The notes under the pieces are model-generated. The model ran no database searches and was not told the DNA's origin. It saw only the letters and a program-made list of their open reading frames with translations. The translations under genes were made by a program, and so were the position numbers. 64,000 nt of DNA from Siphonodentalium dalli (lineage: Eukaryota; Mollusca; Scaphopoda; Gadilida; Siphonodentaliidae). Shown piece after piece: positions 1 through 64,000 of the stretch. The stretch lies in contig CP136068.1 of NCBI GenBank assembly GCA_032622095.1, forward strand, positions 125,989,989 through 126,053,988, given 5' to 3'. Numbering within the stretch: position 1 is the first letter of the stretch; each line of letters begins with the position of its first letter.

Positions 1-193
1 TAAAGGCACGGGCGGCGTTCGTTGCAGAAATATTCATGTGTTCAAATCGCCACCAACAGATGGAATATTAAAATATATATAGCTGTGTCGAGTTGTCTCC
101 CTAAGGTCGGATTATTTCAAGAGTCTCCATAATGTCGTTAATTTTGTTAGCTATATGTATATGTATATCAGTACATGGCATTGGTTATAATAA

Positions 194-618
194 TTAAAGG
201 CACGGGCGGTGTTCGTTGCAGAAATATTAATATGTGGTCAAATCGCCACCAACAGATGGAATATTAAAATATGTACAGTTTTGTTCAGATGCAAACGTAA
301 TCAGCGCGTGAATAGTGTATTGTCCTCAATGTGTACGATGATTGCGTAAACAACAGCATGCTCGTGTTACGGAAGTTTTGCTTCTGTTTACATAAGACAA
401 CGCAATTATTGTGGTTAATCACACAAACATTATATAAACGCTCTTTATTATTTCCATATAAGGAAAGTAGTAACAAAAAACGCTCTTTATGTTCACCATA
501 TCCGGATCTAAATAAAACCTAGGAAAGGTAACGTTGTTTGCTTTTGTTTACGTAACACATTTGACGGATGTGAATATGTTAGTAGCATGCCCACCGCCGA
601 CACTGGCCGTATCTTTTA
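194..618. mobile_element. Family-A MITE, nearly full length
   Basis: The left end is TTAAAGGCACGGGCGG and the decayed right end is CACTGGCCGTATCTTTTA. The copy is about 425 bp and has no ORF of note. Inside it are two direct copies of the AACGCTCTTTAT word (436-449 and 478-490) separated by a TTCCATATAAGGAAA segment, the same layout as in the copies at 2582 and 22409. The TTAA ends point to a piggyBac-type target preference; the responsible transposase is not identified. Confidence 0.6.
436..490 (+). promoter_or_regulatory. Motif pair AAACGCTCTTTAT (x2)
   Basis: There are two direct copies of the dispersed word at 436-449 and 478-490, inside a family-A MITE. The function is unknown. The word is listed as a possible protein-binding or transcription site because of its extreme over-representation in the window. 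Confidence 0.4.
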
Positions 619-1060
619 TATAGCAATAAAAGATTTTTTGTTCGTTTAATACCAAATGCTCTCACCATAACCAGAAGCTTTACGTTGCATAGAAAATGAT
701 ATATCGAGATGTCTCGCCATCAACATATGGAATATTAAAGCATTGTTCATATGCAAACATAATGGGGCGTAAATAGTGTATTGTGTAATAGTATACTGTC
801 TTCAATGTGTGCGATGATTGCCAACACCGCCCGTATCTTTGATATAGCAATAAAAGATTTTTATTTTTTCGATTAATAACAAATGCCCTCACCTTACCCA
901 GAAGCTACGCGTTGCATAGAAAATGATATATCGAGATTCTCCATAAGGTCGGATTATTTCAAGAGTCTCCCAAAGGTTTATGGCTGTTTTTGACGGAGGT
1001 GAATATTTTAACAGCATACCCACTGCCAACGCCGCCCGTATCTTTAATATAGCAATAAGC

Positions 1061-2581
1061 AGTTATCAACGTACGATATATCCATTCGTCGTTTATTTAC
1101 ATGTCTTCATGGCATATGACACTTTCCGACAAACACTTTAAGGACATTTCTAACGGGACAATGTTTTCGTTTGAAACGTGTGGGGGAGGGGTTGTGTGTC
1201 TTTGTTCAGTCATATACTCATTGTAGCAAATGAACACACCCAGCTTCATATGTCGAGTTGTTTGTAGATGCGATCGCGAATCGCGATGGAGAGTTCAAAC
1301 AATAATGAATATTTCATAATTACCCTCTAATTTGGTTGTTAAAAATAGATAATGACGACGTGTACATAGATACATCATCAGACAACAAGTGATCATTGAG
1401 CGCTAAACGTTTTAGTTGATTGTTCGATCGTTTTGTAATTATAATAAGCTGGATGCGTGCCGGGCCACATCGTTTGCGCCACCCAGACCTTGCTTTTTGA
1501 CGCTGTTGGGAGACAATATTCAGAAGAAAATACTAAATGCTTGCATATAGAAATGAAATTGATGAGCGTTTGTACATGTATGGTTTAAAATGAAAGAATC
1601 AATCGCCGACCCACCCATGGCGATAAAGATGCCATTGTTGGATAAATGGGCTAAATTTGTCAGATTTTCTAGTGATGGTAAACGGGGGTATTGTATCGAT
1701 CCCCTTGACTTTAATAATACTACCGTACTATTAACGTAAAACGTGCATCCAAACTGCCTCTATCCGAGTACTTGTATAATAGGGACAGCGCATAGAGGCC
1801 GTTTGGATGCATGGAATGGGAGCGGAGCGCGTTGCAAGTCCATGTGCACTGGTTAATATATTCATTTCCGCTTTAGCTAACAACTTGCCTGATTGCCAAC
1901 AAATGCATACAGGGCAATTGGCTGCATGATATTATATTGTCCTTATGAAGGCAGCTTGGGGAGGTGCGGTCCGTGTCATGTTTATGTTGCGCACTTGGCA
2001 GAACCGGCCGTAGGTTAACAATGCTGTTCTCGCTCGAGCTACCGAGATTGGAACACCTGTATATACATACATGTCTATTCTGCACGAGAGCATTTACCGG
2101 TATTGCATCATTTGGTTAATGATTTATTTTGGCCGAATTATACCAAATGTGCTTGTCCCTATAAACATGCTGATGTCAACTTCCATGTACCATGCCATGA
2201 CCAATGTCCCAATTGTATGGATTGTATCCCGTGCTAAATTATTTAACGACAAAATCCGACCAAGATATGCACCAGAGAACATGTTTTGCCGGACGACGCC
2301 AAATGCAAGTTATTTGTTTTCTCCCTCAACCAGATAACTTATATCAACCGAGTGCGTTTTGTAATAATGTCGTTTGGTCCCAAAAGGTTTGTCCTACTGT
2401 TTGTTTTCTTCCTGAGGGGGTTTTGTCAGAGTACCATGACAATATATCTGGACATCAATTCAAATTCAGATGTTTATTGAACATGGATTATCATCAGAAC
2501 AAAATGAAAATATAACAATGATGACGATTTTATAAAAAAAAAAACAATGATGACGACTTACATAACATATAATCAAATAAC
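1061..2581. other. No gene seen; one short hairpin
   Basis: I see no convincing coding sequence here. The only structure noted is a hairpin at 1745-1810 with 19-bp arms (GCATCCAAACTGCCTCTAT and its reverse complement with one mismatch) around a 28-nt loop. The short ORFs in the stretch have no recognisable protein character. Confidence 0.5.
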
Positions 2582-2940
2582 TTAAAGGCACGGGAGGCCT
2601 TAATTGTCGAAAATATTCATATCTGTTCCAAACACCGTAAACAGAAAAACTGGTTGTGTTACAGAAGACAGCACAATGCTGCTGGCTAATCACACACAAA
2701 TGGTATAAACGCTCTTTATTAGTTCCATATCAGGAATTCACCAACAAAGAACGCTCTTTATGTTTACCATAATAATATAAACAAACACCAGAAAAGTAAC
2801 TGTTTATGCTTCTTTTTTTTTTTACATAACAATGGTCAAACATATGTCTACATTTTGATGTTCCTTCTGTTTGTGCCGGTTTTTGACGGGTGGAAACATT
2901 TTGACAGGATACCCACCGCCAAGGCCTCCCGTACCTTTAA
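2582..2940. mobile_element. Family-A MITE, complete (359 bp)
   Basis: The ends are TTAAAGGCACGGGAGGCCTT on the left and AAGGCCTCCCGTACCTTTAA on the right. They are inverted repeats of about 20 bp with TTAA at both extremes. The element has no coding capacity. It holds two direct motif copies, at 2708-2720 and 2749-2761, separated by TTCCATATCAGGAATTC. This copy defines the family best and identifies it as a non-autonomous TTAA-target DNA transposon. Confidence 0.8.
2708..2761 (+). promoter_or_regulatory. Motif pair (A/G)AACGCTCTTTAT (x2)
   Basis: Two direct copies of the dispersed word, 41 bp apart start to start, with the same spacing context as in the other family-A MITEs. The role is unknown. 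Confidence 0.4.
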
Positions 2941-3339
2941 ACGTAGAACTGGATAGCTTCTATCTCATGACATGACTAGACTACTTTGTGGCACATGAGG
3001 AGTTTCTGAATTATGACGTAGACAGGACACCGATAATGATGAATGTTCACTAATCCTGATATGGCACCAGAGATAAAATGGGAAATAAACAGTATCCGTT
3101 ATCATGAAAGCCCTTGTTGCACTTCCATCCGAACTGTGTGGTGAACCATTGACCGATTTAATTTGGATATGGCTCAACATGAGCATTATGCCAAAGTTAT
3201 ATTTGTCCCAGGAAAACTACGAAAACCAACAGCGTCTGTCCGAGTGTGCGTCATTTCGTCCGTGCATGCGCATTTTGGTTTGCGAACGATGACTTTAGTA
3301 ACGTTAAAATTGTATGAATTTTCTGCGCATGTTTTATCT

Positions 3340-3480
3340 CTTTACTCCCCATAAGCGTCCCTGGACGCTTTTGCACTATTTCCACATAAGCGCATGTGGA
3401 CGCCTCGCAACATATCCCTAGACGCGCATAAGAGCGCGTTACCAGACTTCCCCACAAGCGCCCTAGAGCGCCACACTAGG
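3340..3480. repeat. Short clustered repeats upstream of the piggyBac gene
   Basis: Several short words of the type ATAAGCG...GGACGC recur within 140 bp (AAGCGTCCCTGGACGC, AAGCGCATGTGGACGC, CTAGACGCGCATAAGAGCGCG, CAAGCGCCCTAGAGCGC). Each can form a small hairpin. They lie about 200 bp upstream of the transposase start. They could be subterminal transposase-binding repeats of the piggyBac element, but I did not find the element's own TTAA-flanked termini, so this remains a guess. Confidence 0.35.
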
Positions 3481-3661
3481 CCCATACTGTAATAATGAGT
3501 TCGCCCCTATGCCCCCCGCTTTTGCTATGTTTCTAATCGAGACCACCCGGTTATGTCAACTCGTTATTTGCCTATCTAATAACAATACACGTGGCACCGT
3601 GTGCATCGCGCGCAACACATGCTGTGTTACTTGGGTACCATTCTAAGTATTTACGAACAAC

Positions 3662-5335
3662 ATGGCTGCAACATTTTCGAAACAGCAAGTGATCGACATG
3701 TTAATGGGAGATGATAGCGATTTTAGCGGAGATTGCGGTTCCTCGTCATCAGAAGATTCAGACGACGATTACTCTGCCCCTGCTACCAGCGACAATGTGA
3801 CCTCCATCGATGATAGCAGCTTGAATAATAACCCGATTGGCTGGTCAAATAAACTTCGAAAGGTATCACTTCAGCCATTTACCCAAAGGACAGGTCCAGT
3901 TATACCAGATGAATTCGATACTGATACAGCAACAGCTTTGGAATATTTCAATTTTATGTTCTCGCCATCGAAGTATGCCGAAATAGCCAGGCATACTAAC
4001 AACTATGCCAAATGGAAAATGGAAGAAAAGGGCGAGACTGATAAATACTGGTCTGATATTTCGGAACTAGAACTTCGTGCGTACATCGGTATGAACATCA
4101 TGATGGGTGTGAATGACCTTCCCTCATACAAGCAGTACTGGTCACATGATGAGTTTATCTGAAACGCCGGCATCAGCAAAGTTATGAATCGGCGCAGATT
4201 TGAAAAAATCACAGAATACTTCCACGTCAGTGACCGAGAGAGCGAACCTGCTAAAGGGACAGATTCGTACGATCCACTATATAAGGTTCGCGACATCATC
4301 GACTCATCACTAACAACATTGAAATCGTGTTACTTGCCTTCACAATATATATCTGTCGACGAAGGAATGATAAAATGGACAAGCATCTCCTATAAGCAAT
4401 ACATGCCGGCAAAACCAATAAAACGAGGGATCAAAATATGGATGATGTACGATGCCACCAATGCCTACCTGTTAAACTTTGAAGTATACCTCGGAAAGCA
4501 TTATTTCAAACCGTCTGGAAAAGGTCTCGGGTATGATGTGGTTACGTCATTGTCATCGGATTTGTGTGACAAAAATTACTGTTTGTTCTTTGATAACTAT
4601 TTTACGAGTGTGCACCTCATGCAGGACTTACTAAACGATGGGTTTTACTCGTGTGGCACCGTTTGGCAGAACAGGAAAGGATTCCCGAAGGATTTACAGC
4701 GACTGAAGAAAATGAATCGAGGTGACTATAACACTAGGCAGGATGGCGAATTTCTCACGGCAACGGTATGGCAGGACAAGAAACAAGTGTTCACCATTAG
4801 CACGATGACTGACCCAACGACAGATATCATGGCTAATCGGCGCCAGGGAAAAACAATTTTTGAAGTGACTCAGCCGATGAGCATATTCATGTACAACAAG
4901 TGCATGAATGGTGTTGACAAACATGATCAGTTGAGGATGACGTATCTCCTCGGTCGCGAAAGGAAAAAAGCATGGAAATGCATATTCTGGTTGGTCGCCA
5001 ATTCATCAATAGTTAACATTTTCATCTTGTTCAAAGAAACATCAAAGAGACATAATTCTAAGAAGGTGTTCACGCATATGGATTTTAGGATTGAACTGGC
5101 TCATCAACTGATTGTAGGATATTCTTCTAGAAAACTCAAAGCACAAGAAGAGCCACGTGCCCTCAATATATCACAAGAAAACTCAAACGGACACGTGTCC
5201 ACACACATGGGACGCAAGAACCGATGTCGGGTTCATCTGAACTCAAAAGAAAGAAAAGAAACTGTATTTGGTTGCAAACTCTCCAATGTTCATCTATGTA
5301 AGGACGGTTGCCATTTCAAGTATCATTGTAGTTGA
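3662..5335 (+). pseudogene. piggyBac-type transposase with one premature stop codon
   Basis: This is a DDE transposase of the piggyBac/PGBD family (DDE_Tnp_1_7), which cuts and pastes DNA at TTAA. The reading frame runs 557 codons from the ATG at 3662, interrupted by a single in-frame TGA at 4160-4162. The frame continues unchanged after it, so there is no frameshift. Before the stop lie the usual acidic N-terminus (residues 17-60, many S/D/E) and the start of the core. After it come the three acidic catalytic motifs: SVDEGM (Asp233), FFDNYFTS (Asp311) and NGVDKHDQ (Asp419). The C-terminal Cys/His finger (residues about 510-557) is recognisable, but two expected cysteines read as His and Ser. 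The transposase length is normal for the family. It is probably a recently killed copy; read-through or a sequencing error could also explain the single stop. Confidence 0.88.
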
Positions 5336-5578
5336 ACGTTCCGAACAATTATGGATTATGGTTATGAGATATATAATGCATGGACATCACAGAGAACCCA
5401 ATGTGTATCTACTGTATATTGCTATACTCAGTTAACATTCAAACTATCCAATTATATTAATTGTTCACGCAACACATTTCATGATATAATTTCAAATTTG
5501 GTGAAATGCACGATTTGACTCAGTTATTATTTCAAACCAAATTATAACATTCAAAAACAAATTTATTGCGAAATATTT
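5336..5578. other. 3' flank of the piggyBac gene
   Basis: This AT-rich sequence lies between the transposase stop and the next MITE. No inverted terminal repeat matching the upstream flank could be found by eye, so the boundaries of the piggyBac element stay undefined. Confidence 0.4.
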
Positions 5579-6129
5579 TTAAAGATACGGGCGGCGTTCG
5601 CGGTGGGTATGGTGTTAAACATTCATATCCTTGAAAAACCACCATAAACAGAAGGAATAGTAAGATATGGACATACCTTGTTCTTATACCAATCAGAAAT
5701 ATGGCATAAACGGTATGTTATTGTCAATTTGTTCCCCTTTGTTATGTAAACAAAAGCAAACAAATTACGTTTCATTGCTTTTGTTTAGATCTGGATATGA
5801 CACATATAAAGCGCGTTGTTTGTTACTGTTTTCCTGATAGGGAAATAATAAAGAGCGTTTATATCATTTTTGTATGAATAACCAATAGAATTTCGGTCTG
5901 TTATGTTATTTACGTACACCATTGTACGTCTTGACGACAATACACTATTTACGCGCTGATTATGTTTGGCATATGAGTTGAACTGTATATACATGATATA
6001 TCAGTACACGGCATTGGTTATAATAATTAAAGACACGGGCGTATATACATGTATGTTGGCGTTCATTCTGTTGATGCCGATTTGAACAAATATAAATATT
6101 TCTGCAACGGATGTCGCCCGTGACTTTAA
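5579..6129. mobile_element. Family-A MITE, reverse orientation, with an internal second end
   Basis: The left end is TTAAAGATACGGGCGGCG and the right end is GTCGCCCGTGACTTTAA, both with TTAA. The internal sequence is the reverse complement of the copy at 194-618. One good motif copy lies at 5848-5860 (ATAAAGAGCGTTT); the second motif copy expected from other members has decayed (AAAGCGCGTTG near 5810). A further end-like sequence, TTAAAGACACGGGCG, occurs at 6028. Its upstream flank (CAGTACACGGCATTGG) matches the flank of the copy at 194, so part of the neighbouring sequence was duplicated with the MITE. Confidence 0.65.
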
Positions 6130-8039
6130 TAATGGTTGCATTAGTTGAAAATCGACTATAACCAAGATCGCTATTTGCGTCGTTTTAGAAACACCAGCGC
6201 AGTTATTATTATATTTTTCAAAAATATATATGTTCTTGAATGTTTTTGTTTTATCAAACCGCTCTAGTTATCCAATCACCTTGAAAATTACAACTTTAGA
6301 AAAATAACGGTACTTTTTCGTAACGGAATTAGTTTGACCTACCCGCATCATAGCAATTCAACATGACCACCGGCATCATAGTATATTAGCATGCCCACTT
6401 GACCAGGGGTGGACACGCGACAGCTCAGCTACAGTTTATATGTATTATTGTTTCAAACCGCTTAACATTAAATGGCTGGCGTTACATGCATGTTTCAGTC
6501 GGACGTTATGTTACAATTTGCTTGATCGAAGAGTTCACAAACTATTTTCTCAAACATGTTTGGTTTTTGAGTAAAAGGAAATATCTATATCAATACAATG
6601 TGTACATTGTGCGGTCCTTTTTCTGATAATGTTGGTATATGTTTCTGGTGTTTCTGACGTATGTGATAAAATAGTGTGTAATCGTACACCTATATACCCG
6701 TATATGGATTGTTTCAAATTTCTCTTATATTATATAATGCGGCTAAATTTTAAATGGTGATGCCATACAGTGTTTGCACGAAGATGAACTTCCAAGCACG
6801 ACGTGTTATATAATAGGTGTTTTCGACGTCGAAATCAAAGTTGATATTGAGTAATTAGACAACGCGCCATAAAACCAATGACATACACGTATACCTATGA
6901 TCTAGCCTGCATCACGATTACCATTGATTTGTGCTAATAAATCAGAAGCCGTGCGGTATATACACGTAAGCATTACGCACTCTGGAAGCGGAACATACTT
7001 ATGTATGTACAGCGAATTACCAATGAATAATAATTATAATTGAATTGTATGTGTATGTTCTATATTTCTGTTAACTGTTACATTTGCATGTTAGTTTATA
7101 GTAATAAACAATCACAAACATCACTATTCTGAAAATATATTTTAAAACCTTACTTGAATTTCGTCGCGTTATTTTGGCTGAACGAAATAGAGGATATCTA
7201 GCGTTCTGAATTGATACCGGACAAATATATTTGATTATTTTCGCGACCGACTAGCTGCACTTTTCGCCAGCGGAAATACATTTGTTCTGGCAGTAACAAC
7301 AGAAACTCATTATCGCCAGAAACAATGTACATGCGTTGACGACAAGTTGGTCGCGAAATTAAGTCCTTAAGCCTTATCATGAGATATTTCTGGTATTAAT
7401 TATGAGAAGAAAACAAAACATATTTGCTTTGAATTGTTTACAAAATACTTTTGGGAGTTGGTGACTTTCCAAAATAAGACGAGTCTAAATCCTGAACAAG
7501 GATCATTTGTATAAGACCTATTTTATTGTCACAATGTGACATTCGTGTGCAAACACGTCGTGGTCACTTCAACCCATGTAATCTGAGTAAATGATGAGAT
7601 TTTGTATGGAATATTAAAAGAAACATTTCAGAGCTGACGAAACGCACAATACATATATTTTGATATACTGATATTGAACTAATCCCAACAGAAATGTCGA
7701 AGATACTTGCTTGCCCAGGGCTCTTATACACAGGTGTCGATTTTCTCATATTACGACACACGTCCCGGCTTACGGTCATGATCCCCAGTTGGAGCTGTCA
7801 CTCCAACAGCCTACCTTCACTGCGTCAACACAGTAACAGGTTTACCACCATTTATGGAGCAACGGGATACTTTCTGACAAGCCAAAACTTATGGGGAAAT
7901 AGCGTCTGGTACTTGATATATGCCCGGGAACACACCGTCGGTATTATGTTATAGCTGCAGGGAGATGAAGGGGTGGCTTATACAGCTAGTGTGGGAACTA
8001 AAGAGTTAAATATCTTATAAATATGTTCAGTGCGTAAAT
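6130..8039. other. No gene recognised
   Basis: AT-rich non-coding sequence. ORFs up to 86 codons occur on both strands, but none shows a domain, a splice context or a composition that supports coding. Confidence 0.5.
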
Positions 8040-8340
8040 ACAATTCAAGTTCGAAAATGGGATCGGTCCGAATCATTTTTTACTAAGTTATGACCCTTTT
8101 TACTTAAAATTTTCCAAATTTGAGATTTCTCGATAAATTTAAATTGGGCTGTTTGGTCTGAAGGAAATGTGTATGTTAGCTGTTTAGTGCCAAATACAGG
8201 TCTATACTAAGGGTTTGTTTCGAATAAGTTTTACTGAGTTCTGGCCCATTTTAGAGTAAGGATTTTCCAAATTTGAGGTTTCTGGATAACTCAAGTTTTG
8301 GTTATTTGATCGGAACCAAATTTGATGTATGATTTTTCCA
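8040..8340. repeat. Diverged tandem duplication, about 165 bp per unit
   Basis: Two adjacent units share GAATCATTTTTTACTAAG / GAATAAGTTTTACTGAG, the phrase TTTTCCAAATTTGAGATTTCT / TTTTCCAAATTTGAGGTTTCT and the following GGATAA-type segment. The two units differ at many positions. No coding signal is seen. Confidence 0.55.
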
Positions 8341-9019
8341 GTCATATTTTGTTACCAAGAAGACCCTTATCGCTTGTCCAGGATCATCTATAAATTCTGT
8401 CCTACTTTCTAGAAAGGCAATGCCCTAAATGAATCAAATTTAAAGGGGATATGTATATTATTTAAAGGGGCATTGTGTCCTCAGTACGTATGTGGCTTAT
8501 TTCATGCTGTATTAAATTGTAATGATGTTGAGAAAATACTATTGTATAAGTTACTTTAATATAATAGTAAATAAAATGCCATACAAAAACACTCATTGTC
8601 GAAGCAGTCAGTTGCTATTTGCAATATTGAAATACAGTATATCGAGTTTGAATATACAAGCTCTGATTAGTTGTTTTGAACAGAAAATTAGCTATGTGAT
8701 TTTATTTATATATTACTTTTATAATAAAATACAGGTAGCCCACAATCGTGCTACAATAAAGTAACCCAGTAAGTCATGAGTGTTTGTGAACCTGATTCTT
8801 TTCATGCAACTTTGTCTTGCGTGGGTTCGTGGAACTGGTTGTAATGAACATATTCTTTCTTAAACAATTAATGAATTTCTTTGCATATATATAGCATGGA
8901 CACCAGTCAGAATAATTTTATTGGTGCCAACAACAATATCAGAAGGTGTATTAAACCATTCGCAATGAATGTGTTATATAATTATTGTTTATTGACCTCC
9001 AAGTATGAAGAGCTAACGA

Positions 9020-9930
9020 GTTATGTGGCTTATATTGACACGTATGAATACCTATACAGTGAAAAATGGGTGGCATACAAAGTCAAATATAACTCTTTTG
9101 AGTAGTACTCATTAGGGGCAATAGCCTAACCTGTATATGCAATGCGTTGAAACCAGTTATTAGGGAGACATATATAACGAGCACGTACGTGTCTCCATAA
9201 TCACGGTTTATCACCTATCAGTTAACTTGAGAAAGTTAATATTCCCACAATACCCGCGTTTGGCTTCTATATATATATGGACACGTATTTATATATATAC
9301 AATAAATAAGTTGGTGGCAAACAAAGCCAAATATTACTCTTTTGAGTCGCAATCATTGGGGATAATAACATAACGTGTACATATGCAATACGTTGCAGAA
9401 ACATACATGCATGCTGGTTATCTTTGTCTCCTTAATAACGGTTTATTACGTATAAGTTAATCTGAGAAAGTTAATATTCCCACAATACCCATATAGTGGC
9501 TTCTATAGACACGTATGTATATCAATACAGTAACAAATGAGTGGCATACAAAACAAATATAACACTTTTGAGTTGTAATCTTTAAGGACAATAACCTAAC
9601 ATGCATATGCAATGCGTTGAAATCCGTCAATAGGGAGACACATATAACCAGCATGTACGTGTCTCCCCAATCATGGTTTATTACATATCAGTTAATTTGA
9701 GAAAGTTAATATTCCCACAGTGTCCACTATGTGGCTTCTATGGACACGTATTTATACCTATACAATAACAAATTGGGTGGCATACAAAGTCAAATATAAG
9801 TCTTTGAGTTGTCATCATTAGGGACAATAACCTAACGTGTATATGCAATGCGTTGAAAACAGTTATTGGGGAGACATATATAACCAGCGTGTACGCGTCT
9901 ACCTAATCACAGTTTTCTACCTATCAGTTA
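9020..9930. repeat. Four-unit tandem array, about 230 bp per unit
   Basis: The phrase GACACGTAT recurs at about 9038, 9281, 9508 and 9740. Each time it is followed by GGTGGCATACAAAGTCAAATA-like, TATGCAATGCGTTGAAA-like, GGGAGACATATATAAC and GAGAAAGTTAATATTCCC segments. The period is 227-243 bp. Units differ by substitutions, so the array is not young. The small ORFs in it (for example 8881-9105) are by-products. Confidence 0.75.
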
Positions 9931-10379
9931 TCATTTATTATATTAACTCGCCACGTTATAGTACGGGGGAAAAAGTCATATTGTACTCCCAAATGTCATA
10001 TTGGACTCCCGAGTGTACAATGCCACGTTATATTGGGACTCTGTGACGTAACGAATTACCTATTGCGAAATAAACTGGTGAAATTGTGATGCGCGTACAA
10101 CAGATTTAGCAAACGTTTCACTTCCGCGTTGAGTATTTTGTATTGCCGTGTTTACTGTTCCAAATCAAATCATGCATACTGTGTGTTTCGTCATCACGGT
10201 TTCTACAAATAAAATGCGAGCGCACAATATCCATGTAACTTGTTAGTTTTTTATCATTCTACATTTATATTTATCTGATTTAAAAAATAAAACGATGAAA
10301 ATACTAGGCACACACACATAGTAACATACTGGTATATAAGCCTTTTATCAAAGTCGGAATGTCATTTTGAAAAGATAAG

Positions 10380-11220
10380 AGATCACCCATGACTATCTTT
10401 AAACGATTTAGAATTTGGAAAGTTGACGCATAATTTGGTCGCCTATTATAAAAAATAACCAAAAACAACCATGTCATCGATGACCTTTCACCTATTAAAT
10501 GGCGATCGCGATCTTTAAAAAAAATCGTATTAGTAGCGAAAACAGGAATGCATGTTTACATAGCACGTGTCTAATTATGCCAGCTAATGGGTTTTATATT
10601 CGAGAACAGTTGAAGCTGCTTTCACAGACCTGCGGCGGACGCACAAGGCCAACGCTATCGGGTTTGTGGCTGACCACTGGCACTGCGCATAAACCGATAG
10701 CCGCAGACACTGCACGCATGCGTCAGCCGCAGGTCTGTGAAATCAGCTTTAACTTCAGACAGACAAAATTGCGACTACGACCTCCAAGTCATCTGGCCAT
10801 GTGAACGGGTTCCAAACAATTATGTTTCGAGTGAAAAGGTCAGAGGTAGCAAATTACTCTAAATGACGCGGAACGTGAAATGTTGACGCATCATTTTGTC
10901 GTATATTGCAATTTTAGAAGATATGAACACTTCAATTAAAACAAGTTGTAAATTTTCAATGATCTTCCCACAACAATCATGTGATCGATTTTGCAAAAAA
11001 AATGTATTGGTAATCGCATTAGCTCAAATATGACTGTACGATTACACACCACATGTCCCAATTAGGCCAGATAAAGGGATTTTATAATCGACAACGGTTA
11101 AACCACAAGACAGACCACCACACTGTTGGTCCAACCAAATTGCGACCACGCCCTTAGGCCATGTGTACGTGTGAACGGGTTCCAAACCATATTCTTGCAT
11201 ATGGCGAAGTCCACCCGTTA
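10380..11220. repeat. Diverged direct duplication split by a foldback insert
   Basis: Segments at about 10420-10830 and 10880-11200 share GTTGACGCATAATTTGGTCG / GTTGACGCATCATTTTGTCG, CTAATTATGCCAG.TAATGG / CCAATTAGGCCAGATAAAGG, AAATTGCGAC and GTGAACGGGTTCCAAAC. The first copy carries an extra foldback segment at 10611-10756 that is absent from the second, so the foldback probably inserted after duplication. Confidence 0.5.
10611..10756. repeat. Foldback (hairpin) element, about 146 bp
   Basis: The outer arms are GAAGCTGCTTTCACAGACC and its near reverse complement GGTCTGTGAAATCAGCTTT. An inner inverted pair (CTATCGGGTTT / AAACCGATAG) sits between them. The insert interrupts the first unit of the local duplication and has no coding content. 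Confidence 0.6.
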
Positions 11221-11699
11221 TGTGTGTACACCTCCTTTGGTAAGAAATACTGCTGACCTTGTGATTTTGATTGCGAATTATAAATGTTATACCTAAACAG
11301 AATACAACCAAAGCATATTATGCAATCTGATTGTTAACATTTATGAGGCCTGATAACCCTGACTAGATCACAGGACGTATAACTGTTATATTTATATATT
11401 TACATACACCTGATATCTCTTCCGATTTCCCCATAGCGTTACGGTAGACACGCCCCCTTATTCAATGCGTTCATAAATCTATGAACGTAACGTCACGTTC
11501 AATGTCGTTCATAGGTTTATGAACACATTGTTCCCGGAAATCACCGGGGATTGTCGGACATTACCGACTGCTTGAGTATCTAGTCAGCCAATACGCCAAG
11601 GATTTGATAGCAAACAATGTGTAATCGAGGTTCACGATTGGATGGCTTGTGGCATCTGATCGCGAGCACGGGTGACACAAGATGTTCGGTTGACTATCA

Positions 11700-11890
11700 G
11701 AATGTTGGTTATCATATAATTCCATAATATGTCAAATATAGCGAATTATCGAAATATGAAATACAACGAAAAAGCGAAATATGAAAATACAGCGAAATAG
11801 CACGAAAAATCGAAATAGGAAAATACAGCGAAATAGCGAAATAGGGCGAAATATAGAGCAAAATATAGAAATAGGAAATTATTTTTATAA
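11700..11890. repeat. Low-complexity GCGAAATAT-type repeats
   Basis: The phrases GCGAAATA, CGAAATAT and GAAATAGG recur about fifteen times in 190 bp. The resulting reverse-strand ORF is a string of Tyr/Phe/Ser and is not a gene. Confidence 0.7.
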
Positions 11891-11992
11891 ACAAAATAAC
11901 GGACATATTTGAAAAAAAAGTGTTTTTGACTTAATAACGGACATATTTGGAGAAGTGTTTTAAAGAGCGTAAGTATATAAATATGAATAATA

Positions 11993-12130
11993 AACGGCGG
12001 ACTCAACGTGGTCATGGGTTTTGACTGCGATAAAAAATCAGCAAACTCCGCATGAACCCCTTTGGGGTTTATGCAGTTTGCTGAATTTTTCTCGCGGTCA
12101 AAATCCCATGACCACATTGAAACCGCCGTT
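11993..12130. repeat. Long hairpin, about 65-bp arms
   Basis: The two arms face each other with almost no loop. The outer ends are AACGGCGG / CCGCCGTT, followed inward by GTGGTCATGGGTTTTGACTG / CGGTCAAAATCCCATGACCAC, CAGCAAACT / AGTTTGCTG and GAACCCC / GGGGTTT. The arms carry a few mismatches. Direct repeats ATAACGGACATATTTG lie just to the left. It is probably a foldback MITE. A motif-like TAAAGAGCG lies at 11961. Confidence 0.7.
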
Positions 12131-13560
12131 CATTTCTTATATAAAACAAAGTGCACCATTCCAAATTTCATGCATAGAAACAAGTTTTATTCCACACCGA
12201 GATGCCAGGCCAGATGGCACTGAGTAAAATTTTATTCCATAAAATTATATGGATAGCATACACACACTGTTTACATTTAAAACAATTACATGTTTCTGAA
12301 ATACGCTCAAATTCTTTCATCCTATCTGTGGTTCTACGTAACTCTGGGTGAGAATTTCACACTATATGTGCCATGAATCTGAATGAGCTAAGATCGCATG
12401 TAGTAACATCATGATTTATAATGGAATATGCAATGGTTTGAATGTAATCAATTTCAATTGGGGGAGGGTCCGGGAGGGTGCGCGAGATCTTTACAGCTGG
12501 GAGTTACCGTTCAAATCTCGAGATTAACGGGGTCTTTATTGGTGTTATATGGTGCTGACAGGTTCATTTAATGACAAAATTACGATTAGCCAATTAAGCT
12601 GGATAAACAACACATGTGGCGGCACACGTCGGTTTCATTTGCGGCCCAACCAAATATACCACATGTAATTTCATTAGGTTGTCGCTTGAGGGACCTAGCA
12701 GCAATAATACGCATCGTAGCATTGATCTTGGTTACGAGCACTTTTGGGGTCCGTGAAGTTGGATCGAAGTTCGAAGTTCGAAATTCGGTGGAGATTCGAC
12801 CCCCACTTTTGTTTGCCTCAAATGCATTGTTGTGTTCCAATTCGTGTTCCCCTGCTCGAATTTTGGGTCCAAAGTGATTTTTTTCACTTTTTCTGAGATA
12901 CTGCTGGACTTGGAAAATTTAGCCACGGCGCTGGACTTAGAAAGTTAGAAATTCAGATTGAAATTCGACCCCCACTTTTTTTTGTGATTTTTTTCACTTT
13001 TTCTGAGATACTGCTGGACTTGGAAAATTTAGCCACGACGCTGGACGTAGAAAATTTCGCCTTCAATATTAAGGTGCCGAAGGGAAGTGGCATTGTTTTT
13101 GGCTGGATTGAGCTGAAATTTGGTATGTTTGATTCTTTCCATAAGAGAATCAAGCAAACTAACGCTCAGCTTCGAGAAATTACTCGATCTATAGGTTTGA
13201 ATTTCAATCTGAATTTTAATCTGGGCGAATTTCATTCTGGATTGAAGTTCGAAATTCAGATTGAAATTCAAACCTATAGATCGAGTAATTTCTCGAAGCT
13301 GAGCGTTAGTTTGCTTGATTCTCTTATGGAAAGTATCAAACATGCCAAATTTCAGCTCAATCCAGCCATAAACAATGCCACTTCCCTTCGGCACCTTAAT
13401 ATTGAAGGCCAAATTTTCTACGTCCAGCGTCGTGGCTAAATTTTCCAAGTCCAGCAGTATCTCAGAAAAAGTGAAAAAAATCACAAAAAAAAGTGGGGGT
13501 CGAATTTCAATCTGAATTTCTAACTTTCTAAGTCCAGCGCCGTGGCTAAATTTTCCAAGT

Positions 13561-15088
13561 CCAGCAGGGGGGGGGGGGTCGGAAAAAAATTCCAGGCACG
13601 TATGATGGGGTGGGTGGGTGGGTGTCTCTCGGGTCCAAAAAGCTGTTTTTTCCATGTGCCAAATTTTTTTTCCATTCCTGCTATTGAGTCTTATTTTGAT
13701 GTGTTTTGAACAGTAACAGGTCATATATAGTTAATAGTAATGCTATACTATATAAAGAGGTTATCAGTAGTTGGATCAGTTGCACAATGGCCAACAATAA
13801 CCCAAATTCAACTTGATAGAACTAGAAACTGCGCTATTGGAAAATTAAATTTAATCAGGATTCCATCTACTGATACAACAAAATAAGAATAACTATGCAG
13901 AACTCAGCTGAAAATAAGCAATAAAATGAAAGCACATTTGACCATATGAGACATGGAAATAAAGATATAATAAATAATGGAATAAAATAGACTTTTGACA
14001 ACATAAAACATAAAATCTTAACAAATAAATTGAAGGCCAGCCGGGCCAGCTTGAACAATTTCAAATTGTTTTCCAAGTTAATGTGGATCAGCTTGTAATG
14101 TTGATCACAGTAACAAAGATTTTATCGTCACTGATATCGTGAGCAAAAAAGAAGTGAGATTGGGCTATCCATCCATATTATTCCCAATTATTACGAAGCC
14201 TATTACTTCAAGCAGTGGCTACCAGCCTGCCATTACACGCTATAACATGTTTCCTCAGTTCTGGTTTCTGAGATGCACCAAGAAGAGTCACGCGGGTATA
14301 TCATGGTTGTGTTTGGTATTAGCATTATTCTTCAAACTGGGATAAACTGGGATGAACAGTTGTATTTCCACATGTTTTGATAAACAATTTGGTTCCATGC
14401 AGCAATACAGTAATGCTCCATAACCACAGCAGAATAATGGGTAATTTTTTCAGGGGAGAGCTTTCCGATGAATGACAACAAGCCATATTTCCAACTAAAT
14501 CCTGAAAAATTACCCATTATTTTGCTGTGGTTATGGGTCAATTAATTAGGGCATTACTGTATATCACATAGCAAATATCAAAATATCAAATAATCTGAAA
14601 TTTGTTGTACCGGTACCATGTATTCTGTAGAATACTCAAATGTGATTATGTGACTAGATCATGTGCCTGTATATTATGAAAATGAATGTTAATAAAAACT
14701 TTGGCACTCTGCCTATATATCCCTAGAAATGTGATTATGTTGACACATTTCTTGATTAATGACACTTATATGATAAATTCAAATAGTATCGTTATCTCAT
14801 TATGCACTGTTCTATTCAAATATCGCGCAATAAATTATGATAATGCAGGATAATCAGCTATTTGGTTGCTCAGTTGATAATTTTCTCAAATTTAGGGGGG
14901 TGGGTATCCAAAACTGACCGGAAAAAAATTCCTGAAACGGAAAAAAGAGGGTGGGTGTCCAAAATTGACTGAAAAAAAAGGCCGGAAACGGAAGAAATTG
15001 GGTTGGTGGGTCCCCCGAGGCCGGAAAAAATTAAAATGATCATACGTGCCTGGAAATGTTTTCCGACCCCCCCCCCCCCCCCTGAGTC
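13561..15088. mobile_element. Insert with inverted G-run ends inside the palindrome
   Basis: The ends carry a poly-G / poly-C run, then TCGGAAAAAATTCCAGGCACGTATGAT in inverted orientation, then GGTGGGTGGGT-like sequence. The interior is AT-rich with no recognisable gene. It looks like a non-autonomous element that inserted into, or formed, the palindrome arm. No target duplication could be defined. Confidence 0.4.
14407..14560. repeat. Foldback element, about 60-bp arms
   Basis: The arms begin ACAGTAATGC and end GCATTACTGT. They share TAACCACAGCAGAATAATGG / the complement with CTGCTGTGGTTA-type differences, and AATTTTTTCAGG / CCTGAAAAATT. The loop is about 40 nt. It is a likely hairpin MITE nested in the 13561-15088 insert. 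Confidence 0.6.
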
Positions 15089-15640
15089 CAGCAGTATCTC
15101 AGAAAAAGTGAAAAAAAATCTCTTTTGACCCAAAATTCGAGCAGGGGAGCACGAATTGGAACACAACAATGCATTTAAGGCAAACAAAAGTGGGGGTCGA
15201 ATTTCAATCTGAATTTCGAAGTTCAATCCAGATCGAAATTCGCCCAGATTGAAATTCAAACCTATAGATCGAGTAATTTCTCGAAGCTGAGCGTTAGATT
15301 GCTTGATTCTCTTATGGAAAGTATCAAACATACCAAATTTCAGCTCAATCCAGCCATAAACAATGCCACTTCCCTTCGGCGCATTGATATTGAAGGCGAA
15401 ATTTTCTAAGTCCAGCGCCGTGGCTAAATTTTCCAAGTCCAGCAGTATCTCACAAAAAGTGATAAAAATAACTTTTGACCCAAAATTCGAGCAGGGGAAC
15501 ACGAATTGGAACACAACAATGCATTTGAGGCAAACAAAAGTGGGGGTCGAATCTCCACCGAATTTCGAACTTCGAACTTCAATCTAACTTCACGCGAATC
15601 TCCACCGAATTTCGAACTTCGATCCAACTTCACGGACCCG

Positions 15641-17879
15641 CACTTTTGAGGAGCTTTCTTAATCTTCAAGTATTTTTCGCAAATTGCCCAGACCATCTGG
15701 TGTGTTAAACTCTTCCCTAAACCGAAATGAGGCCAGTCCGTCCCATTTAAATCGCGCGAGGTGGCTTCGCGCGCAACGGAAACGTCTCATGCTGTGAACC
15801 ATGTATGAATTTACCAGTATTACTAAACTGAATTCCAAGATAATTTTATTCATTAACAGCTTCTGACACTTGGGAGTAATGGGAGCCAAATCTGACTGGT
15901 TACACAAATCAGTACAATCATATATATAATCTTACTACCGGCTCTGGTGTACTTCCGTACACAAAACTACACAATAATTGTTTAAATACAAGCACCATCG
16001 GTCTCTATTGGCACAATTCAAGTACAATTGCATTTTATATTGGAATTTACGAAACTATTCATACATATAAAGCTGGACATCAATATTGGAACACACACAG
16101 GATACATTTCTATCAGGCTAATTGATAACCTTATATCGAGTTACAACAAATGAGGCCGCATCGACAAGTTCGTGGCATCTGTGCACTGGCTGATTTATTA
16201 CCTCTTGCGCGATGAGGTGAAATCAAAGAGATACCGATACCGGATATGGCATTAATTTCTCCATACATTAGGAAGAAAATTCCAGGGATATACATGTACG
16301 ATGGGTTCTTCTCAGAAGATAGCAGTCATTCTACTTACATATTTGGGACTGGCCACGACTGCTACAGTTACCATTCTGTAGTCGATCCCAGTCTATCTGC
16401 TATATTTTCATGGCAATTACTTTACTTAATGCGTGTTAATCGTCGATAATCGTTCTTGGCTGCGTGGTATTCTCGTGGTGATTCCTTTGTGCGATTGGCA
16501 GCATCATTTTATTTAACGGAAATTTTATCGAAATTCAACCCGTCGATTGTAAAAATTGGCCCAAAGAAAGTAAAGATGCCAATATACCGCGATTACTCAT
16601 AAAAATATGTTATATTGTGTGTGCTATAAAATATGTATATATATGAAATTACTTTGATACTAACAATTCTTGAAAATTTTATTAATTGTTGAAAATGAGC
16701 ATTTTAAATTAAATTTGGAAAAACTAAATTTTATTTATATAAATTTTGATCCCAGTTTTCAAAACAAATTAATTTAAATTTAAAACTTTAGTTACGTTTT
16801 GGACATTAAATTCGATATTTTAAAGTGATCTGAAACACTCCGGTAGGGTGATGAAATAGAAATGGAGAATATCTTGCTGAAAGTAGTTATTTTTACAAAT
16901 ATTATATCCAAATTGACAGAACACACCGTAATTCTTATATATATATGCATTAAATACAGTGACCCCCCGATGGCGAAATCATTTGTGTTAATTTACCGCC
17001 GATAGTTGCGTCCCGAATCGGGAAGTAAATATTTACAATTGAGCGTATAATATAGTAGTTCAGACGATGTTTTCTATGAAGTGGTACGGTCGATTTGTTT
17101 GAGATTTTTGGCAATGTTAGTAGAATTCATACATCCCCTCATGGCATAGCGCATGCATACTAACTAATCAGTTTCACGCGTCCGAACAAGTGCATAATAT
17201 GTCTTTAACTTATGAATTTTTGTAATGTTATATCCAATTTTTCACCCATTTGTTAGAACACGATATCGCCGCACAAACTACCGAAACCATTTGCGTACAT
17301 GTAATATGAACAAACACAAGAAAATAGTAATGCCAACTAAAATAAAATGCGACAACAAAACATGACATGGATATAAAGGCCATAGACACAGATAAACAAA
17401 TATGATATATATATATAATTCAATATATGAAATTGTTTTTTATTATAAAAGATTTTATCTGACAATTCTGTATTCATTGACGCTAAGACCACGTGCGATT
17501 TTTCCGTGTTTTTTCCGTGTTAAAATGTTGGCCACGCGTGGTTTTGAAAACACCACGGGCCTTGTATACTGTGGTTGACACATCTTGACTTCTAGAATAT
17601 ACCGTGGCGCATCCATTCTAACAATACCCCTCTCCCAATCATGCATGTTGAAGTTTTAACTAATCTAGCCGAAATGTAGGCTAAGCGTTTTTTGGAATGC
17701 GTAACCGTCTATGACGTGTCATCGGTCGACCCCATTCATGACTGCTTTGATGGATACGCTCACAGTATGTAGCCCACCACGCATGTGTACCGTCATGTAT
17801 CAATCACCATAACGAATGCAAATTTAGCCCTCCCCGGTTCTTGTAATTTAACAGAACCCAGCTGTTCGAAGCCAAAGTT
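15641..17879. other. No gene recognised; AT-rich
   Basis: I see no supported coding sequence. 16600-16800 is extremely AT-rich. A 67-codon forward ORF at 16246-16449 has mixed composition but no recognisable domain and no splice context, so it is not called. Confidence 0.5.
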
Positions 17880-18860
17880 AAACTATCTCTTAATTGCTTA
17901 TTATTAGTGCCTCTTCAAAACCATTATAGGTAAACAAAACCAATCCCGTGACATTCCCTGCGTCATGTCACTTTTTTGCATCAATTTCTCCACATATCTC
18001 CATGAAATAATAATAAACGCTCTTTAATGATTGTATATCAATGAAATCATCTGAGGTCAAAGACGCCTATCACGTGAAATCACCTGGTCGGGTGATTCAT
18101 CTGTACCAATTTGTCTTCATATACTTTGAGCCTATAGCGAATGCCTTCATTGTTCGCATTTGCCCACTAAAGTCGTCTGAGATCAACGGCATCCGGATAG
18201 AGTTAATTTTTTTCTTTTAATTGCTAATTATTAGTGCATCTTTAAATCGTGTGAGGTCAACACACCCAATCCTTTGACACGCCCTGCGTCATTCCAGTTT
18301 TGTCACAAATTTCCCCCACTCATCTTCAGGAATGAAAATAAACGCTCTTTATTGATTATATGACCATGCAAGTCATCTGAGGTCAAAGACGCCTATCGCG
18401 TGACAACCACCTGGTCGGGTGATTCATCTGTACCAGTTTCCCTACATATACTTTGAGCCTATAACTAACGCTCTTTATTGCTCACATTTGTCCATTAAAA
18501 TCGTCTGAGATCAGCGGCATCCGGATAAAGTTACATTTATCTTTTAATTTCTTATTATTAGTGCATCTTTAAATAATTTGAGATCAACAAACCCATTCCC
18601 TTGACATGCCCTGCGTCATTCGACTTTTGTCACCAATTTTCTCACATATCTTCTGGAATGATGATAAACGCTCTTTATTGATTATATACCCATGTAAGTC
18701 ATCTTGGGTCGAAGATGCCTATCGCGTGACATTCATCAAGTTGGGTGGTTCATTTGTACCAATTTTCCTACAAATACTTTAAACTTATAAAGAACGCTCT
18801 TTATTGTTCAAATTTGACCCTTAAAGGCGTCTGAGGTCAACGGCATCTATACCACACTAT
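17880..18860. repeat. Three-unit tandem array, about 330 bp per unit, with motif pairs
   Basis: The units begin near 17880, 18215 and 18545. Shared landmarks are TTATTATTAGTGC, CCCTGCGTCAT, AAACGCTCTTTA, GTCATCTGAGGTCAAAGACG, GGTGATTCATCTGTACCA, TACTTTGAGCCTATA and GTCTGAGATCAACGGCATCC. Each unit carries two copies of the CGCTCTTTA word about 130 bp apart (18015 plus a decayed site near 18135; 18340 and 18466; 18666 and 18792). The motifs are better kept than much of the surrounding unit. Confidence 0.8.
18015..18804 (+). promoter_or_regulatory. Five AACGCTCTTTAT words in the tandem array
   Basis: Copies lie at 18015, 18340, 18466, 18666 and 18792, all in the same orientation. The sixth site, expected near 18135, reads ATGCCTTCATTG and is lost. 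The function is unknown. Confidence 0.4.
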
Positions 18861-19557
18861 ATGGGTCATCCCCGTGTTTAAACTTACACCGACCAGATTG
18901 CAACCATTTTTGGTCTATAATCAATTAGTTAGTTAAATGCGTTGTTATTGCCCCTTTAGGACATCTAATGTCAATGGGACCTATCTAATAATATTTTCCG
19001 GGCCAAATTACCCATATATCAAACCTCATTAGTAACTGACCAATGTGGTTGTCTACTTAATGCATGGTTTATTCAGATGTAATTCTATATCTCCTGTGTC
19101 GTAGAAAATATCACCGCAAAATACGTAAATCGAAATATATCTCAGGATTTTGAATTTTAAAAGTTGATATTGAGTAAGCGGTTTTAATTATAAGATATAA
19201 CCCATAATCAGTCTTCGTCATGCAAACATATTCCCAAATTAACAGTATTTATCACAATAAAACCAGGTCCCCCTAATGTCGGTCTGTAACACTGTCAGAT
19301 ATACACTACCGATACTTTAATTGCATATATCTATTAAAATATTCATTCCGCGCAAAAACTATCGACAGTTGGTGAATAATAGTGTCACAGAGATCACACA
19401 TGACAGGAAAAATATATAAATTTGCATGTTAAATTCACTTAAAAAACACGCTAAACATTAGGGGGACACACAAAAAGTCGCCCTAATGTAAAAGTCGCCC
19501 TAATGTGGGTTATTTACACACAAATGTCTCCCTAATGTGGCTTCCGCGAACATATAG

Positions 19558-19558
<1 letters not shown>
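18861..19558. other. No gene; short GTCGCCCTAATGT repeats at the right end
   Basis: AT-rich sequence. GTCGCCCTAATGT is repeated at about 19478 and 19493, with a variant (GTCTCCCTAATGT) at about 19525 and an inverted partner near 19633. Together they bracket the microsatellite at 19559. Confidence 0.4.
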
Positions 19559-19608
<50 letters not shown>

Positions 19609-19612
19609 CGTG
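19559..19612. repeat. (TA)n(TG)n microsatellite
   Basis: A simple alternating TA run passes into a GT/TG run. The translated ORF across it is not a gene. Confidence 0.9.
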
Positions 19613-19836
19613 TGTGTGTTCCTGGATTGGATATTAGGGCGACATTATCTTTTGTTCACAAATTACCCTCAAGGCGACGAAATCTGATTTGTTTTGAAAA
19701 TTCTCGTCCACACTAGGCGGAAGTATTGATGCGCATGCGTAATTAGGTGACCGTAATTTAGTAAAATAGTTACTAAATAACGGGAAGTCACAATGCACGT
19801 GATCTCTCTTTCGAGTGTCGCCTTAATTACCGATTT

Positions 19837-19837
<1 letters not shown>

Positions 19838-19886
<49 letters not shown>

Positions 19887-19922
19887 ATCTATTATATATT
19901 TTGGAAGATCTGTCTGTGTATC

Positions 19923-19953
<31 letters not shown>

Positions 19954-19955
19954 TC
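19838..19955. repeat. (TA)n and (TG)n microsatellites
   Basis: A TA run of about 45 bp, a TCTATCTATTA spacer with CTGTCTGTGTATCTG, and a TG run of about 30 bp. They lead directly into the minisatellite at 19981. Confidence 0.9.
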
Positions 19956-19980
19956 GCGATGAACTCGAAAACGGCCGAGC

Positions 19981-20627
19981 CGATTTCGATGAAACTTGGT
20001 ATGTGGGGGTGTTTTCGGCCGTGGGGTGGCTTGGGTCTATTAATTTGTCCGTGCGACGTGACCTTGACCATTAAATCGGGTAATTTCAAGGTCAAACGCC
20101 CGAATATCACGGGATTTCGATGAAACTTGGTATGAGGGGTTACATAAGGCCGGGGAGTGGCAGAAACCTATTAATTTGCCCGTGCGATGTGACCTTGACC
20201 TTGAAATCGGGTCATTTCAAGGTCAAACGCCCGAATATCACGGGATTTCGATGAAACTTGGTATGTGGGGGTACTTTCGTATGGGGAGTCTCATAAGCAT
20301 ATTCATTTGCCCGTGCGACGCGACCTTGACCTTTAAATCGGGTCAATTCAAGGTCATATCGCCAATTTTGATGGGATTTCGACGAAATTTGAAACGTGGG
20401 GTTACTTTTGTCCACTGAGTGTTGTGGACGGGTCGAGTCGTGACCCCGACCTGACCTTGACCTTCAAAATGATCAATTCAAGGTCAAATCGGGTAAAACC
20501 GGATGGATTTCGACGGGCACGTTTGTCGGGTACTTTTGTCCGGGCAGTGTTTTGGTCCCCACTTGACCTTGACCTTCAAAATGGACTAATCAAGGTCAAA
20601 GCCCGGACGAAGTCGGTCACCTTCTAG

Positions 20628-20630
<3 letters not shown>
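19981..20630. repeat. Five-unit minisatellite, about 131-bp period
   Basis: GATTTCGATGAAACTTGG or a variant starts each unit at 19981, 20111, 20245, 20374 and 20505. The rest of the unit includes TGACCTTGACC and TTCAAGGTCAAA, which form a short internal inverted repeat. I associate this class of repeat with mollusc genomes. Divergence increases toward the right end. Confidence 0.8.
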
Positions 20631-20679
<49 letters not shown>

Positions 20680-20705
20680 GTTGTATATATATATATATAT
20701 ATATA
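20627..20705. repeat. (TA)n / poly-T low-complexity tract
   Basis: A TA run, then about 35 T, then a second TA run. No other content. Confidence 0.9.
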
Positions 20706-22408
20706 CACGAAAACGATTCCAAACTACATTTGGCGGTCCAGCCAAACCGGTTCTAAAGGTACGTTTTTGTCGTTCAGTTACTAGCTAATTGACAACTCGA
20801 TTCGGTGATATGAGCAGGCAGTCAAACTACCATCTTACCAATCGAACCAAAAGATAGGCCGATATAATGGTTACTGACAAGTCATCAATTATCGCGAACG
20901 CGTGCACGCTTAATTGATTTATTCATTGAGAAACAAGTATCGCTCATGGGCCAATAATCCGATCTCATTCTTTAAATCAAACTGACAAGCTGTTCATTGC
21001 TTTGTTTGCGATAGATTTTCTGCAAGATGTTTTATCCGCAAAGACAAAATTTTGTGTATTTACATGTATATATGTGTATATTAGAGGGTATACGAGATGT
21101 CTATATATATGTCCGTTTGTCTGTTCGCAACTGTTCTATGGACCGATTTCAACCAAATTTATTTTATTTTTTAATTAAAAATTGTGTTACATTGAGTAAG
21201 GAGTTGATTCTAACAAGAAACACAATTTAAAATTCAAATTAATATTTGTTTGTTTTAAATTTAATTAATGTTTTGTTTAAGTTAATGCTCCATAATCGAG
21301 TCAATCCTGGACCAAGAGGTCAGTCAAGTATGAGTGCACTCCAGAAGCTTTAAATAAAGAAATATATTACGTGTGTTTCTTTTTTCAATGTCATAAATTT
21401 CACGTCATGCAGAAAATCAAGAAGTTCCAAGGTTTTGAACTGGTGGAATATTATGGGAATTATGGGCGTAGCCAGAGTAGAGCTTTGTGACATGATCTAG
21501 ATAAAACATAAGTTATCAAATTTGACTCATGTAGCAATATAAGTTTAGGATTGCAAACTATGTGTATAGCATATGTGGTCACGCAGTAGCATCGGTTTGG
21601 TGTCAAAATTATAACGTTGAACACTTCAAATGAATTGGTACAAGACACCAGTATATGTGATTGCCACAAAACAAAACAAAACCCACAAGATATGACATGC
21701 TAACGACAGTCGGCAGTCGCCACTTAGACACGCCCTCACTCGAGATTATTTACAGCTCGACCCTTTGACTGATTGTTTGACAATTCTAAACCGAGATGAA
21801 GAAAAGACGGACTCGTCATCTCAAGTTTAGCATCGGTAAAGCTGGTTTAGCTGGACCGCCGAATTAAATGTTCTAGTTGCCGTTTAAGCTTATAAAACGC
21901 AAAAAAAAACAATATCGAAATTGACAAAAACTTATCCCTACACACTTTATAGGTGTGAGTGCTTCTCGCTTATGAATGTACAATCAAAATATGCTCGCTG
22001 TCGTAATTATTAATTTTCGCAATAAATGAAAACAGAATGTTCGCATTAGGAAGTACGATTAATTATCTCGCCGATACAGAGACACTACTAACCCCGAAGA
22101 GCAAGTTTGAGCTCAATCGGTTCCAGTCTATAAAGGACACCCACATATATATCATTTGTGGGTACCCGTTTCAAGGTGAAGATCACCTAGGGCGGAAAAA
22201 CTGACCCGATCCGCGTTACTACGAAGCCATAAGTACGTAAGAATCACACAGCCCGCTCATGTCTGTATAATGACGCACATGCCCAGACCTAGACGTAAGA
22301 ATCACATTTACGCACATACGCTCTTTATCAACGACACTGCGGATAGGAACGCTCTTTAACTATCAACGCGATTAACCAGGTTTAAACCAGAGTTGACCAA
22401 TGCAACAC
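20706..22408. other. No gene; two isolated motif words
   Basis: No supported ORF. The AACGCTCTTTA word occurs at 22317-22328 and 22347-22359, just outside the MITE that starts at 22409. Confidence 0.5.
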
Positions 22409-22909
22409 TTAAAGGTACGGTTGGCCTTGGCGGTGGGTATCCTGTGAAAATATTTCCACCCGTCAAAAACTGCCACAAACAGAAAGCACATCAAAATGTA
22501 GACAGACTTTGTCCGTATACAAATAAGAAATATCGCATAAACAGTATGTTATTGTCAAATGTTTGACCATTGTTATGTAAACAAAAGCATAAAAAGTAAC
22601 CTTTCTGGTGTTTGTTTATATTATGATGGTAAACATAAAGAGCGTTTTTTGTTGGTGAATTCCTGATATGGAACTAATAAAGAGCGTTTATGCCATTTGT
22701 GGGAATAGCCAGCAGCATTGTGTTGTCTTCTGTAACACAATCAGGCTCTTGCTTAGGTAAAATATAGTAAATCTTTATGATAACATGCTGTTTACGCGAT
22801 GGTCATGGTATATATGAACGAAACTGTATGCGTTTTAATGTTTTTTCTGCTTACGGTGATTGGAACAGATATGAATATTTTCGACAACTAAGGCCTCACG
22901 TGCCTTTAA
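22409..22909. mobile_element. Family-A MITE, reverse orientation (501 bp)
   Basis: The left end is TTAAAGGTACGGTTGGCCTTGG and the right end is AGGCCTCACGTGCCTTTAA, with TTAA at both extremes. Two reverse motif copies lie at 22635-22647 and 22677-22689, separated by GAATTCCTGATATGGAA as in the copy at 2582. The copy abuts the left end of the large inverted repeat. Confidence 0.75.
22635..22689 (-). promoter_or_regulatory. Motif pair ATAAAGAGCGTTT (x2)
   Basis: Two direct copies, 42 bp apart, of the dispersed word inside a family-A MITE. The orientation is opposite to that in the copies at 194 and 2582. The role is unknown. Confidence 0.4.
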
Positions 22910-23712
22910 TCTCGGTTAATGACCGTAAATTAAGATTTGCATCAGAGGCTTCTCATTCCTTGAATAAGCGAGATGTGCGTTTTTGTCGCATCATACCCAG
23001 ACTGTTTGCTGTAGGTATGTGGTCAGATGTTTTCTCACAGACTTCCATGATTTTGCCTTACTAGGAATTGCTTGATTAGCCTTCGTCCATGTGTACGCTT
23101 TATAGATGCTGGTGATTTATTATCGACTTGCATCAATAGCTTTTCAGTGCTTGAGCCTTGTTTCGACTGTGCCTAGAAGAAGTGTTTCGCATCATACCCC
23201 ACTGTGTGCTGTTCGGATGTGCTTTTGATGTTACTGTCAGTGTGTAATGCTATATGACCGGAACCCCTCTGAGTGGCTGGTGTGTATTGGTTTGTTACCT
23301 AATTTAACTGGCTGTGTTCCTGCCCATCACTAAAGATTGACACATTGAGAGCCTGGTTAATTATCAGACAGTATGAGATTTGTTAGCTCTTGGTGTCCAA
23401 GGTGTTTTAAGCACACTTGTGAAGTTCCCTGGATGTACAAGGTCATTAAAATGAAATACATCAACATGCCATGTTACACCATGTAGTTGCATGGTTGTCT
23501 GGGATAAATTTTGATTAATTGTTTTATCTGGCCTTTCTGCCATTGTGTTTGTTTATATTGTTTTAGTAGACTCAATGGATATTTTGAAGAACATTTGATG
23601 GTGTCCTCATTCATTATTGCAGGCTACTTTGGTGGTTCAGCCTTAGCATGATGTTTTGATAAAATTTCCAAATAAACCTCCGAATTGTCCTGAGTATCCT
23701 CAAAGTGTAAAT
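22910..23712 (+). repeat. Left arm of a 3-kb inverted repeat (degenerate)
   Basis: This arm begins TCTCGGTTAATGACC and ends with AAGTGTAAATAATGCAG. It matches 24974-25873 in reverse over its whole length, with numerous substitutions and one deletion near 23545. It contains a broken copy of the exon seen intact in the right arm: the last codons near 23640 carry an in-frame TGA. Confidence 0.75.
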
Positions 23713-24973
23713 AATGCAGTCGCATTCTGTCTTTGTAGTACCGGTATTTTCAAACACATATACATACATTATATGTATTTGCACATGCACATGACATAAT
23801 AGAATCAAGCATGAATTGAGCATACTCGCAGATGGTTATTCTAAAATAATAATCACATCGCACACAATCCACAAAACTCCAGAGATAGAACTGCTCATAT
23901 CGTAATTAACATGCATTAATTCGTAGCAGAACTCCAGTGTAATGCTCACAATTATGACACAAGTATGGGCTTATACATGTATATTCACTATCATACGAGG
24001 CTTTAGAACAATAAGTTCAAACAAATGTGACTCGTTCCAAAATCAACAAAGACTTAAAAACAAATAAAGCTAAGGAGAAATAAGCAACTCTATAATTTTC
24101 AAGCTGACAGATGATTTGAAAAATCAAAATATCGCAAATGGCTTCAATAGTAAACATCAAGGCACATGCATGACCGCATCCCGATATGTGCATTGACAGC
24201 GTCATGGCATATCTAGCATTTCATATCAATAAACATCTAGTCACAATACATGCAATGTATACACATACATGCAATGTATAAACTTTGCAAAACATTACTT
24301 TCAGGCACAGTTGAATCGAGGCCCATGCCTGCAGTGAAAAACAATTGATGCAAATAGATACAAATCGCAGCATCTATAAAGCGTACACACTGACGAAAGC
24401 CAATCAACCAATTCCCAGTAAAGGAAAAACCCGACCACATACCTTCAACTGTAAAGCTGACAGATGATTTAAAAAATCAAAATGTTGCAAATGAGCCACA
24501 TGCATGACGGTATCTTAATATGTTCTTTGACAGTGCCATGGCATATCTAGTATTTCATATCAATATACATCCAGTGACTATACATGCAATGCATATATGG
24601 CCGATAATAACACACATCGGAGTTAAAACTAAAATTCAGATGTATGCCGGCACAAAGTAGCTATACAACCGACAAATAGCAAGTTGATATGCATAATACT
24701 CCAGGCGATGTGTAATCATACTGTACTTGCGCCGACAAAACCTCTGAATAAAACTGAGGGATCGAGTATAAAATCACAATCACTTTACTGGCTTCAACCA
24801 TAGAACGTCAGTCAACCATGTAAATGTCAAGGGATGCCAAGCGTATACTATCGAACTGACCTACATGGTTACAAAATAAGACATATAATACCGATAATTG
24901 ATATGGACATAATATCTAAAATGCCATATGTACAGTCCTCACTAATAACTGAATATACCGGTACTACAAAGTC
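23713..24973. repeat. Inverted-repeat spacer with two direct repeats
   Basis: Two direct copies of about 150 bp lie at 24097-24255 and 24455-24600. They share AGCTGACAGATGATTT.AAAAATC, CACATGCATGAC and CATGGCATATCTAG.ATTTCA. No coding signal is seen. Confidence 0.55.
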
Positions 24974-25873
24974 TGTATTATTTACACTTTGAGCATACTC
25001 AGGAAAATTCGGAGGTTTATTTGGAAATTTTATAAAAACAGCATGCTAATGCTGAACCACCAAAGTAGCCTGCAATAATGAATGAGGGCACCATGAAATG
25101 TTCTTTAAAATATCCATTGAGTCTACGCAAACCATCTAAACCAACACAAGATGCTAAAATTCCAGATACATGCATGATTCCATTGATATGTTCAATTGGA
25201 AGACTGCAACAGATAAAGGCCAAACATCTGGCAATGGCAGAAAGGCCAGATAAAACAATTAATCAAAATTTATCACAGACAACCATGCAACTGCATGGTG
25301 TAACACTGCATGTTGATGTATTTCATTTTAATGACCTTGTACATCAAGGGAACTTCACAAGTGTGCTTAAAACACCTTGACCACCAAGGGCTAACATATA
25401 TCACACTGTCTGATAATTAACCAGGCTCTCAATGTGTCAATCGTTAATGATGGACAGGAACACAGCCAGTTAAACTAGGTAACAGACAAATAAACACCAC
25501 CCACTCAGAGGGGTTCCGGTCATATAGCCTTACACACTGGAAGTAACATCAAAAGCACATACGAACAGCACACCGTGGGGTATGATGCGAAACACTACTT
25601 CTAGGCACAGTCGAAACAAGGCTCAATCACAGGAAAGCTATTGATGCAAGTTGATAATAAATCACCAGCATATATAAAGCGTACACATGGACGGAGGCCA
25701 ATCAAGCAATTCCTAGTAAGGAAAAATCATGGAAGTCTGTGAGAAAAAATCTGACCACATACCTACAGCAAACAGTCTGGGTATGATGTGACAAGAAAGC
25801 ACAGCTCGCTTATTCAAGCAATGAGAAGCCTCTGATGCAAATCTTAATTTTTGGTCATTAACCGAGATACTTA
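24974..25873 (-). repeat. Right arm of a 3-kb inverted repeat
   Basis: Reverse complement of 22910-23712, ending GGTCATTAACCGAGATA. It preserves sequence deleted from the left arm, including the splice-acceptor region and full 3' exon at 25017-25203. Confidence 0.75.
25017..25203 (-). CDS. Putative 3' exon of an unidentified small membrane protein
   Basis: On the minus strand a pyrimidine-rich acceptor (TTTATCTGTTGCAG, cut before 25203) opens an exon of 62 codons plus one base. It ends at a TAA embedded in AATAAA. The peptide has two hydrophobic stretches, the second containing SFIIAGYFGGSALACCFYK near the C-terminus, and reads like a real protein rather than a chance ORF. I do not recognise the family and cannot find upstream exons with confidence. 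The same exon is present but broken in the left arm of the inverted repeat. It may be a last exon of a host gene or a piece of host gene captured by the repeat. Confidence 0.35.
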
Positions 25874-26487
25874 TAATATAGTGGACACAGTTCATTGATT
25901 ATACTAACAAGCATTTGATGCACAATAATGATAATAAAATCGATGGAATCAACTAAAAGCATACTGATTATAAAACTCTTCTTCTAATTAAAAAAGAGGA
26001 CAAATGAGTACATACACGTACAGTGTAAATATTCATTAAATAAGGGCGCGCCTCTGACTTACCCTTCATAGAACTAAATGCCAGTTCTATGTAAATATAG
26101 TCGAAACATTGCCGAATCAACGTGGATTAAACCAAGAAACAGCGTGTGGTGATGCGCTTATATTCTACGCATTGTAAGGCGCTACTTACATCGACTAAAA
26201 CCTCTGATAGAAACTGAGGTGTTGAGTATATAATCACATTTTCATTATACAAACACAATAATTCACTTGAATACACTACAGACTGTCGAAACTACAATGA
26301 TTATTAATTAGGCTGCAGTTTGGCATAACATTTTTTTTAATTGAAGGCTAGCGTGGCATTGTTTTTCAGTTTGTGTTTGTTGTTCATTTTTTTCCGTTTT
26401 ATTTTACGTTCTGATGGCAGATGTTGACTTTCTAGAGAGGATTGTTTTTTAATTGTTAACCTAGAAAAAGTCCAATGATTGCCTCTA
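25874..26487. other. No gene recognised
   Basis: AT-rich sequence without supported features. A 67-codon reverse ORF at 26337-26540 is Lys/Asn-rich and not convincing. Confidence 0.45.
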
Positions 26488-26648
26488 ATAAAGAGCGTCC
26501 ATGTTTTCATCACGGCATAGACAATAAAGATCGTTCTCAATTATGAACGTGTTCTATTTCGATATGTCATGGGTGATATTGTGACATTTAAATATAAAGA
26601 GCGTTCACCCTTCCGTCTCCCAAAAGCGGTAGACAATAAAGAGCGTTC
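26488..26648 (-). promoter_or_regulatory. Cluster of four ATAAAGAGCGT words
   Basis: Copies lie at 26488-26500, 26524-26536 (one mismatch, ATAAAGATCG), 26594-26606 and 26636-26648. All have the same orientation and are set in a loosely duplicated segment (GCATAGACAATAAAGA / GCGGTAGACAATAAAGA). No MITE ends are visible here, so the motif cluster is not simply part of family A. Confidence 0.45.
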
Positions 26649-27300
26649 TAAATTTCGCACTGTGTTGTCTTTTTGGAGGTACTTAATAATGGATCGCTAC
26701 TGAACCCGCCCAAAACCGAACACACTACATCTACTAGGCATCTTGGCATATGTGGGATGACAGATACTCGGGATATTGATATCGAAAGTAAACCCCAAAA
26801 AAAACACAAAACAAACAACAAAAACAAAAGCGCCTAAATAGAATTGTTCAGCCCAGTGTTTATATAACATTTGGGCGCTTCTTATGTATGACTAGGTGAA
26901 TGGGATCCTCCGATGCCCTTTCTATTCACTTTGGGCACGCAAACAAGTTCGCGACTGACAATCAAAGCACTACTACCATCTATTTAACAAAGCAGACACG
27001 TGGCGGCATGTTATTAATGGCTAAAAAAAACAGCCATTCTAGGCGCTACTAATTACTTTATTCACATGATTATATTCCAGATAAACGGCCAAAGCGGCCA
27101 TAATATCTTCATTAATTAGATAACATATTGAATAGCGAAGTAATCTGTACACCACACGCGCACATACGACTCCGCATTTGAGTATCGGCTGACTTACGAT
27201 TACGTCATCGTAGTCAGCATAATAAACTCCGGCTCCAAATCTGTGTTTTTAATTTGCTCGCCCACAACTACGTCACTCGTAGTCAAGTCACGGAAATACC
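26649..27300. other. No gene recognised
   Basis: No supported feature other than short A-rich runs near 26800. Confidence 0.45.
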
Positions 27301-27356
27301 GGTGGTGGTATTATTTATTTATTTTACGGGTGGTGGTATTATTTATTTATTTTACG
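27301..27356. repeat. Exact 28-bp tandem duplication
   Basis: GGTGGTGGTATTATTTATTT followed by ATTTTACG occurs twice in immediate succession with no differences. A recent slippage event is likely. Confidence 0.85.
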
Positions 27357-29211
27357 GGTTATTTATTATGCGATCGGAATTGGACTTGGGTCATTTTAAT
27401 CACAACAGGGAGGACTTTCCGATTGCGTTTTGTAGTTTCTATACCGAATAAATCCTTTAAGGGTTTATAGCGGCACATCGGTATGGCCGCGACCCCGTCC
27501 GTGCGTTTGTGGGTTTCCGTGTCACCTCCGCACGGTTGTGGCCTCTAAAATCAGCACAAGACACCACATGGGCGGTCCGGTCTGGTCCGGACTGTCACCT
27601 TCATTCGTGGCAAACATAATCGGCGATGGTGGCATGTTGAGGATTAATTGTCAGACATCGGTGGGCGATTCGGCTTTGTTTCTTCGTGAATGTAGTCGAT
27701 GACAGTTCCGCTACATATATGTATGGCGTGTGGCGCTCGCTAATAATTTTACTGCATGAATTTTCATATTGATGTGTCTGACTAATAATATGGATTTCAG
27801 CTTTGATTTACTGAGTTTTGCCCCCTCCCCCACAAAACGCAGATATGGCTTGACCATCTGATTGGTAACACATTTAGCAATATACTAATGGACGAACTGG
27901 ACTAGAATCACTTCTGTTAGTGATATGCGGCTACCGGGAAAACTTATTTGAATTATCCAATAACCATCGGGACACTACCAGAACATAATATTAATTACCT
28001 AAAGAACTACAAACATTTATATTACTGCTCATGGTCACGTATGGACACCTATATTAGCGTTCTAGCACAGAGGCAATTTGCATAATTCGGGTTGTGGGTG
28101 GTAGATTTCCCGAATATTAGACTACCATAGAAACATTAATATTGATTTTATATTATTTACCAGCCTGTTCTCCCGAAAACACGCACATTTTATGATTATA
28201 ATATAACTTCTGCTTGGAATCGACTCATTTTGTGTCGATAACGTTGTGAAAATTCGAGCGTTTTAGTCACAGTATCGACTCATAATGAGGTGATTTCGAG
28301 CAGATTATGTGCGAACAATGACACAAGTAAGCCAGATCACTACTTTTCAGTATACGCTCTTTAACATGTGTTTTCACTCTGCCGGCGAAATAAAACAAAA
28401 TAACGGGTATGAGTCGATTACCTGCTTCTTTCAGAATCAACTAAACACATTATGTACATATTTCACAGTATAGGTCGATTATGTGCGTATTTGAGCGGGG
28501 ATATGTTGTATTTACGCCTCACTCAATGCATATAACTGTACTTCTTATAAGTGTTTGGAACACGTATGTGTTAGTTGATAACAAAGGAATCCACTCACTT
28601 CATTTTTTACACAGGCGAGGAAGGAGTTACCAAAGTGTCAACTATACGACGAAGTCGGAAATGACGCCTTGTTCGTTGCCTAATACTCGCGCTTCTCTTA
28701 GAACAAAATGGCTGTTCATCGGACCACTCGCATGACTTGCATGGTTTATCCTATTTAAATTATCGGTATATTATAGAAAACAAAACACGAAAATGGGAGA
28801 TTGCTTACAAATGTTGTATATATTCAATAGTATGTTTTGGTATAGATATAAATGTTTATAACCGAGCACGTGATATAGCTGAACATGACTTTCTGAACGT
28901 TGGACCGTCGCGTCATGAAGTCCGACATAAAAGCCTGGGAAACTTCACGTGTGATTATACGCGTAAAACAGCACGACGACGCCATGAAAATAACTCGAGA
29001 CTATCTCGAACTTAAAAACACAATGACATAATTACATTATTGCATATGTTCCACTTTGAAAATTGCTTTCATGTGATATTAATACCACGCGATGTTAGAC
29101 GGAGGGATTTCAGCCAATCAGTACCCTGTATTCAAGTTATACAGCGCGATCGCATGCGTGAGTGTAAATATTTTAACATAACATTCTGCTATTATAGCAT
29201 TCTCGTTTCAG
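27357..29211. other. Upstream region of the galectin-like gene; no exon assigned
   Basis: No exon could be assigned, although at least one is expected upstream of 29212 because that exon begins mid-codon. One motif word (TACGCTCTTTAAC) lies at 28353-28364. Short ORFs at 28481-28735 and 28737-29015 have no recognisable features. Confidence 0.4.
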
Positions 29212-29407
29212 TGTTGTTTTCATCATTGCGGGAACAACCGCCGGTCGGGACTATGCGCTAAAAGTTCAAGCACAAATTGATACGGACACAATCTCATTTC
29301 ACTATCGCTATGGTTCAGCTTGGACCGAAATCCAAAATTCAGCTCAGCCGTTCACTGTTGGAAAGAACTTCACAGCTGAAGCGCGGGCTGATTCCACAAT
29401 GATGCAG
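29212..29407 (+). CDS. Galectin-like protein, internal exon
   Basis: The exon is bounded by an acceptor (TTCTCGTTTCAG before 29212) and a consensus donor (CAG/GTAAGT after 29407). It encodes 65 complete codons after one leading base. The peptide fits the first part of a galectin-type beta-sandwich lectin domain: TISFHYRY in the position of the HxNxR strand, then IQNS, then PFTVGKNFTAEARA matching the PFxxGxxFxxxI strand. The exon joins in phase 0 to 33126-33245, giving QVYVD where galectins have FxVxVNG. Galectins bind beta-galactosides, but several sugar-contact residues are not visible here, so binding may differ. The upstream start exon is not found. The family call is from pattern only. 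Confidence 0.5.
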
Positions 29408-29842
29408 GTAAGTTATTGAGATAGAGATATTGGCATCGCAATATGCAAGCTAGAGTCAGCTATCAGTATTATTGTGGCACATACATGTGCATGTATAAGT
29501 GCGGACCATTGAGCTCCTACAGAATAGAGGTGAGTGCCACGTGGACACGATTACAACAACGACATTTAGTTGGCTTCAATGGTACAAACTGTAAATGGAC
29601 AAAGTGCATGATGTTCAAGTTGCAAATGCTCATGTGTACTGAACCAGAGCGGCCGGAAAACCGGCCGCAGTGTGAACCTCCAAATACCCGAGCGGCCAGT
29701 ATACCGGCCGCTGGACCGGCCATATATCGACCGCCACCTGTTTATCGTTTACAAACATCGTCGCGGTCGTCTGCTTCTCCGATACTTACGTTTTTGTTTG
29801 TGTCTTGATGCTATTGCGTTTAATCACACTACATCGTGAATT

Positions 29843-30480
29843 ATGAAGCCTAAAACATTTTCGGTAGCCGAGGTGGTCCGGCAAATTTTGGAATGGGGCG
29901 CGGAAGATATAGATGATGATGACTACGACATTTGTGAGTTAGAATGGGGAAAGCACAGTGACACTGGGAGAGATTCAGACGTCAGTTGCTCCAGCAGCGG
30001 GTGGCGTTGTTTCAAGTAAAGATACGACAAGAGATCAATGTATGGGGCAGTTGATGTGTTGTGGAAGTGGGCGGAGCTTATGTCGAGGTAGGGGGCGTGG
30101 CAGGGACCGTGGCTTCATACCTGCAATTAGTCACGGTGATCATAATGTCCATATCTGGAAAAGGAACGCAAATTCGCTTGTTATACGTACCTTTACACAG
30201 AATGAGAAGCCGGGACCAAAGAATGTATTAACTTCAATAAGTGTGGACAGTGGACAATACACACCAAGGTTGATTACTTAAATATGTTTTGGGATGATGC
30301 ACTCTGGCATTTGATTGTCGACGAGACCAACCGAAACGCTCGTCGCGTGATTTCGGAAAAACCTAACATGCCTAAAAAGGGAATGTCTAAAATGGGGCAC
30401 AATACAATAGAATGCTCAGGGCAATGGTGTCATTGGATCATTTTGGTTATGGCGCTTAGCAACCGTTGCTACCCTTAAAC
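29843..30480 (+). pseudogene. Decayed piggyBac/PGBD-like transposase fragment
   Basis: The first part (ATG 29843 to TAA 30017-30019, 58 codons) has the typical PGBD N-terminus: MKPKTFSVAEVV, then a run of Asp and acidic/Ser residues. In another frame at about 30180-30220 FTQNEKPGPKN resembles the segment before the core. In a third frame from about 30270, FWDDALWHLIVDETNR matches the conserved LIVEETNRYA-like helix of piggyBac transposases. At least two frameshifts and stops separate these pieces, and no catalytic Asp motif follows. It is therefore a truncated remnant of a different piggyBac lineage from the gene at 3662. Confidence 0.6.
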
Positions 30481-30979
30481 AGAAGTTAGGTTCAGTCATT
30501 CGGCCAGATATATAACAAATTTCACAATAGGGCATTGGTTGCATCGAAAACGCCATTACATAGGGCTGAAATACGTCGATAAAAAAAGCTATAACTGCAC
30601 TTTACTTTCAATTTCGGGTAGTTGCATAGCAACCGTTACCGGGGAGTGATCGTGTGACAATGTATACCGATCTTAAAATACTCAGTGGTCCATGGGGATC
30701 ATACATGTAAAGTTTCAGATATGTGGCACAAATTAAACAGAACCAACACATTGCGTCTAAACACAGTCTACAATAAATCAAAATAACACTGGGAGCCCAG
30801 GGTCATGGCGTCGATCGTTGTGGGGAACCAGGGTTCAAAGGGTTAATTAATAAACATAGAGGATGGTCGGTTCTAAGAAATGTTCTTCGATATGGGACAC
30901 AATGCGGGAATAGAATATCACACTCCAATATTTGATCCAAAATGTAATGTACATATATATAATCGTTCTAAGTCAAATG
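30481..30979. other. No gene recognised
   Basis: Low-information sequence. A lone end-like CAAAGGGTTAA lies at 30835-30845, without a partner that I could find. Confidence 0.4.
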
Positions 30980-31381
30980 TTAACCCTTTACCCAACAAAA
31001 CGGTCACAAACGCCCAAATAAAGCTTCAACAGCCTAAAATATCTTCGGTCTGTCTCAATAAAACCATACAAATATGGATATCATTGGAACCGGTTCAATT
31101 ACCACATTGTGATGGTTACAGTTATGCCCTGTGCCAATGCATTATCTTATATATGCGAGTCGACCATAGGTCGCCTCGCATATATAAGAGAATGCATTGG
31201 CCTAAAAAAAATCTTTTTTTTAACACTTTTTACCATTTTTTCTACATTCTTTGACAATTTTATCATTTTGAATATGTGTTAAGCCAATGCATTCTCTTAT
31301 ATATGCGAGGCGACCTATGGTCGACTCGCATATATAAGAGAATGCATTGGCACAGGGCCGTTCTGTTGGATAAAGGGTTAA
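30980..31381. mobile_element. TTAA element with CCCTTTACCC ends and two 67-bp palindromes
   Basis: TTAA at both ends (30980-30983 and 31378-31381). Terminal inverted repeats are CCCTTTACCCAACAAAACGG and, on the other strand, CCCTTTATCCAACAGAACGG. TTAA plus CCC ends is the piggyBac signature, so this is a non-autonomous piggyBac-like MITE. Inside are two 67-bp palindromes in opposite orientation (31134-31200 and 31284-31350). Length 402 bp, no ORF. Confidence 0.75.
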
Positions 31382-31757
31382 TGATGATCATGATTTTGTT
31401 TTCTCGAAACAGTCGTCATATTTTTGTTTACGATAGAGCAGTTGTTTTCTAAAGTTGGGCAATTTTCTGGGCCAAGAAAGTCGAATGACAGAATTATTGG
31501 AGTCATAATTAGTATACGGTTTGTTTTGTGCTGTCCTAATAATATCAAGTGACCTATTTACACTCATAATAATGTGACGGAGTATCTGGTCCAAGTCGTG
31601 AAATAAGTAAATGATATATTTTATTTGATATATTAAATGCGGCAGCATGGAAACATTAGACAACTCTGCATATCTGAATAGATGTACAATGGTTGAGAAG
31701 CGGATTCCAGACCAATCAACATTTATCAGATTACAAAATACACTCGGAAGCTACTGA

Positions 31758-31759
31758 AT

Positions 31760-31796
<37 letters not shown>

Positions 31797-31797
31797 C
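31758..31797. repeat. (AAT)n microsatellite
   Basis: About thirteen AAT units with one interruption, immediately beside the SINE. Confidence 0.9.
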
Positions 31798-31799
31798 AT

Positions 31800-32145
31800 T
31801 GAAGGAGCTTATATAGCGTCTATCCCCGCGAGGACCCTGATCGCTTCACATTATTACCCCATCTGTTGAGTAATGCTGCCATAATGGCGCTTCACAAGAT
31901 TGCTCTCGGTTTACTTACCCAACAACCGAGTCCCTATTTTTCGTACGACGAAGCGAGCACAGTACAAGTGACCTTGCCCAATGCTCACAACCTGGCGCTT
32001 GTAGCTGTATATAGCACACACCGCTTATTCCGACCAAGCCACTGTTGCGGAGACGATCGTATACAGGGGGGGGGCACGAACTCACGCCGGTGCATTATCA
32101 CCATTATGAGTCCGACACTCTAACCACTTGGCTACCACTTCCACT
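31800..32145 (-). mobile_element. tRNA-derived SINE
   Basis: On the minus strand the head at 32069-32140 is tRNA-like. It has an A-box region GTAGCCAAGTGGTTAGAG, an anticodon-loop-like GGACTCATAATG, and a weaker B box GAGTTCGTGCC. The body continues to CTATATAAGCTCC and ends in the (AAT)n tail at 31758-31797, which is the expected 3' end. The B box departs from GGTTCGANTCC, so this copy is old and is not a functional tRNA gene. Confidence 0.65.
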
Positions 32146-32289
32146 CCCGTATACTAGAGATGATGCTACCCAGTGGTTCTACGGATATCACACAGTGCAA
32201 TTGCGCTACATTAAGGATACCTGTGTCAACGTATTTGTATTATAAAGGAAGAACAGATGTTTTCAAGCGATTCTCACTATTCTCATATT

Positions 32290-32960
32290 TACAGTTACCA
32301 AATGAGGGTAAATATGTGTGTCAAACTTTATATTAATTAACAACGAAATGACTGAATACAAACTTGGAAAACATGTAACAGGTGTCTCGCAATATAATTC
32401 TAAAATGGTACGTGCTACCTTTACTTACATAAGTCCGACAATCACATATATGTACAGGTTACCATGGTTGTAAATATTTGTGCCGAGTTTCAAAACAATT
32501 GACAAGAAATTATGACAAGCTCCGACAAAATAATGAATTAATGAAAAATATCTTAGTCGAAAAAGAGGGATAACTCCACTAAACATTAAAAGTCGTAGGT
32601 GCACATGTTCCGATGGTGATATTTATGTGCCAAGTGACAGTAACATTCACCGGGATATGTAGTAATACAAACTCGGACACAATTATGTATGTTGAATCGA
32701 TTGTAAGTCGAAAAAGAGGATAACCCAGTTAAATCGTATGTGCCAAGTTTAAAACAATTTGACCTGATATCTAGGAATACAAGCTTGAACAAAGTTATGC
32801 ATGTTGAGAACACATTTTAGGTCGAAAATTAGGAAAGGGGGATGACGTCATTAAACAAATTAACTGGACTATGTTGGAATACAAGTTCGGACAAAGTTGC
32901 GTCTACGGACGTACGGACAGGCGAGGCGAGCAGACGTATGGATTGACGCTGATTCCATGG
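32290..32960. repeat. Three diverged repeats, about 120-200 bp
   Basis: The phrase TAGTCGAAAAAGAGGGATAA / TAAGTCGAAAAAGAGGATAA / TAGGTCGAAAATTAGG recurs. It is accompanied by GTGCCAAGT, GGAATACAAGCTT/TTCGG and CAAAGTTATGCATG-type words. The last unit runs into GGACGTACGGACAGGCGAGG, a common ending of such invertebrate repeats. Confidence 0.5.
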
Positions 32961-33125
32961 CGTATATAGGAATAATTATGTTGTCGCCCTTCAAAACATG
33001 CACCAATGACAGTCCACAATATTGTTTCCATCTATAAAGTTCGAATTATTGAAGACCCCAGTCAGTTGGCCTAGGTTTATGTTGTGTATTTGATTCTCTC
33101 TTATCTGAGCCTGTTGATATTTCAG

Positions 33126-33245
33126 GTCTACGTTGACCGAATCTTGCTACTGAACACAACACACCGACTACAACCATTCACAAAGGCTAACGTATTTGAT
33201 GTTTATGAACCCGGACCTCTCATATACGAAATAACATTCCTGTAG
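33126..33245 (+). CDS. Galectin-like protein, 3' terminal exon
   Basis: The acceptor CTGTTGATATTTCAG lies before 33126. The exon has 39 codons and a TAG stop at 33243-33245. It opens with VYVDRILLL, then TTHRL, then VYEPGPLIYEITF at the C-terminus. This fits the last strands of a galectin fold: the VxVNG strand, the H.R strand, then a Gly-containing strand and a final I.F strand. It joins in phase 0 to the exon at 29212-29407. Read alone the exon would be weak; the phase match, both splice sites and the order of beta-strand motifs across the junction support the pair. No polyadenylation signal was assigned. Confidence 0.5.
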   Translation, partial: VYVDRILLLNTTHRLQPFTKANVFDVYEPGPLIYEITFL

Positions 33246-34330
33246 ATCGGACGCTAAGTAACAAAGCTGCACTTTTGGACCTGATACTAAAAGCATTGGA
33301 TACTGTGTTACAATACAGCTAAGGGTTAGACCAAAGGCGGTCATATTAAGTAATTATAGGATAATAGCTGAAAACTAAGTGTACACTGTTTCACCAAATG
33401 GATTAACAGAGGCCGCAGGTCGAGATCGTCACATTCACTGAAGTAATGTACATTTCCCAGCTATTATCTTAAAGCATGGCCTCCGCCTAACAATCATCTA
33501 TAATTAAAATGGTTAACCCGCAATAGGTCCAAAAATAGCAGAGGTGATCGCCCGCCCATTGAATGGTTGGATGGCTGGGCAATGGAGTGACGCGATAGCC
33601 AATGGAACTCTAAACATTCAGAGCTGTATTTGTGTTTGAAGCTCACCGTCATACTTGCAATTCAGAGGTACAGGATAAAACTATTGCAACCAGTAACTGT
33701 TTTATATCGACGTTATTTGACATGGCAAGTTCATGGTGGACGGTGTGCATGTCACACAAACCTCTCAATTGGACTCGAGTATACTGACAACAAAGCTGAA
33801 CTCTTATACATCCACTCTGATATCAGATAAAACATTATAATTATACAATTCAACTTAGTTTTACAAAAGAGGCGATCGCCGTAGACTTGAATGTATGTTA
33901 CTTGAAATATAATCTGTTTTGAACTTGCAAATTCATAAGATTCGCAGCAACACATTGTGTGTGCTACATGCGGTTCCCGGACAAATAGCGATTTTTTTTT
34001 AAATTTTAGGTGAGAGGTCAAACTACCCCTTCTTATCTGAAAATGCTGCATAATCGTAAGTTGGGTTTCTATGTTTTTAACTTATTTAAGAATGACCATT
34101 GTACATTTCAAGGACGTACGCGAAAGTTCGAATACTAGTGATTTGTATACTTTTTGGGCGTTTCTGTCAAAAGACACATTCTTTTCTGAAAATGCTGCTA
34201 AAACCCATTTCTTAAGTTATGTTGTTATGATCAGCGTGGTACCCAGACATGATTACAGCATATTTCATGTTCGTACTCGAAAGTTCGTTTAAAGGTGATT
34301 GTTTGTGTTTGTTATGACACCCTGGCTCAT
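33246..34330. other. No gene recognised
   Basis: No feature beyond short AT-rich ORFs that lack any recognisable protein character. Confidence 0.45.
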
Positions 34331-35480
34331 TTATGTTGTAACTAGCAGGGTTACCCGGCGTTGCCCAGGTTAATGTATGCTGTGGATATTTGTTGGGAAT
34401 AGAGAATGATCTTGCTTAAAGTGTTATACGTTTTCTCATAAATTGTATATTCAAATAGCATCACAAAATATGGTTATTACAGTCATGGAATATAAGTAGT
34501 GGCTCACCTTGTCAATTGTCATTGTGTTTATCGCGATTAATCCGTTCCACCAATAATGAAGTATTTATTTATTTACAACTGCGTATACATTAGACGTTAT
34601 AATATGATACATGAACATCATAAACACATTAGTTCGATAAAAGATGATAATTTGGTTTTACATATTGAGATGTATCAATCAATCTAGTGGGTTGGACTAA
34701 GATCTCGAGGACACCTGGCTATCATATATCCATGAAGATACAGATGTTTCAAAGAAATTTCCAGGTGCTATATATTGACTAAATATTCTTAGTTTAAACG
34801 AAATGTTGCTGCGCACATATATCAGCTACATGTGCCAGGCACAGAGCGAGATTTTGAGTTGTTTATGTCAGTCGATGAGTCTGTTCTAAAACCCTTGTCA
34901 GATGTCAGTATTGGTAGGATCCTGAAAAGTCTTGTGTTACTAACTGCATTTTCTTGTATATCAGAAGAAACTATATTTGACTGCATGAACACTGTTTTTG
35001 AACAGTCCTCCATATCTCTTGACAAATTGTAACTTTTTGTGGAAACTGTATTGAATGGAACAGACTCAATTTTGTTATTATATATATGCAATCCTCTGAC
35101 GGTTCGAGGTATCTCAGTTTGCACGAATATATGAATCTCTTCAATAGAATGATAAATATACGTTTAATGCTTCTAGATATCTCTTTTTGCTAGCTCATTG
35201 TGTAAATGCCTTGATTGCCATTCCCATATAAATATGACTGTTAAGAAGATATAATTGTTCAAGTGACTTATGTGGGTCACCATATGTCGGGATTGTGAAA
35301 TGTGAACGCCCAACTACTTAAAATAATATGGAGATGGCCTGGTGACTGTATATAACTTATATGTGGATATCGGCGAATAGCAATCTTATCAATGATAGTG
35401 CGTATCCGCTCGCCATCCGTGACGCAAATTAAACCAAATGTGATTTAACGCCATATTGCGAAAGTCATTATGTATTCGTT
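34330..35480. other. Repeat-like stretch with TTACCCGGCGTTGCCC word; one unassigned ORF
   Basis: The word CAGGGTTACCCGGCGTTGCC at about 34345 is the start of a dispersed repeat type that I recognise from several invertebrate genomes (inference). A 66-codon forward ORF at 34832-35032 has mixed composition. It cannot be assigned and is not called as a gene. Confidence 0.35.
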
Positions 35481-37020
35481 TGGTGGAAATCAGCAACAAA
35501 ACTATTTCACCATATTTTGAAAATTTCCCCTCCCACCAACAGCGTCATTTTAGAAAATTTCAACCCGCACCATTATCTTCCTTGTAAAAATCTTACCCCT
35601 CTTAGAACGCCTTGGTGCCATCTCGATTGTACCGCGTGAAGTTTTATATAGAACGCACACAGACAGACAAAAAGACAGACAGACAGCACGATTTTATTTC
35701 TTGTATCATTTGAGAAGAACGTGTCTGAATTTGATGGTAATTGGTACTAACAATATTTGTATCAGTTTTGGTGACCCTCCCGTCCCTATTTCGGACTCAA
35801 GCTACACACACTAAGACTCATTAGCGATTAGAGGTGCATATATATGAAATTGGTGAAAATTGGCGAGTATACAAATTCGTATAAAATTTAAGGTCCCCAT
35901 ATCTCTCACCCATAGGGCACCAATTTGGTGTATCTAAATCACACGAAAAGATTCCTCGTATCACGGAGAAGAATATGTATCAATCTGGTGGAAATCGGCA
36001 CTAAACATATAAATATAATTTGTTGTGTCCCTCTCATCTCTATATACCACTGACTCGAACGGCCCAACTTGTGACATCCTTAAACCACACGATTACACTC
36101 CTGATATCATGGAAATGATTGTTTATAAGTTTAGTGATAATCGGCAACTAAACTATTTTTTTTATAAAATTTGGTGCCAATCCATCCCCTCTCAATCTCT
36201 CACCCAAACAGCACCACTATGTCGTCTTTAAATCACGATTAGATTAAGCGTATCATGGATAAGAAGGATAAGAACGTATATCAATTTGGTGGAAATTGGC
36301 GCTAAAATATTTTTGCATCAATTTTGGTGCCGCTGTCCCTTTCAATGCAACCCTGACTCGAATGAGGCCACATTTGACAGATAAAAGCCACACAATTAGA
36401 CTCCTCATACCATTGGGATGATTTTGTATAAGTGTGGTGGCAATCGGCGACTTATTATCAAATTTAGTGCCCACCCCTCCCAATATCTCATCCAAAAACA
36501 ACAATTTGGCGTTGTTAAATCGCACAATTAGATTCATTGTATCATGAAGAAGAATATATATCAATTTGGTGGAAATCGGCGCTAAAATTAGTTTTATCAG
36601 TTTTGGTGCCCCTCTCCCCTTCCGTTCATCGCTGACTCAAATGACGCCACTTTTGACATATTTAAACCACACCGTTGGATTCTTCATATCATGGGGATGA
36701 TTATATGTAAGTTTCGTGGCAATCGGCGACAGAAAAAAATCTGCCTACCCCCCTTCCGGGCACCCCTGTCGCGAACGGCGCGACTTTTGCCATATTTAAA
36801 CCACGCCATTAGATTCCTCATATTATGGGAATTATTATATATAAGTTTGGTGGCAATCGGCGACAAATTTGTTTTCTGCCCCTCCCCCTTTTCTGCCCCT
36901 GACAACAACGGCGTCACTTTAGAAAATTCTAACCCCGACCATTATCTTTCTCGTAAAAAGCTACCCCTAGTAGACCCCTTTGGCATCATCTAGATGGTCC
37001 CCTGTGAATTTCTATAGAAC

Positions 37021-37051
<31 letters not shown>

Positions 37052-37060
37052 TTCGCAGAT
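35480..37060. repeat. Diverged tandem array, about 140-bp period
   Basis: The phrase TTTGGTGGAAATCGGCGCTAAA / TTTGGTGGCAATCGGCGACAAA recurs near 35482, 35985, 36128, 36285, 36436, 36566, 36711 and 36845. Between copies lie TTGGTGCCCCTC-type and CATATTTAAACCACAC-type words. The two alternating forms (GGAAATCGGCGCTAA and GGCAATCGGCGAC) suggest a dimeric higher-order unit of about 285 bp. The array ends in a (CAGA)n run at 37019-37052; a similar run lies near 35665. Confidence 0.7.
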
Positions 37061-38580
37061 ATAGATTGCGGAACTTAATAATTGGGTTTGTGTTGTCAGT
37101 TCGGTCCTCAGGCGCATCAGATCTTTCGTACCCAATAGTTGAATAAAACGTGCTGGGCTCCCTAACTATTGGACAAGATTGAAGCACTGAAAACCAGGCT
37201 AAGCAATTTGAACTTGCTGCACGATTAACGATGTTTGTTGACAAATTTGTAACAATTTTATTTGCATAACAAAATGGTTTCAACGCGCGAATTGTCGTTA
37301 TTGGAGAACAACTATCAACAAGAAAACCATAGTCAGAAATGGTAACGCGCTCAAGATCATATATTATATACCCATGATTGTAATTATAGAATATAAAATA
37401 TATTCGTTTTGCGAATGACCAACTCAGAATTCCGTTAAAATAACAATAACAACCAGCACCTAATTAACGAACCGGCGGCCGACTCGGCCGTCTCCGACCA
37501 CAACCATGAGTGGGCTGCAGAACGAAAAATATCTATAAAAGTTGAAATATAAGACTTACAAATTATCTTTTTCATTTCTTTTATTTGTAATTGACATAGC
37601 TTGTCACAAACCAAACATCAACATTATTGACATAATAATGTAAAGGACAATAAACGAAATTGAAATTCCCAACTACACCTTTTACCGGACTCGGCCTCCT
37701 GGTCGCGCAGTTCGACTTTTAAACCGGAAAAAAAAAACATTATCTATAAATAAAATGCCCAGTGGACCACAGCTATCTAGAATTTGGAGAACAGTATACA
37801 CGCGGAGCGCGCTAATAATGACTTTTAGACCACAGTTTATCTATCACTCAATGTTCTGCAGACTATCGGGGCTTCGGAGGCTCAGTTGGTTAAGGGTACA
37901 ACTCCAAGGCGTCTCGCCCTCCAGCGCTGACACTTTGTAACACGGAATCTTATATGGTGGAGTTGCCAATTATTCGCCGATGACCGGTGGTTTGCCACAC
38001 ATGTTCGACGAGTTTATCAGCCATTGCAATCGCTGTTAAATTAACGTTACTATAGTTCCGTAAACTATCACTCATATTTCAACACGTGACTTGGCCACTT
38101 GGCCACTTGGTTTTATCACGCCATGACTCATGAGGCTGCACATACTTGTCCCGAATGAAAGCAGTCGCAATTGATCTTCAATTCATGTAGCAATAATGTA
38201 CATGCAAGTATGGTAAATATATTGTGTTGTTGTACGCCACAATTGAGAGAACTGTTTGTCCCGTTGTCTATGTTATGTGGTGCTATTTGGTAGGCAACAT
38301 CTCTTCTGTAATGTGGTGGTTTCATCAACGTATTATCAATTTAGACGAACAGACCCTAAGTTCTTTTGTTCTATATGTGGTTATTAATGTCTAAACCATT
38401 AGGCGATTACCAAGAAATTAACGAACCAACTCGAGCATTCAACAACATACAACCAGGTGCGAGTTTTCCAGATGCTCAAATTAATGTCGGCTGATGCTGA
38501 TTGCCTAATAATACAACGCAAGCGCGACTGCCTTAACCATCACATTAATTTGTTGCACCTGACATTCGTCTGGGGTAATT
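37061..38580. other. No gene; one tRNA-like head
   Basis: No supported coding region. At 37871-37905 the sequence GGAGGCTCAGTTGGTTAAGG resembles an A box of a tRNA or tRNA-derived repeat. No B box follows in the expected 30-60 nt, so it is not called a tRNA gene. Confidence 0.4.
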
Positions 38581-38840
38581 TGGGGGGGGGGGGGGATTTA
38601 ATTCATTTTTAATGAAACTTGCGGACGAAACGGTTCCACAAGAAATGTCGATAAATGGAGAATAATCCGCTGTTCAAACAATGTTCCTTTAATAATACTA
38701 AACTGTTCAGCCTGCATGTGGATCATTAATAACTATACAGAATAACGTTTATCTTTTCATTACCAACGGAGTACTGCTCTTAATTTACATCATCGCATGA
38801 CGAATTGGTGACACCCCCCCCCCCCCCCCCCCCCCACTCC
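38581..38840. repeat. Poly-G and poly-C tracts left of the Polinton
   Basis: A run of about 14 G at 38581-38595 and a run of about 24 C at 38813-38836. They face each other 220 bp apart and lie 120-380 bp outside the Polinton's left end. They are simple slippage-prone tracts and no function is inferred. Confidence 0.75.
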
Positions 38841-38952
38841 CAAAAAAACGTTAAACTTTAGCAAAACATACCTTATTTCTTGATGTCGCCACCCAGGTCT
38901 AAGAAATACTCGGAAAATACTTTCCAACGATACCTCATCAAGTTGTCTGGGT

Positions 38953-38958
38953 GATATC
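38953..38958. repeat. Polinton target-site duplication, left
   Basis: GATATC directly abuts the element's terminal AGAAGAATAGGGGG and is repeated at the right end (55324-55329). Six base pairs is the standard Polinton duplication length. Confidence 0.85.
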
Positions 38959-40160
38959 AGAAGAATAGGGGGCTCGTTCGCGCCACATCTAAAAATAGAA
39001 TCTTTGGGTCTAAAATTGTTTGTACTAAAATATTCCCAAAATATCAAAACCCAAAAAAAAATTCAAAAATTCCAAAATTTATTTTTTCCAAAAAATTTCA
39101 AAAACCCTAAAATTAATTTTTTCCACAAAAAAATTCAAAACCCCCCAAATTTCAAAAAAAGAAAAAATTTCAAAACCCTCAAAATTATTTCTCTAAAAAA
39201 AAGTATAAATAAAAAATTTATAACGAGTTTTTTCGGTTTCTGATAATCTCGATATTAAAATATCGAATGTTAAATTATTTGCGCGTAATATCATTCGTTA
39301 TTTTTTTTGTTCAACCAATGTTTCAATGTATTTATTAATCGATGTTTAGAAATATCTTTATACCAATTATATGTGTATGGACAGTCGCTGTAATGTTGGA
39401 CATTGTGACCAACGGTATGAATGCATACATTCCAGTGTTTAACGGACGCAGTTCATATAATTGTCATACCTGAAAATAGACACCATTACTTTTTACATAA
39501 ATAATAAAGAGCGTTTATTCTTTACTTATCTCTATATGAAGTTATTGAGTATATGACAGGCGTGTATTTTCGTCAATTATTGGAAGTATTGAAATGTACT
39601 ATGTTGAATCCCTAACGGTCGAAAATTGTAAGGCGAAATTACAACCCCCCAGAATGAACTGTCATATTGAATGAATGATGATTTAATCTCAGCCATTTTT
39701 ACATGGAACATGAGCGATGTACACGCAATCACACACGCCACATTGGTGTTAACAATGTCGTGTGTCACACCTTTGCTTTACCAAATGAATTCTATTATTT
39801 CCCCGGTCACAGCTATATGGTATTCAGAAAACATATCGATTTGAGCAGAAATAGTTGTTTAACGGGTTAGTATCAATTAAGGTTGATAAACTGTGTCATT
39901 CACACGATAATTAGTTAGCCAAAAACATGCATACATATTACGTCAGGTCGTGACACACTCAATTATACAAATTGCTTTGATGACATTGTTATAACAACAT
40001 TACGTAATAACCCCTTATCACTCCATTCACACTTACCACCATTTTGTATGCCGAAAACTACAGGTAGCACCGATGATGTAACATTATATCACTGCTATTG
40101 TACCAATGATAAATTCAGACATGTTCCATGTTTAGAAAAATAGATAATCTGCAGGTGTTC
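38959..40160 (+). repeat. Polinton left terminal inverted repeat
   Basis: Matches 54130-55323 in reverse from AGAAGAATAGGGGG to GATAATCTGCAGGTGTTC, with scattered substitutions and small indels; the largest difference is near 39845. The outer 250 bp hold short A-rich subrepeats (TTCAAAAATTCCAAAATTT type). One motif word lies at 39504-39516. A 63-codon reverse ORF at 39577-39768 is also present in the right copy, but this follows from the duplication and is no evidence for a gene. Confidence 0.93.
39504..39516 (-). promoter_or_regulatory. Motif ATAAAGAGCGTTT in the left TIR
   Basis: Exact copy of the dispersed word, mirrored in the right TIR at 54768-54780. Its role is unknown. Placement in both ends makes it a candidate site for an element-encoded protein. 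Confidence 0.4.
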
Positions 40161-40421
40161 ACTTGACAAGAGATTTTGTACACTCAATCACAGACCAACG
40201 TGATAATACCAGCCCACACCTAACCCCCAACATCCACCAAACACCTTCACATCACTTACCAAAACCAATGATGTTATAAGAACTGTAGGTTTTTATAATA
40301 TTATAGCTTGCAGTGACATCCTGGTAATTCATTTACAACAGCCATAACAAATGTTTACTTATCATGTATATAAGAACTGTATAGCTCCTAATAAATATGA
40401 CACAGTGAACACAAAAAAAAA
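40161..40421. promoter_or_regulatory. Leader/promoter region of the left gene block
   Basis: A 261-bp unique segment between the TIR and the ATPase. A TATA-like GTATATAAGAAC at 40366-40377 lies about 50 bp upstream of the ATG at 40422 and is the best promoter candidate for the rightward genes. The start codon is preceded by an A-run. Confidence 0.35.
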
Positions 40422-41087
40422 ATGGGTCCAATTAACCATAGCTCCATACCATTTGAACCTTGTTCTAGTATTTGCATCACCGGACCAACTGGTTCTGGTA
40501 AGACGAGATGGGTCTACAGATTCCTGCAAAATCTTAATGGAATGTATTCTAGAGATCCACCTAAGAAAATAATGTACTGTTACGGTATTTATCAAAATTT
40601 CTATGATGAAATTGAATCATCAATCGAAAATTTGGTCATGCATCAAGGATTACCTACCCAAACAGAAATCGAAGAATTTGCTGACGGTAAACATAATATG
40701 TTAATATTAGACGACTTGATGCATCGCATTATTGACCAAAAAGAGATTGAAACACTATTTACGCAGCAAACTCATCATCGCTGTCTTTCGGTGCTGTTTA
40801 TTTCACAAAATTTATACGCACAAGGCAAGGCTGCGAGAACTATAGCCTTAAACACAGGATATCTAATTTTATTCAAAAATTTGAGGGATGGATCACAAAT
40901 TTCCACATTGGGTAGACAATTGTATCCCGGTAAATCTAAAGTACTCATTGAGGCATACAAGGATTGTATGAAGAAACCATTTGCGTATCTTATAATAGAT
41001 ATGTCCCCTCACACTGAGGATAAATACAGGCTACGAACAGACGTGTTTCGCAACCAAGACCCTATAATTTACGTACCTACTACGTAA
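40422..41087 (+). CDS. Polinton packaging ATPase (FtsK/HerA superfamily)
   Basis: A 221-residue P-loop ATPase that would pump element DNA into the capsid. Walker A GPTGSGKT is at residues 21-28, close to the N-terminus as usual for this family. Walker B MLILDD is at 93-98, followed by a polar sensor-like stretch (LFISQN). The length is typical of Polinton ATPases. It is the first gene of the rightward block, so it may be transcribed from the TATA-like site just upstream. The start at 40422 is the first ATG and leaves only ten residues before the nucleotide-binding core. The next gene starts 40 bp after its stop. Confidence 0.92.
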   Translation: MGPINHSSIPFEPCSSICITGPTGSGKTRWVYRFLQNLNGMYSRDPPKKIMYCYGIYQNFYDEIESSIENLVMHQGLPTQTEIEEFADGKHNMLILDDLMHRIIDQKEIETLFTQQTHHRCLSVLFISQNLYAQGKAARTIALNTGYLILFKNLRDGSQISTLGRQLYPGKSKVLIEAYKDCMKKPFAYLIIDMSPHTEDKYRLRTDVFRNQDPIIYVPTT

Positions 41088-41127
41088 TAAGAAGGGGACA
41101 GTATCGGAGCTGAGTCGCGACGATAAA

Positions 41128-41451
41128 ATGAGTCGATTATTACGTAATGAGTTGAATTTTGTCAGACTATTGACATCAACCCAATCAAGATCTCAACGAA
41201 ACGCATTATTGACATCGATAACTAATAATCAGTTGAAAGTTCTGGTTGAAATTACGATCAATTTACTACATGATAGTTTAACAGTTACAGTTCAACAAAA
41301 AGCTAAATTACGGCGATATAAATCATTTTATATATTCTTGGGTGATAAATCTGTGAGTTTGTTGAGGAAAAGAAAAAGTGTGAATAATCACTCAACCGCC
41401 ATTACTTTGATGTTGAACATCGTTGAACCTAAATTGAAACAGTTTTTGTGA
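41128..41451 (+). CDS. Small basic Polinton protein of unknown function
   Basis: A 107-residue protein, rich in Leu, Lys and Arg, with predicted helical character. It has a QQKAKLRRYKSFYIFLGDKS segment at about residues 58-77. Small basic proteins of this kind occur near the ATPase and integrase of other invertebrate Polintons, and I infer a nucleic-acid-binding or virion-core role, without proof. Its TGA overlaps the ATG of the next gene by one base (TGATG), typical of tightly packed viral genes. Confidence 0.65.
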   Translation: MSRLLRNELNFVRLLTSTQSRSQRNALLTSITNNQLKVLVEITINLLHDSLTVTVQQKAKLRRYKSFYIFLGDKSVSLLRKRKSVNNHSTAITLMLNIVEPKLKQFL

Positions 41452-41819
41452 TGGAGTCTGTGAAGAAAACTGTTTTGATCCCGTATGAAAGATATATGAG
41501 GTACACTGAAAAAAGTGAACACAAAAAAGTTTCATCGGAGTCTAACATTGAACACAGCGACATCTCGGCAAACAATAGTAGCCATTCCAATGAAATGGAT
41601 AAAGAAATGGACCCGATGAATAATCAGATTGTTAATACAGTTCAAACGACTGAACCTCAGGATGCAATCCAAAAATCAGAAGTTAACACATCGAAAAAGA
41701 CACGTACCAAGCGAAGAAAAAAGAAAATAAGAGGGGTTAAGCGTGAAATATCTAGACCTCCTGGTATAATCGCCGGTAAGCTGACCAAGATAAAGAAGAA
41801 ACGTTGGCTATCACTGTGA
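41451..41819 (+). CDS. Polinton protein with basic C-terminus, unknown function
   Basis: A 122-residue protein. The N-terminus (KTVLIPYERYMRY) is compact, the middle (residues 25-75) is polar and probably disordered, and the C-terminus (residues 80-122) is strongly basic (KKTRTKRRKKKIRGVKR) and ends KKKRWLSL. The true start is the ATG at 41451; a GTG at 41448 in the same frame is not needed. A DNA-binding or virion-core function is plausible from charge alone. It sits between the previous basic protein and the integrase. Confidence 0.6.
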   Translation: MESVKKTVLIPYERYMRYTEKSEHKKVSSESNIEHSDISANNSSHSNEMDKEMDPMNNQIVNTVQTTEPQDAIQKSEVNTSKKTRTKRRKKKIRGVKREISRPPGIIAGKLTKIKKKRWLSL

Positions 41820-41824
41820 ACAAT

Positions 41825-42934
41825 ATGGCCGATTGGAAAGATTATTTGAGTTCAATTTATTTTAATCCGGGTCACCCCGCATCGTACTCAGGAGCTACAA
41901 AGTTGCATCAGACTGTAAAATCTGAAAATAAGCACAACATTTCCAAGCGCGAGATTGTGACGTGGCTACAAAATCATGAAAGTTATTCCCTGACAAAAAG
42001 TGTTAGACGAAAATTCCCGGGGTCTCGTGTTATTGTAAACGCTTCTGACAGTCAATGGGATGGAGACCTCATGGATATGAATGATGTTTCCAAAGACAAC
42101 GACAATTACACCTACGTGTTAGTAATGATTGACATTTTTTCTAGGAAGTTATGGTGTGAAGCTATAAAGAGGAAAACTGCAATTAATGCGATCAATGCTA
42201 TGAAACATATATTTGAAGGTGGAAGAACCCCGCGCGTCCTCCGAACGGATCGCGGTTCGGAGTTCACAAACAAACGGGTCAAAAGTTACCTAAAGGGTCT
42301 TCATATATCTCAAATTTTTACTCAAAACGAAATGAAAGCCAATTATTCGGAACGGGTCATAAAAACTATAAAGCAGAAGATTTCGCGTTATATGATAAAG
42401 CATAATAATGCTAGATATATCGACATTCTACAAGATATTGTGAAAAGTTATAACCATACAATACATCGTTCGTTAGGCACCACCCCTGACTCCATAACTG
42501 TTGAGAATGAAGATGAGTCTCGTCTCGATCAGTGGTTAATAAGACAGAAGGGAGGTGTTAAAAGTAAATTGAAGAAAAAGTTCAAATACAATGTAAATGA
42601 TATCGTTAGAATATCACACACCAAAGCAGTTTTTGACCGAGAATATTCTCAGAAATGGACTGGAGAGTTGTTCAAAGTGACTAAGAGGTTTTACAGGCAG
42701 AACATACCCTTGTATACATTGACAGATTTCTTGGATGAAAACATTGAGGGTGCTTTCTACGAGTCAGAACTTCAAGGGGTGCGCGTTGATGACGAAACAG
42801 TTTACAGAATAGATAAAATTGTCAAAAAGAGGAAACGAAAGGGTCAAACTGAAGTCCTGGTGCACTGGCATTCATGGCCTGACAAATTTAATTCATGGAT
42901 TTTAGAGTCTGATGTCGACAGATATCAAAATTAA
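41825..42934 (+). CDS. Polinton integrase (retroviral-type DDE, chromodomain)
   Basis: It catalyses insertion of the element, making the 6-bp target duplication. With the ATG at 41825 it has 369 residues. The DDE core is complete: Asp81 (WDGDLMDM), Asp142 (RTDRGSEF) and Glu176 (NYSERVIKTIK). The first 75 residues form the family's usual N-terminal region (YSGATKLHQTVK, then YSLTKSVRRKF). The C-terminus (about 326-369) is a chromodomain-like fold (VLVHWHSWPDKFNSWI), as in chromo-integrases that read histone marks. An in-frame ATG at 41804 would overlap the previous gene by 16 bp; 41825 fits the gene spacing and the N-terminal motif better. Confidence 0.93.
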   Translation: MADWKDYLSSIYFNPGHPASYSGATKLHQTVKSENKHNISKREIVTWLQNHESYSLTKSVRRKFPGSRVIVNASDSQWDGDLMDMNDVSKDNDNYTYVLVMIDIFSRKLWCEAIKRKTAINAINAMKHIFEGGRTPRVLRTDRGSEFTNKRVKSYLKGLHISQIFTQNEMKANYSERVIKTIKQKISRYMIKHNNARYIDILQDIVKSYNHTIHRSLGTTPDSITVENEDESRLDQWLIRQKGGVKSKLKKKFKYNVNDIVRISHTKAVFDREYSQKWTGELFKVTKRFYRQNIPLYTLTDFLDENIEGAFYESELQGVRVDDETVYRIDKIVKKRKRKGQTEVLVHWHSWPDKFNSWILESDVDRYQN

Positions 42935-42973
42935 TAAGAGCAAGCTATCCGAGGGGGGGAAACCATTACAATC

Positions 42974-43414
42974 ATGAATAATAGAACAGATACCTTGACG
43001 AATATGTTTCAAACAGAACGCGGTCGTCTACATATGAATCTCCTTAAATGGATAGGAATTACGATTATGGTAATAACTCTGTCACTACCGGTTATAATAG
43101 TTCCAAAGAAGATACCACGTCAGACGGGGGACTATGAATTACGGCATACGAACGAGTCACGCCCCCATGATTACGAACAACACCCCTGTGGGTTCGTGAA
43201 AAAGTGGACAATACGATCAAACATTACTGTTACATTATGTAATAATCAAGGGCGCATTTATACACGCATTAGGCGAGTTGTGAATAACACTCCCGCGATT
43301 ATAAGTATTCCGTATAACCAGTGGTCTGCCTTCAAGTATATATTCAGTGATGTTGATAAAACTATAAGAGAAGAGATGAACATTGATTCTCATTTGAAAC
43401 AAAATAGAAACTAG
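42974..43414 (+). CDS. Membrane protein with PC4-like C-terminal region
   Basis: A 146-residue protein. Residues 25-44 form one clear transmembrane helix (WIGITIMVITLSLPVIIV). Residues about 80-131 (ITVTLCNNQGRIYTRIR ... ISIPYNQW ... FSDVDKTI) follow the pattern of the PC4/p15 single-stranded-DNA-binding fold: a GxxxxxIR strand, an IS(L)xxxQW strand-turn, then a helix ending in D/ID. The GK.GISL glycines of true PC4 are missing, so the match is weaker than in 46755-47408. It lies between integrase and minor capsid protein. Whether it is a virion membrane protein or a membrane-tethered nucleic-acid binder cannot be told from sequence. Confidence 0.55.
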   Translation: MNNRTDTLTNMFQTERGRLHMNLLKWIGITIMVITLSLPVIIVPKKIPRQTGDYELRHTNESRPHDYEQHPCGFVKKWTIRSNITVTLCNNQGRIYTRIRRVVNNTPAIISIPYNQWSAFKYIFSDVDKTIREEMNIDSHLKQNRN

Positions 43415-43418
43415 TCAT

Positions 43419-43859
43419 ATGGATAATTATTATCTGTACCTGACTAGCGACGATTCCATAGATAAATATCCAGATAATCGTCCTCTCGACTTCACAATAG
43501 AGTTACCTGGTGTATTAATATTGGAAGGGGCGTGGTTATGTTGTTTGAAAGACATAAACATAACTGACCATATAGACACGGATTTATTATATATTTGTTC
43601 GGACATATGTGGAGAATCAATAGCCTGCGACACATCATACCCCATCCTCCGGGTTATAAAGAGAGACACACGTGATACGGGTCATTGGCGGAGTTTTGAG
43701 GACTCATTCTACATAAACGTAAGACAGGATAAACTTCAGCGTCTCAGGATTTTTATAAGAGGCGATAAACTTTCTAAAATAAATGCAGAAAAAAGAGTGA
43801 CCTGTACACTACATCTGAAGAAGAAACATGTCGATCACGTATATTCCAGCCGATATTGA
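43419..43859 (+). CDS. Polinton minor capsid (penton-type) protein
   Basis: A 146-residue protein starting MDNYYLYLTSDDSIDKYPDN and continuing LDFTIELPGVLILEGAWLCCLKDI. This N-terminal pattern (short lead, YLTS.DS, PDN, DFT..LP) is characteristic of Polinton minor capsid proteins, a single jelly-roll predicted to form the pentons. The start lies 4 bp after the preceding stop, and the last 32 bp overlap the next gene. It is just upstream of the major capsid gene, the usual arrangement. Confidence 0.82.
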   Translation: MDNYYLYLTSDDSIDKYPDNRPLDFTIELPGVLILEGAWLCCLKDINITDHIDTDLLYICSDICGESIACDTSYPILRVIKRDTRDTGHWRSFEDSFYINVRQDKLQRLRIFIRGDKLSKINAEKRVTCTLHLKKKHVDHVYSSRY

Positions 43860-44163
43860 AATGTGGCGAAAACATTTCAGGAACATGATTAATGGGAAGT
43901 TAACGCCAGATAATGAGGGTCGCTACTTTATTGACAAAACTCAAAATAGCGATAGTGAAGAAGAAGAAGACGTTCTAAAACCACATATTAACGTAGTGAC
44001 ACCCATAGCGCAAGCTATTGAAATGGCCAAAGCAGAAGTTGCAGAAAATAAGTTGACACAAGCACGTAAGACGTCAAAAAAAAACAATAAGAGGGTGTTA
44101 CCTAACGATTTGGCTCATAACCCTAAGAAAGTGAAAACCAGCACCTGGTGGGATAAACCATGA
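43828..44163 (+). CDS. Small conserved-type Polinton protein, acidic centre and basic tail
   Basis: A 111-residue protein overlapping the minor capsid gene by 32 bp and the major capsid gene by 4 bp (ATGA). The centre has SDSEEEED, then a VVTPIAQAIEMAKAEVAE segment that I associate with a small protein next to the capsid genes in other invertebrate Polintons. The tail is basic (KTSKKNNKRVLP) and ends TSTWWDKP. The function is unknown; a scaffold or capsid-associated role is suggested only by position. Confidence 0.6.
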   Translation: MSITYIPADIEMWRKHFRNMINGKLTPDNEGRYFIDKTQNSDSEEEEDVLKPHINVVTPIAQAIEMAKAEVAENKLTQARKTSKKNNKRVLPNDLAHNPKKVKTSTWWDKP

Positions 44164-45422
44164 ATGAATACAGAGAGTACCATACCTCTAAATTGGCATT
44201 ATTTGAATCGCCCCCGGTTGACAGCGGAATACAAGCGACAGAATGGATAAACTACAGACCCGTGAATCAGCTGACAGACACTGCAGCTTTAGAGTTCAAT
44301 ATTCCCGCCATGGCCACAACCTACATGGACCTCAAACGGACATTGCTACTTCTCAAACTCAAAATAACCAAGCAAGATGGTTCGGCTCTAACCGTTAATG
44401 ACGATGTGGGTCTGATAAATGCACCCCTACATTCAATATTTTCGCAGGTCGATTTGAATATACAGCAAGTTCCCGTGAGTCAAGTCGGTCCGAATTATCC
44501 ATACAAAGCATATTTCGATGTACTCTTAGAAACTGAACGTAAGGAACAGCTACATGGACAAGCGTTCGAAAAGGACACGGCAGGTGGTATGGACCTGGCA
44601 GATTCGAAAAGCGGGAACTCTGGCCTGTATTACAGGTCCAAAACAACCCGTACTAGTCAAATAATGGATATTATGGGATCAATTCAGCTTGACTTCTTCC
44701 AACAGGACAAATTACTACTAAATGGTCTCCCGCTCACGTTAAAATTCTGGCAGACGAGAGATGTTTTTAGACTGATGTATGCGGGAACCACTGAGACATA
44801 CAAGTTGAAAATACAGGAAGCTAATTTGAGACTAGCCACTGTGAAAGTTAACCCCGGTGTATTACTCAGTCATACTGAGTCACTCAAGAAAAATAACGCG
44901 TGTTATCCTTTTTCAAAATCTATCATAAAGACGTATACAGTGTCAAAAGGTGCATTCAGTTTGGGAGAAGATAATCTATTTCAAGGAAACGTACCCAGTA
45001 GCTGTATTATTGGCTTAGTATCATCAAAGGCTGAAAGCGGTTCACGCGATAAGAACCCGTTCAACTTTGCGACTTTTGGATGCAACTTCGTCGGATTTTA
45101 CGTCAACGGGCAGTCTATGCCCGCCCAAGCACTCCAACCGAACTTTACCAGTAAGGAATATGTAGAAGCTTACAATACGATAATAAAAGATGCGAAACGA
45201 AAAGCCGTTCATATTACTTATGAGGATTATGCGAAAGGTTATTGCATATATCGGATAAACCCGCAAGGAATTAATCACGACAGGATCATACCACACAAAG
45301 GTCATACCCGCCTCGAGATTATATTCTCATCGGCTTTGAAAGACAATTGTACTGTAATCGTATACGCAAAATTTCCTGCCGTTCTCAAAGTTGACGAGAG
45401 TCGTAAAGTTTGCATTGAATAA
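44160..45422 (+). CDS. Polinton major capsid protein (double jelly-roll)
   Basis: A 420-residue protein with the two-part beta-rich layout of double-jelly-roll major capsid proteins. Early landmarks are DSGIQATEWINYRPVNQL and TYMDLKRTLLLLKLKIT. The first jelly-roll includes FSQVDLNIQQVPVSQVGPNYPYKAY (about 99-123). A long middle region contains LLLNGLPLTLKFWQTRDVFRL (about 195-215). A second beta-rich half ends with a strand near VIVYAKFPAVLKVDE. The length is close to the family's usual 400-650. It would form the icosahedral shell. It follows in an ATGA overlap and precedes the protease in a TAATG overlap. No intron or break is seen. Confidence 0.88.
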   Translation: MNEYREYHTSKLALFESPPVDSGIQATEWINYRPVNQLTDTAALEFNIPAMATTYMDLKRTLLLLKLKITKQDGSALTVNDDVGLINAPLHSIFSQVDLNIQQVPVSQVGPNYPYKAYFDVLLETERKEQLHGQAFEKDTAGGMDLADSKSGNSGLYYRSKTTRTSQIMDIMGSIQLDFFQQDKLLLNGLPLTLKFWQTRDVFRLMYAGTTETYKLKIQEANLRLATVKVNPGVLLSHTESLKKNNACYPFSKSIIKTYTVSKGAFSLGEDNLFQGNVPSSCIIGLVSSKAESGSRDKNPFNFATFGCNFVGFYVNGQSMPAQALQPNFTSKEYVEAYNTIIKDAKRKAVHITYEDYAKGYCIYRINPQGINHDRIIPHKGHTRLEIIFSSALKDNCTVIVYAKFPAVLKVDESRKVCIE

Positions 45423-45868
45423 TGAATACACGCGGACTCATGAGGGCGATAAATAGTTTCACAAACCATAATGAGATAGCTGTTTGTCCCATAGACAAAT
45501 TACCTCTTTATATCCAATATCCCCGGATGTATATAGTTAACACAGACGAGAGTAGCCAACCTGGACGCCACTGGATATTGATGACATTCCAGGAACATAA
45601 CGTATCAGAGTTCTTCGACCCTATGGGATTAAAACCCGAGTGTTACAACGGACGATTTAAACACGTGTTGTTATTGAATGGACCTCGTTACGAGTGCAAT
45701 GCTTACAGATTACAGGGTTCTAATATATGTGGTCCCTATTGCATATACTTTGCATTCTATAAACTGTGCGGATACAGTCTAGAAAATATAATGAGACGTT
45801 TCAGTGCCAATAATTATATGTATAATGATTTAATTATTAAGGATTTTATGTTGAAATATATTCTGTAA
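45422..45868 (+). CDS. Polinton adenain-like cysteine protease
   Basis: A 148-residue maturation protease of the C5/Ulp1-like fold, which would process virion proteins. The catalytic set is visible in order: His50 (GRHWILM), Asp66 (EFFDPMG), Gln98 (LQGSN) and Cys103 (ICGPYC). The length is typical. Its ATG shares a base with the major capsid stop (TAATG). The stop TAA at 45866-45868 runs straight into a near-copy of the dispersed motif (AAACGCTCTTCATT). It is the last gene of the rightward block. Confidence 0.92.
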   Translation: MNTRGLMRAINSFTNHNEIAVCPIDKLPLYIQYPRMYIVNTDESSQPGRHWILMTFQEHNVSEFFDPMGLKPECYNGRFKHVLLLNGPRYECNAYRLQGSNICGPYCIYFAFYKLCGYSLENIMRRFSANNYMYNDLIIKDFMLKYIL

Positions 45869-45908
45869 ACGCTCTTCATTAGCGACAACGAGAGAAACAC
45901 TCTTTAAA
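45868..45908 (+). promoter_or_regulatory. Two imperfect motif words after the protease gene
   Basis: AAACGCTCTTCATT at 45867-45880 and AAACACTCTTTAAAT at 45896-45910 each differ from the consensus by one base. They lie at the end of the rightward gene block, and a transcription-end or boundary role is possible but unproven. Confidence 0.3.
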
Positions 45909-45983
45909 TTATATTATGTATATAAATAAAATATTGTAAATACAATCATTTATCGTTCTTATATTATCATATGTATGACTGGG

Positions 45984-46030
<47 letters not shown>

Positions 46031-46218
46031 GACTGGGTTGAGAGGGGAGGGGGTGGGGGGTCTGTGGAGAGTCCGGTGAGGTGGTATTAGGTCTGTTGTC
46101 AAAACAAACAAAAAAATCTATTGTTTTTGTTTGTTTCGTCAAAAGCCTAAAAAACAAAGGTATGTGAGCCATCCCCCCCCGAATGAAAAATATAGATAAT
46201 CGATACATATATATATAT
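45909..46218. repeat. Convergent intergenic region with (TA)n
   Basis: It separates the protease (+) and TBP-like (-) genes. It holds a TA run at 45988-46024, a G-rich stretch and T/A runs, and no gene. On the minus strand AATAAA at 46218-46223 overlaps the TBP-like stop codon and is the likely polyadenylation signal for that transcript. Confidence 0.7.
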
Positions 46219-46743
46219 TTATTCTGAAAGTAATTCAAGTTCACATATGGTAGGATATACAATATTTAACATCTGCTTTTCACTTTTAATGCCCGTAATC
46301 ACAATTTTTCCATTATGAAAGCATGTAAAATGTATTTTCTCACGTCTGAACATTGCCGCAGGGAACAGCTCTAATTCGTAAGAACATTCCATAAGTTTCA
46401 CTAAAATGTTTAAGTCAAGTTTTCCATTTAACTGACAAAATGCAGACATTGTCAAAATTTTTATGGAATTTAATCTCACTCGCCAACCACATTTTTGAAT
46501 ATGTCGAGCGTACCGACGCAATCGAACTCGTGTCTGTTTGACACTATCAGAAAGCCCGTTAACAACGATTTTACCCGTGTTAAACACGAGGCAACATCCA
46601 CCGAATTTAGAATGTTTCCATACAACTCCGCTAAACTTTTTGGAATTGTATTCAATGTTCGAACAGCCGAGTGTCAAATCCCTTAGATTAATAGAACAGT
46701 TCAAATCTGCAGAACATACGACATTAGTTATTCGTAGCATCAT
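46219..46743 (-). CDS. TATA-binding-protein (TBP) homologue encoded by the Polinton
   Basis: A 174-residue protein spanning the whole two-repeat TBP core with no N-terminal extension. The first repeat opens ITNVVCSADLNCSINLRDL and continues NIEYNSKKFSG..., LVFNTGKIVVNG and RRYARHIQK. The second has YELELFPAAMFRR, CFHNGKIVITGIKSE and ending VYPTICEL. All four DNA-intercalating Phe positions of TBP are kept: Phe37, Phe54, Phe127 and Phe142. Asn7 matches the first-repeat minor-groove Asn; the equivalent second-repeat position reads Thr98. It would bind promoter DNA and could recruit host TFIIB and polymerase to element genes (inference). The start follows the double-PC4 gene by 11 bp on the same strand, and an in-frame stop lies just upstream, so the gene is complete. 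AATAAA overlaps its stop. Confidence 0.88.
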   Translation of the reverse strand: MMLRITNVVCSADLNCSINLRDLTLGCSNIEYNSKKFSGVVWKHSKFGGCCLVFNTGKIVVNGLSDSVKQTRVRLRRYARHIQKCGWRVRLNSIKILTMSAFCQLNGKLDLNILVKLMECSYELELFPAAMFRREKIHFTCFHNGKIVITGIKSEKQMLNIVYPTICELELLSE

Positions 46744-46754
46744 AGGAGTAATGT

Positions 46755-47408
46755 TTAGATCAATGTCTGCATCCGGTTAATCAAACACGTTCTATCGCCG
46801 TTGGGGCAGCATTCCATACATCTTAAAGATCCTTCCTGGTTTTGGTGATCGTCGGTCAAATAGCACTGCACAGTCTGATCAATTTCAGGAATATTAGCAC
46901 ACAGGACGAATATAGCTCCAACTAGTTCTTCAAATTGGTCGAATGTCAGAGATATTCCGTATTTGGTTGCACACAAATCATCTGAATGTTCAGGCAGCCA
47001 ATACCTGCGAATGTCAACACGCGGGATGCCGCTCTTTATCGTAATGAAGAAATTCCCTCCGATATGACGTCTCATGAATACATCGTCTTCACCGGTACGA
47101 TAACTGACCACTTCTTGATGTATATCTGCTAAGTAAGATTTCAACTCTTTGAATCTCCTTAGATTTAATGTTATTCCAGATTTTGTCGGAAATTTATGGC
47201 CCGCAGAACTTTCACCGCACTCTCGTATGTGTATATACAGATTTCCCTGGAATCGGCCGTCAAATAGGAAAATGTCATTTCCTAACGGGGCCAAGCATTG
47301 TGGATGGAACGCCCTCTCGTTGGTTTCAGTCCGTTGGTTTCCTTCAACATCGGGTTGATCAGTCAGTGTTTTTTTATTTTGAACCTGGAAAATAAGAAAA
47401 CAAAACAT
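46755..47408 (-). CDS. Double PC4-like (p15) domain protein
   Basis: A 217-residue frame with two PC4-type single-stranded-DNA-binding domains. Domain 1 is about residues 45-100 (GRFQGNLYIHIRE, then FPTKSGITLNLRRFKEL). Domain 2 is about 114-180 (IGGNFFITIKSG, VDIRRYW, then TKYGISLTFDQFEEL and ANIPEID). PC4 is a general transcription coactivator that works with TBP/TFIIA, and related proteins bind ssDNA in replication. The C-terminus has four Cys (197, 200, 201, 208) that could bind metal. The first eight codons resemble a splice acceptor (TTTTCTTATTTTCCAG before 47384), so the true N-terminus may be a separate exon. It lies directly upstream of the TBP gene on the same strand, which suggests a transcription module. 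Confidence 0.78.
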   Translation of the reverse strand: MFCFLIFQVQNKKTLTDQPDVEGNQRTETNERAFHPQCLAPLGNDIFLFDGRFQGNLYIHIRECGESSAGHKFPTKSGITLNLRRFKELKSYLADIHQEVVSYRTGEDDVFMRRHIGGNFFITIKSGIPRVDIRRYWLPEHSDDLCATKYGISLTFDQFEELVGAIFVLCANIPEIDQTVQCYLTDDHQNQEGSLRCMECCPNGDRTCLINRMQTLI

Positions 47409-47479
47409 TACTTATCAGTTACACATCGAGAATACAAAAGTCCGAAAGGAGTCCGCTCATGCGTTTGATGGATGTTGGG

Positions 47480-47686
47480 TGTGGGGGAGGCCCGCCCCCG
47501 CCCGCCCCGCCCGCCCTGGGGAGGGGGAGGCCCGCCCGCCCCGCCCGCCCGCCCGCCCTGGGGAGGGGAGGCCCGCCCGCCCGCCCGCCCCGCCCCCGCC
47601 CGCCCTGGGGAGGGGAGCCCCGCCCCCGCCCTGTCGCCCTGGGGGGAGGGGGGAGGCCCGCCCCCTCCCCCGCCCGCATACTCAAT
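47480..47686. repeat. GC-rich minisatellite in a divergent promoter position
   Basis: About four units of roughly 45-50 bp built on CCCGCCCGCCCTGGGGAGGGG. The tract is almost pure G/C in an AT-rich element and lies between the divergent PC4-like (-) and F-box-like (+) genes. ORFs crossing it in several frames encode Pro/Ala/Gly/Arg strings and are artefacts of stop-free composition. Confidence 0.85.
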
Positions 47687-47722
47687 AAGAATAAGAAAAT
47701 TGAGTCATTGAGTCAGTTCATT

Positions 47723-48283
47723 ATGGAGAGAATACTACCCGCAGAAATACTGGAGAAAATATACAATCAGCTAATTGAAATGTCAACTATAAATCCAGAA
47801 ATAAAAAAACAACTACTACACAATTGGTTTATAAGAGAAATTAAAATAATACTGAAGAATATAGATGAAGGATATTTTCCTGTACAACGATTGAAATCTT
47901 TGATTGAGAGGTCTGAATTTGAAACTGATTTCTTACAAGATATATTGAATCAAATGTATTCAAATCGCTGGGTATTTAGAGGCGTTCCTAAAAACAAAAT
48001 ACATGACATTCGTGAACTTATTGGAGATAACTTTGTGAGATTTGCAGAATACCGAGACTGGGTTTTCAATCAGAGAAGTTTTGAAGAAGTGACAATAATT
48101 CATGGATATATCATTCTCCGTGAACCGGGTACACTGTTCACGATTGAACAAATACTTAACAGCGGCGTGATTTTGGATTACATTTCTACAAGTAAATCGA
48201 AATATATTTCAGAATTAGAGAATGAATTAATCTGGTCATTCGGAATAATCTGGAATTATGGTGACTCTTCGTTGAGAAAATAA
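47723..48283 (+). CDS. Unknown Polinton protein with F-box-like N-terminus
   Basis: A 186-residue protein read from the ATG at 47723. The same frame is open upstream through the GC-rich repeats, but that part is a compositional artefact. Residues 2-15 (ERILPAEILEKIYNQL) resemble the opening LPxEIlxxI of an F-box, which links proteins to SCF ubiquitin ligases. The second half of an F-box is not convincing. The rest is Ile/Glu/Lys-rich and probably mostly helical, with FRGVPKNKIHDIRELIGDNF near the middle. I do not recognise it as a standard Polinton gene. It stands alone on the plus strand between the PC4-like and polymerase genes. The AT-rich codons match the rest of the element. Confidence 0.55.
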   Translation: MERILPAEILEKIYNQLIEMSTINPEIKKQLLHNWFIREIKIILKNIDEGYFPVQRLKSLIERSEFETDFLQDILNQMYSNRWVFRGVPKNKIHDIRELIGDNFVRFAEYRDWVFNQRSFEEVTIIHGYIILREPGTLFTIEQILNSGVILDYISTSKSKYISELENELIWSFGIIWNYGDSSLRK

Positions 48284-48670
48284 AAAAAAAAATAGTTGTT
48301 TTTGGTTTAAGTATAAACCAAAAATGAGATTGTACTGGAGGTAAAAATGTAATGATAGAAATCATAATTCATAACTAACCTGTATAGAATATTTCACACG
48401 CACAGTATAGGACTACCGAATTTGTAATTGTGAATTGGATCGGGTAGCATTTTATAGATCGAAAAAATGGACACCTTGGATAAATTGACCAATGACGGCC
48501 ATACGTTTATAGTAATACGTGTTCATACACGCTCGATGTTATCTAACATCGAACGTGTTTGAACGAGTCTTAGTATAATCCGATAACTACCATCGATCGA
48601 ATATTTACACTCTCATTACAACCTTGATCAAATATAGACGATTAAATTATATATATATTACGTACCTCGT
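48284..48670. other. Convergent intergenic region with a hairpin
   Basis: It lies between the F-box-like gene (+) and the polymerase stop (-). A hairpin at 48527-48558 has 15-bp arms (ACACGCTCGATGTTA / TAACATCGAACGTGT, one mismatch) and a 2-nt loop. It could act at mRNA 3' ends; no other feature is seen. Confidence 0.5.
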
Positions 48671-51481
48671 TCAATATCCATATGGCAGTGTATCCATGTT
48701 ATCCAATCGTCTGCGTTTGGTATAAACAACTCGGTACTGTTTGTCCTCAGATCTGTTATATATCTTTCTTTTTCCTTTCGATCTGCATATTTTCCTTGGA
48801 TTGGTTGTGGTGATGGGCACTGTGCTTCCAGATTCTAACAGCTCTTTAATCGTCTGGAAATTGATGAACTGTGAATTTTCAAAGTTCAAAGAGAACCCCC
48901 GAACTTTACACGTCTCTTTAGCTTTATTTGTTCGATAAGCGTAATTCTTGGGGCCTCCAGAAACAAATTCTTCGATGTATTCGTCCGGATCTAGCTCGCT
49001 GGTGAGTTGGCCCAAATAGTCGCCCAGTGGGGGATTAATTTGATCCTCAGTGCTGCTAAATACACAACTATCCGTGTCGTAATATAATACTCTTCTGTCC
49101 AAGGAATGAATAACTTCATATAGCATTAATCGAGCGTGACACGTCGTGAATGTGGCCAAATATATGTTATTCGCTGCTCCACAAGGCACACAGTCTTTTC
49201 GATAGGTCCACTCCATTTGAAGCATGTCATCAGTTATGACATGAAAATTTTCCATTTGTTTCATTGGATTTGAAATCAGCTGGAATAGATTGTCTTGTTC
49301 CGATTCATGGAAATACTCGGTCTGCTTGAAATTCTGGTTTTGGCCTAACTTCCCCCAAAATGAGTTGAGCATGAGCTTGCTGATTTGCCTCAGTCCTGGA
49401 TTCTTTTCGATGCTTTCTCTGTCCAGTAATATACCTTCGTTGTCTTTATACGATGTCATGTATTTATCCATGTCTTCGTTAGATTTTATCCAATCCGGAG
49501 GACCGCTAGCCTGCTGCTTGAACTTTAGGAATGTGTTTATATATTCCGTGAATAATCCATTTTGTTGGCTATAGTCTGACGTTTCGGTCCAATGGTATAT
49601 TTCATATATTTTGAGAATCTTGTATCCCACTTTGACAGCTGTCTCCAGTTCAGGAATACACCAAACGCCGGTAATGGCTCTCTGTTGGCACGTACACGTG
49701 CAAGGTCGTTGATTTTCATTATCAGCACAAGTCCTGCACAGTGGAAACTTCAGTTTACCTTCGGATCGATACGGTAATACGGGGTGATAGAGTCCATTAG
49801 GTGGTAAAATCTTGACTTGCGCTATTCCGAAGTAATCCTTAAGCTCGGTAATGTCATCGCCCAAAATGATTTTAGGGTGTCCAATCGGATAGCGAGAGTA
49901 TTTGAGCACACTTGGATACAGCGACGTGAAATCAAAATAGTGTATTTTCTCACCAGCGGCAGCTTTGTAGTGTAATTTAGTTGCATTCGTTCTGCCGCCG
50001 AAGAAACTGTCTCTAGGCTCTAGCCGCTCAACAATGTCTAAACTAGCGATGAAGTCACGAAGCTCCGGATTAGTCTCGTGTTCCCAAATGCACACATATT
50101 TCATGCCTCGACTTTCTATAAACTTCTTCTTTTTCTGTGTGAGTCCGTATAATTCATTAGGTGTCTGGTTGGTTATCGGATTCTTGACTATGTCTCTATC
50201 GTGACTCAGACAAAGTTCACATCCATGGAATTGACAGCCGTGAAATTCGAATGCCGTGTTTAATTCTTCGCAATAGCCATCCAATCTGTATTTTGCATCA
50301 TCGAGTTTCTTTTCACGGCCGTTCAATGCGTGAGTTATGTGAACTTTGTCTTTGAACATCATCCATTCCAGCCATTGAATAGAACTTTTGCTGTATTGAT
50401 CTTTATACGATGTCTTGGGGATTCGAGCTATCTGGGATTTGAGAAATTCTTTCTCACGAATTTGGACGCCGCGTTCATCTTGAAGTTTTGTGTCTTGAAC
50501 CCATTCACCTTTGTATAAAATAGACAAGGTTCCATCTTTACATTTAGCAGGAAGCCACGTTTTCCCTTCAGTACTTAGACGCACTCTCCATTCCTCGTCG
50601 ACGAATTTCGTTCTGAATATACCCATACATACCGATGCGATTGTAACGTATTGGAATGGATCAACCGCACCGACCAGTTTGAACTTCATATCGCCAGAAA
50701 ACTCGTCAATTACGGGTTGTATATTTCCAGTCGCATTCATGATGTGGGTTCTGAATTTTATGCAAGCTTGTCTCAAAATATTGACATCACTACGACAATA
50801 ATCCGATAATTCTTTCTTGAAGATGAAAACTGCATTTGTTTGAGCAGCGTGCCATTTCGTGAAGTCTTTTCGTTCAGCCACACTCATATAATCAGCGCCG
50901 TAATATTTGGCATCCGGATAGGGTCCTTCATAATTCTGGTTGGCTGATTTATTGAAAAAGTGCGGGAACCATCCTTTTTTCTCGCCATCAAGACCGAAAG
51001 TTTTCGGTAACAGTGCCAGCTTCATTGGTAGAAAGCTGAGACTGTCCAGTACTTTTATATGAAGATCTTTTTCCACGTATAGGTACATCAATTTGGATCC
51101 ATTATATATAACTTTGGGTCTCAAGGATTGATCAATGAGATATTCCATGAGAAAATATCCAAAGTAACCCTTGAAGTTGTGAGCCAGTGCTATGAACCCT
51201 TTGTGTTGTTCCGAGAATAACCATTTTCCAAACTTTTCACCGGTATCAGGACCGCTAAATATAACCTCTCGGAGTCCGCATGTATCCGAACATAAATTTC
51301 GATCACTCTTCTTTTTCTTCTTCTTGTCATCACTGTCGATACACGCATCACATAGAGGTCCGCAATTTTTACAGTTCGGTTTCACTTCCAACGATTCATG
51401 CATGCATTCGTAGCAAGCTGTTTGGGCGACGAGGAAGTTCGGTGTATGCTGGACTTTTCCGCACCATGTTTTTAAACAGTT
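48671..51481 (-). CDS. Polinton DNA polymerase B, exon 2 (catalytic part)
   Basis: This exon carries 936 codons of a 1517-residue protein-primed family B polymerase (numbering spliced). The acceptor is ATTACTTTTCAG before 51481; the first ATG of the frame (51403) is internal. Exo II is HNFKGYFGYF (688 at the Phe where Asp is expected). Exo III is YCRSDVNIL (Asp813). A VSR/restriction-like segment with YRLDGY and FEFHGCQFHGC spans about 977-1052. Motif A is DFTSLYPSV (Asp1098). A Cys-rich stretch lies near 1164-1180. Motif B is KLMLNSFWGKLG (1283-1294). Motif C is YYDTDS (Asp1383, Asp1385). The end, TLPYGY, is the usual Polinton polymerase terminus. It replicates the element from a protein primer, as known for the family. 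Confidence 0.94.
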   Translation of the reverse strand, partial: NCLKTWCGKVQHTPNFLVAQTACYECMHESLEVKPNCKNCGPLCDACIDSDDKKKKKKSDRNLCSDTCGLREVIFSGPDTGEKFGKWLFSEQHKGFIALAHNFKGYFGYFLMEYLIDQSLRPKVIYNGSKLMYLYVEKDLHIKVLDSLSFLPMKLALLPKTFGLDGEKKGWFPHFFNKSANQNYEGPYPDAKYYGADYMSVAERKDFTKWHAAQTNAVFIFKKELSDYCRSDVNILRQACIKFRTHIMNATGNIQPVIDEFSGDMKFKLVGAVDPFQYVTIASVCMGIFRTKFVDEEWRVRLSTEGKTWLPAKCKDGTLSILYKGEWVQDTKLQDERGVQIREKEFLKSQIARIPKTSYKDQYSKSSIQWLEWMMFKDKVHITHALNGREKKLDDAKYRLDGYCEELNTAFEFHGCQFHGCELCLSHDRDIVKNPITNQTPNELYGLTQKKKKFIESRGMKYVCIWEHETNPELRDFIASLDIVERLEPRDSFFGGRTNATKLHYKAAAGEKIHYFDFTSLYPSVLKYSRYPIGHPKIILGDDITELKDYFGIAQVKILPPNGLYHPVLPYRSEGKLKFPLCRTCADNENQRPCTCTCQQRAITGVWCIPELETAVKVGYKILKIYEIYHWTETSDYSQQNGLFTEYINTFLKFKQQASGPPDWIKSNEDMDKYMTSYKDNEGILLDRESIEKNPGLRQISKLMLNSFWGKLGQNQNFKQTEYFHESEQDNLFQLISNPMKQMENFHVITDDMLQMEWTYRKDCVPCGAANNIYLATFTTCHARLMLYEVIHSLDRRVLYYDTDSCVFSSTEDQINPPLGDYLGQLTSELDPDEYIEEFVSGGPKNYAYRTNKAKETCKVRGFSLNFENSQFINFQTIKELLESGSTVPITTTNPRKICRSKGKRKIYNRSEDKQYRVVYTKRRRLDNMDTLPYGY

Positions 51482-52141
51482 CTGAAAAGTAATAATTGAA
51501 CGTTTTAACCTCTAGCTTTATCGATAATAAAAAACAAAATAAAACGTCTACACTTTGTTTAAATAATTATTTTTTAAAAAAAATTTAAAAAAAAAGGTTT
51601 TGGTATAGGTTCAACGTTAATAAAGAGCGTTGACGTATTACTATTGTTCGTTGGTTGATCCTAAAAAATTACTCGTTCCAATCTACGTGTCAATATTATA
51701 AATGTATATCATGATCCGACATATAGCCTGTATAATTGTCGATTCAAGCACGCAGCTATCAAGTTCAATAAAGTTAAAACAATTATATATTACGTTAGTT
51801 TACTATATAACAATTACAAATCTCTTTTCACAAAAAAAATATGCTACACATTTTCAATGTGTCAAGAATTAAAAAAGTTAATTACTCGATTTAACATCTG
51901 TGACTCAGTTGAATTTTAATATTGAGACCCTTAACTTTGGTCGAATTCAAGTATGTAATTGTTATATGGTAATATAACACGCGAGGTAACAGCTAAAAGA
52001 GCGTTCAGCGATAATCTAATTTAAAAAAAATGAAAGAGCGTCTCTACTTATGCGCGCCTTTAATAAAGAGCGTTACGTTATCGTGATTTCGACTGTAATG
52101 TGTTACATATATATATATATTACAATTAGGTTAAGACTCAC
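51482..52141 (-). other. Polymerase B intron (660 bp, phase 0)
   Basis: Donor CAG/GTGAGT at 52141-52136 and acceptor TTACTTTTCAG ending at 51482, on the minus strand. Removing it joins KKCAKCQ to NCLKTWCGK without changing frame, continuing a Cys-rich zinc-finger-like segment. Without splicing the exon 1 frame stops 12 codons later. The intron is AT-rich and holds two exact and two near copies of the dispersed motif. Confidence 0.85.
51619..52075 (-). promoter_or_regulatory. Four motif words inside the polymerase intron
   Basis: AATAAAGAGCGTTG at 51619, AAAAGAGCGTTC at about 51996, GAAAGAGCGTCT at about 52032 and ATAAAGAGCGTTA at 52063. Two are exact over TAAAGAGCG and two have one mismatch. 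All have the same orientation. They could be a regulatory cluster; the function is unknown. Confidence 0.4.
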
Positions 52142-53884
52142 CTGACACTTAGCACATTTCTTGCATATATGATCCTCTTTACAGTCCTGGCAATCCTTTG
52201 TATGTAAAGGTGCATATCCTTCAGAACATTCCAATATATCATGTTGAATGGTTTCGAAGTCGAAGAAACAGAATTTAGCTCTTTCATCATCAGTAACGGG
52301 AGGTATGGCCCTCACATAGCATTCGTGTGGTCCCATTGTGTATTTGTCACACGATCTACAAAATGTTTCTCCGCACACGTGTTGATTCGGACGTCTTTTC
52401 CGTCTCTCCATGACTTTTGTACAGTCCAAGCATTTCCACCATTTTTGACAAGGCGCTGTAGTTTCTCCCGAAGCTTGATTAATAGGTTTTGCTTTATGAC
52501 GCACGAAACATTGATGAGACATACACGTCATATTACAATCTGAACAATGTTCTTTGTTTTCACTTTGTTCACATTTATCGCTTTTGCACACGAAACAGGT
52601 GTGTTCACAATAATGCTTTCCTTTGGTTGAATAATGTTTTAAACAATGCACACAGAAATATGCATCGCTAAAGAATCCCGTTATGGATTGTATAGCGTGG
52701 AAATGTTCATTAGCAGTGAGATATAAATATATCACGGGTCTTTCTATACCGTCTGTAGGCGCGCTGGTAATGAATTTATTACCCAGTCTAGCACTGATGA
52801 CTAGTATTGTCAAATTCAGAGTTTCCTCGAATGCTTTTAGATCTGCTAAACTGGCCGGTCTGTCTGTTGATACACCTGCGATGACACTAATTGCTTTGGC
52901 TAATTTTCCTTGCTCCGTACGTTTTTTGTTCCTCATATGTTTGTAATAATTGCTCGGTACTTTTCTGTATTCCATGATGAGTTGTAAATTATTTCTGGTT
53001 CCTCTATTCTGTGTTATTTCCAGCCATTCATCAGGACTGCAAATATTTAATTTACACCAACATGTGGCGATAGCCCGTGCCATACACATATTGTCGGTGT
53101 TTTCAATCGTAACGATCGATGTTTTATTTCTTAGATTGTTACTTTCATCATGTAAAGCCGTTATCCTCCTCCGTGCTCCGCCTTTAGGTAACTCGATGGT
53201 GCCTATATCTATGTGGAAACTTTGATTGACAGTCAGTGTTTGATTACTGTTCAAAACGAGTTCGATTCTGTCAATCACAGTGTTAGCATTTAACGTTTGC
53301 AACGTTTGTAACGGAACTATAATAGGGTTGTCCAAACTTTCATGGTGAATGATAACTCTGCCAAGATCATTGTCAGCCAAATTTCCACGAGCTCTTTGAA
53401 TAGTGTCCTCGAACATTGAATGCAGATTCCTGTATATGTCGATTAACTTTTTCTCTTTGTAAATTTCATCTAATTTGATCTCATATGTTCTCTGTGTTGC
53501 CAAATTGTTTCCGAAGATTCGTTCACTCCTTTTGCGAATGCTATATCCAGTTATTTGAATATCAGAACTGTCGGCTGTTTGATTGTCTGATTTTACGGCT
53601 TCATCTTGATGAGGTGTATGTTCGTCTTCTCGGTTTTGTAATCCTGATGGTCCAGCTGTACCGGGTTGTGAGTTGTTAACATCATTTTTAGGCGCATCAT
53701 CTTCTCCGTATCCGATTTGGTTCGGCCATGGATCATCTCCTGAACAAAGCGTAGATGCTTCAATTATATCTTCATCCAGTTGATAAGCTACGATAGCCTT
53801 GTCGTATTCTTCGATGTCTTGCAGAATACATTCTATTTCATAAATTTCATCCACTGTTAGAGATGTCATTATTTCTTCAGCCAT
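52142..53884 (-). CDS. Polinton DNA polymerase B, exon 1
   Basis: This exon encodes residues 1-581, from the ATG at 53884 to the donor after 52142. The first 130 residues are acidic and probably disordered. A region at about 255-400 has DNMCMARA (Asp264, Cys267) and EHFHAI (His394, His396). It resembles the Cys/His pair of OTU-type peptidases seen at the N-terminus of some invertebrate Polinton polymerases (inference). Residues 411-522 are Cys/His-rich with several CxxC pairs (CVHC, CFVC, CSDC, CLDC), likely zinc-binding. Exo I follows as FFDFETIQ (Asp542, Glu544). The gene starts 246 bp from the right TIR. Confidence 0.92.
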
Positions 53885-54129
53885 TTTTCGAGAAGTCCTG
53901 AGTAGTGATTACAGCGGCGTATATTCACTATATGGAATACAGCTTAGTAAGCTATATTTTTATACCATAAAATCCCGAACATATGCAAGCACGGATTACG
54001 TAACATTATATAAGATTATATATATATGAACGTAATGTATGAATAGGCCGATAATTGGTTTTGTACGGACGAGGCAACATTAGTTGTTTAACTGGTTATT
54101 ATTACGTAACCCTGTGTTCCCCCCGCTGA
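53885..54129 (-). promoter_or_regulatory. Polymerase B upstream region
   Basis: A 245-bp unique segment between the polymerase start and the right TIR. On the minus strand TTCATATATATATAATC at about 54017-54030 is a TATA-like candidate about 135 bp upstream of the ATG. No motif word occurs in this segment. Confidence 0.3.
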
Positions 54130-55323
54130 GAACACCTGCAGATTATCTATTTTTCTAAACATGGAACATGTCTGAACCTATAATTGGTACAATAGCAGTG
54201 ATATAATGTTACATCGTCGGTGCTACCTGGAGTTTTCGGCATACAAAATGGTCGTAAGTGTGAATGGAGTGATAAGGGGTTATTACGTAATGTTGTTATA
54301 ACAATGTCATCAAAGCAATTTGCATAATTGAGTGTCTCACGACCTGACGTAATATGTATGCATGTTTTTGGCTAACTAATTATGGTGTGAATGACACAGT
54401 TTATCAACCTTAATTGATACTAACCCCGTTTGTTCTAACATTAAATCGATTTGTTTTCTGAATACCATATAGCTGTGACCGGGGAAATAATAGAATTCAT
54501 TTGGTAAAGCAAAGGTGTGAAAGACACATTGTTAACACCAATGTGGCGTGTGTGATTGAGTGTACATCGCTCATGTTCCATGTAAAAATGGCTGAGATTA
54601 AATCATCATTCATTCAATATGACAGTTCATTCTGGGGGGTTGTAATTTCGCCTTACAATTTTCGACCGTTAGGGATTCAACATAGTACATTTCAATACTT
54701 CCAATAATTGACGAAAATACACGCCTGTCATATACTCAATAACTTCATATAGAGATAAGTAAAGAATAAACGCTCTTTATTATTTATGTAAAAAGTAATG
54801 GTGTCTATTTTCAGGTATGACAATTATATGAACTGCGTCCGTTAAACACTGGAATGTATGCATTCATACCGTTGGTCACAATGTCCAACATTACAGCGAC
54901 TGTCCATACACATATAATTGGTATAAAGATATTTCTAAACATCGATTAATAAATACATTGAAACATTGGTTGAACAAAAAAATAACGAAAGATATTACGC
55001 GCAAATAATTTAACATTCGATATTTTAATATCGAGATTATCAGAAACCGAAAAAACTCGTTATAAATTTTTTATTTATACTTTTTTTTAGAGAAATAATT
55101 TTGAGGGTTTTGAAATTTTTTCTTTTTTGGAAATTTGGGGGTTTTGAATTTTTTTGTGGAAAAAATTAATTTTAGGGTTTTTGAAATTTTTTGGAAAAAA
55201 TAAATTTTGGAATTTTTGAAATTTTTTTTGGGTTTTGATATTTTGGGAATATTTTAGTACAAACAATTTTAGACCCAAAGATTCTATTTTTAGATGTGGC
55301 GCGAACGAGCCCCCTATTCTTCT
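54130..55323 (-). repeat. Polinton right terminal inverted repeat
   Basis: Reverse complement of 38959-40160, about 8 bp shorter because of small indels. It ends CCCCCTATTCTTCT at the GATATC duplication. The near-identity of the two ends argues for a fairly recent insertion or for copy-correction between ends. Confidence 0.93.
54768..54780 (+). promoter_or_regulatory. Motif AAACGCTCTTTAT in the right TIR
   Basis: Mirror of the left-TIR copy at 39504-39516, unchanged between the two ends. The role is unknown. Confidence 0.4.
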
Positions 55324-55329
55324 GATATC
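55324..55329. repeat. Polinton target-site duplication, right
   Basis: GATATC, identical to 38953-38958. The sequence is itself a palindrome, so it can be mistaken for part of the inverted repeat. Confidence 0.85.
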
Positions 55330-57451
55330 CTGGGTTAAAATTTCCAAATTCAGTGTTCATGTTCGAAATATGGCCTGGTGAATATAGTGACTGAGGAAAA
55401 ATGAATCGGTTATAATCACGAGTCGTCTAAATTGGATAGATCATCTCACTCGTGCTTCAGAATTAAGAAGGGTGATGTTAGTCTTGATTGGGAATTATTA
55501 AATCTACTCACTTGCGTTGCGCGCTCGCGAAGAGAATTAATATATTCCAACCAAGACTAACGCCACCCTACTTAGTTATAAATACAATCGTTGAGATTAT
55601 ATATCCAGTACTTAGTCATACAAGATAGTGGCAGCATTGTGCTGAGTAAATACCCCATAGAACATAGACCATAGGGCTAACACTCTACCTAGTTTATTTC
55701 AATAACAAATAATTGATTTACCGTACTTTCATGTACTTTCTAAAATTGCGGTACTGATAACCGTCATATATACATGTATGAACGTTACACCTTTCACAGA
55801 TCACTGTTCTGTAAAATGAAGAACCAACGTCATGTACATATACAGTCAGTTAGGTGTATAAAGTCAACACTGGTCCGTAATTTTTCGAAACAATGAGCTG
55901 GCAGATATTTTTCCAGCCCTTTGATCCGAAATATTGCAGAAACCCGTTAAACAATGTACTCACCAATCGACATTGCCGCGATGAGGTATAGTAGTTAAAT
56001 ATGTATTATATGTGTAATCCCCGCCAACTTACTCAATGTATAACCCATACTCCTCCTCTACATAACTGTATTACGATTAAACCCACATATCACCATACGA
56101 TGGGAAGCAGTTCTATTATATAGATCATGCATGGATTGTAGTGGTCAGAGAGGAGGAATAGTCCACGAGGAAGTTTCCACTCACGTTGACTCGAGTACCA
56201 CTATTTTGGCATAGTCACGACCAGACATGCAACATTTATTATATTATATAGAACATCGGTGTCAATTCTCACATAATTTCTGTGTCTGATTTTGTGACAT
56301 GTTATTTACCGTTTTCAGATTGTATAATATACGGCAATCTATATGATGACAGGGGAGCATAACTGTGTTATTAGTTAAATATAACAGAATATCTTCATGA
56401 TGCATTCATTTCTTTCTATAAATACGTCATTAGCAAACACTTTTTGGCGAAATTTCAGAAGTTAACTTGTTTATCTTCGACGAGAACGGCAAAGGAAATT
56501 ATAAATAACGTTCAATGGCATTACAAAATTAGGACTGTCCACTTTCCAACAATTAAATACATTGGATAGCTATGTTCGGATATTTGTAAGATCATTAAAA
56601 TTCGCCAATACGTCTAATGCTATAACGATATTGCAACAAGTATCGTACAATGTATAGATTCAGATCAGGCAATCCGATTGCGCGAACTGACTTTGTTACT
56701 ATAAATTGCAAAAGAATAATAGGCGAATAGGAATCTCACTTTGGGTACTATCGTAAAATAGCATAGCAGTGTACAGCCAATCAGAACGCGAGAAAGTCAC
56801 GTCACATACAATATTCATTAATAAATGACATGTAGTGAGCAGAATATATATTTCTAAAACTTTAAATTTAAATCAGGTATCGCTATTTGGTACATTATGT
56901 AGTTATTCCATGTACGTTCACTTTATTTGGTAAGAAACCGTATCGTGGAAAACAAAATAACCAACATATGTTTATACTGGATAAATGTTCTAGCTGTTTA
57001 ATACATCCAGTAGTGTGAAGATACACCATTGTTTTCGGAACATTTAATTTTGAGAGAAAGTTACCATGTTTACCAATGGTGATACGGCCATGTCGACGTT
57101 GCATCATGTATTATTCGAAAGAGATGCCGGTATATATACTTAAATTATTTAATATATAAAACACATTTTATGTCACAAAGTATATCACAGAACCACATAC
57201 ATGTACATGTAAAGTTACGAAGCATATCAACCCAAACAGGGTTTCGTTTCCCATAACAAGATCCACCGAGAGTCTCCATTACATGCTGTTCAGTGATTTC
57301 AGAAAGCGACAATGATCACAACTAAATTTTGACACATGAGAGAGATCGACCTCTCCCCTGTGTATAATGAAATCACCATTAAACTGACATAGCTCGTTAA
57401 AACCACAAAATTAAGTATACATAATTTGGTAATATATATCTCAAAACATAC
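55330..57451. other. No gene recognised
   Basis: Right flank of the Polinton. AT-rich with only short ORFs; none has a recognisable domain or splice context. Confidence 0.5.
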
Positions 57452-57697
57452 TTAACCATTTGAGTGCCAGGGGCCGATCTCATCGGCCCTAAACCTACAA
57501 AATAAGTCTGTTAAAAAATATAAGAATAAATTATTAAAATTGTAAAAAATTGTAAAAAACAAAAAAACAAAAACAAAAAAACTAGGCCAATGCATTCTCT
57601 TATATATGCGAGGCGACCTATGGTCGACTCGCATATAGAAGAGAATGCATTGGTATATGGGTTAATACAAAAATCGACATGGCACTCAAAGGGTTAA
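57452..57697. mobile_element. TTAA element with one 67-bp palindrome (246 bp)
   Basis: TTAA at both ends. The inverted termini are CCATTTGAGTGCCA and, on the other strand, CCCTTTGAGTGCCA. It contains a single 67-bp palindrome at 57587-57653 and A-rich sequence, with no ORF. The ends mark it as a piggyBac-type MITE, different in terminal sequence from the one at 30980. Confidence 0.7.
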
Positions 57698-58169
57698 GAG
57701 GAAGATTTCTGAGCAAATTCGTCGACATAGAGCTGAAAATACGTCTTTTCGTTCTTAAAATTTTCGATAAATTTGAGATCGTTTCTTTTGTGCCGGTTCA
57801 AAGTTATTAGTTGGCGGTGCGTAAAGTATTTAAATTAGTTTCATGCTAATATAACGATATTTATCTGTTCCTGACATATAATTATAATTATAATGTTCAT
57901 ATAAATGTAGTTATATGGACATATTTCAATGCTGGAGAAAATTCAAGAAGCGAATATTATTAGGTGTATTTTGAGCGCAAACCGACATGTAGCTTTAAAT
58001 GTAAGCGACCACGGATGAACGGCTCTTACATGCAGATGCAAAATAGTTCATCTGGTATAGGACCAAGGAAACATATCTGTAATTGGGATTTCCCTATTGA
58101 CCATTTTTTTAACCTCCAAACTTTAAAGTGTTATCATGGTATTCATGACAATCTTCTGAGTTTGTTTGC
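57698..58169. other. No gene recognised
   Basis: AT-rich non-coding sequence without structure that I could identify. Confidence 0.4.
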
Positions 58170-59250
58170 AAAACATTTTCACATAAAGACAGTTCAATGT
58201 ATCAAAATGGGTTAATTTTTCAGCCATGTCGTTGATATTATACAGTTTATACAAAGGCAATCACAATTGTAACTCATTTATGCAGATAAAATCAATATAA
58301 GACATGGAAAATCATAGGAATATAACAGAATGGATAATCTCGGATTGGGGTTGATTTCTCAATCACGTCATTGCCATTACAAAGTTTGTACAAGGAATCA
58401 AATTAGAGTTAGCTCATTTGTGCAGATAGAATATAAAAACATGAACAATCATATGAATATACCAAAAGTAGAAAAACTGTTCAATGTCTCAAAATGGGTT
58501 AATTATTTATCCATGTCATTGCCATTATACAGTTTATACAAAGCAAATCAAAATTAACGTAGCTCATTTATGCATATACAATATATAAGGATTAACTGTC
58601 ATGTGGACTGTTTTTATGGAGACGTAACCGTGAGGTAAGTGGTCATAACTTGTGTAAAACCCGAAGGGTTTTACATACAAGTTATGACCACTTACATCAC
58701 GGTTACATCTCCATAAAAACAGTCCACATGACAGTTAATCCTTATATTTATATACATTTAGCGAAAAAGCCACTTTTGTAAATGTATTTAAATCGAAAAG
58801 TGTTTATCGTGACAAAACCAGCCCAAAATATCCCACAGCACCCTTGGCAAAAGTTAACAGGAACAATTGAAACCCGACGATTTATTAAGTCAATCCTGCG
58901 CGAATCCAAATGCGCCCAAAACATTACGCGTTCGTCTTTCCAAACCCAAATGACGTATCGACGTTGTTATGAGCTGACGTATCGATGTTTTTGTGAGCTG
59001 TTGCGCATTCACCGAGAAATAATTGCAACTAGCCACTTGGGCGCCGACCAATCATAATGCTGGATTTAGTGATGACAACACTTAGTATGTAAATATAAAG
59101 ACATGAACAATCATATGAAAATAATGTATAACAAAATATAAAAACTGTTCAATGTCTGGGAATGGGGTTGATTCCTCGGTCACGTCATTGCCATTATACA
59201 AATACAATCAAATTACTGTTAGCTCATTTATATCAATTCCAAATGTAACC
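58170..59250. repeat. Interrupted tandem array, about 150-bp units
   Basis: Units near 58190, 58330, 58480 and 59150 share GTTCAATGT.TCAAAATGGG, TCATTGCCATTATACA-type and TTAGCTCATTTATGCA-type words. A long hairpin (58583-58747) and about 340 bp of unrelated sequence interrupt the array between the third and fourth units. Confidence 0.6.
58583..58747. mobile_element. Near-perfect foldback element (165 bp)
   Basis: The arms are about 78 bp with a loop of only a few nt (CCCGAAGGG at the tip). The outer ends are ATATAAGGATTAACTGTCA and its reverse complement. The arms include GTGGACTGTTTTTATGGAGA and AAGTGGTCATAACTTGT. They differ by only a few bases and a 2-nt indel. It is probably a hairpin MITE inserted in the tandem array. 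Confidence 0.75.
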
Positions 59251-59689
59251 CATCGTCTCAAGACCACATTTATACATTTATGTATATGCATTGCATGTCG
59301 CTATGACAGTAAATTATGTGTGAATGACGCGAGTGTATCAAATAAATAGATAGTCTGTATATAGTAACGGGCACATCCACCATGAATTAGTCTTTATCTT
59401 TTTATTCAATTGTTTCTATTTTTGCTATTATGTCCAATGATCCCATATCAACAACGTTGCGATATTCACAGTACTGCCGAATAAGGAAGAGTCTCAATCG
59501 CACTTAAAGGTTTCATGACATAAGTTTTGGGTGGACGTGCCTTCAGTCAATACATTAATATTACATATACTACATGTACAATATAATTTTTATGTACCTG
59601 TTAAATGTGCTTTTGTCATGTATTTGTATTTATATTTATGTATCTCAAATGCCATGTATATTGGTTTATCGAGATTAAAGAATTGTATT

Positions 59690-60090
59690 GTAATAGTTCA
59701 ACTTTGGTGTCAGTGTCTCATAGAGTCCGATTTACAGGTTTGCGTAGCATGCATCGTCCATCAAAAACCGTCATACATGCACCGAACACCGTCTACGAAA
59801 ACAGTTGGTAACATCACTTAATCTGACATTACTGGCTTCCGAATTTAAAATCTGCAACAAACACTGCGAAAGTGCGTTTAATGTCGAATATTGTCTTACA
59901 CGCGCGGTATGGTTGTCACGGTGAAACTTGTGAGTTGGCGAAATTTAAACATACAAGGCTCAACGGATGTTTTATATTCAGTGACCAAAAGTTTAATCAG
60001 GTATCACCGGGTTCCGAATTATGTTTGCATGATATGTTGGTTACTGATAGTCTTAAAAATTAAAAAGCTTCGAGAACGAACATGAGTCTG
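59690..60090. repeat. Dispersed repeat, copy 1 of 3
   Basis: It shares ACCGTCATACATGCACCGAA / CCGCCATATCCAACAACG, ACAGTTGGTAACAT / CTGTTGGCAACAT, ATCAGGTATCACCG / ATCAGACATCACCG and ATATTGTCTTACACGCGCGG words with 61420-61660 and 62990-63250. The copies are strongly diverged; short ORFs here are not supported. Confidence 0.45.
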
Positions 60091-60561
60091 ATTTCTCAGC
60101 ATTCTAGTAACTTAAAACATGGTTATGACGTCACTACTTTGTTAATCGAGTCCAGTTTAACGGAAAGTGGACGGTTATTGTCGAGATCATACATTATGTT
60201 AGAAACAACGATCCATTTTAAAAGCGGACACCCAATAGCCAAATAAAATAACAGTTATTTTATTTTACTGTTGACCATTTCATTTTATATGACATGCATG
60301 TATGATACCATAATGTTCATGTAGCTGCATAGACAACAAATTTATAGTATACTATCGCTCTTATCGATTACTAGAAACGTGACAGAAATGATAAACATAT
60401 AGAACCTCGTTACCCAGGTGTGTGGAAGCATGTCAGTAATATTGTTTCACGTAGCCATTGAATTTTCAACGGTTACAATTTCTCGAATCTAAATCAATTC
60501 CGTTCACGGGTTTTATGTTGTAACGCCCATCACGACAAAACGTAATTTTTGTTTAGTAATT

Positions 60562-61018
60562 GTGACCCGCCATATCAAATCCAGTCGTAAGTCGGGATTT
60601 TTTTTACCCTGTGCCAATGCATTCTCTTATATATGCGAGTCGACCATAGGTCGCCTCGCATATATAAGAGAATGCATTGGCCTAACAATTTTTTACAATT
60701 TTAATAATTTTTTCTTTTATTCTTTAACAATTTTATAATTTCACCCATACATAGCCCCAGACAAACATGAGCAGACGACACTCTTCTATATGCTTCTATC
60801 TGTGGGGCTCCCTGCAGGGTAATGGATGGTTTTTTTTATGTTATGTCCTAACAATTGTAAGAAACATTTATTTTTAAAAAATGAAAAAAAAATTGTTAGG
60901 CTAATGCATTCTCTTATATATGCGAGGCGACATATGGTCGACTCGCATATATAAGAGAATGCATTGGCACAGGGTAAACAAATCCCGACTTACGACTGGA
61001 TTTGATATGGCGGGTCAC
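60562..61018. mobile_element. Foldback element with GTGACCCGCC ends and two palindromes
   Basis: The outer inverted repeat is GTGACCCGCCATATCAAATCC, continuing to about 35 bp, on both sides. Inside it lies a core that starts CCCTGTGCC and ends GGCACAGGG and contains 67-bp palindromes at 60614-60680 and 60901-60967. The flanks show AATT on both sides, a possible target duplication. The same core sits inside the differently ended elements at 30980 and 61965. No ORF. Confidence 0.7.
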
Positions 61019-61964
61019 AATTTACATGTAAATCCTTCGATCTTCAGCATAACGATCTCAATCTACAAGATCACAAAATGTCCGACTAGGCATACCACTG
61101 CCACCAATCATTCATGCAATGGTCGGAAAAGCAACGTTGTACTGCCGGTGCATTAAGTTGACAATGGGTTAAGATGTCACGCCGTACGTGCAGCCGATGA
61201 GCGAGTGGATAGGGCCGAACACATGGTATAACTCTAATAGGATGTAACACTTCATAACAAAGGACTCGGCCATGTTTTAAGTCGGATAATAGCTTCAAAT
61301 TGTACATCATATCCGACAGTATCCTACACATACATGTCAGTCGATCTACTTTGATCGCCTATGATGCAACACTGAGTTTCAATGTGAATACAATATTGAC
61401 GTGATTTCCAGGAGTGCAGCTTTTTTGTCAGTGTCTTATACAAGTAGTCCGATCTACTTGTTAGAGTAGCATACATCTCACGCCATAAAACCGCCATATC
61501 CAACAACGTTTACGACAACTGTTGGCAACATAGTTTAATCAGACATCACCGCCTTCCGAATTATGCCCACATCAATTAATGTGAAATCAAGTTTAGTATA
61601 GAACATTGCCTTACTCTCTTGGGAGTCGAGGTCCATCAAAGTGACTAGCACTTGTCCCCCAGTCACGTAACCATATTATGTTGGCAACTAGATGTGTTTA
61701 AACCAAACAAGGTGTGTTTGTTGTTCACAAACATTTTTATGAAGAGTCGGTAAGCTTCGAGAACAAGGTGATGTATGACTTAGAATTGAACCCTAAATTT
61801 AATTGGATAAATATCTACTCAACACGTTGATTGATAATTTGTTGAGCGGTTTGTATTCAACGGTTGTGTGGTTTGTATTCAGCGGTTGGGTAACCAGCAC
61901 ACAACGATAACAAATCAGGATCTGTTTGGGATTTAAACACTACGTTGAGGAACAGTAACTCAAT
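61019..61964. repeat. Spacer with dispersed-repeat copy 2 of 3
   Basis: No gene. 61420-61660 is a diverged copy of the repeat at 59690-60090. Confidence 0.4.
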
Positions 61965-62418
61965 TTAACCCTTTACCCAACAAACCGGCCCAAAACGCCC
62001 AAATAAAGCTTCAACAGCCTAAAATACCCTGTGCCAATGCATTCTCTTATATATGCGAGTCGACCATAGGTCGCCTCGCATATATAAGAGAATGCATTGG
62101 CCTAACAATTTTTTATCATTTTTTTTAAATAAATGTTTCTTACAATTTTTAGGACATAAAATAAAAAACATTCATTACCATGCAGGGAGCCCCACACATC
62201 TATAGAAGCATATAGAAGAGTGTCGTCTGCTCATGTTTGTCTGGGGCTCTGTATGGGTGAAATTATAAAATTGTTAAAGAATACAAGAAAAAATTATTAA
62301 AATTGTAAAAAATTGTTAGGCCAATGCATTCTCTTATATATGCGAGGCGACCTATGGTCGACTCGCATATATAAGAGAATGCATTGGCACAGGGCCGTTC
62401 TGTTGGGTAAAGGGTTAA
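61965..62418. mobile_element. TTAA element with CCCTTTACCC ends and two palindromes (454 bp)
   Basis: TTAA at 61965-61968 and 62415-62418. The termini are CCCTTTACCCAACAAACCGG and CCCTTTACCCAACAGAACGG. It is the same family as 30980-31381. The palindromes lie at 62034-62100 and 62321-62387. The interior between them is inverted relative to the element at 60562 (AGGGAGCCCCACACATCTAT versus its complement). Confidence 0.78.
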
Positions 62419-63277
62419 CACACTGCTCATCCATAATGATAGTCACTTCGAGATGTTTAATCTACATTTCAACATGTTTGGATCTATACATGCAACATTG
62501 AGACGGGAGGAGATGGCCGATATCTATGTCAGAACTTCATAATATCATCACCTCATTAGAGAGTGAACATTTTGATCCCGATGTTCTAATTCCATGGAAA
62601 CCACCGAATCATATCACAGAATAATCTTTCAACAGACCATTATCGGATACTATATGGGGAACTTGACAAATGTCCGGATATTTCCAATTCTGAGACGTTC
62701 GCTTGTTCTGAATCCAGGTCAGTTTTCACAATTCTTCCAAACATTCAAGGTTGAGTAGCTACTGTTTGCATAAACAGTTGAGTAGGATGCATATAAACAA
62801 ATGTTAACCCAACTCTACTCAACCCACAACAGTTTAATCAACGTATATATGTGTTGTTGGCAAACTACAGTTGACTGTTGGGTAAACTTTCACCCACACG
62901 TGAATAGAATATTCAAACAACAATTTTACAACCTTGTGCAAATTGTATCGACAAAACTGTCATGCAACATTTTACAGTTAACATGAATCTTCAACCATAA
63001 ATCCGTTATATCCAACAGCGTCTACTGAAAGTGCTGTCCACAATGTTTAATCGGGTATCACTGCATGGCTTCGATTTGCTATCACAGCAAACATTGTGTG
63101 TGTAATTGTGCATATTGTCTTGCACGCGCGGTGTGTGGCTCACAAAACATTTATTAGTGAATTATCTACTGTTGGCGAATTTCAAACAAAACATTACTAT
63201 AATTGCTTGAATTATAGTAGCATACATGTAAGTCCAACCTGCTCGCTATTATCCCAAAACAGACTATATAGATATAT
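62419..63277. repeat. Spacer with dispersed-repeat copy 3 of 3
   Basis: No gene. 62990-63250 is a diverged copy of the repeat at 59690 and 61420 (CTTGCACGCGCGG, GGGTATCACTGCATGGCTTC). Confidence 0.4.
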
Positions 63278-63745
63278 GTGACCCGCCATATCAAATCCAG
63301 TCATAAGTCGGGATTTGTTTACCCTGTGCCAATGCATTCTCTTATGTATGCGAGTCGACCATAGGTCGCCTCGCATATATAAGAGAATGCATTGTCCTAA
63401 CTAATTTTTATCATTTTTTTTAAATAAATGTTTCTTACAATTTTTAGGACATAAAATAAAAAACACCCATTACCCTGCAGGGAGCCCCACACATATATAG
63501 AAACATATAGAAGAGTGTCGTCTGCTCATGTTTGTCTGGGGCTATGTATGGGTGAAATTATAAAATTGTTAAAGAATACATGAAAAAATTATTAAAATTG
63601 TAAAAAATTGTTAGGCCAATGCATTCTCTTATATATGCGAGGCGAGTCTCAGGCGACCCATGGTCGACTCGCATATATAAGAGAATGCATTGGCACAGGG
63701 TAAAACAAATCCCGACTTACGACTGGATTTGATATGGCGAATCAC
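63278..63745. mobile_element. Foldback element with GTGACCCGCC ends and two palindromes, second copy
   Basis: Same outer ends as 60562-61018 (GTGACCCGCCATATCAAATCC; the right side is mutated to GGCGAATCAC). The palindromes lie at 63329-63395 and 63616-63693; the second carries an 11-bp insertion in its loop. The interior orientation matches 61965-62418 rather than 60562-61018. Flanks TATAT / ATATA may be a target duplication. Confidence 0.7.
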
Positions 63746-63758
63746 ATATAGCCACATA

Positions 63759-63959
63759 TTAACCCTTTCTTTACTAAATTCTCACTGACGAGTAGCTGTC
63801 TTATGAAATGTTGTCCTCTAATACAATATGTAAAATAAATTGTCGTGTTTTAATTTACCTGTAGTATCGGAACATTTCCCACCAGTTAATATGACCCCTG
63901 CTGATGCACGCAAATGGTTATAATTTTTGGGAGATTCCATTCAGTAAAGAAAGGGTTAA
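63759..63959. mobile_element. Short TTAA element (201 bp)
   Basis: TTAA at both ends with inverted termini CCCTTTCTTTACTAAATTC and, on the other strand, CCCTTTCTTTACTGAATGG. It has no palindrome core and no ORF. It is a third piggyBac-type MITE variant in the window. Confidence 0.7.
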
Positions 63960-64000
63960 CTGATGTATAAATACATGTAGAAATTACAATAGTGCAACGT

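Follow-up and report, generated by a model that had tools for sequence, protein, structure and literature searches.

The genome of the scaphopod Siphonodentalium dalli harbors a multi-copy family of Polintons, which encodes a complete TATA-binding protein (TBP) beside a protein of the PC4 type. General transcription factors are usually seen as a property of cells and large viruses. The copy described here is located in a stretch of 64,000 nucleotides, which is referred to as the window. In our favored reading, to which we assign a probability of roughly 0.55, the element produces a specialized, host-compatible TBP with altered DNA reading, which would place host TFIIB and RNA polymerase II (Pol II) on the promoters of the element. 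The presence of both genes suggests that the element has some control over the expression of its own genes while using the host machinery.

The element and its genes

Long terminal inverted repeats (TIRs) and a 6-bp target-site duplication (TSD) are hallmarks of Polinton/Maverick elements. The element has a size of 16,377 bp from TIR to TIR with a perfect 6-bp TSD outside, and comprises the following features:

38947..38952, no strand: left TSD, CTGGGT, identical to 55330-55335
38953..40160, + strand: left TIR, about 1.2 kb, 97.1% identical to 54130-55329 over 1210 columns
40422..41087, + strand: P-loop ATPase, probably of the packaging type (weak; AAA_22 1.8e-4 and Pox_A32 0.0032, both below the Pfam cut-off)
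41825..42934, + strand: retroviral-type integrase with chromodomain (Pfam over 41804-42934: rve 1.8e-14, Chromo 8.4e-8)
42974..43414, + strand: ORF with a hydrophobic stretch (TM ORF), present in 20/20 sampled copies
43419..43859, + strand: ORF, possible minor virion protein by resemblance, present in 20/20 sampled copies
44160..45422, + strand: putative major capsid protein (MCP), so named for its location and a resemblance; searches of Pfam, PHROG and PDB sequences gave no match; present in 20/20 sampled copies
45422..45868, + strand: adenain-like protease (PRO), weak (Pfam Peptidase_C5 20.0 bits, cut-off 21.3)
46219..46743, - strand: TBP, both lobes, 174 aa (Pfam, PDB sequence, AlphaFold2, Foldseek)
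46755..47408, - strand: PC4-domain protein with two PC4 stretches (Pfam PC4 4.1e-15; PDB PC4 chains, E 0.0038-0.01)
47723..48283, + strand: ORF, frame open from 47459 within GC-rich tandem repeats, present in 20/20 sampled copies
48671..51403, - strand: DNA polymerase B (PolB) of the viral/organellar type, C-terminal part (Pfam DNA_pol_B_2 6.6e-50)
51482..52141, - strand: probable GT-AG intron of the polymerase gene (signals CAG/GTGAGT and TTTTCAG/, by reading only)
52103..53884, - strand: probable N-terminal part of the polymerase, an ORF running into the probable intron (placement inferred; no Pfam match)
54130..55329, - strand: right TIR, 97.1% identical to the left TIR
55330..55335, no strand: right TSD, CTGGGT, identical to the left copy

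The 1.2-kb TIRs, the 6-bp TSD, the PolB (DNA_pol_B_2) and the rve integrase with its chromodomain resemble those of known Polinton/Maverick elements, and the ATPase- and adenain-like genes, which score below the Pfam cut-offs, may do so as well. A further Polinton trait, the double jelly-roll major capsid protein, has a putative counterpart in the 44160-45422 product. The element differs from known Polintons in that it carries genes for TBP and PC4. The TIRs (38953-40160 and 54130-55329, 97%) and the TSD CTGGGT flank the TBP gene, which agrees with the preliminary description of this gene as cargo of the element and not a neighbor. The PolB is probably of the protein-primed type. A broken polymerase gene is not supported, as the GT-AG signals point to an intron. 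The interval separating the PC4 gene from the 47723 ORF contains GC-rich tandem repeats (47490-47673), each unit being about 47 bp long.

The preliminary description overlooked the PC4-type gene beside TBP. Its ORF (46755-47408, -) is located directly upstream of the TBP gene and ends 11 nt short of the TBP ATG. A protein search for relatives of the PC4 product yielded 0 relatives among 22 candidates; the TBP-PC4 pairing is therefore demonstrated in this genome only. A 3' splice-site-like sequence at the start of the PC4 ORF suggests an unseen 5' exon. Further upstream, at 48375-48456 (-), TATAAAA is followed by the donor-like CAG/GTTAGT, and this region might serve as promoter and first exon for a transcript that spans PC4 and TBP.

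Identity and fold of the element TBP

The reverse-strand ORF 46743-46219(-) is open from ATG to stop and encodes 174 amino acids. A Pfam scan matched two segments of the product to TBP (E 3e-32; 110.7 bits, cut-off 22.9) and found no other family at E ≤1. In a PDB sequence search with E up to 10, each of the 35 distinct sequences found was a TBP chain or TBP fusion. The best match was 4wzs_D (E 1.5e-24), which is labeled ECU04_1440 protein and whose identical residues are labeled TATA-box-binding protein in 3eik. AlphaFold2, supplied with a 29-sequence alignment, produced a model with a mean pLDDT of 94.4 and a pTM of 0.83. When this predicted structure was compared with the PDB by Foldseek, ranks 1-44 were all structures of TBP or of complexes with TBP (best E 7.8e-18), the TM to the query reached 0.92, with DNA-bound human and Arabidopsis TBP at 0.91-0.92, and rank 45 was an unrelated synthetase (E 2e-4). 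This ranking rules out a non-TBP fold. Residues F37, F54, F127 and F142 align with those Phe residues of human TBP which we take to be the intercalating ones.

These results bear out the preliminary description of a full two-repeat TBP with Phe at positions 37, 54, 127 and 142, and no other fold was preferred in either the profile or the structure search. The window protein thus shows two repeats with the TBP fold (Pfam, Foldseek), all four intercalating Phe, and the TFIIB-contact Glu pair with its Leu (E123, E125 and L126). It lacks the N-V-T signature of both lobes and reads N-V-N/T-S-T instead; this is a sub-feature, and membership of the TBP family stands.

Copies in the genome and origin of the element TBP

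A TBP family search of the 2.23-Gb genome revealed at least 149 element-type TBP genes, present on 9 of 9 contigs, and one host TBP exon (L001, row 1 of the search table). These counts are lower bounds, because 150 of 600 candidates were scored. Sequence confirmed 44 of the 149 (the window copy, the 42 copies of the selection comparison and L049) and the rest were assigned by near-equal score. Stops within the matched lobe were seen in 2 of the 149 scored rows, and the copy in the last row, L049, has a frame break. The number 149 refers to TBP genes and not to elements, as some of them sit in tandem cassettes: a 2.7-kb cassette of TBP, PC4 and the 47723 ORF is arranged head to tail in three copies near C2:85.77 Mb (L034, L035 and L040) and in two copies near C2:195.21 Mb (L041 and L042).

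The gene neighborhood was sampled in 20 of the 149 rows, every seventh down the table, with 10 kb each. All 20 contain the TM ORF, the 43419 ORF, the capsid, protease, TBP and PC4 genes, the 47723 ORF and the polymerase in identical order and on identical strands, and coverage of the putative capsid gene ranges from 73 to 100%. The integrase is mostly partial and the ATPase uncovered in these stretches because the 10 kb end there. Since the sample was drawn via TBP matches, it represents TBP-bearing Polintons, and those without TBP are invisible to it. Within this genome, the gene therefore recurs in other Polintons, a question raised by the preliminary description.

That description had also named a recent host retrocopy found in one insertion as the finding that would overturn it. 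The 149 genes on 9 contigs and the Polinton gene order of all 20 sampled copies rule out a single insertion. The host exon L001 is canonical, with 92% identity to human TBP over 61 residues and a further exon downstream, and is 35% identical to lobe 1 of the element TBP over 57 residues, which rules out a recent retrocopy. Together with at least 120 relatives at E <1e-59 (see below), this identity of 35% argues that the element TBP is not a recent host capture. In a tree that took in only two cellular TBPs, these two grouped with the relative P0030 under a long-branch warning.

Relatives of the element TBP

A phmmer search with the element TBP found 30 relatives and a profile search 299 matches, of which the 120 matches listed all have E <1e-59; the remaining 179 may include ordinary cellular TBPs. 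Clusters among the matches listed hold up to 288 member sequences. Organism names are attached to five of the 120: the bivalve Pinctada imbricata and four bacterial assemblies, namely two of the Solemya velum gill symbiont, Candidatus Thiodiazotropha taylori and Sedimenticola. We infer that the bacterial assemblies hold DNA of their bivalve hosts. Scans of viral contigs with TBP queries, whose patterns reach close relatives only, and with capsid, polymerase and integrase queries found no relative, and a scan of genome contigs found no contig with relatives. For the analysis of single positions, an alignment (A4) was used that consists of 124 family members (the window protein and 123 relatives), human TBP and the E. 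cuniculi protein, with the partial sequences P0028 and P0031 left out. All 126 rows match Pfam TBP. The element TBP belongs to a large, distinct TBP clade.

Residues for DNA reading and partner contact

The N-V-T positions of both lobes are presumably the base-contact residues, and the cellular TBPs compared (human, E. cuniculi and chains 7z7n_D and 1vtl_E) read NVT/NVT. In lobe 1, family members have N7 in 124/124, V in 118/124 and N62 in 100/124, the last in place of the T of human and E. cuniculi. In lobe 2, T98 (121/124) and S100 (120/124) stand where human and E. cuniculi have N and V, and a T follows in 119/124. All six residues of N-V-N/T-S-T are common to 96 of the 124 members. The four Phe are all kept in 72/124, and at least one is missing in 52/124; the four positions are aromatic or His in 116/124, with His in place of F142 in 31. 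At the position of human E191, presumably a TFIIA contact, 87 of 124 members have Arg, and the window protein alone has Glu.

The residues facing TFIIB are largely retained. Positions 123 and 125 are both Glu in 106/124, the Glu-Glu-Leu combination is found in 97/124, and positions 76, 80 and 84 are jointly Lys or Arg in 92/124. According to the accessible text of PMC7221094, two Glu residues in the C-terminal lobe of TBP contact TFIIB; in viral TBPs, the same text states, the first Glu is conserved in about 40%, the basic patch of the N-terminal lobe is absent, and a viral TFIIB mostly accompanies the protein. The element-family TBPs keep the Glu pair and, as far as positions can be mapped, a large part of the basic helix. 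A Pfam scan of the 12 element ORFs with at least 120 aa gave no match to TFIIB, so that the element, over these 12 ORFs, differs from an orthogonal viral TBP-TFIIB system, in which TFIIB is encoded as well. The retained Glu residues and basic helix and the lack of TFIIB among the 12 ORFs are our main grounds for proposing that the element TBP works with host TFIIB.

Variation among copies

Forty-two copies were compared by counting their unique differences from the window copy; these copies are not independent, and the tandem cassette copies L034, L035, L040, L041 and L042 were counted separately. For each gene separately, copies with less than 90% coverage were excluded, which left 42 for TBP and PC4, 39 for PRO, 36 for MCP, 19 for the integrase part, 20 each for the TM ORF, the 43419 ORF and the PolB thirds, and 24 for the 47723 ORF. 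TBP has 6 synonymous, 26 missense and 0 nonsense changes, corresponding to a missense/synonymous per-site ratio of 1.26. The synonymous/missense/nonsense changes are 34/42/2 for MCP (ratio 0.37), 18/23/0 for PRO (0.32) and 22/25/1 for PC4 (0.33), and the ratios of the PolB thirds are 0.18, 0.19 and 0.31. Fisher tests of TBP against MCP, PRO and the PolB thirds gave uncorrected P values of 0.0002-0.027.

The neighboring genes show a signal of purifying selection; TBP lacks such a signal within this genome, mainly because it has few synonymous changes. Synonymous changes per site amount to 0.054 in TBP versus 0.12-0.21 in MCP, PRO, PC4 and the PolB thirds, and are also low in the integrase part (0.048) and the 47723 ORF (0.080), for which fewer copies were available. 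TBP may thus be relaxed, diversifying or recently homogenized in this genome. No nonsense change and no indel of frameshift length was found in 42/42 copies; about 1.8 nonsense changes would be expected, so that their absence is not significant. Missense changes prefer positions that are less conserved in the family (permutation P 0.036), which mildly indicates constraint. Copy variants on or adjoining the TFIIB contact are E123K (one copy) and L124S (four copies), and one copy has N62S.

Candidate promoter sites

The best TATAWAWR-like match within 150 nt upstream of each of 13 element ORFs was compared with random positions in the element, and no enrichment was found (mean best score 6.77 versus 6.57, P 0.22). 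A perfect TATATAAG is located near 40366, 55 nt before the ATPase ORF, and 54007-54034 is TATA-rich. One may speculate that, if the changes at the reading positions are of consequence, the preferred site of the element TBP need not be TATA. The palindrome TTACGTAA occurs at 40000, 41140, 53996, 54102 and 54283; these are five of its six matches in the window, and four of them are near the ends of the element.

Possible functions of the element TBP

The element protein is best seen as a probable specialized TBP paralogue. It would bend the DNA of element promoters via Phe intercalation, and the core sequence of these promoters would differ somewhat from the host optimum, because N-V-T/N-V-T became N-V-N/T-S-T. 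The retained Glu-Glu-Leu stirrup would recruit host TFIIB, as no TFIIB is recognized in the element, and through TFIIB host Pol II, so that the element would need no RNA polymerase of its own. PC4 may assist as a coactivator or single-strand DNA binder, and both proteins together could allow the element to favor its own genes, for instance the capsid genes after replication. The His at position 142 in 31 members, the 52 members without at least one Phe and the Arg at the E191 position in 87 argue against an unchanged host fit. Further points against this reading are the lack of TATA enrichment upstream of the element ORFs, the absence of a purifying signal from TBP within this genome, the stops and the frame break in a few copies, and the copy variants E123K, L124S and N62S. 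From the host-facing and DNA-contact residues, we infer that the element may control promoter recognition, as the preliminary description had proposed in its last clause. A broader version of this reading, which we hold tentatively and at less than even odds, is that the element family uses a promoter code of its own with host Pol II. Its TBP would combine a retained host-facing TFIIB surface with a re-specified DNA-reading surface (N-V-N/T-S-T) and have PC4 as its cofactor; some copies carry the cassette in tandem duplication, and the TBP lineage would be an ancient one that occurs in various animals including bivalves.

The lack of TATA enrichment upstream of the element ORFs would also suit a protein with a role in replication or architecture, which bends the DNA of the terminal repeats and, together with the PC4-type protein as a binder of single strands, serves replication or packaging and not promoter recognition. 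PC4 domains bind single-stranded DNA, the TBP-PC4 pair has the capsid-side genes on one side and the polymerase gene on the other, and TATA-rich and TTACGTAA sites are found near the element ends; however, the TFIIB-contact Glu residues, kept in 106/124, would be unneeded for such a role, which we consider unlikely. The same mostly retained host-factor residues, together with the changed DNA contacts, could instead point to a decoy, a competitor for host TFIIB, TFIIA or TAFs that reduces transcription in the host or weakens the silencing of the element, and the missense excess among copies could reflect the resulting conflict. This idea appears less likely again, as the lobe-1 Asn (124/124), the Val (118/124) and most Phe remain and DNA binding seems preserved.

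Some Polinton relatives depend on a helper, and the TBP might have been borrowed from a mirusvirus or giant-virus lineage to work with viral partners, perhaps those of a helper virus. The available parts of PMC10132985 and PMC11464507 give TBP in 59% of mirusvirus genomes versus 0% in the Nucleocytoviricota set and report TBP in a megavirus, respectively. However, the viral contigs scanned with TBP queries held no relative within the reach of these patterns, that is, close relatives, and the TFIIB Glu residues are kept, unlike in most viral TBPs as described in the accessible text of PMC7221094; we regard viral borrowing as improbable. The reading to which we give least weight is a passenger gene without a job that was amplified along with the element. 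The missense/synonymous ratio of 1.26 among copies in this genome would fit a passenger; against it stand the key residues, most of which are kept in 123 diverged relatives, the placement of missense changes at less conserved family positions (P 0.036) and the small number of stops or frame breaks. The favored reading of a host-compatible TBP with altered DNA reading would, if true, mean that promoter recognition has been captured and spread by transposons through the re-tuned TBP of a small element. It would further provide a natural test of the TBP residues that set core-promoter choice and a candidate mechanism by which Polintons time or boost their own genes.

Relation to known systems

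TRF1 and TRF2 are metazoan TBP-related factors, and a TBP paralogue with altered DNA preference and host partners would represent the same idea; unlike them, the element TBP is encoded by a mobile element. The TBPs of giant viruses, mirusviruses and poxviruses, as far as covered by the accessible text of PMC7221094 and PMC10132985, share with it that a virus-type genome encodes a two-lobe TBP. The element TBP differs from these viral proteins in its 16-kb carrier, in the presence of both TFIIB-contact Glu in 106/124 and in the absence of TFIIB from the 12 ORFs of at least 120 aa. The herpesvirus TBP mimic KSHV ORF24 likewise replaces TBP on host Pol II, according to the available part of PMC12529657, which presents ORF24 as a mimic with a noncanonical DNA-binding mode, whereas the element protein matches TBP in sequence and fold. 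At the level of titles and opening abstracts, no report of TBP or PC4 in a Polinton was found among the papers listed, which does not establish absence from print. The accessible portions of PMC10675990, PMC12220804, PMC13037468, PMC11464507, PMC10132985, PMC11071296 and PMC11071308 contain no TBP in a Polinton; that of PMC10675990 names TBPs among the genes of mirusvirus-linked elements.

Other repeats in the window

The sequence ACGCTCTTTA occurs at 30 sites in the window with at most one mismatch, compared with 2.9 expected (for example at 438, 18017, 26489 and 52064). Since 21 of the 30 sites are outside the element, an element-specific motif is ruled out, and ACGCTCTTTA is a dispersed repeat. 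Furthermore, two ORFs at 3662-5335 encode a DDE_Tnp_1_7 transposase (best E 6.6e-62), which we take to be of the piggyBac type.
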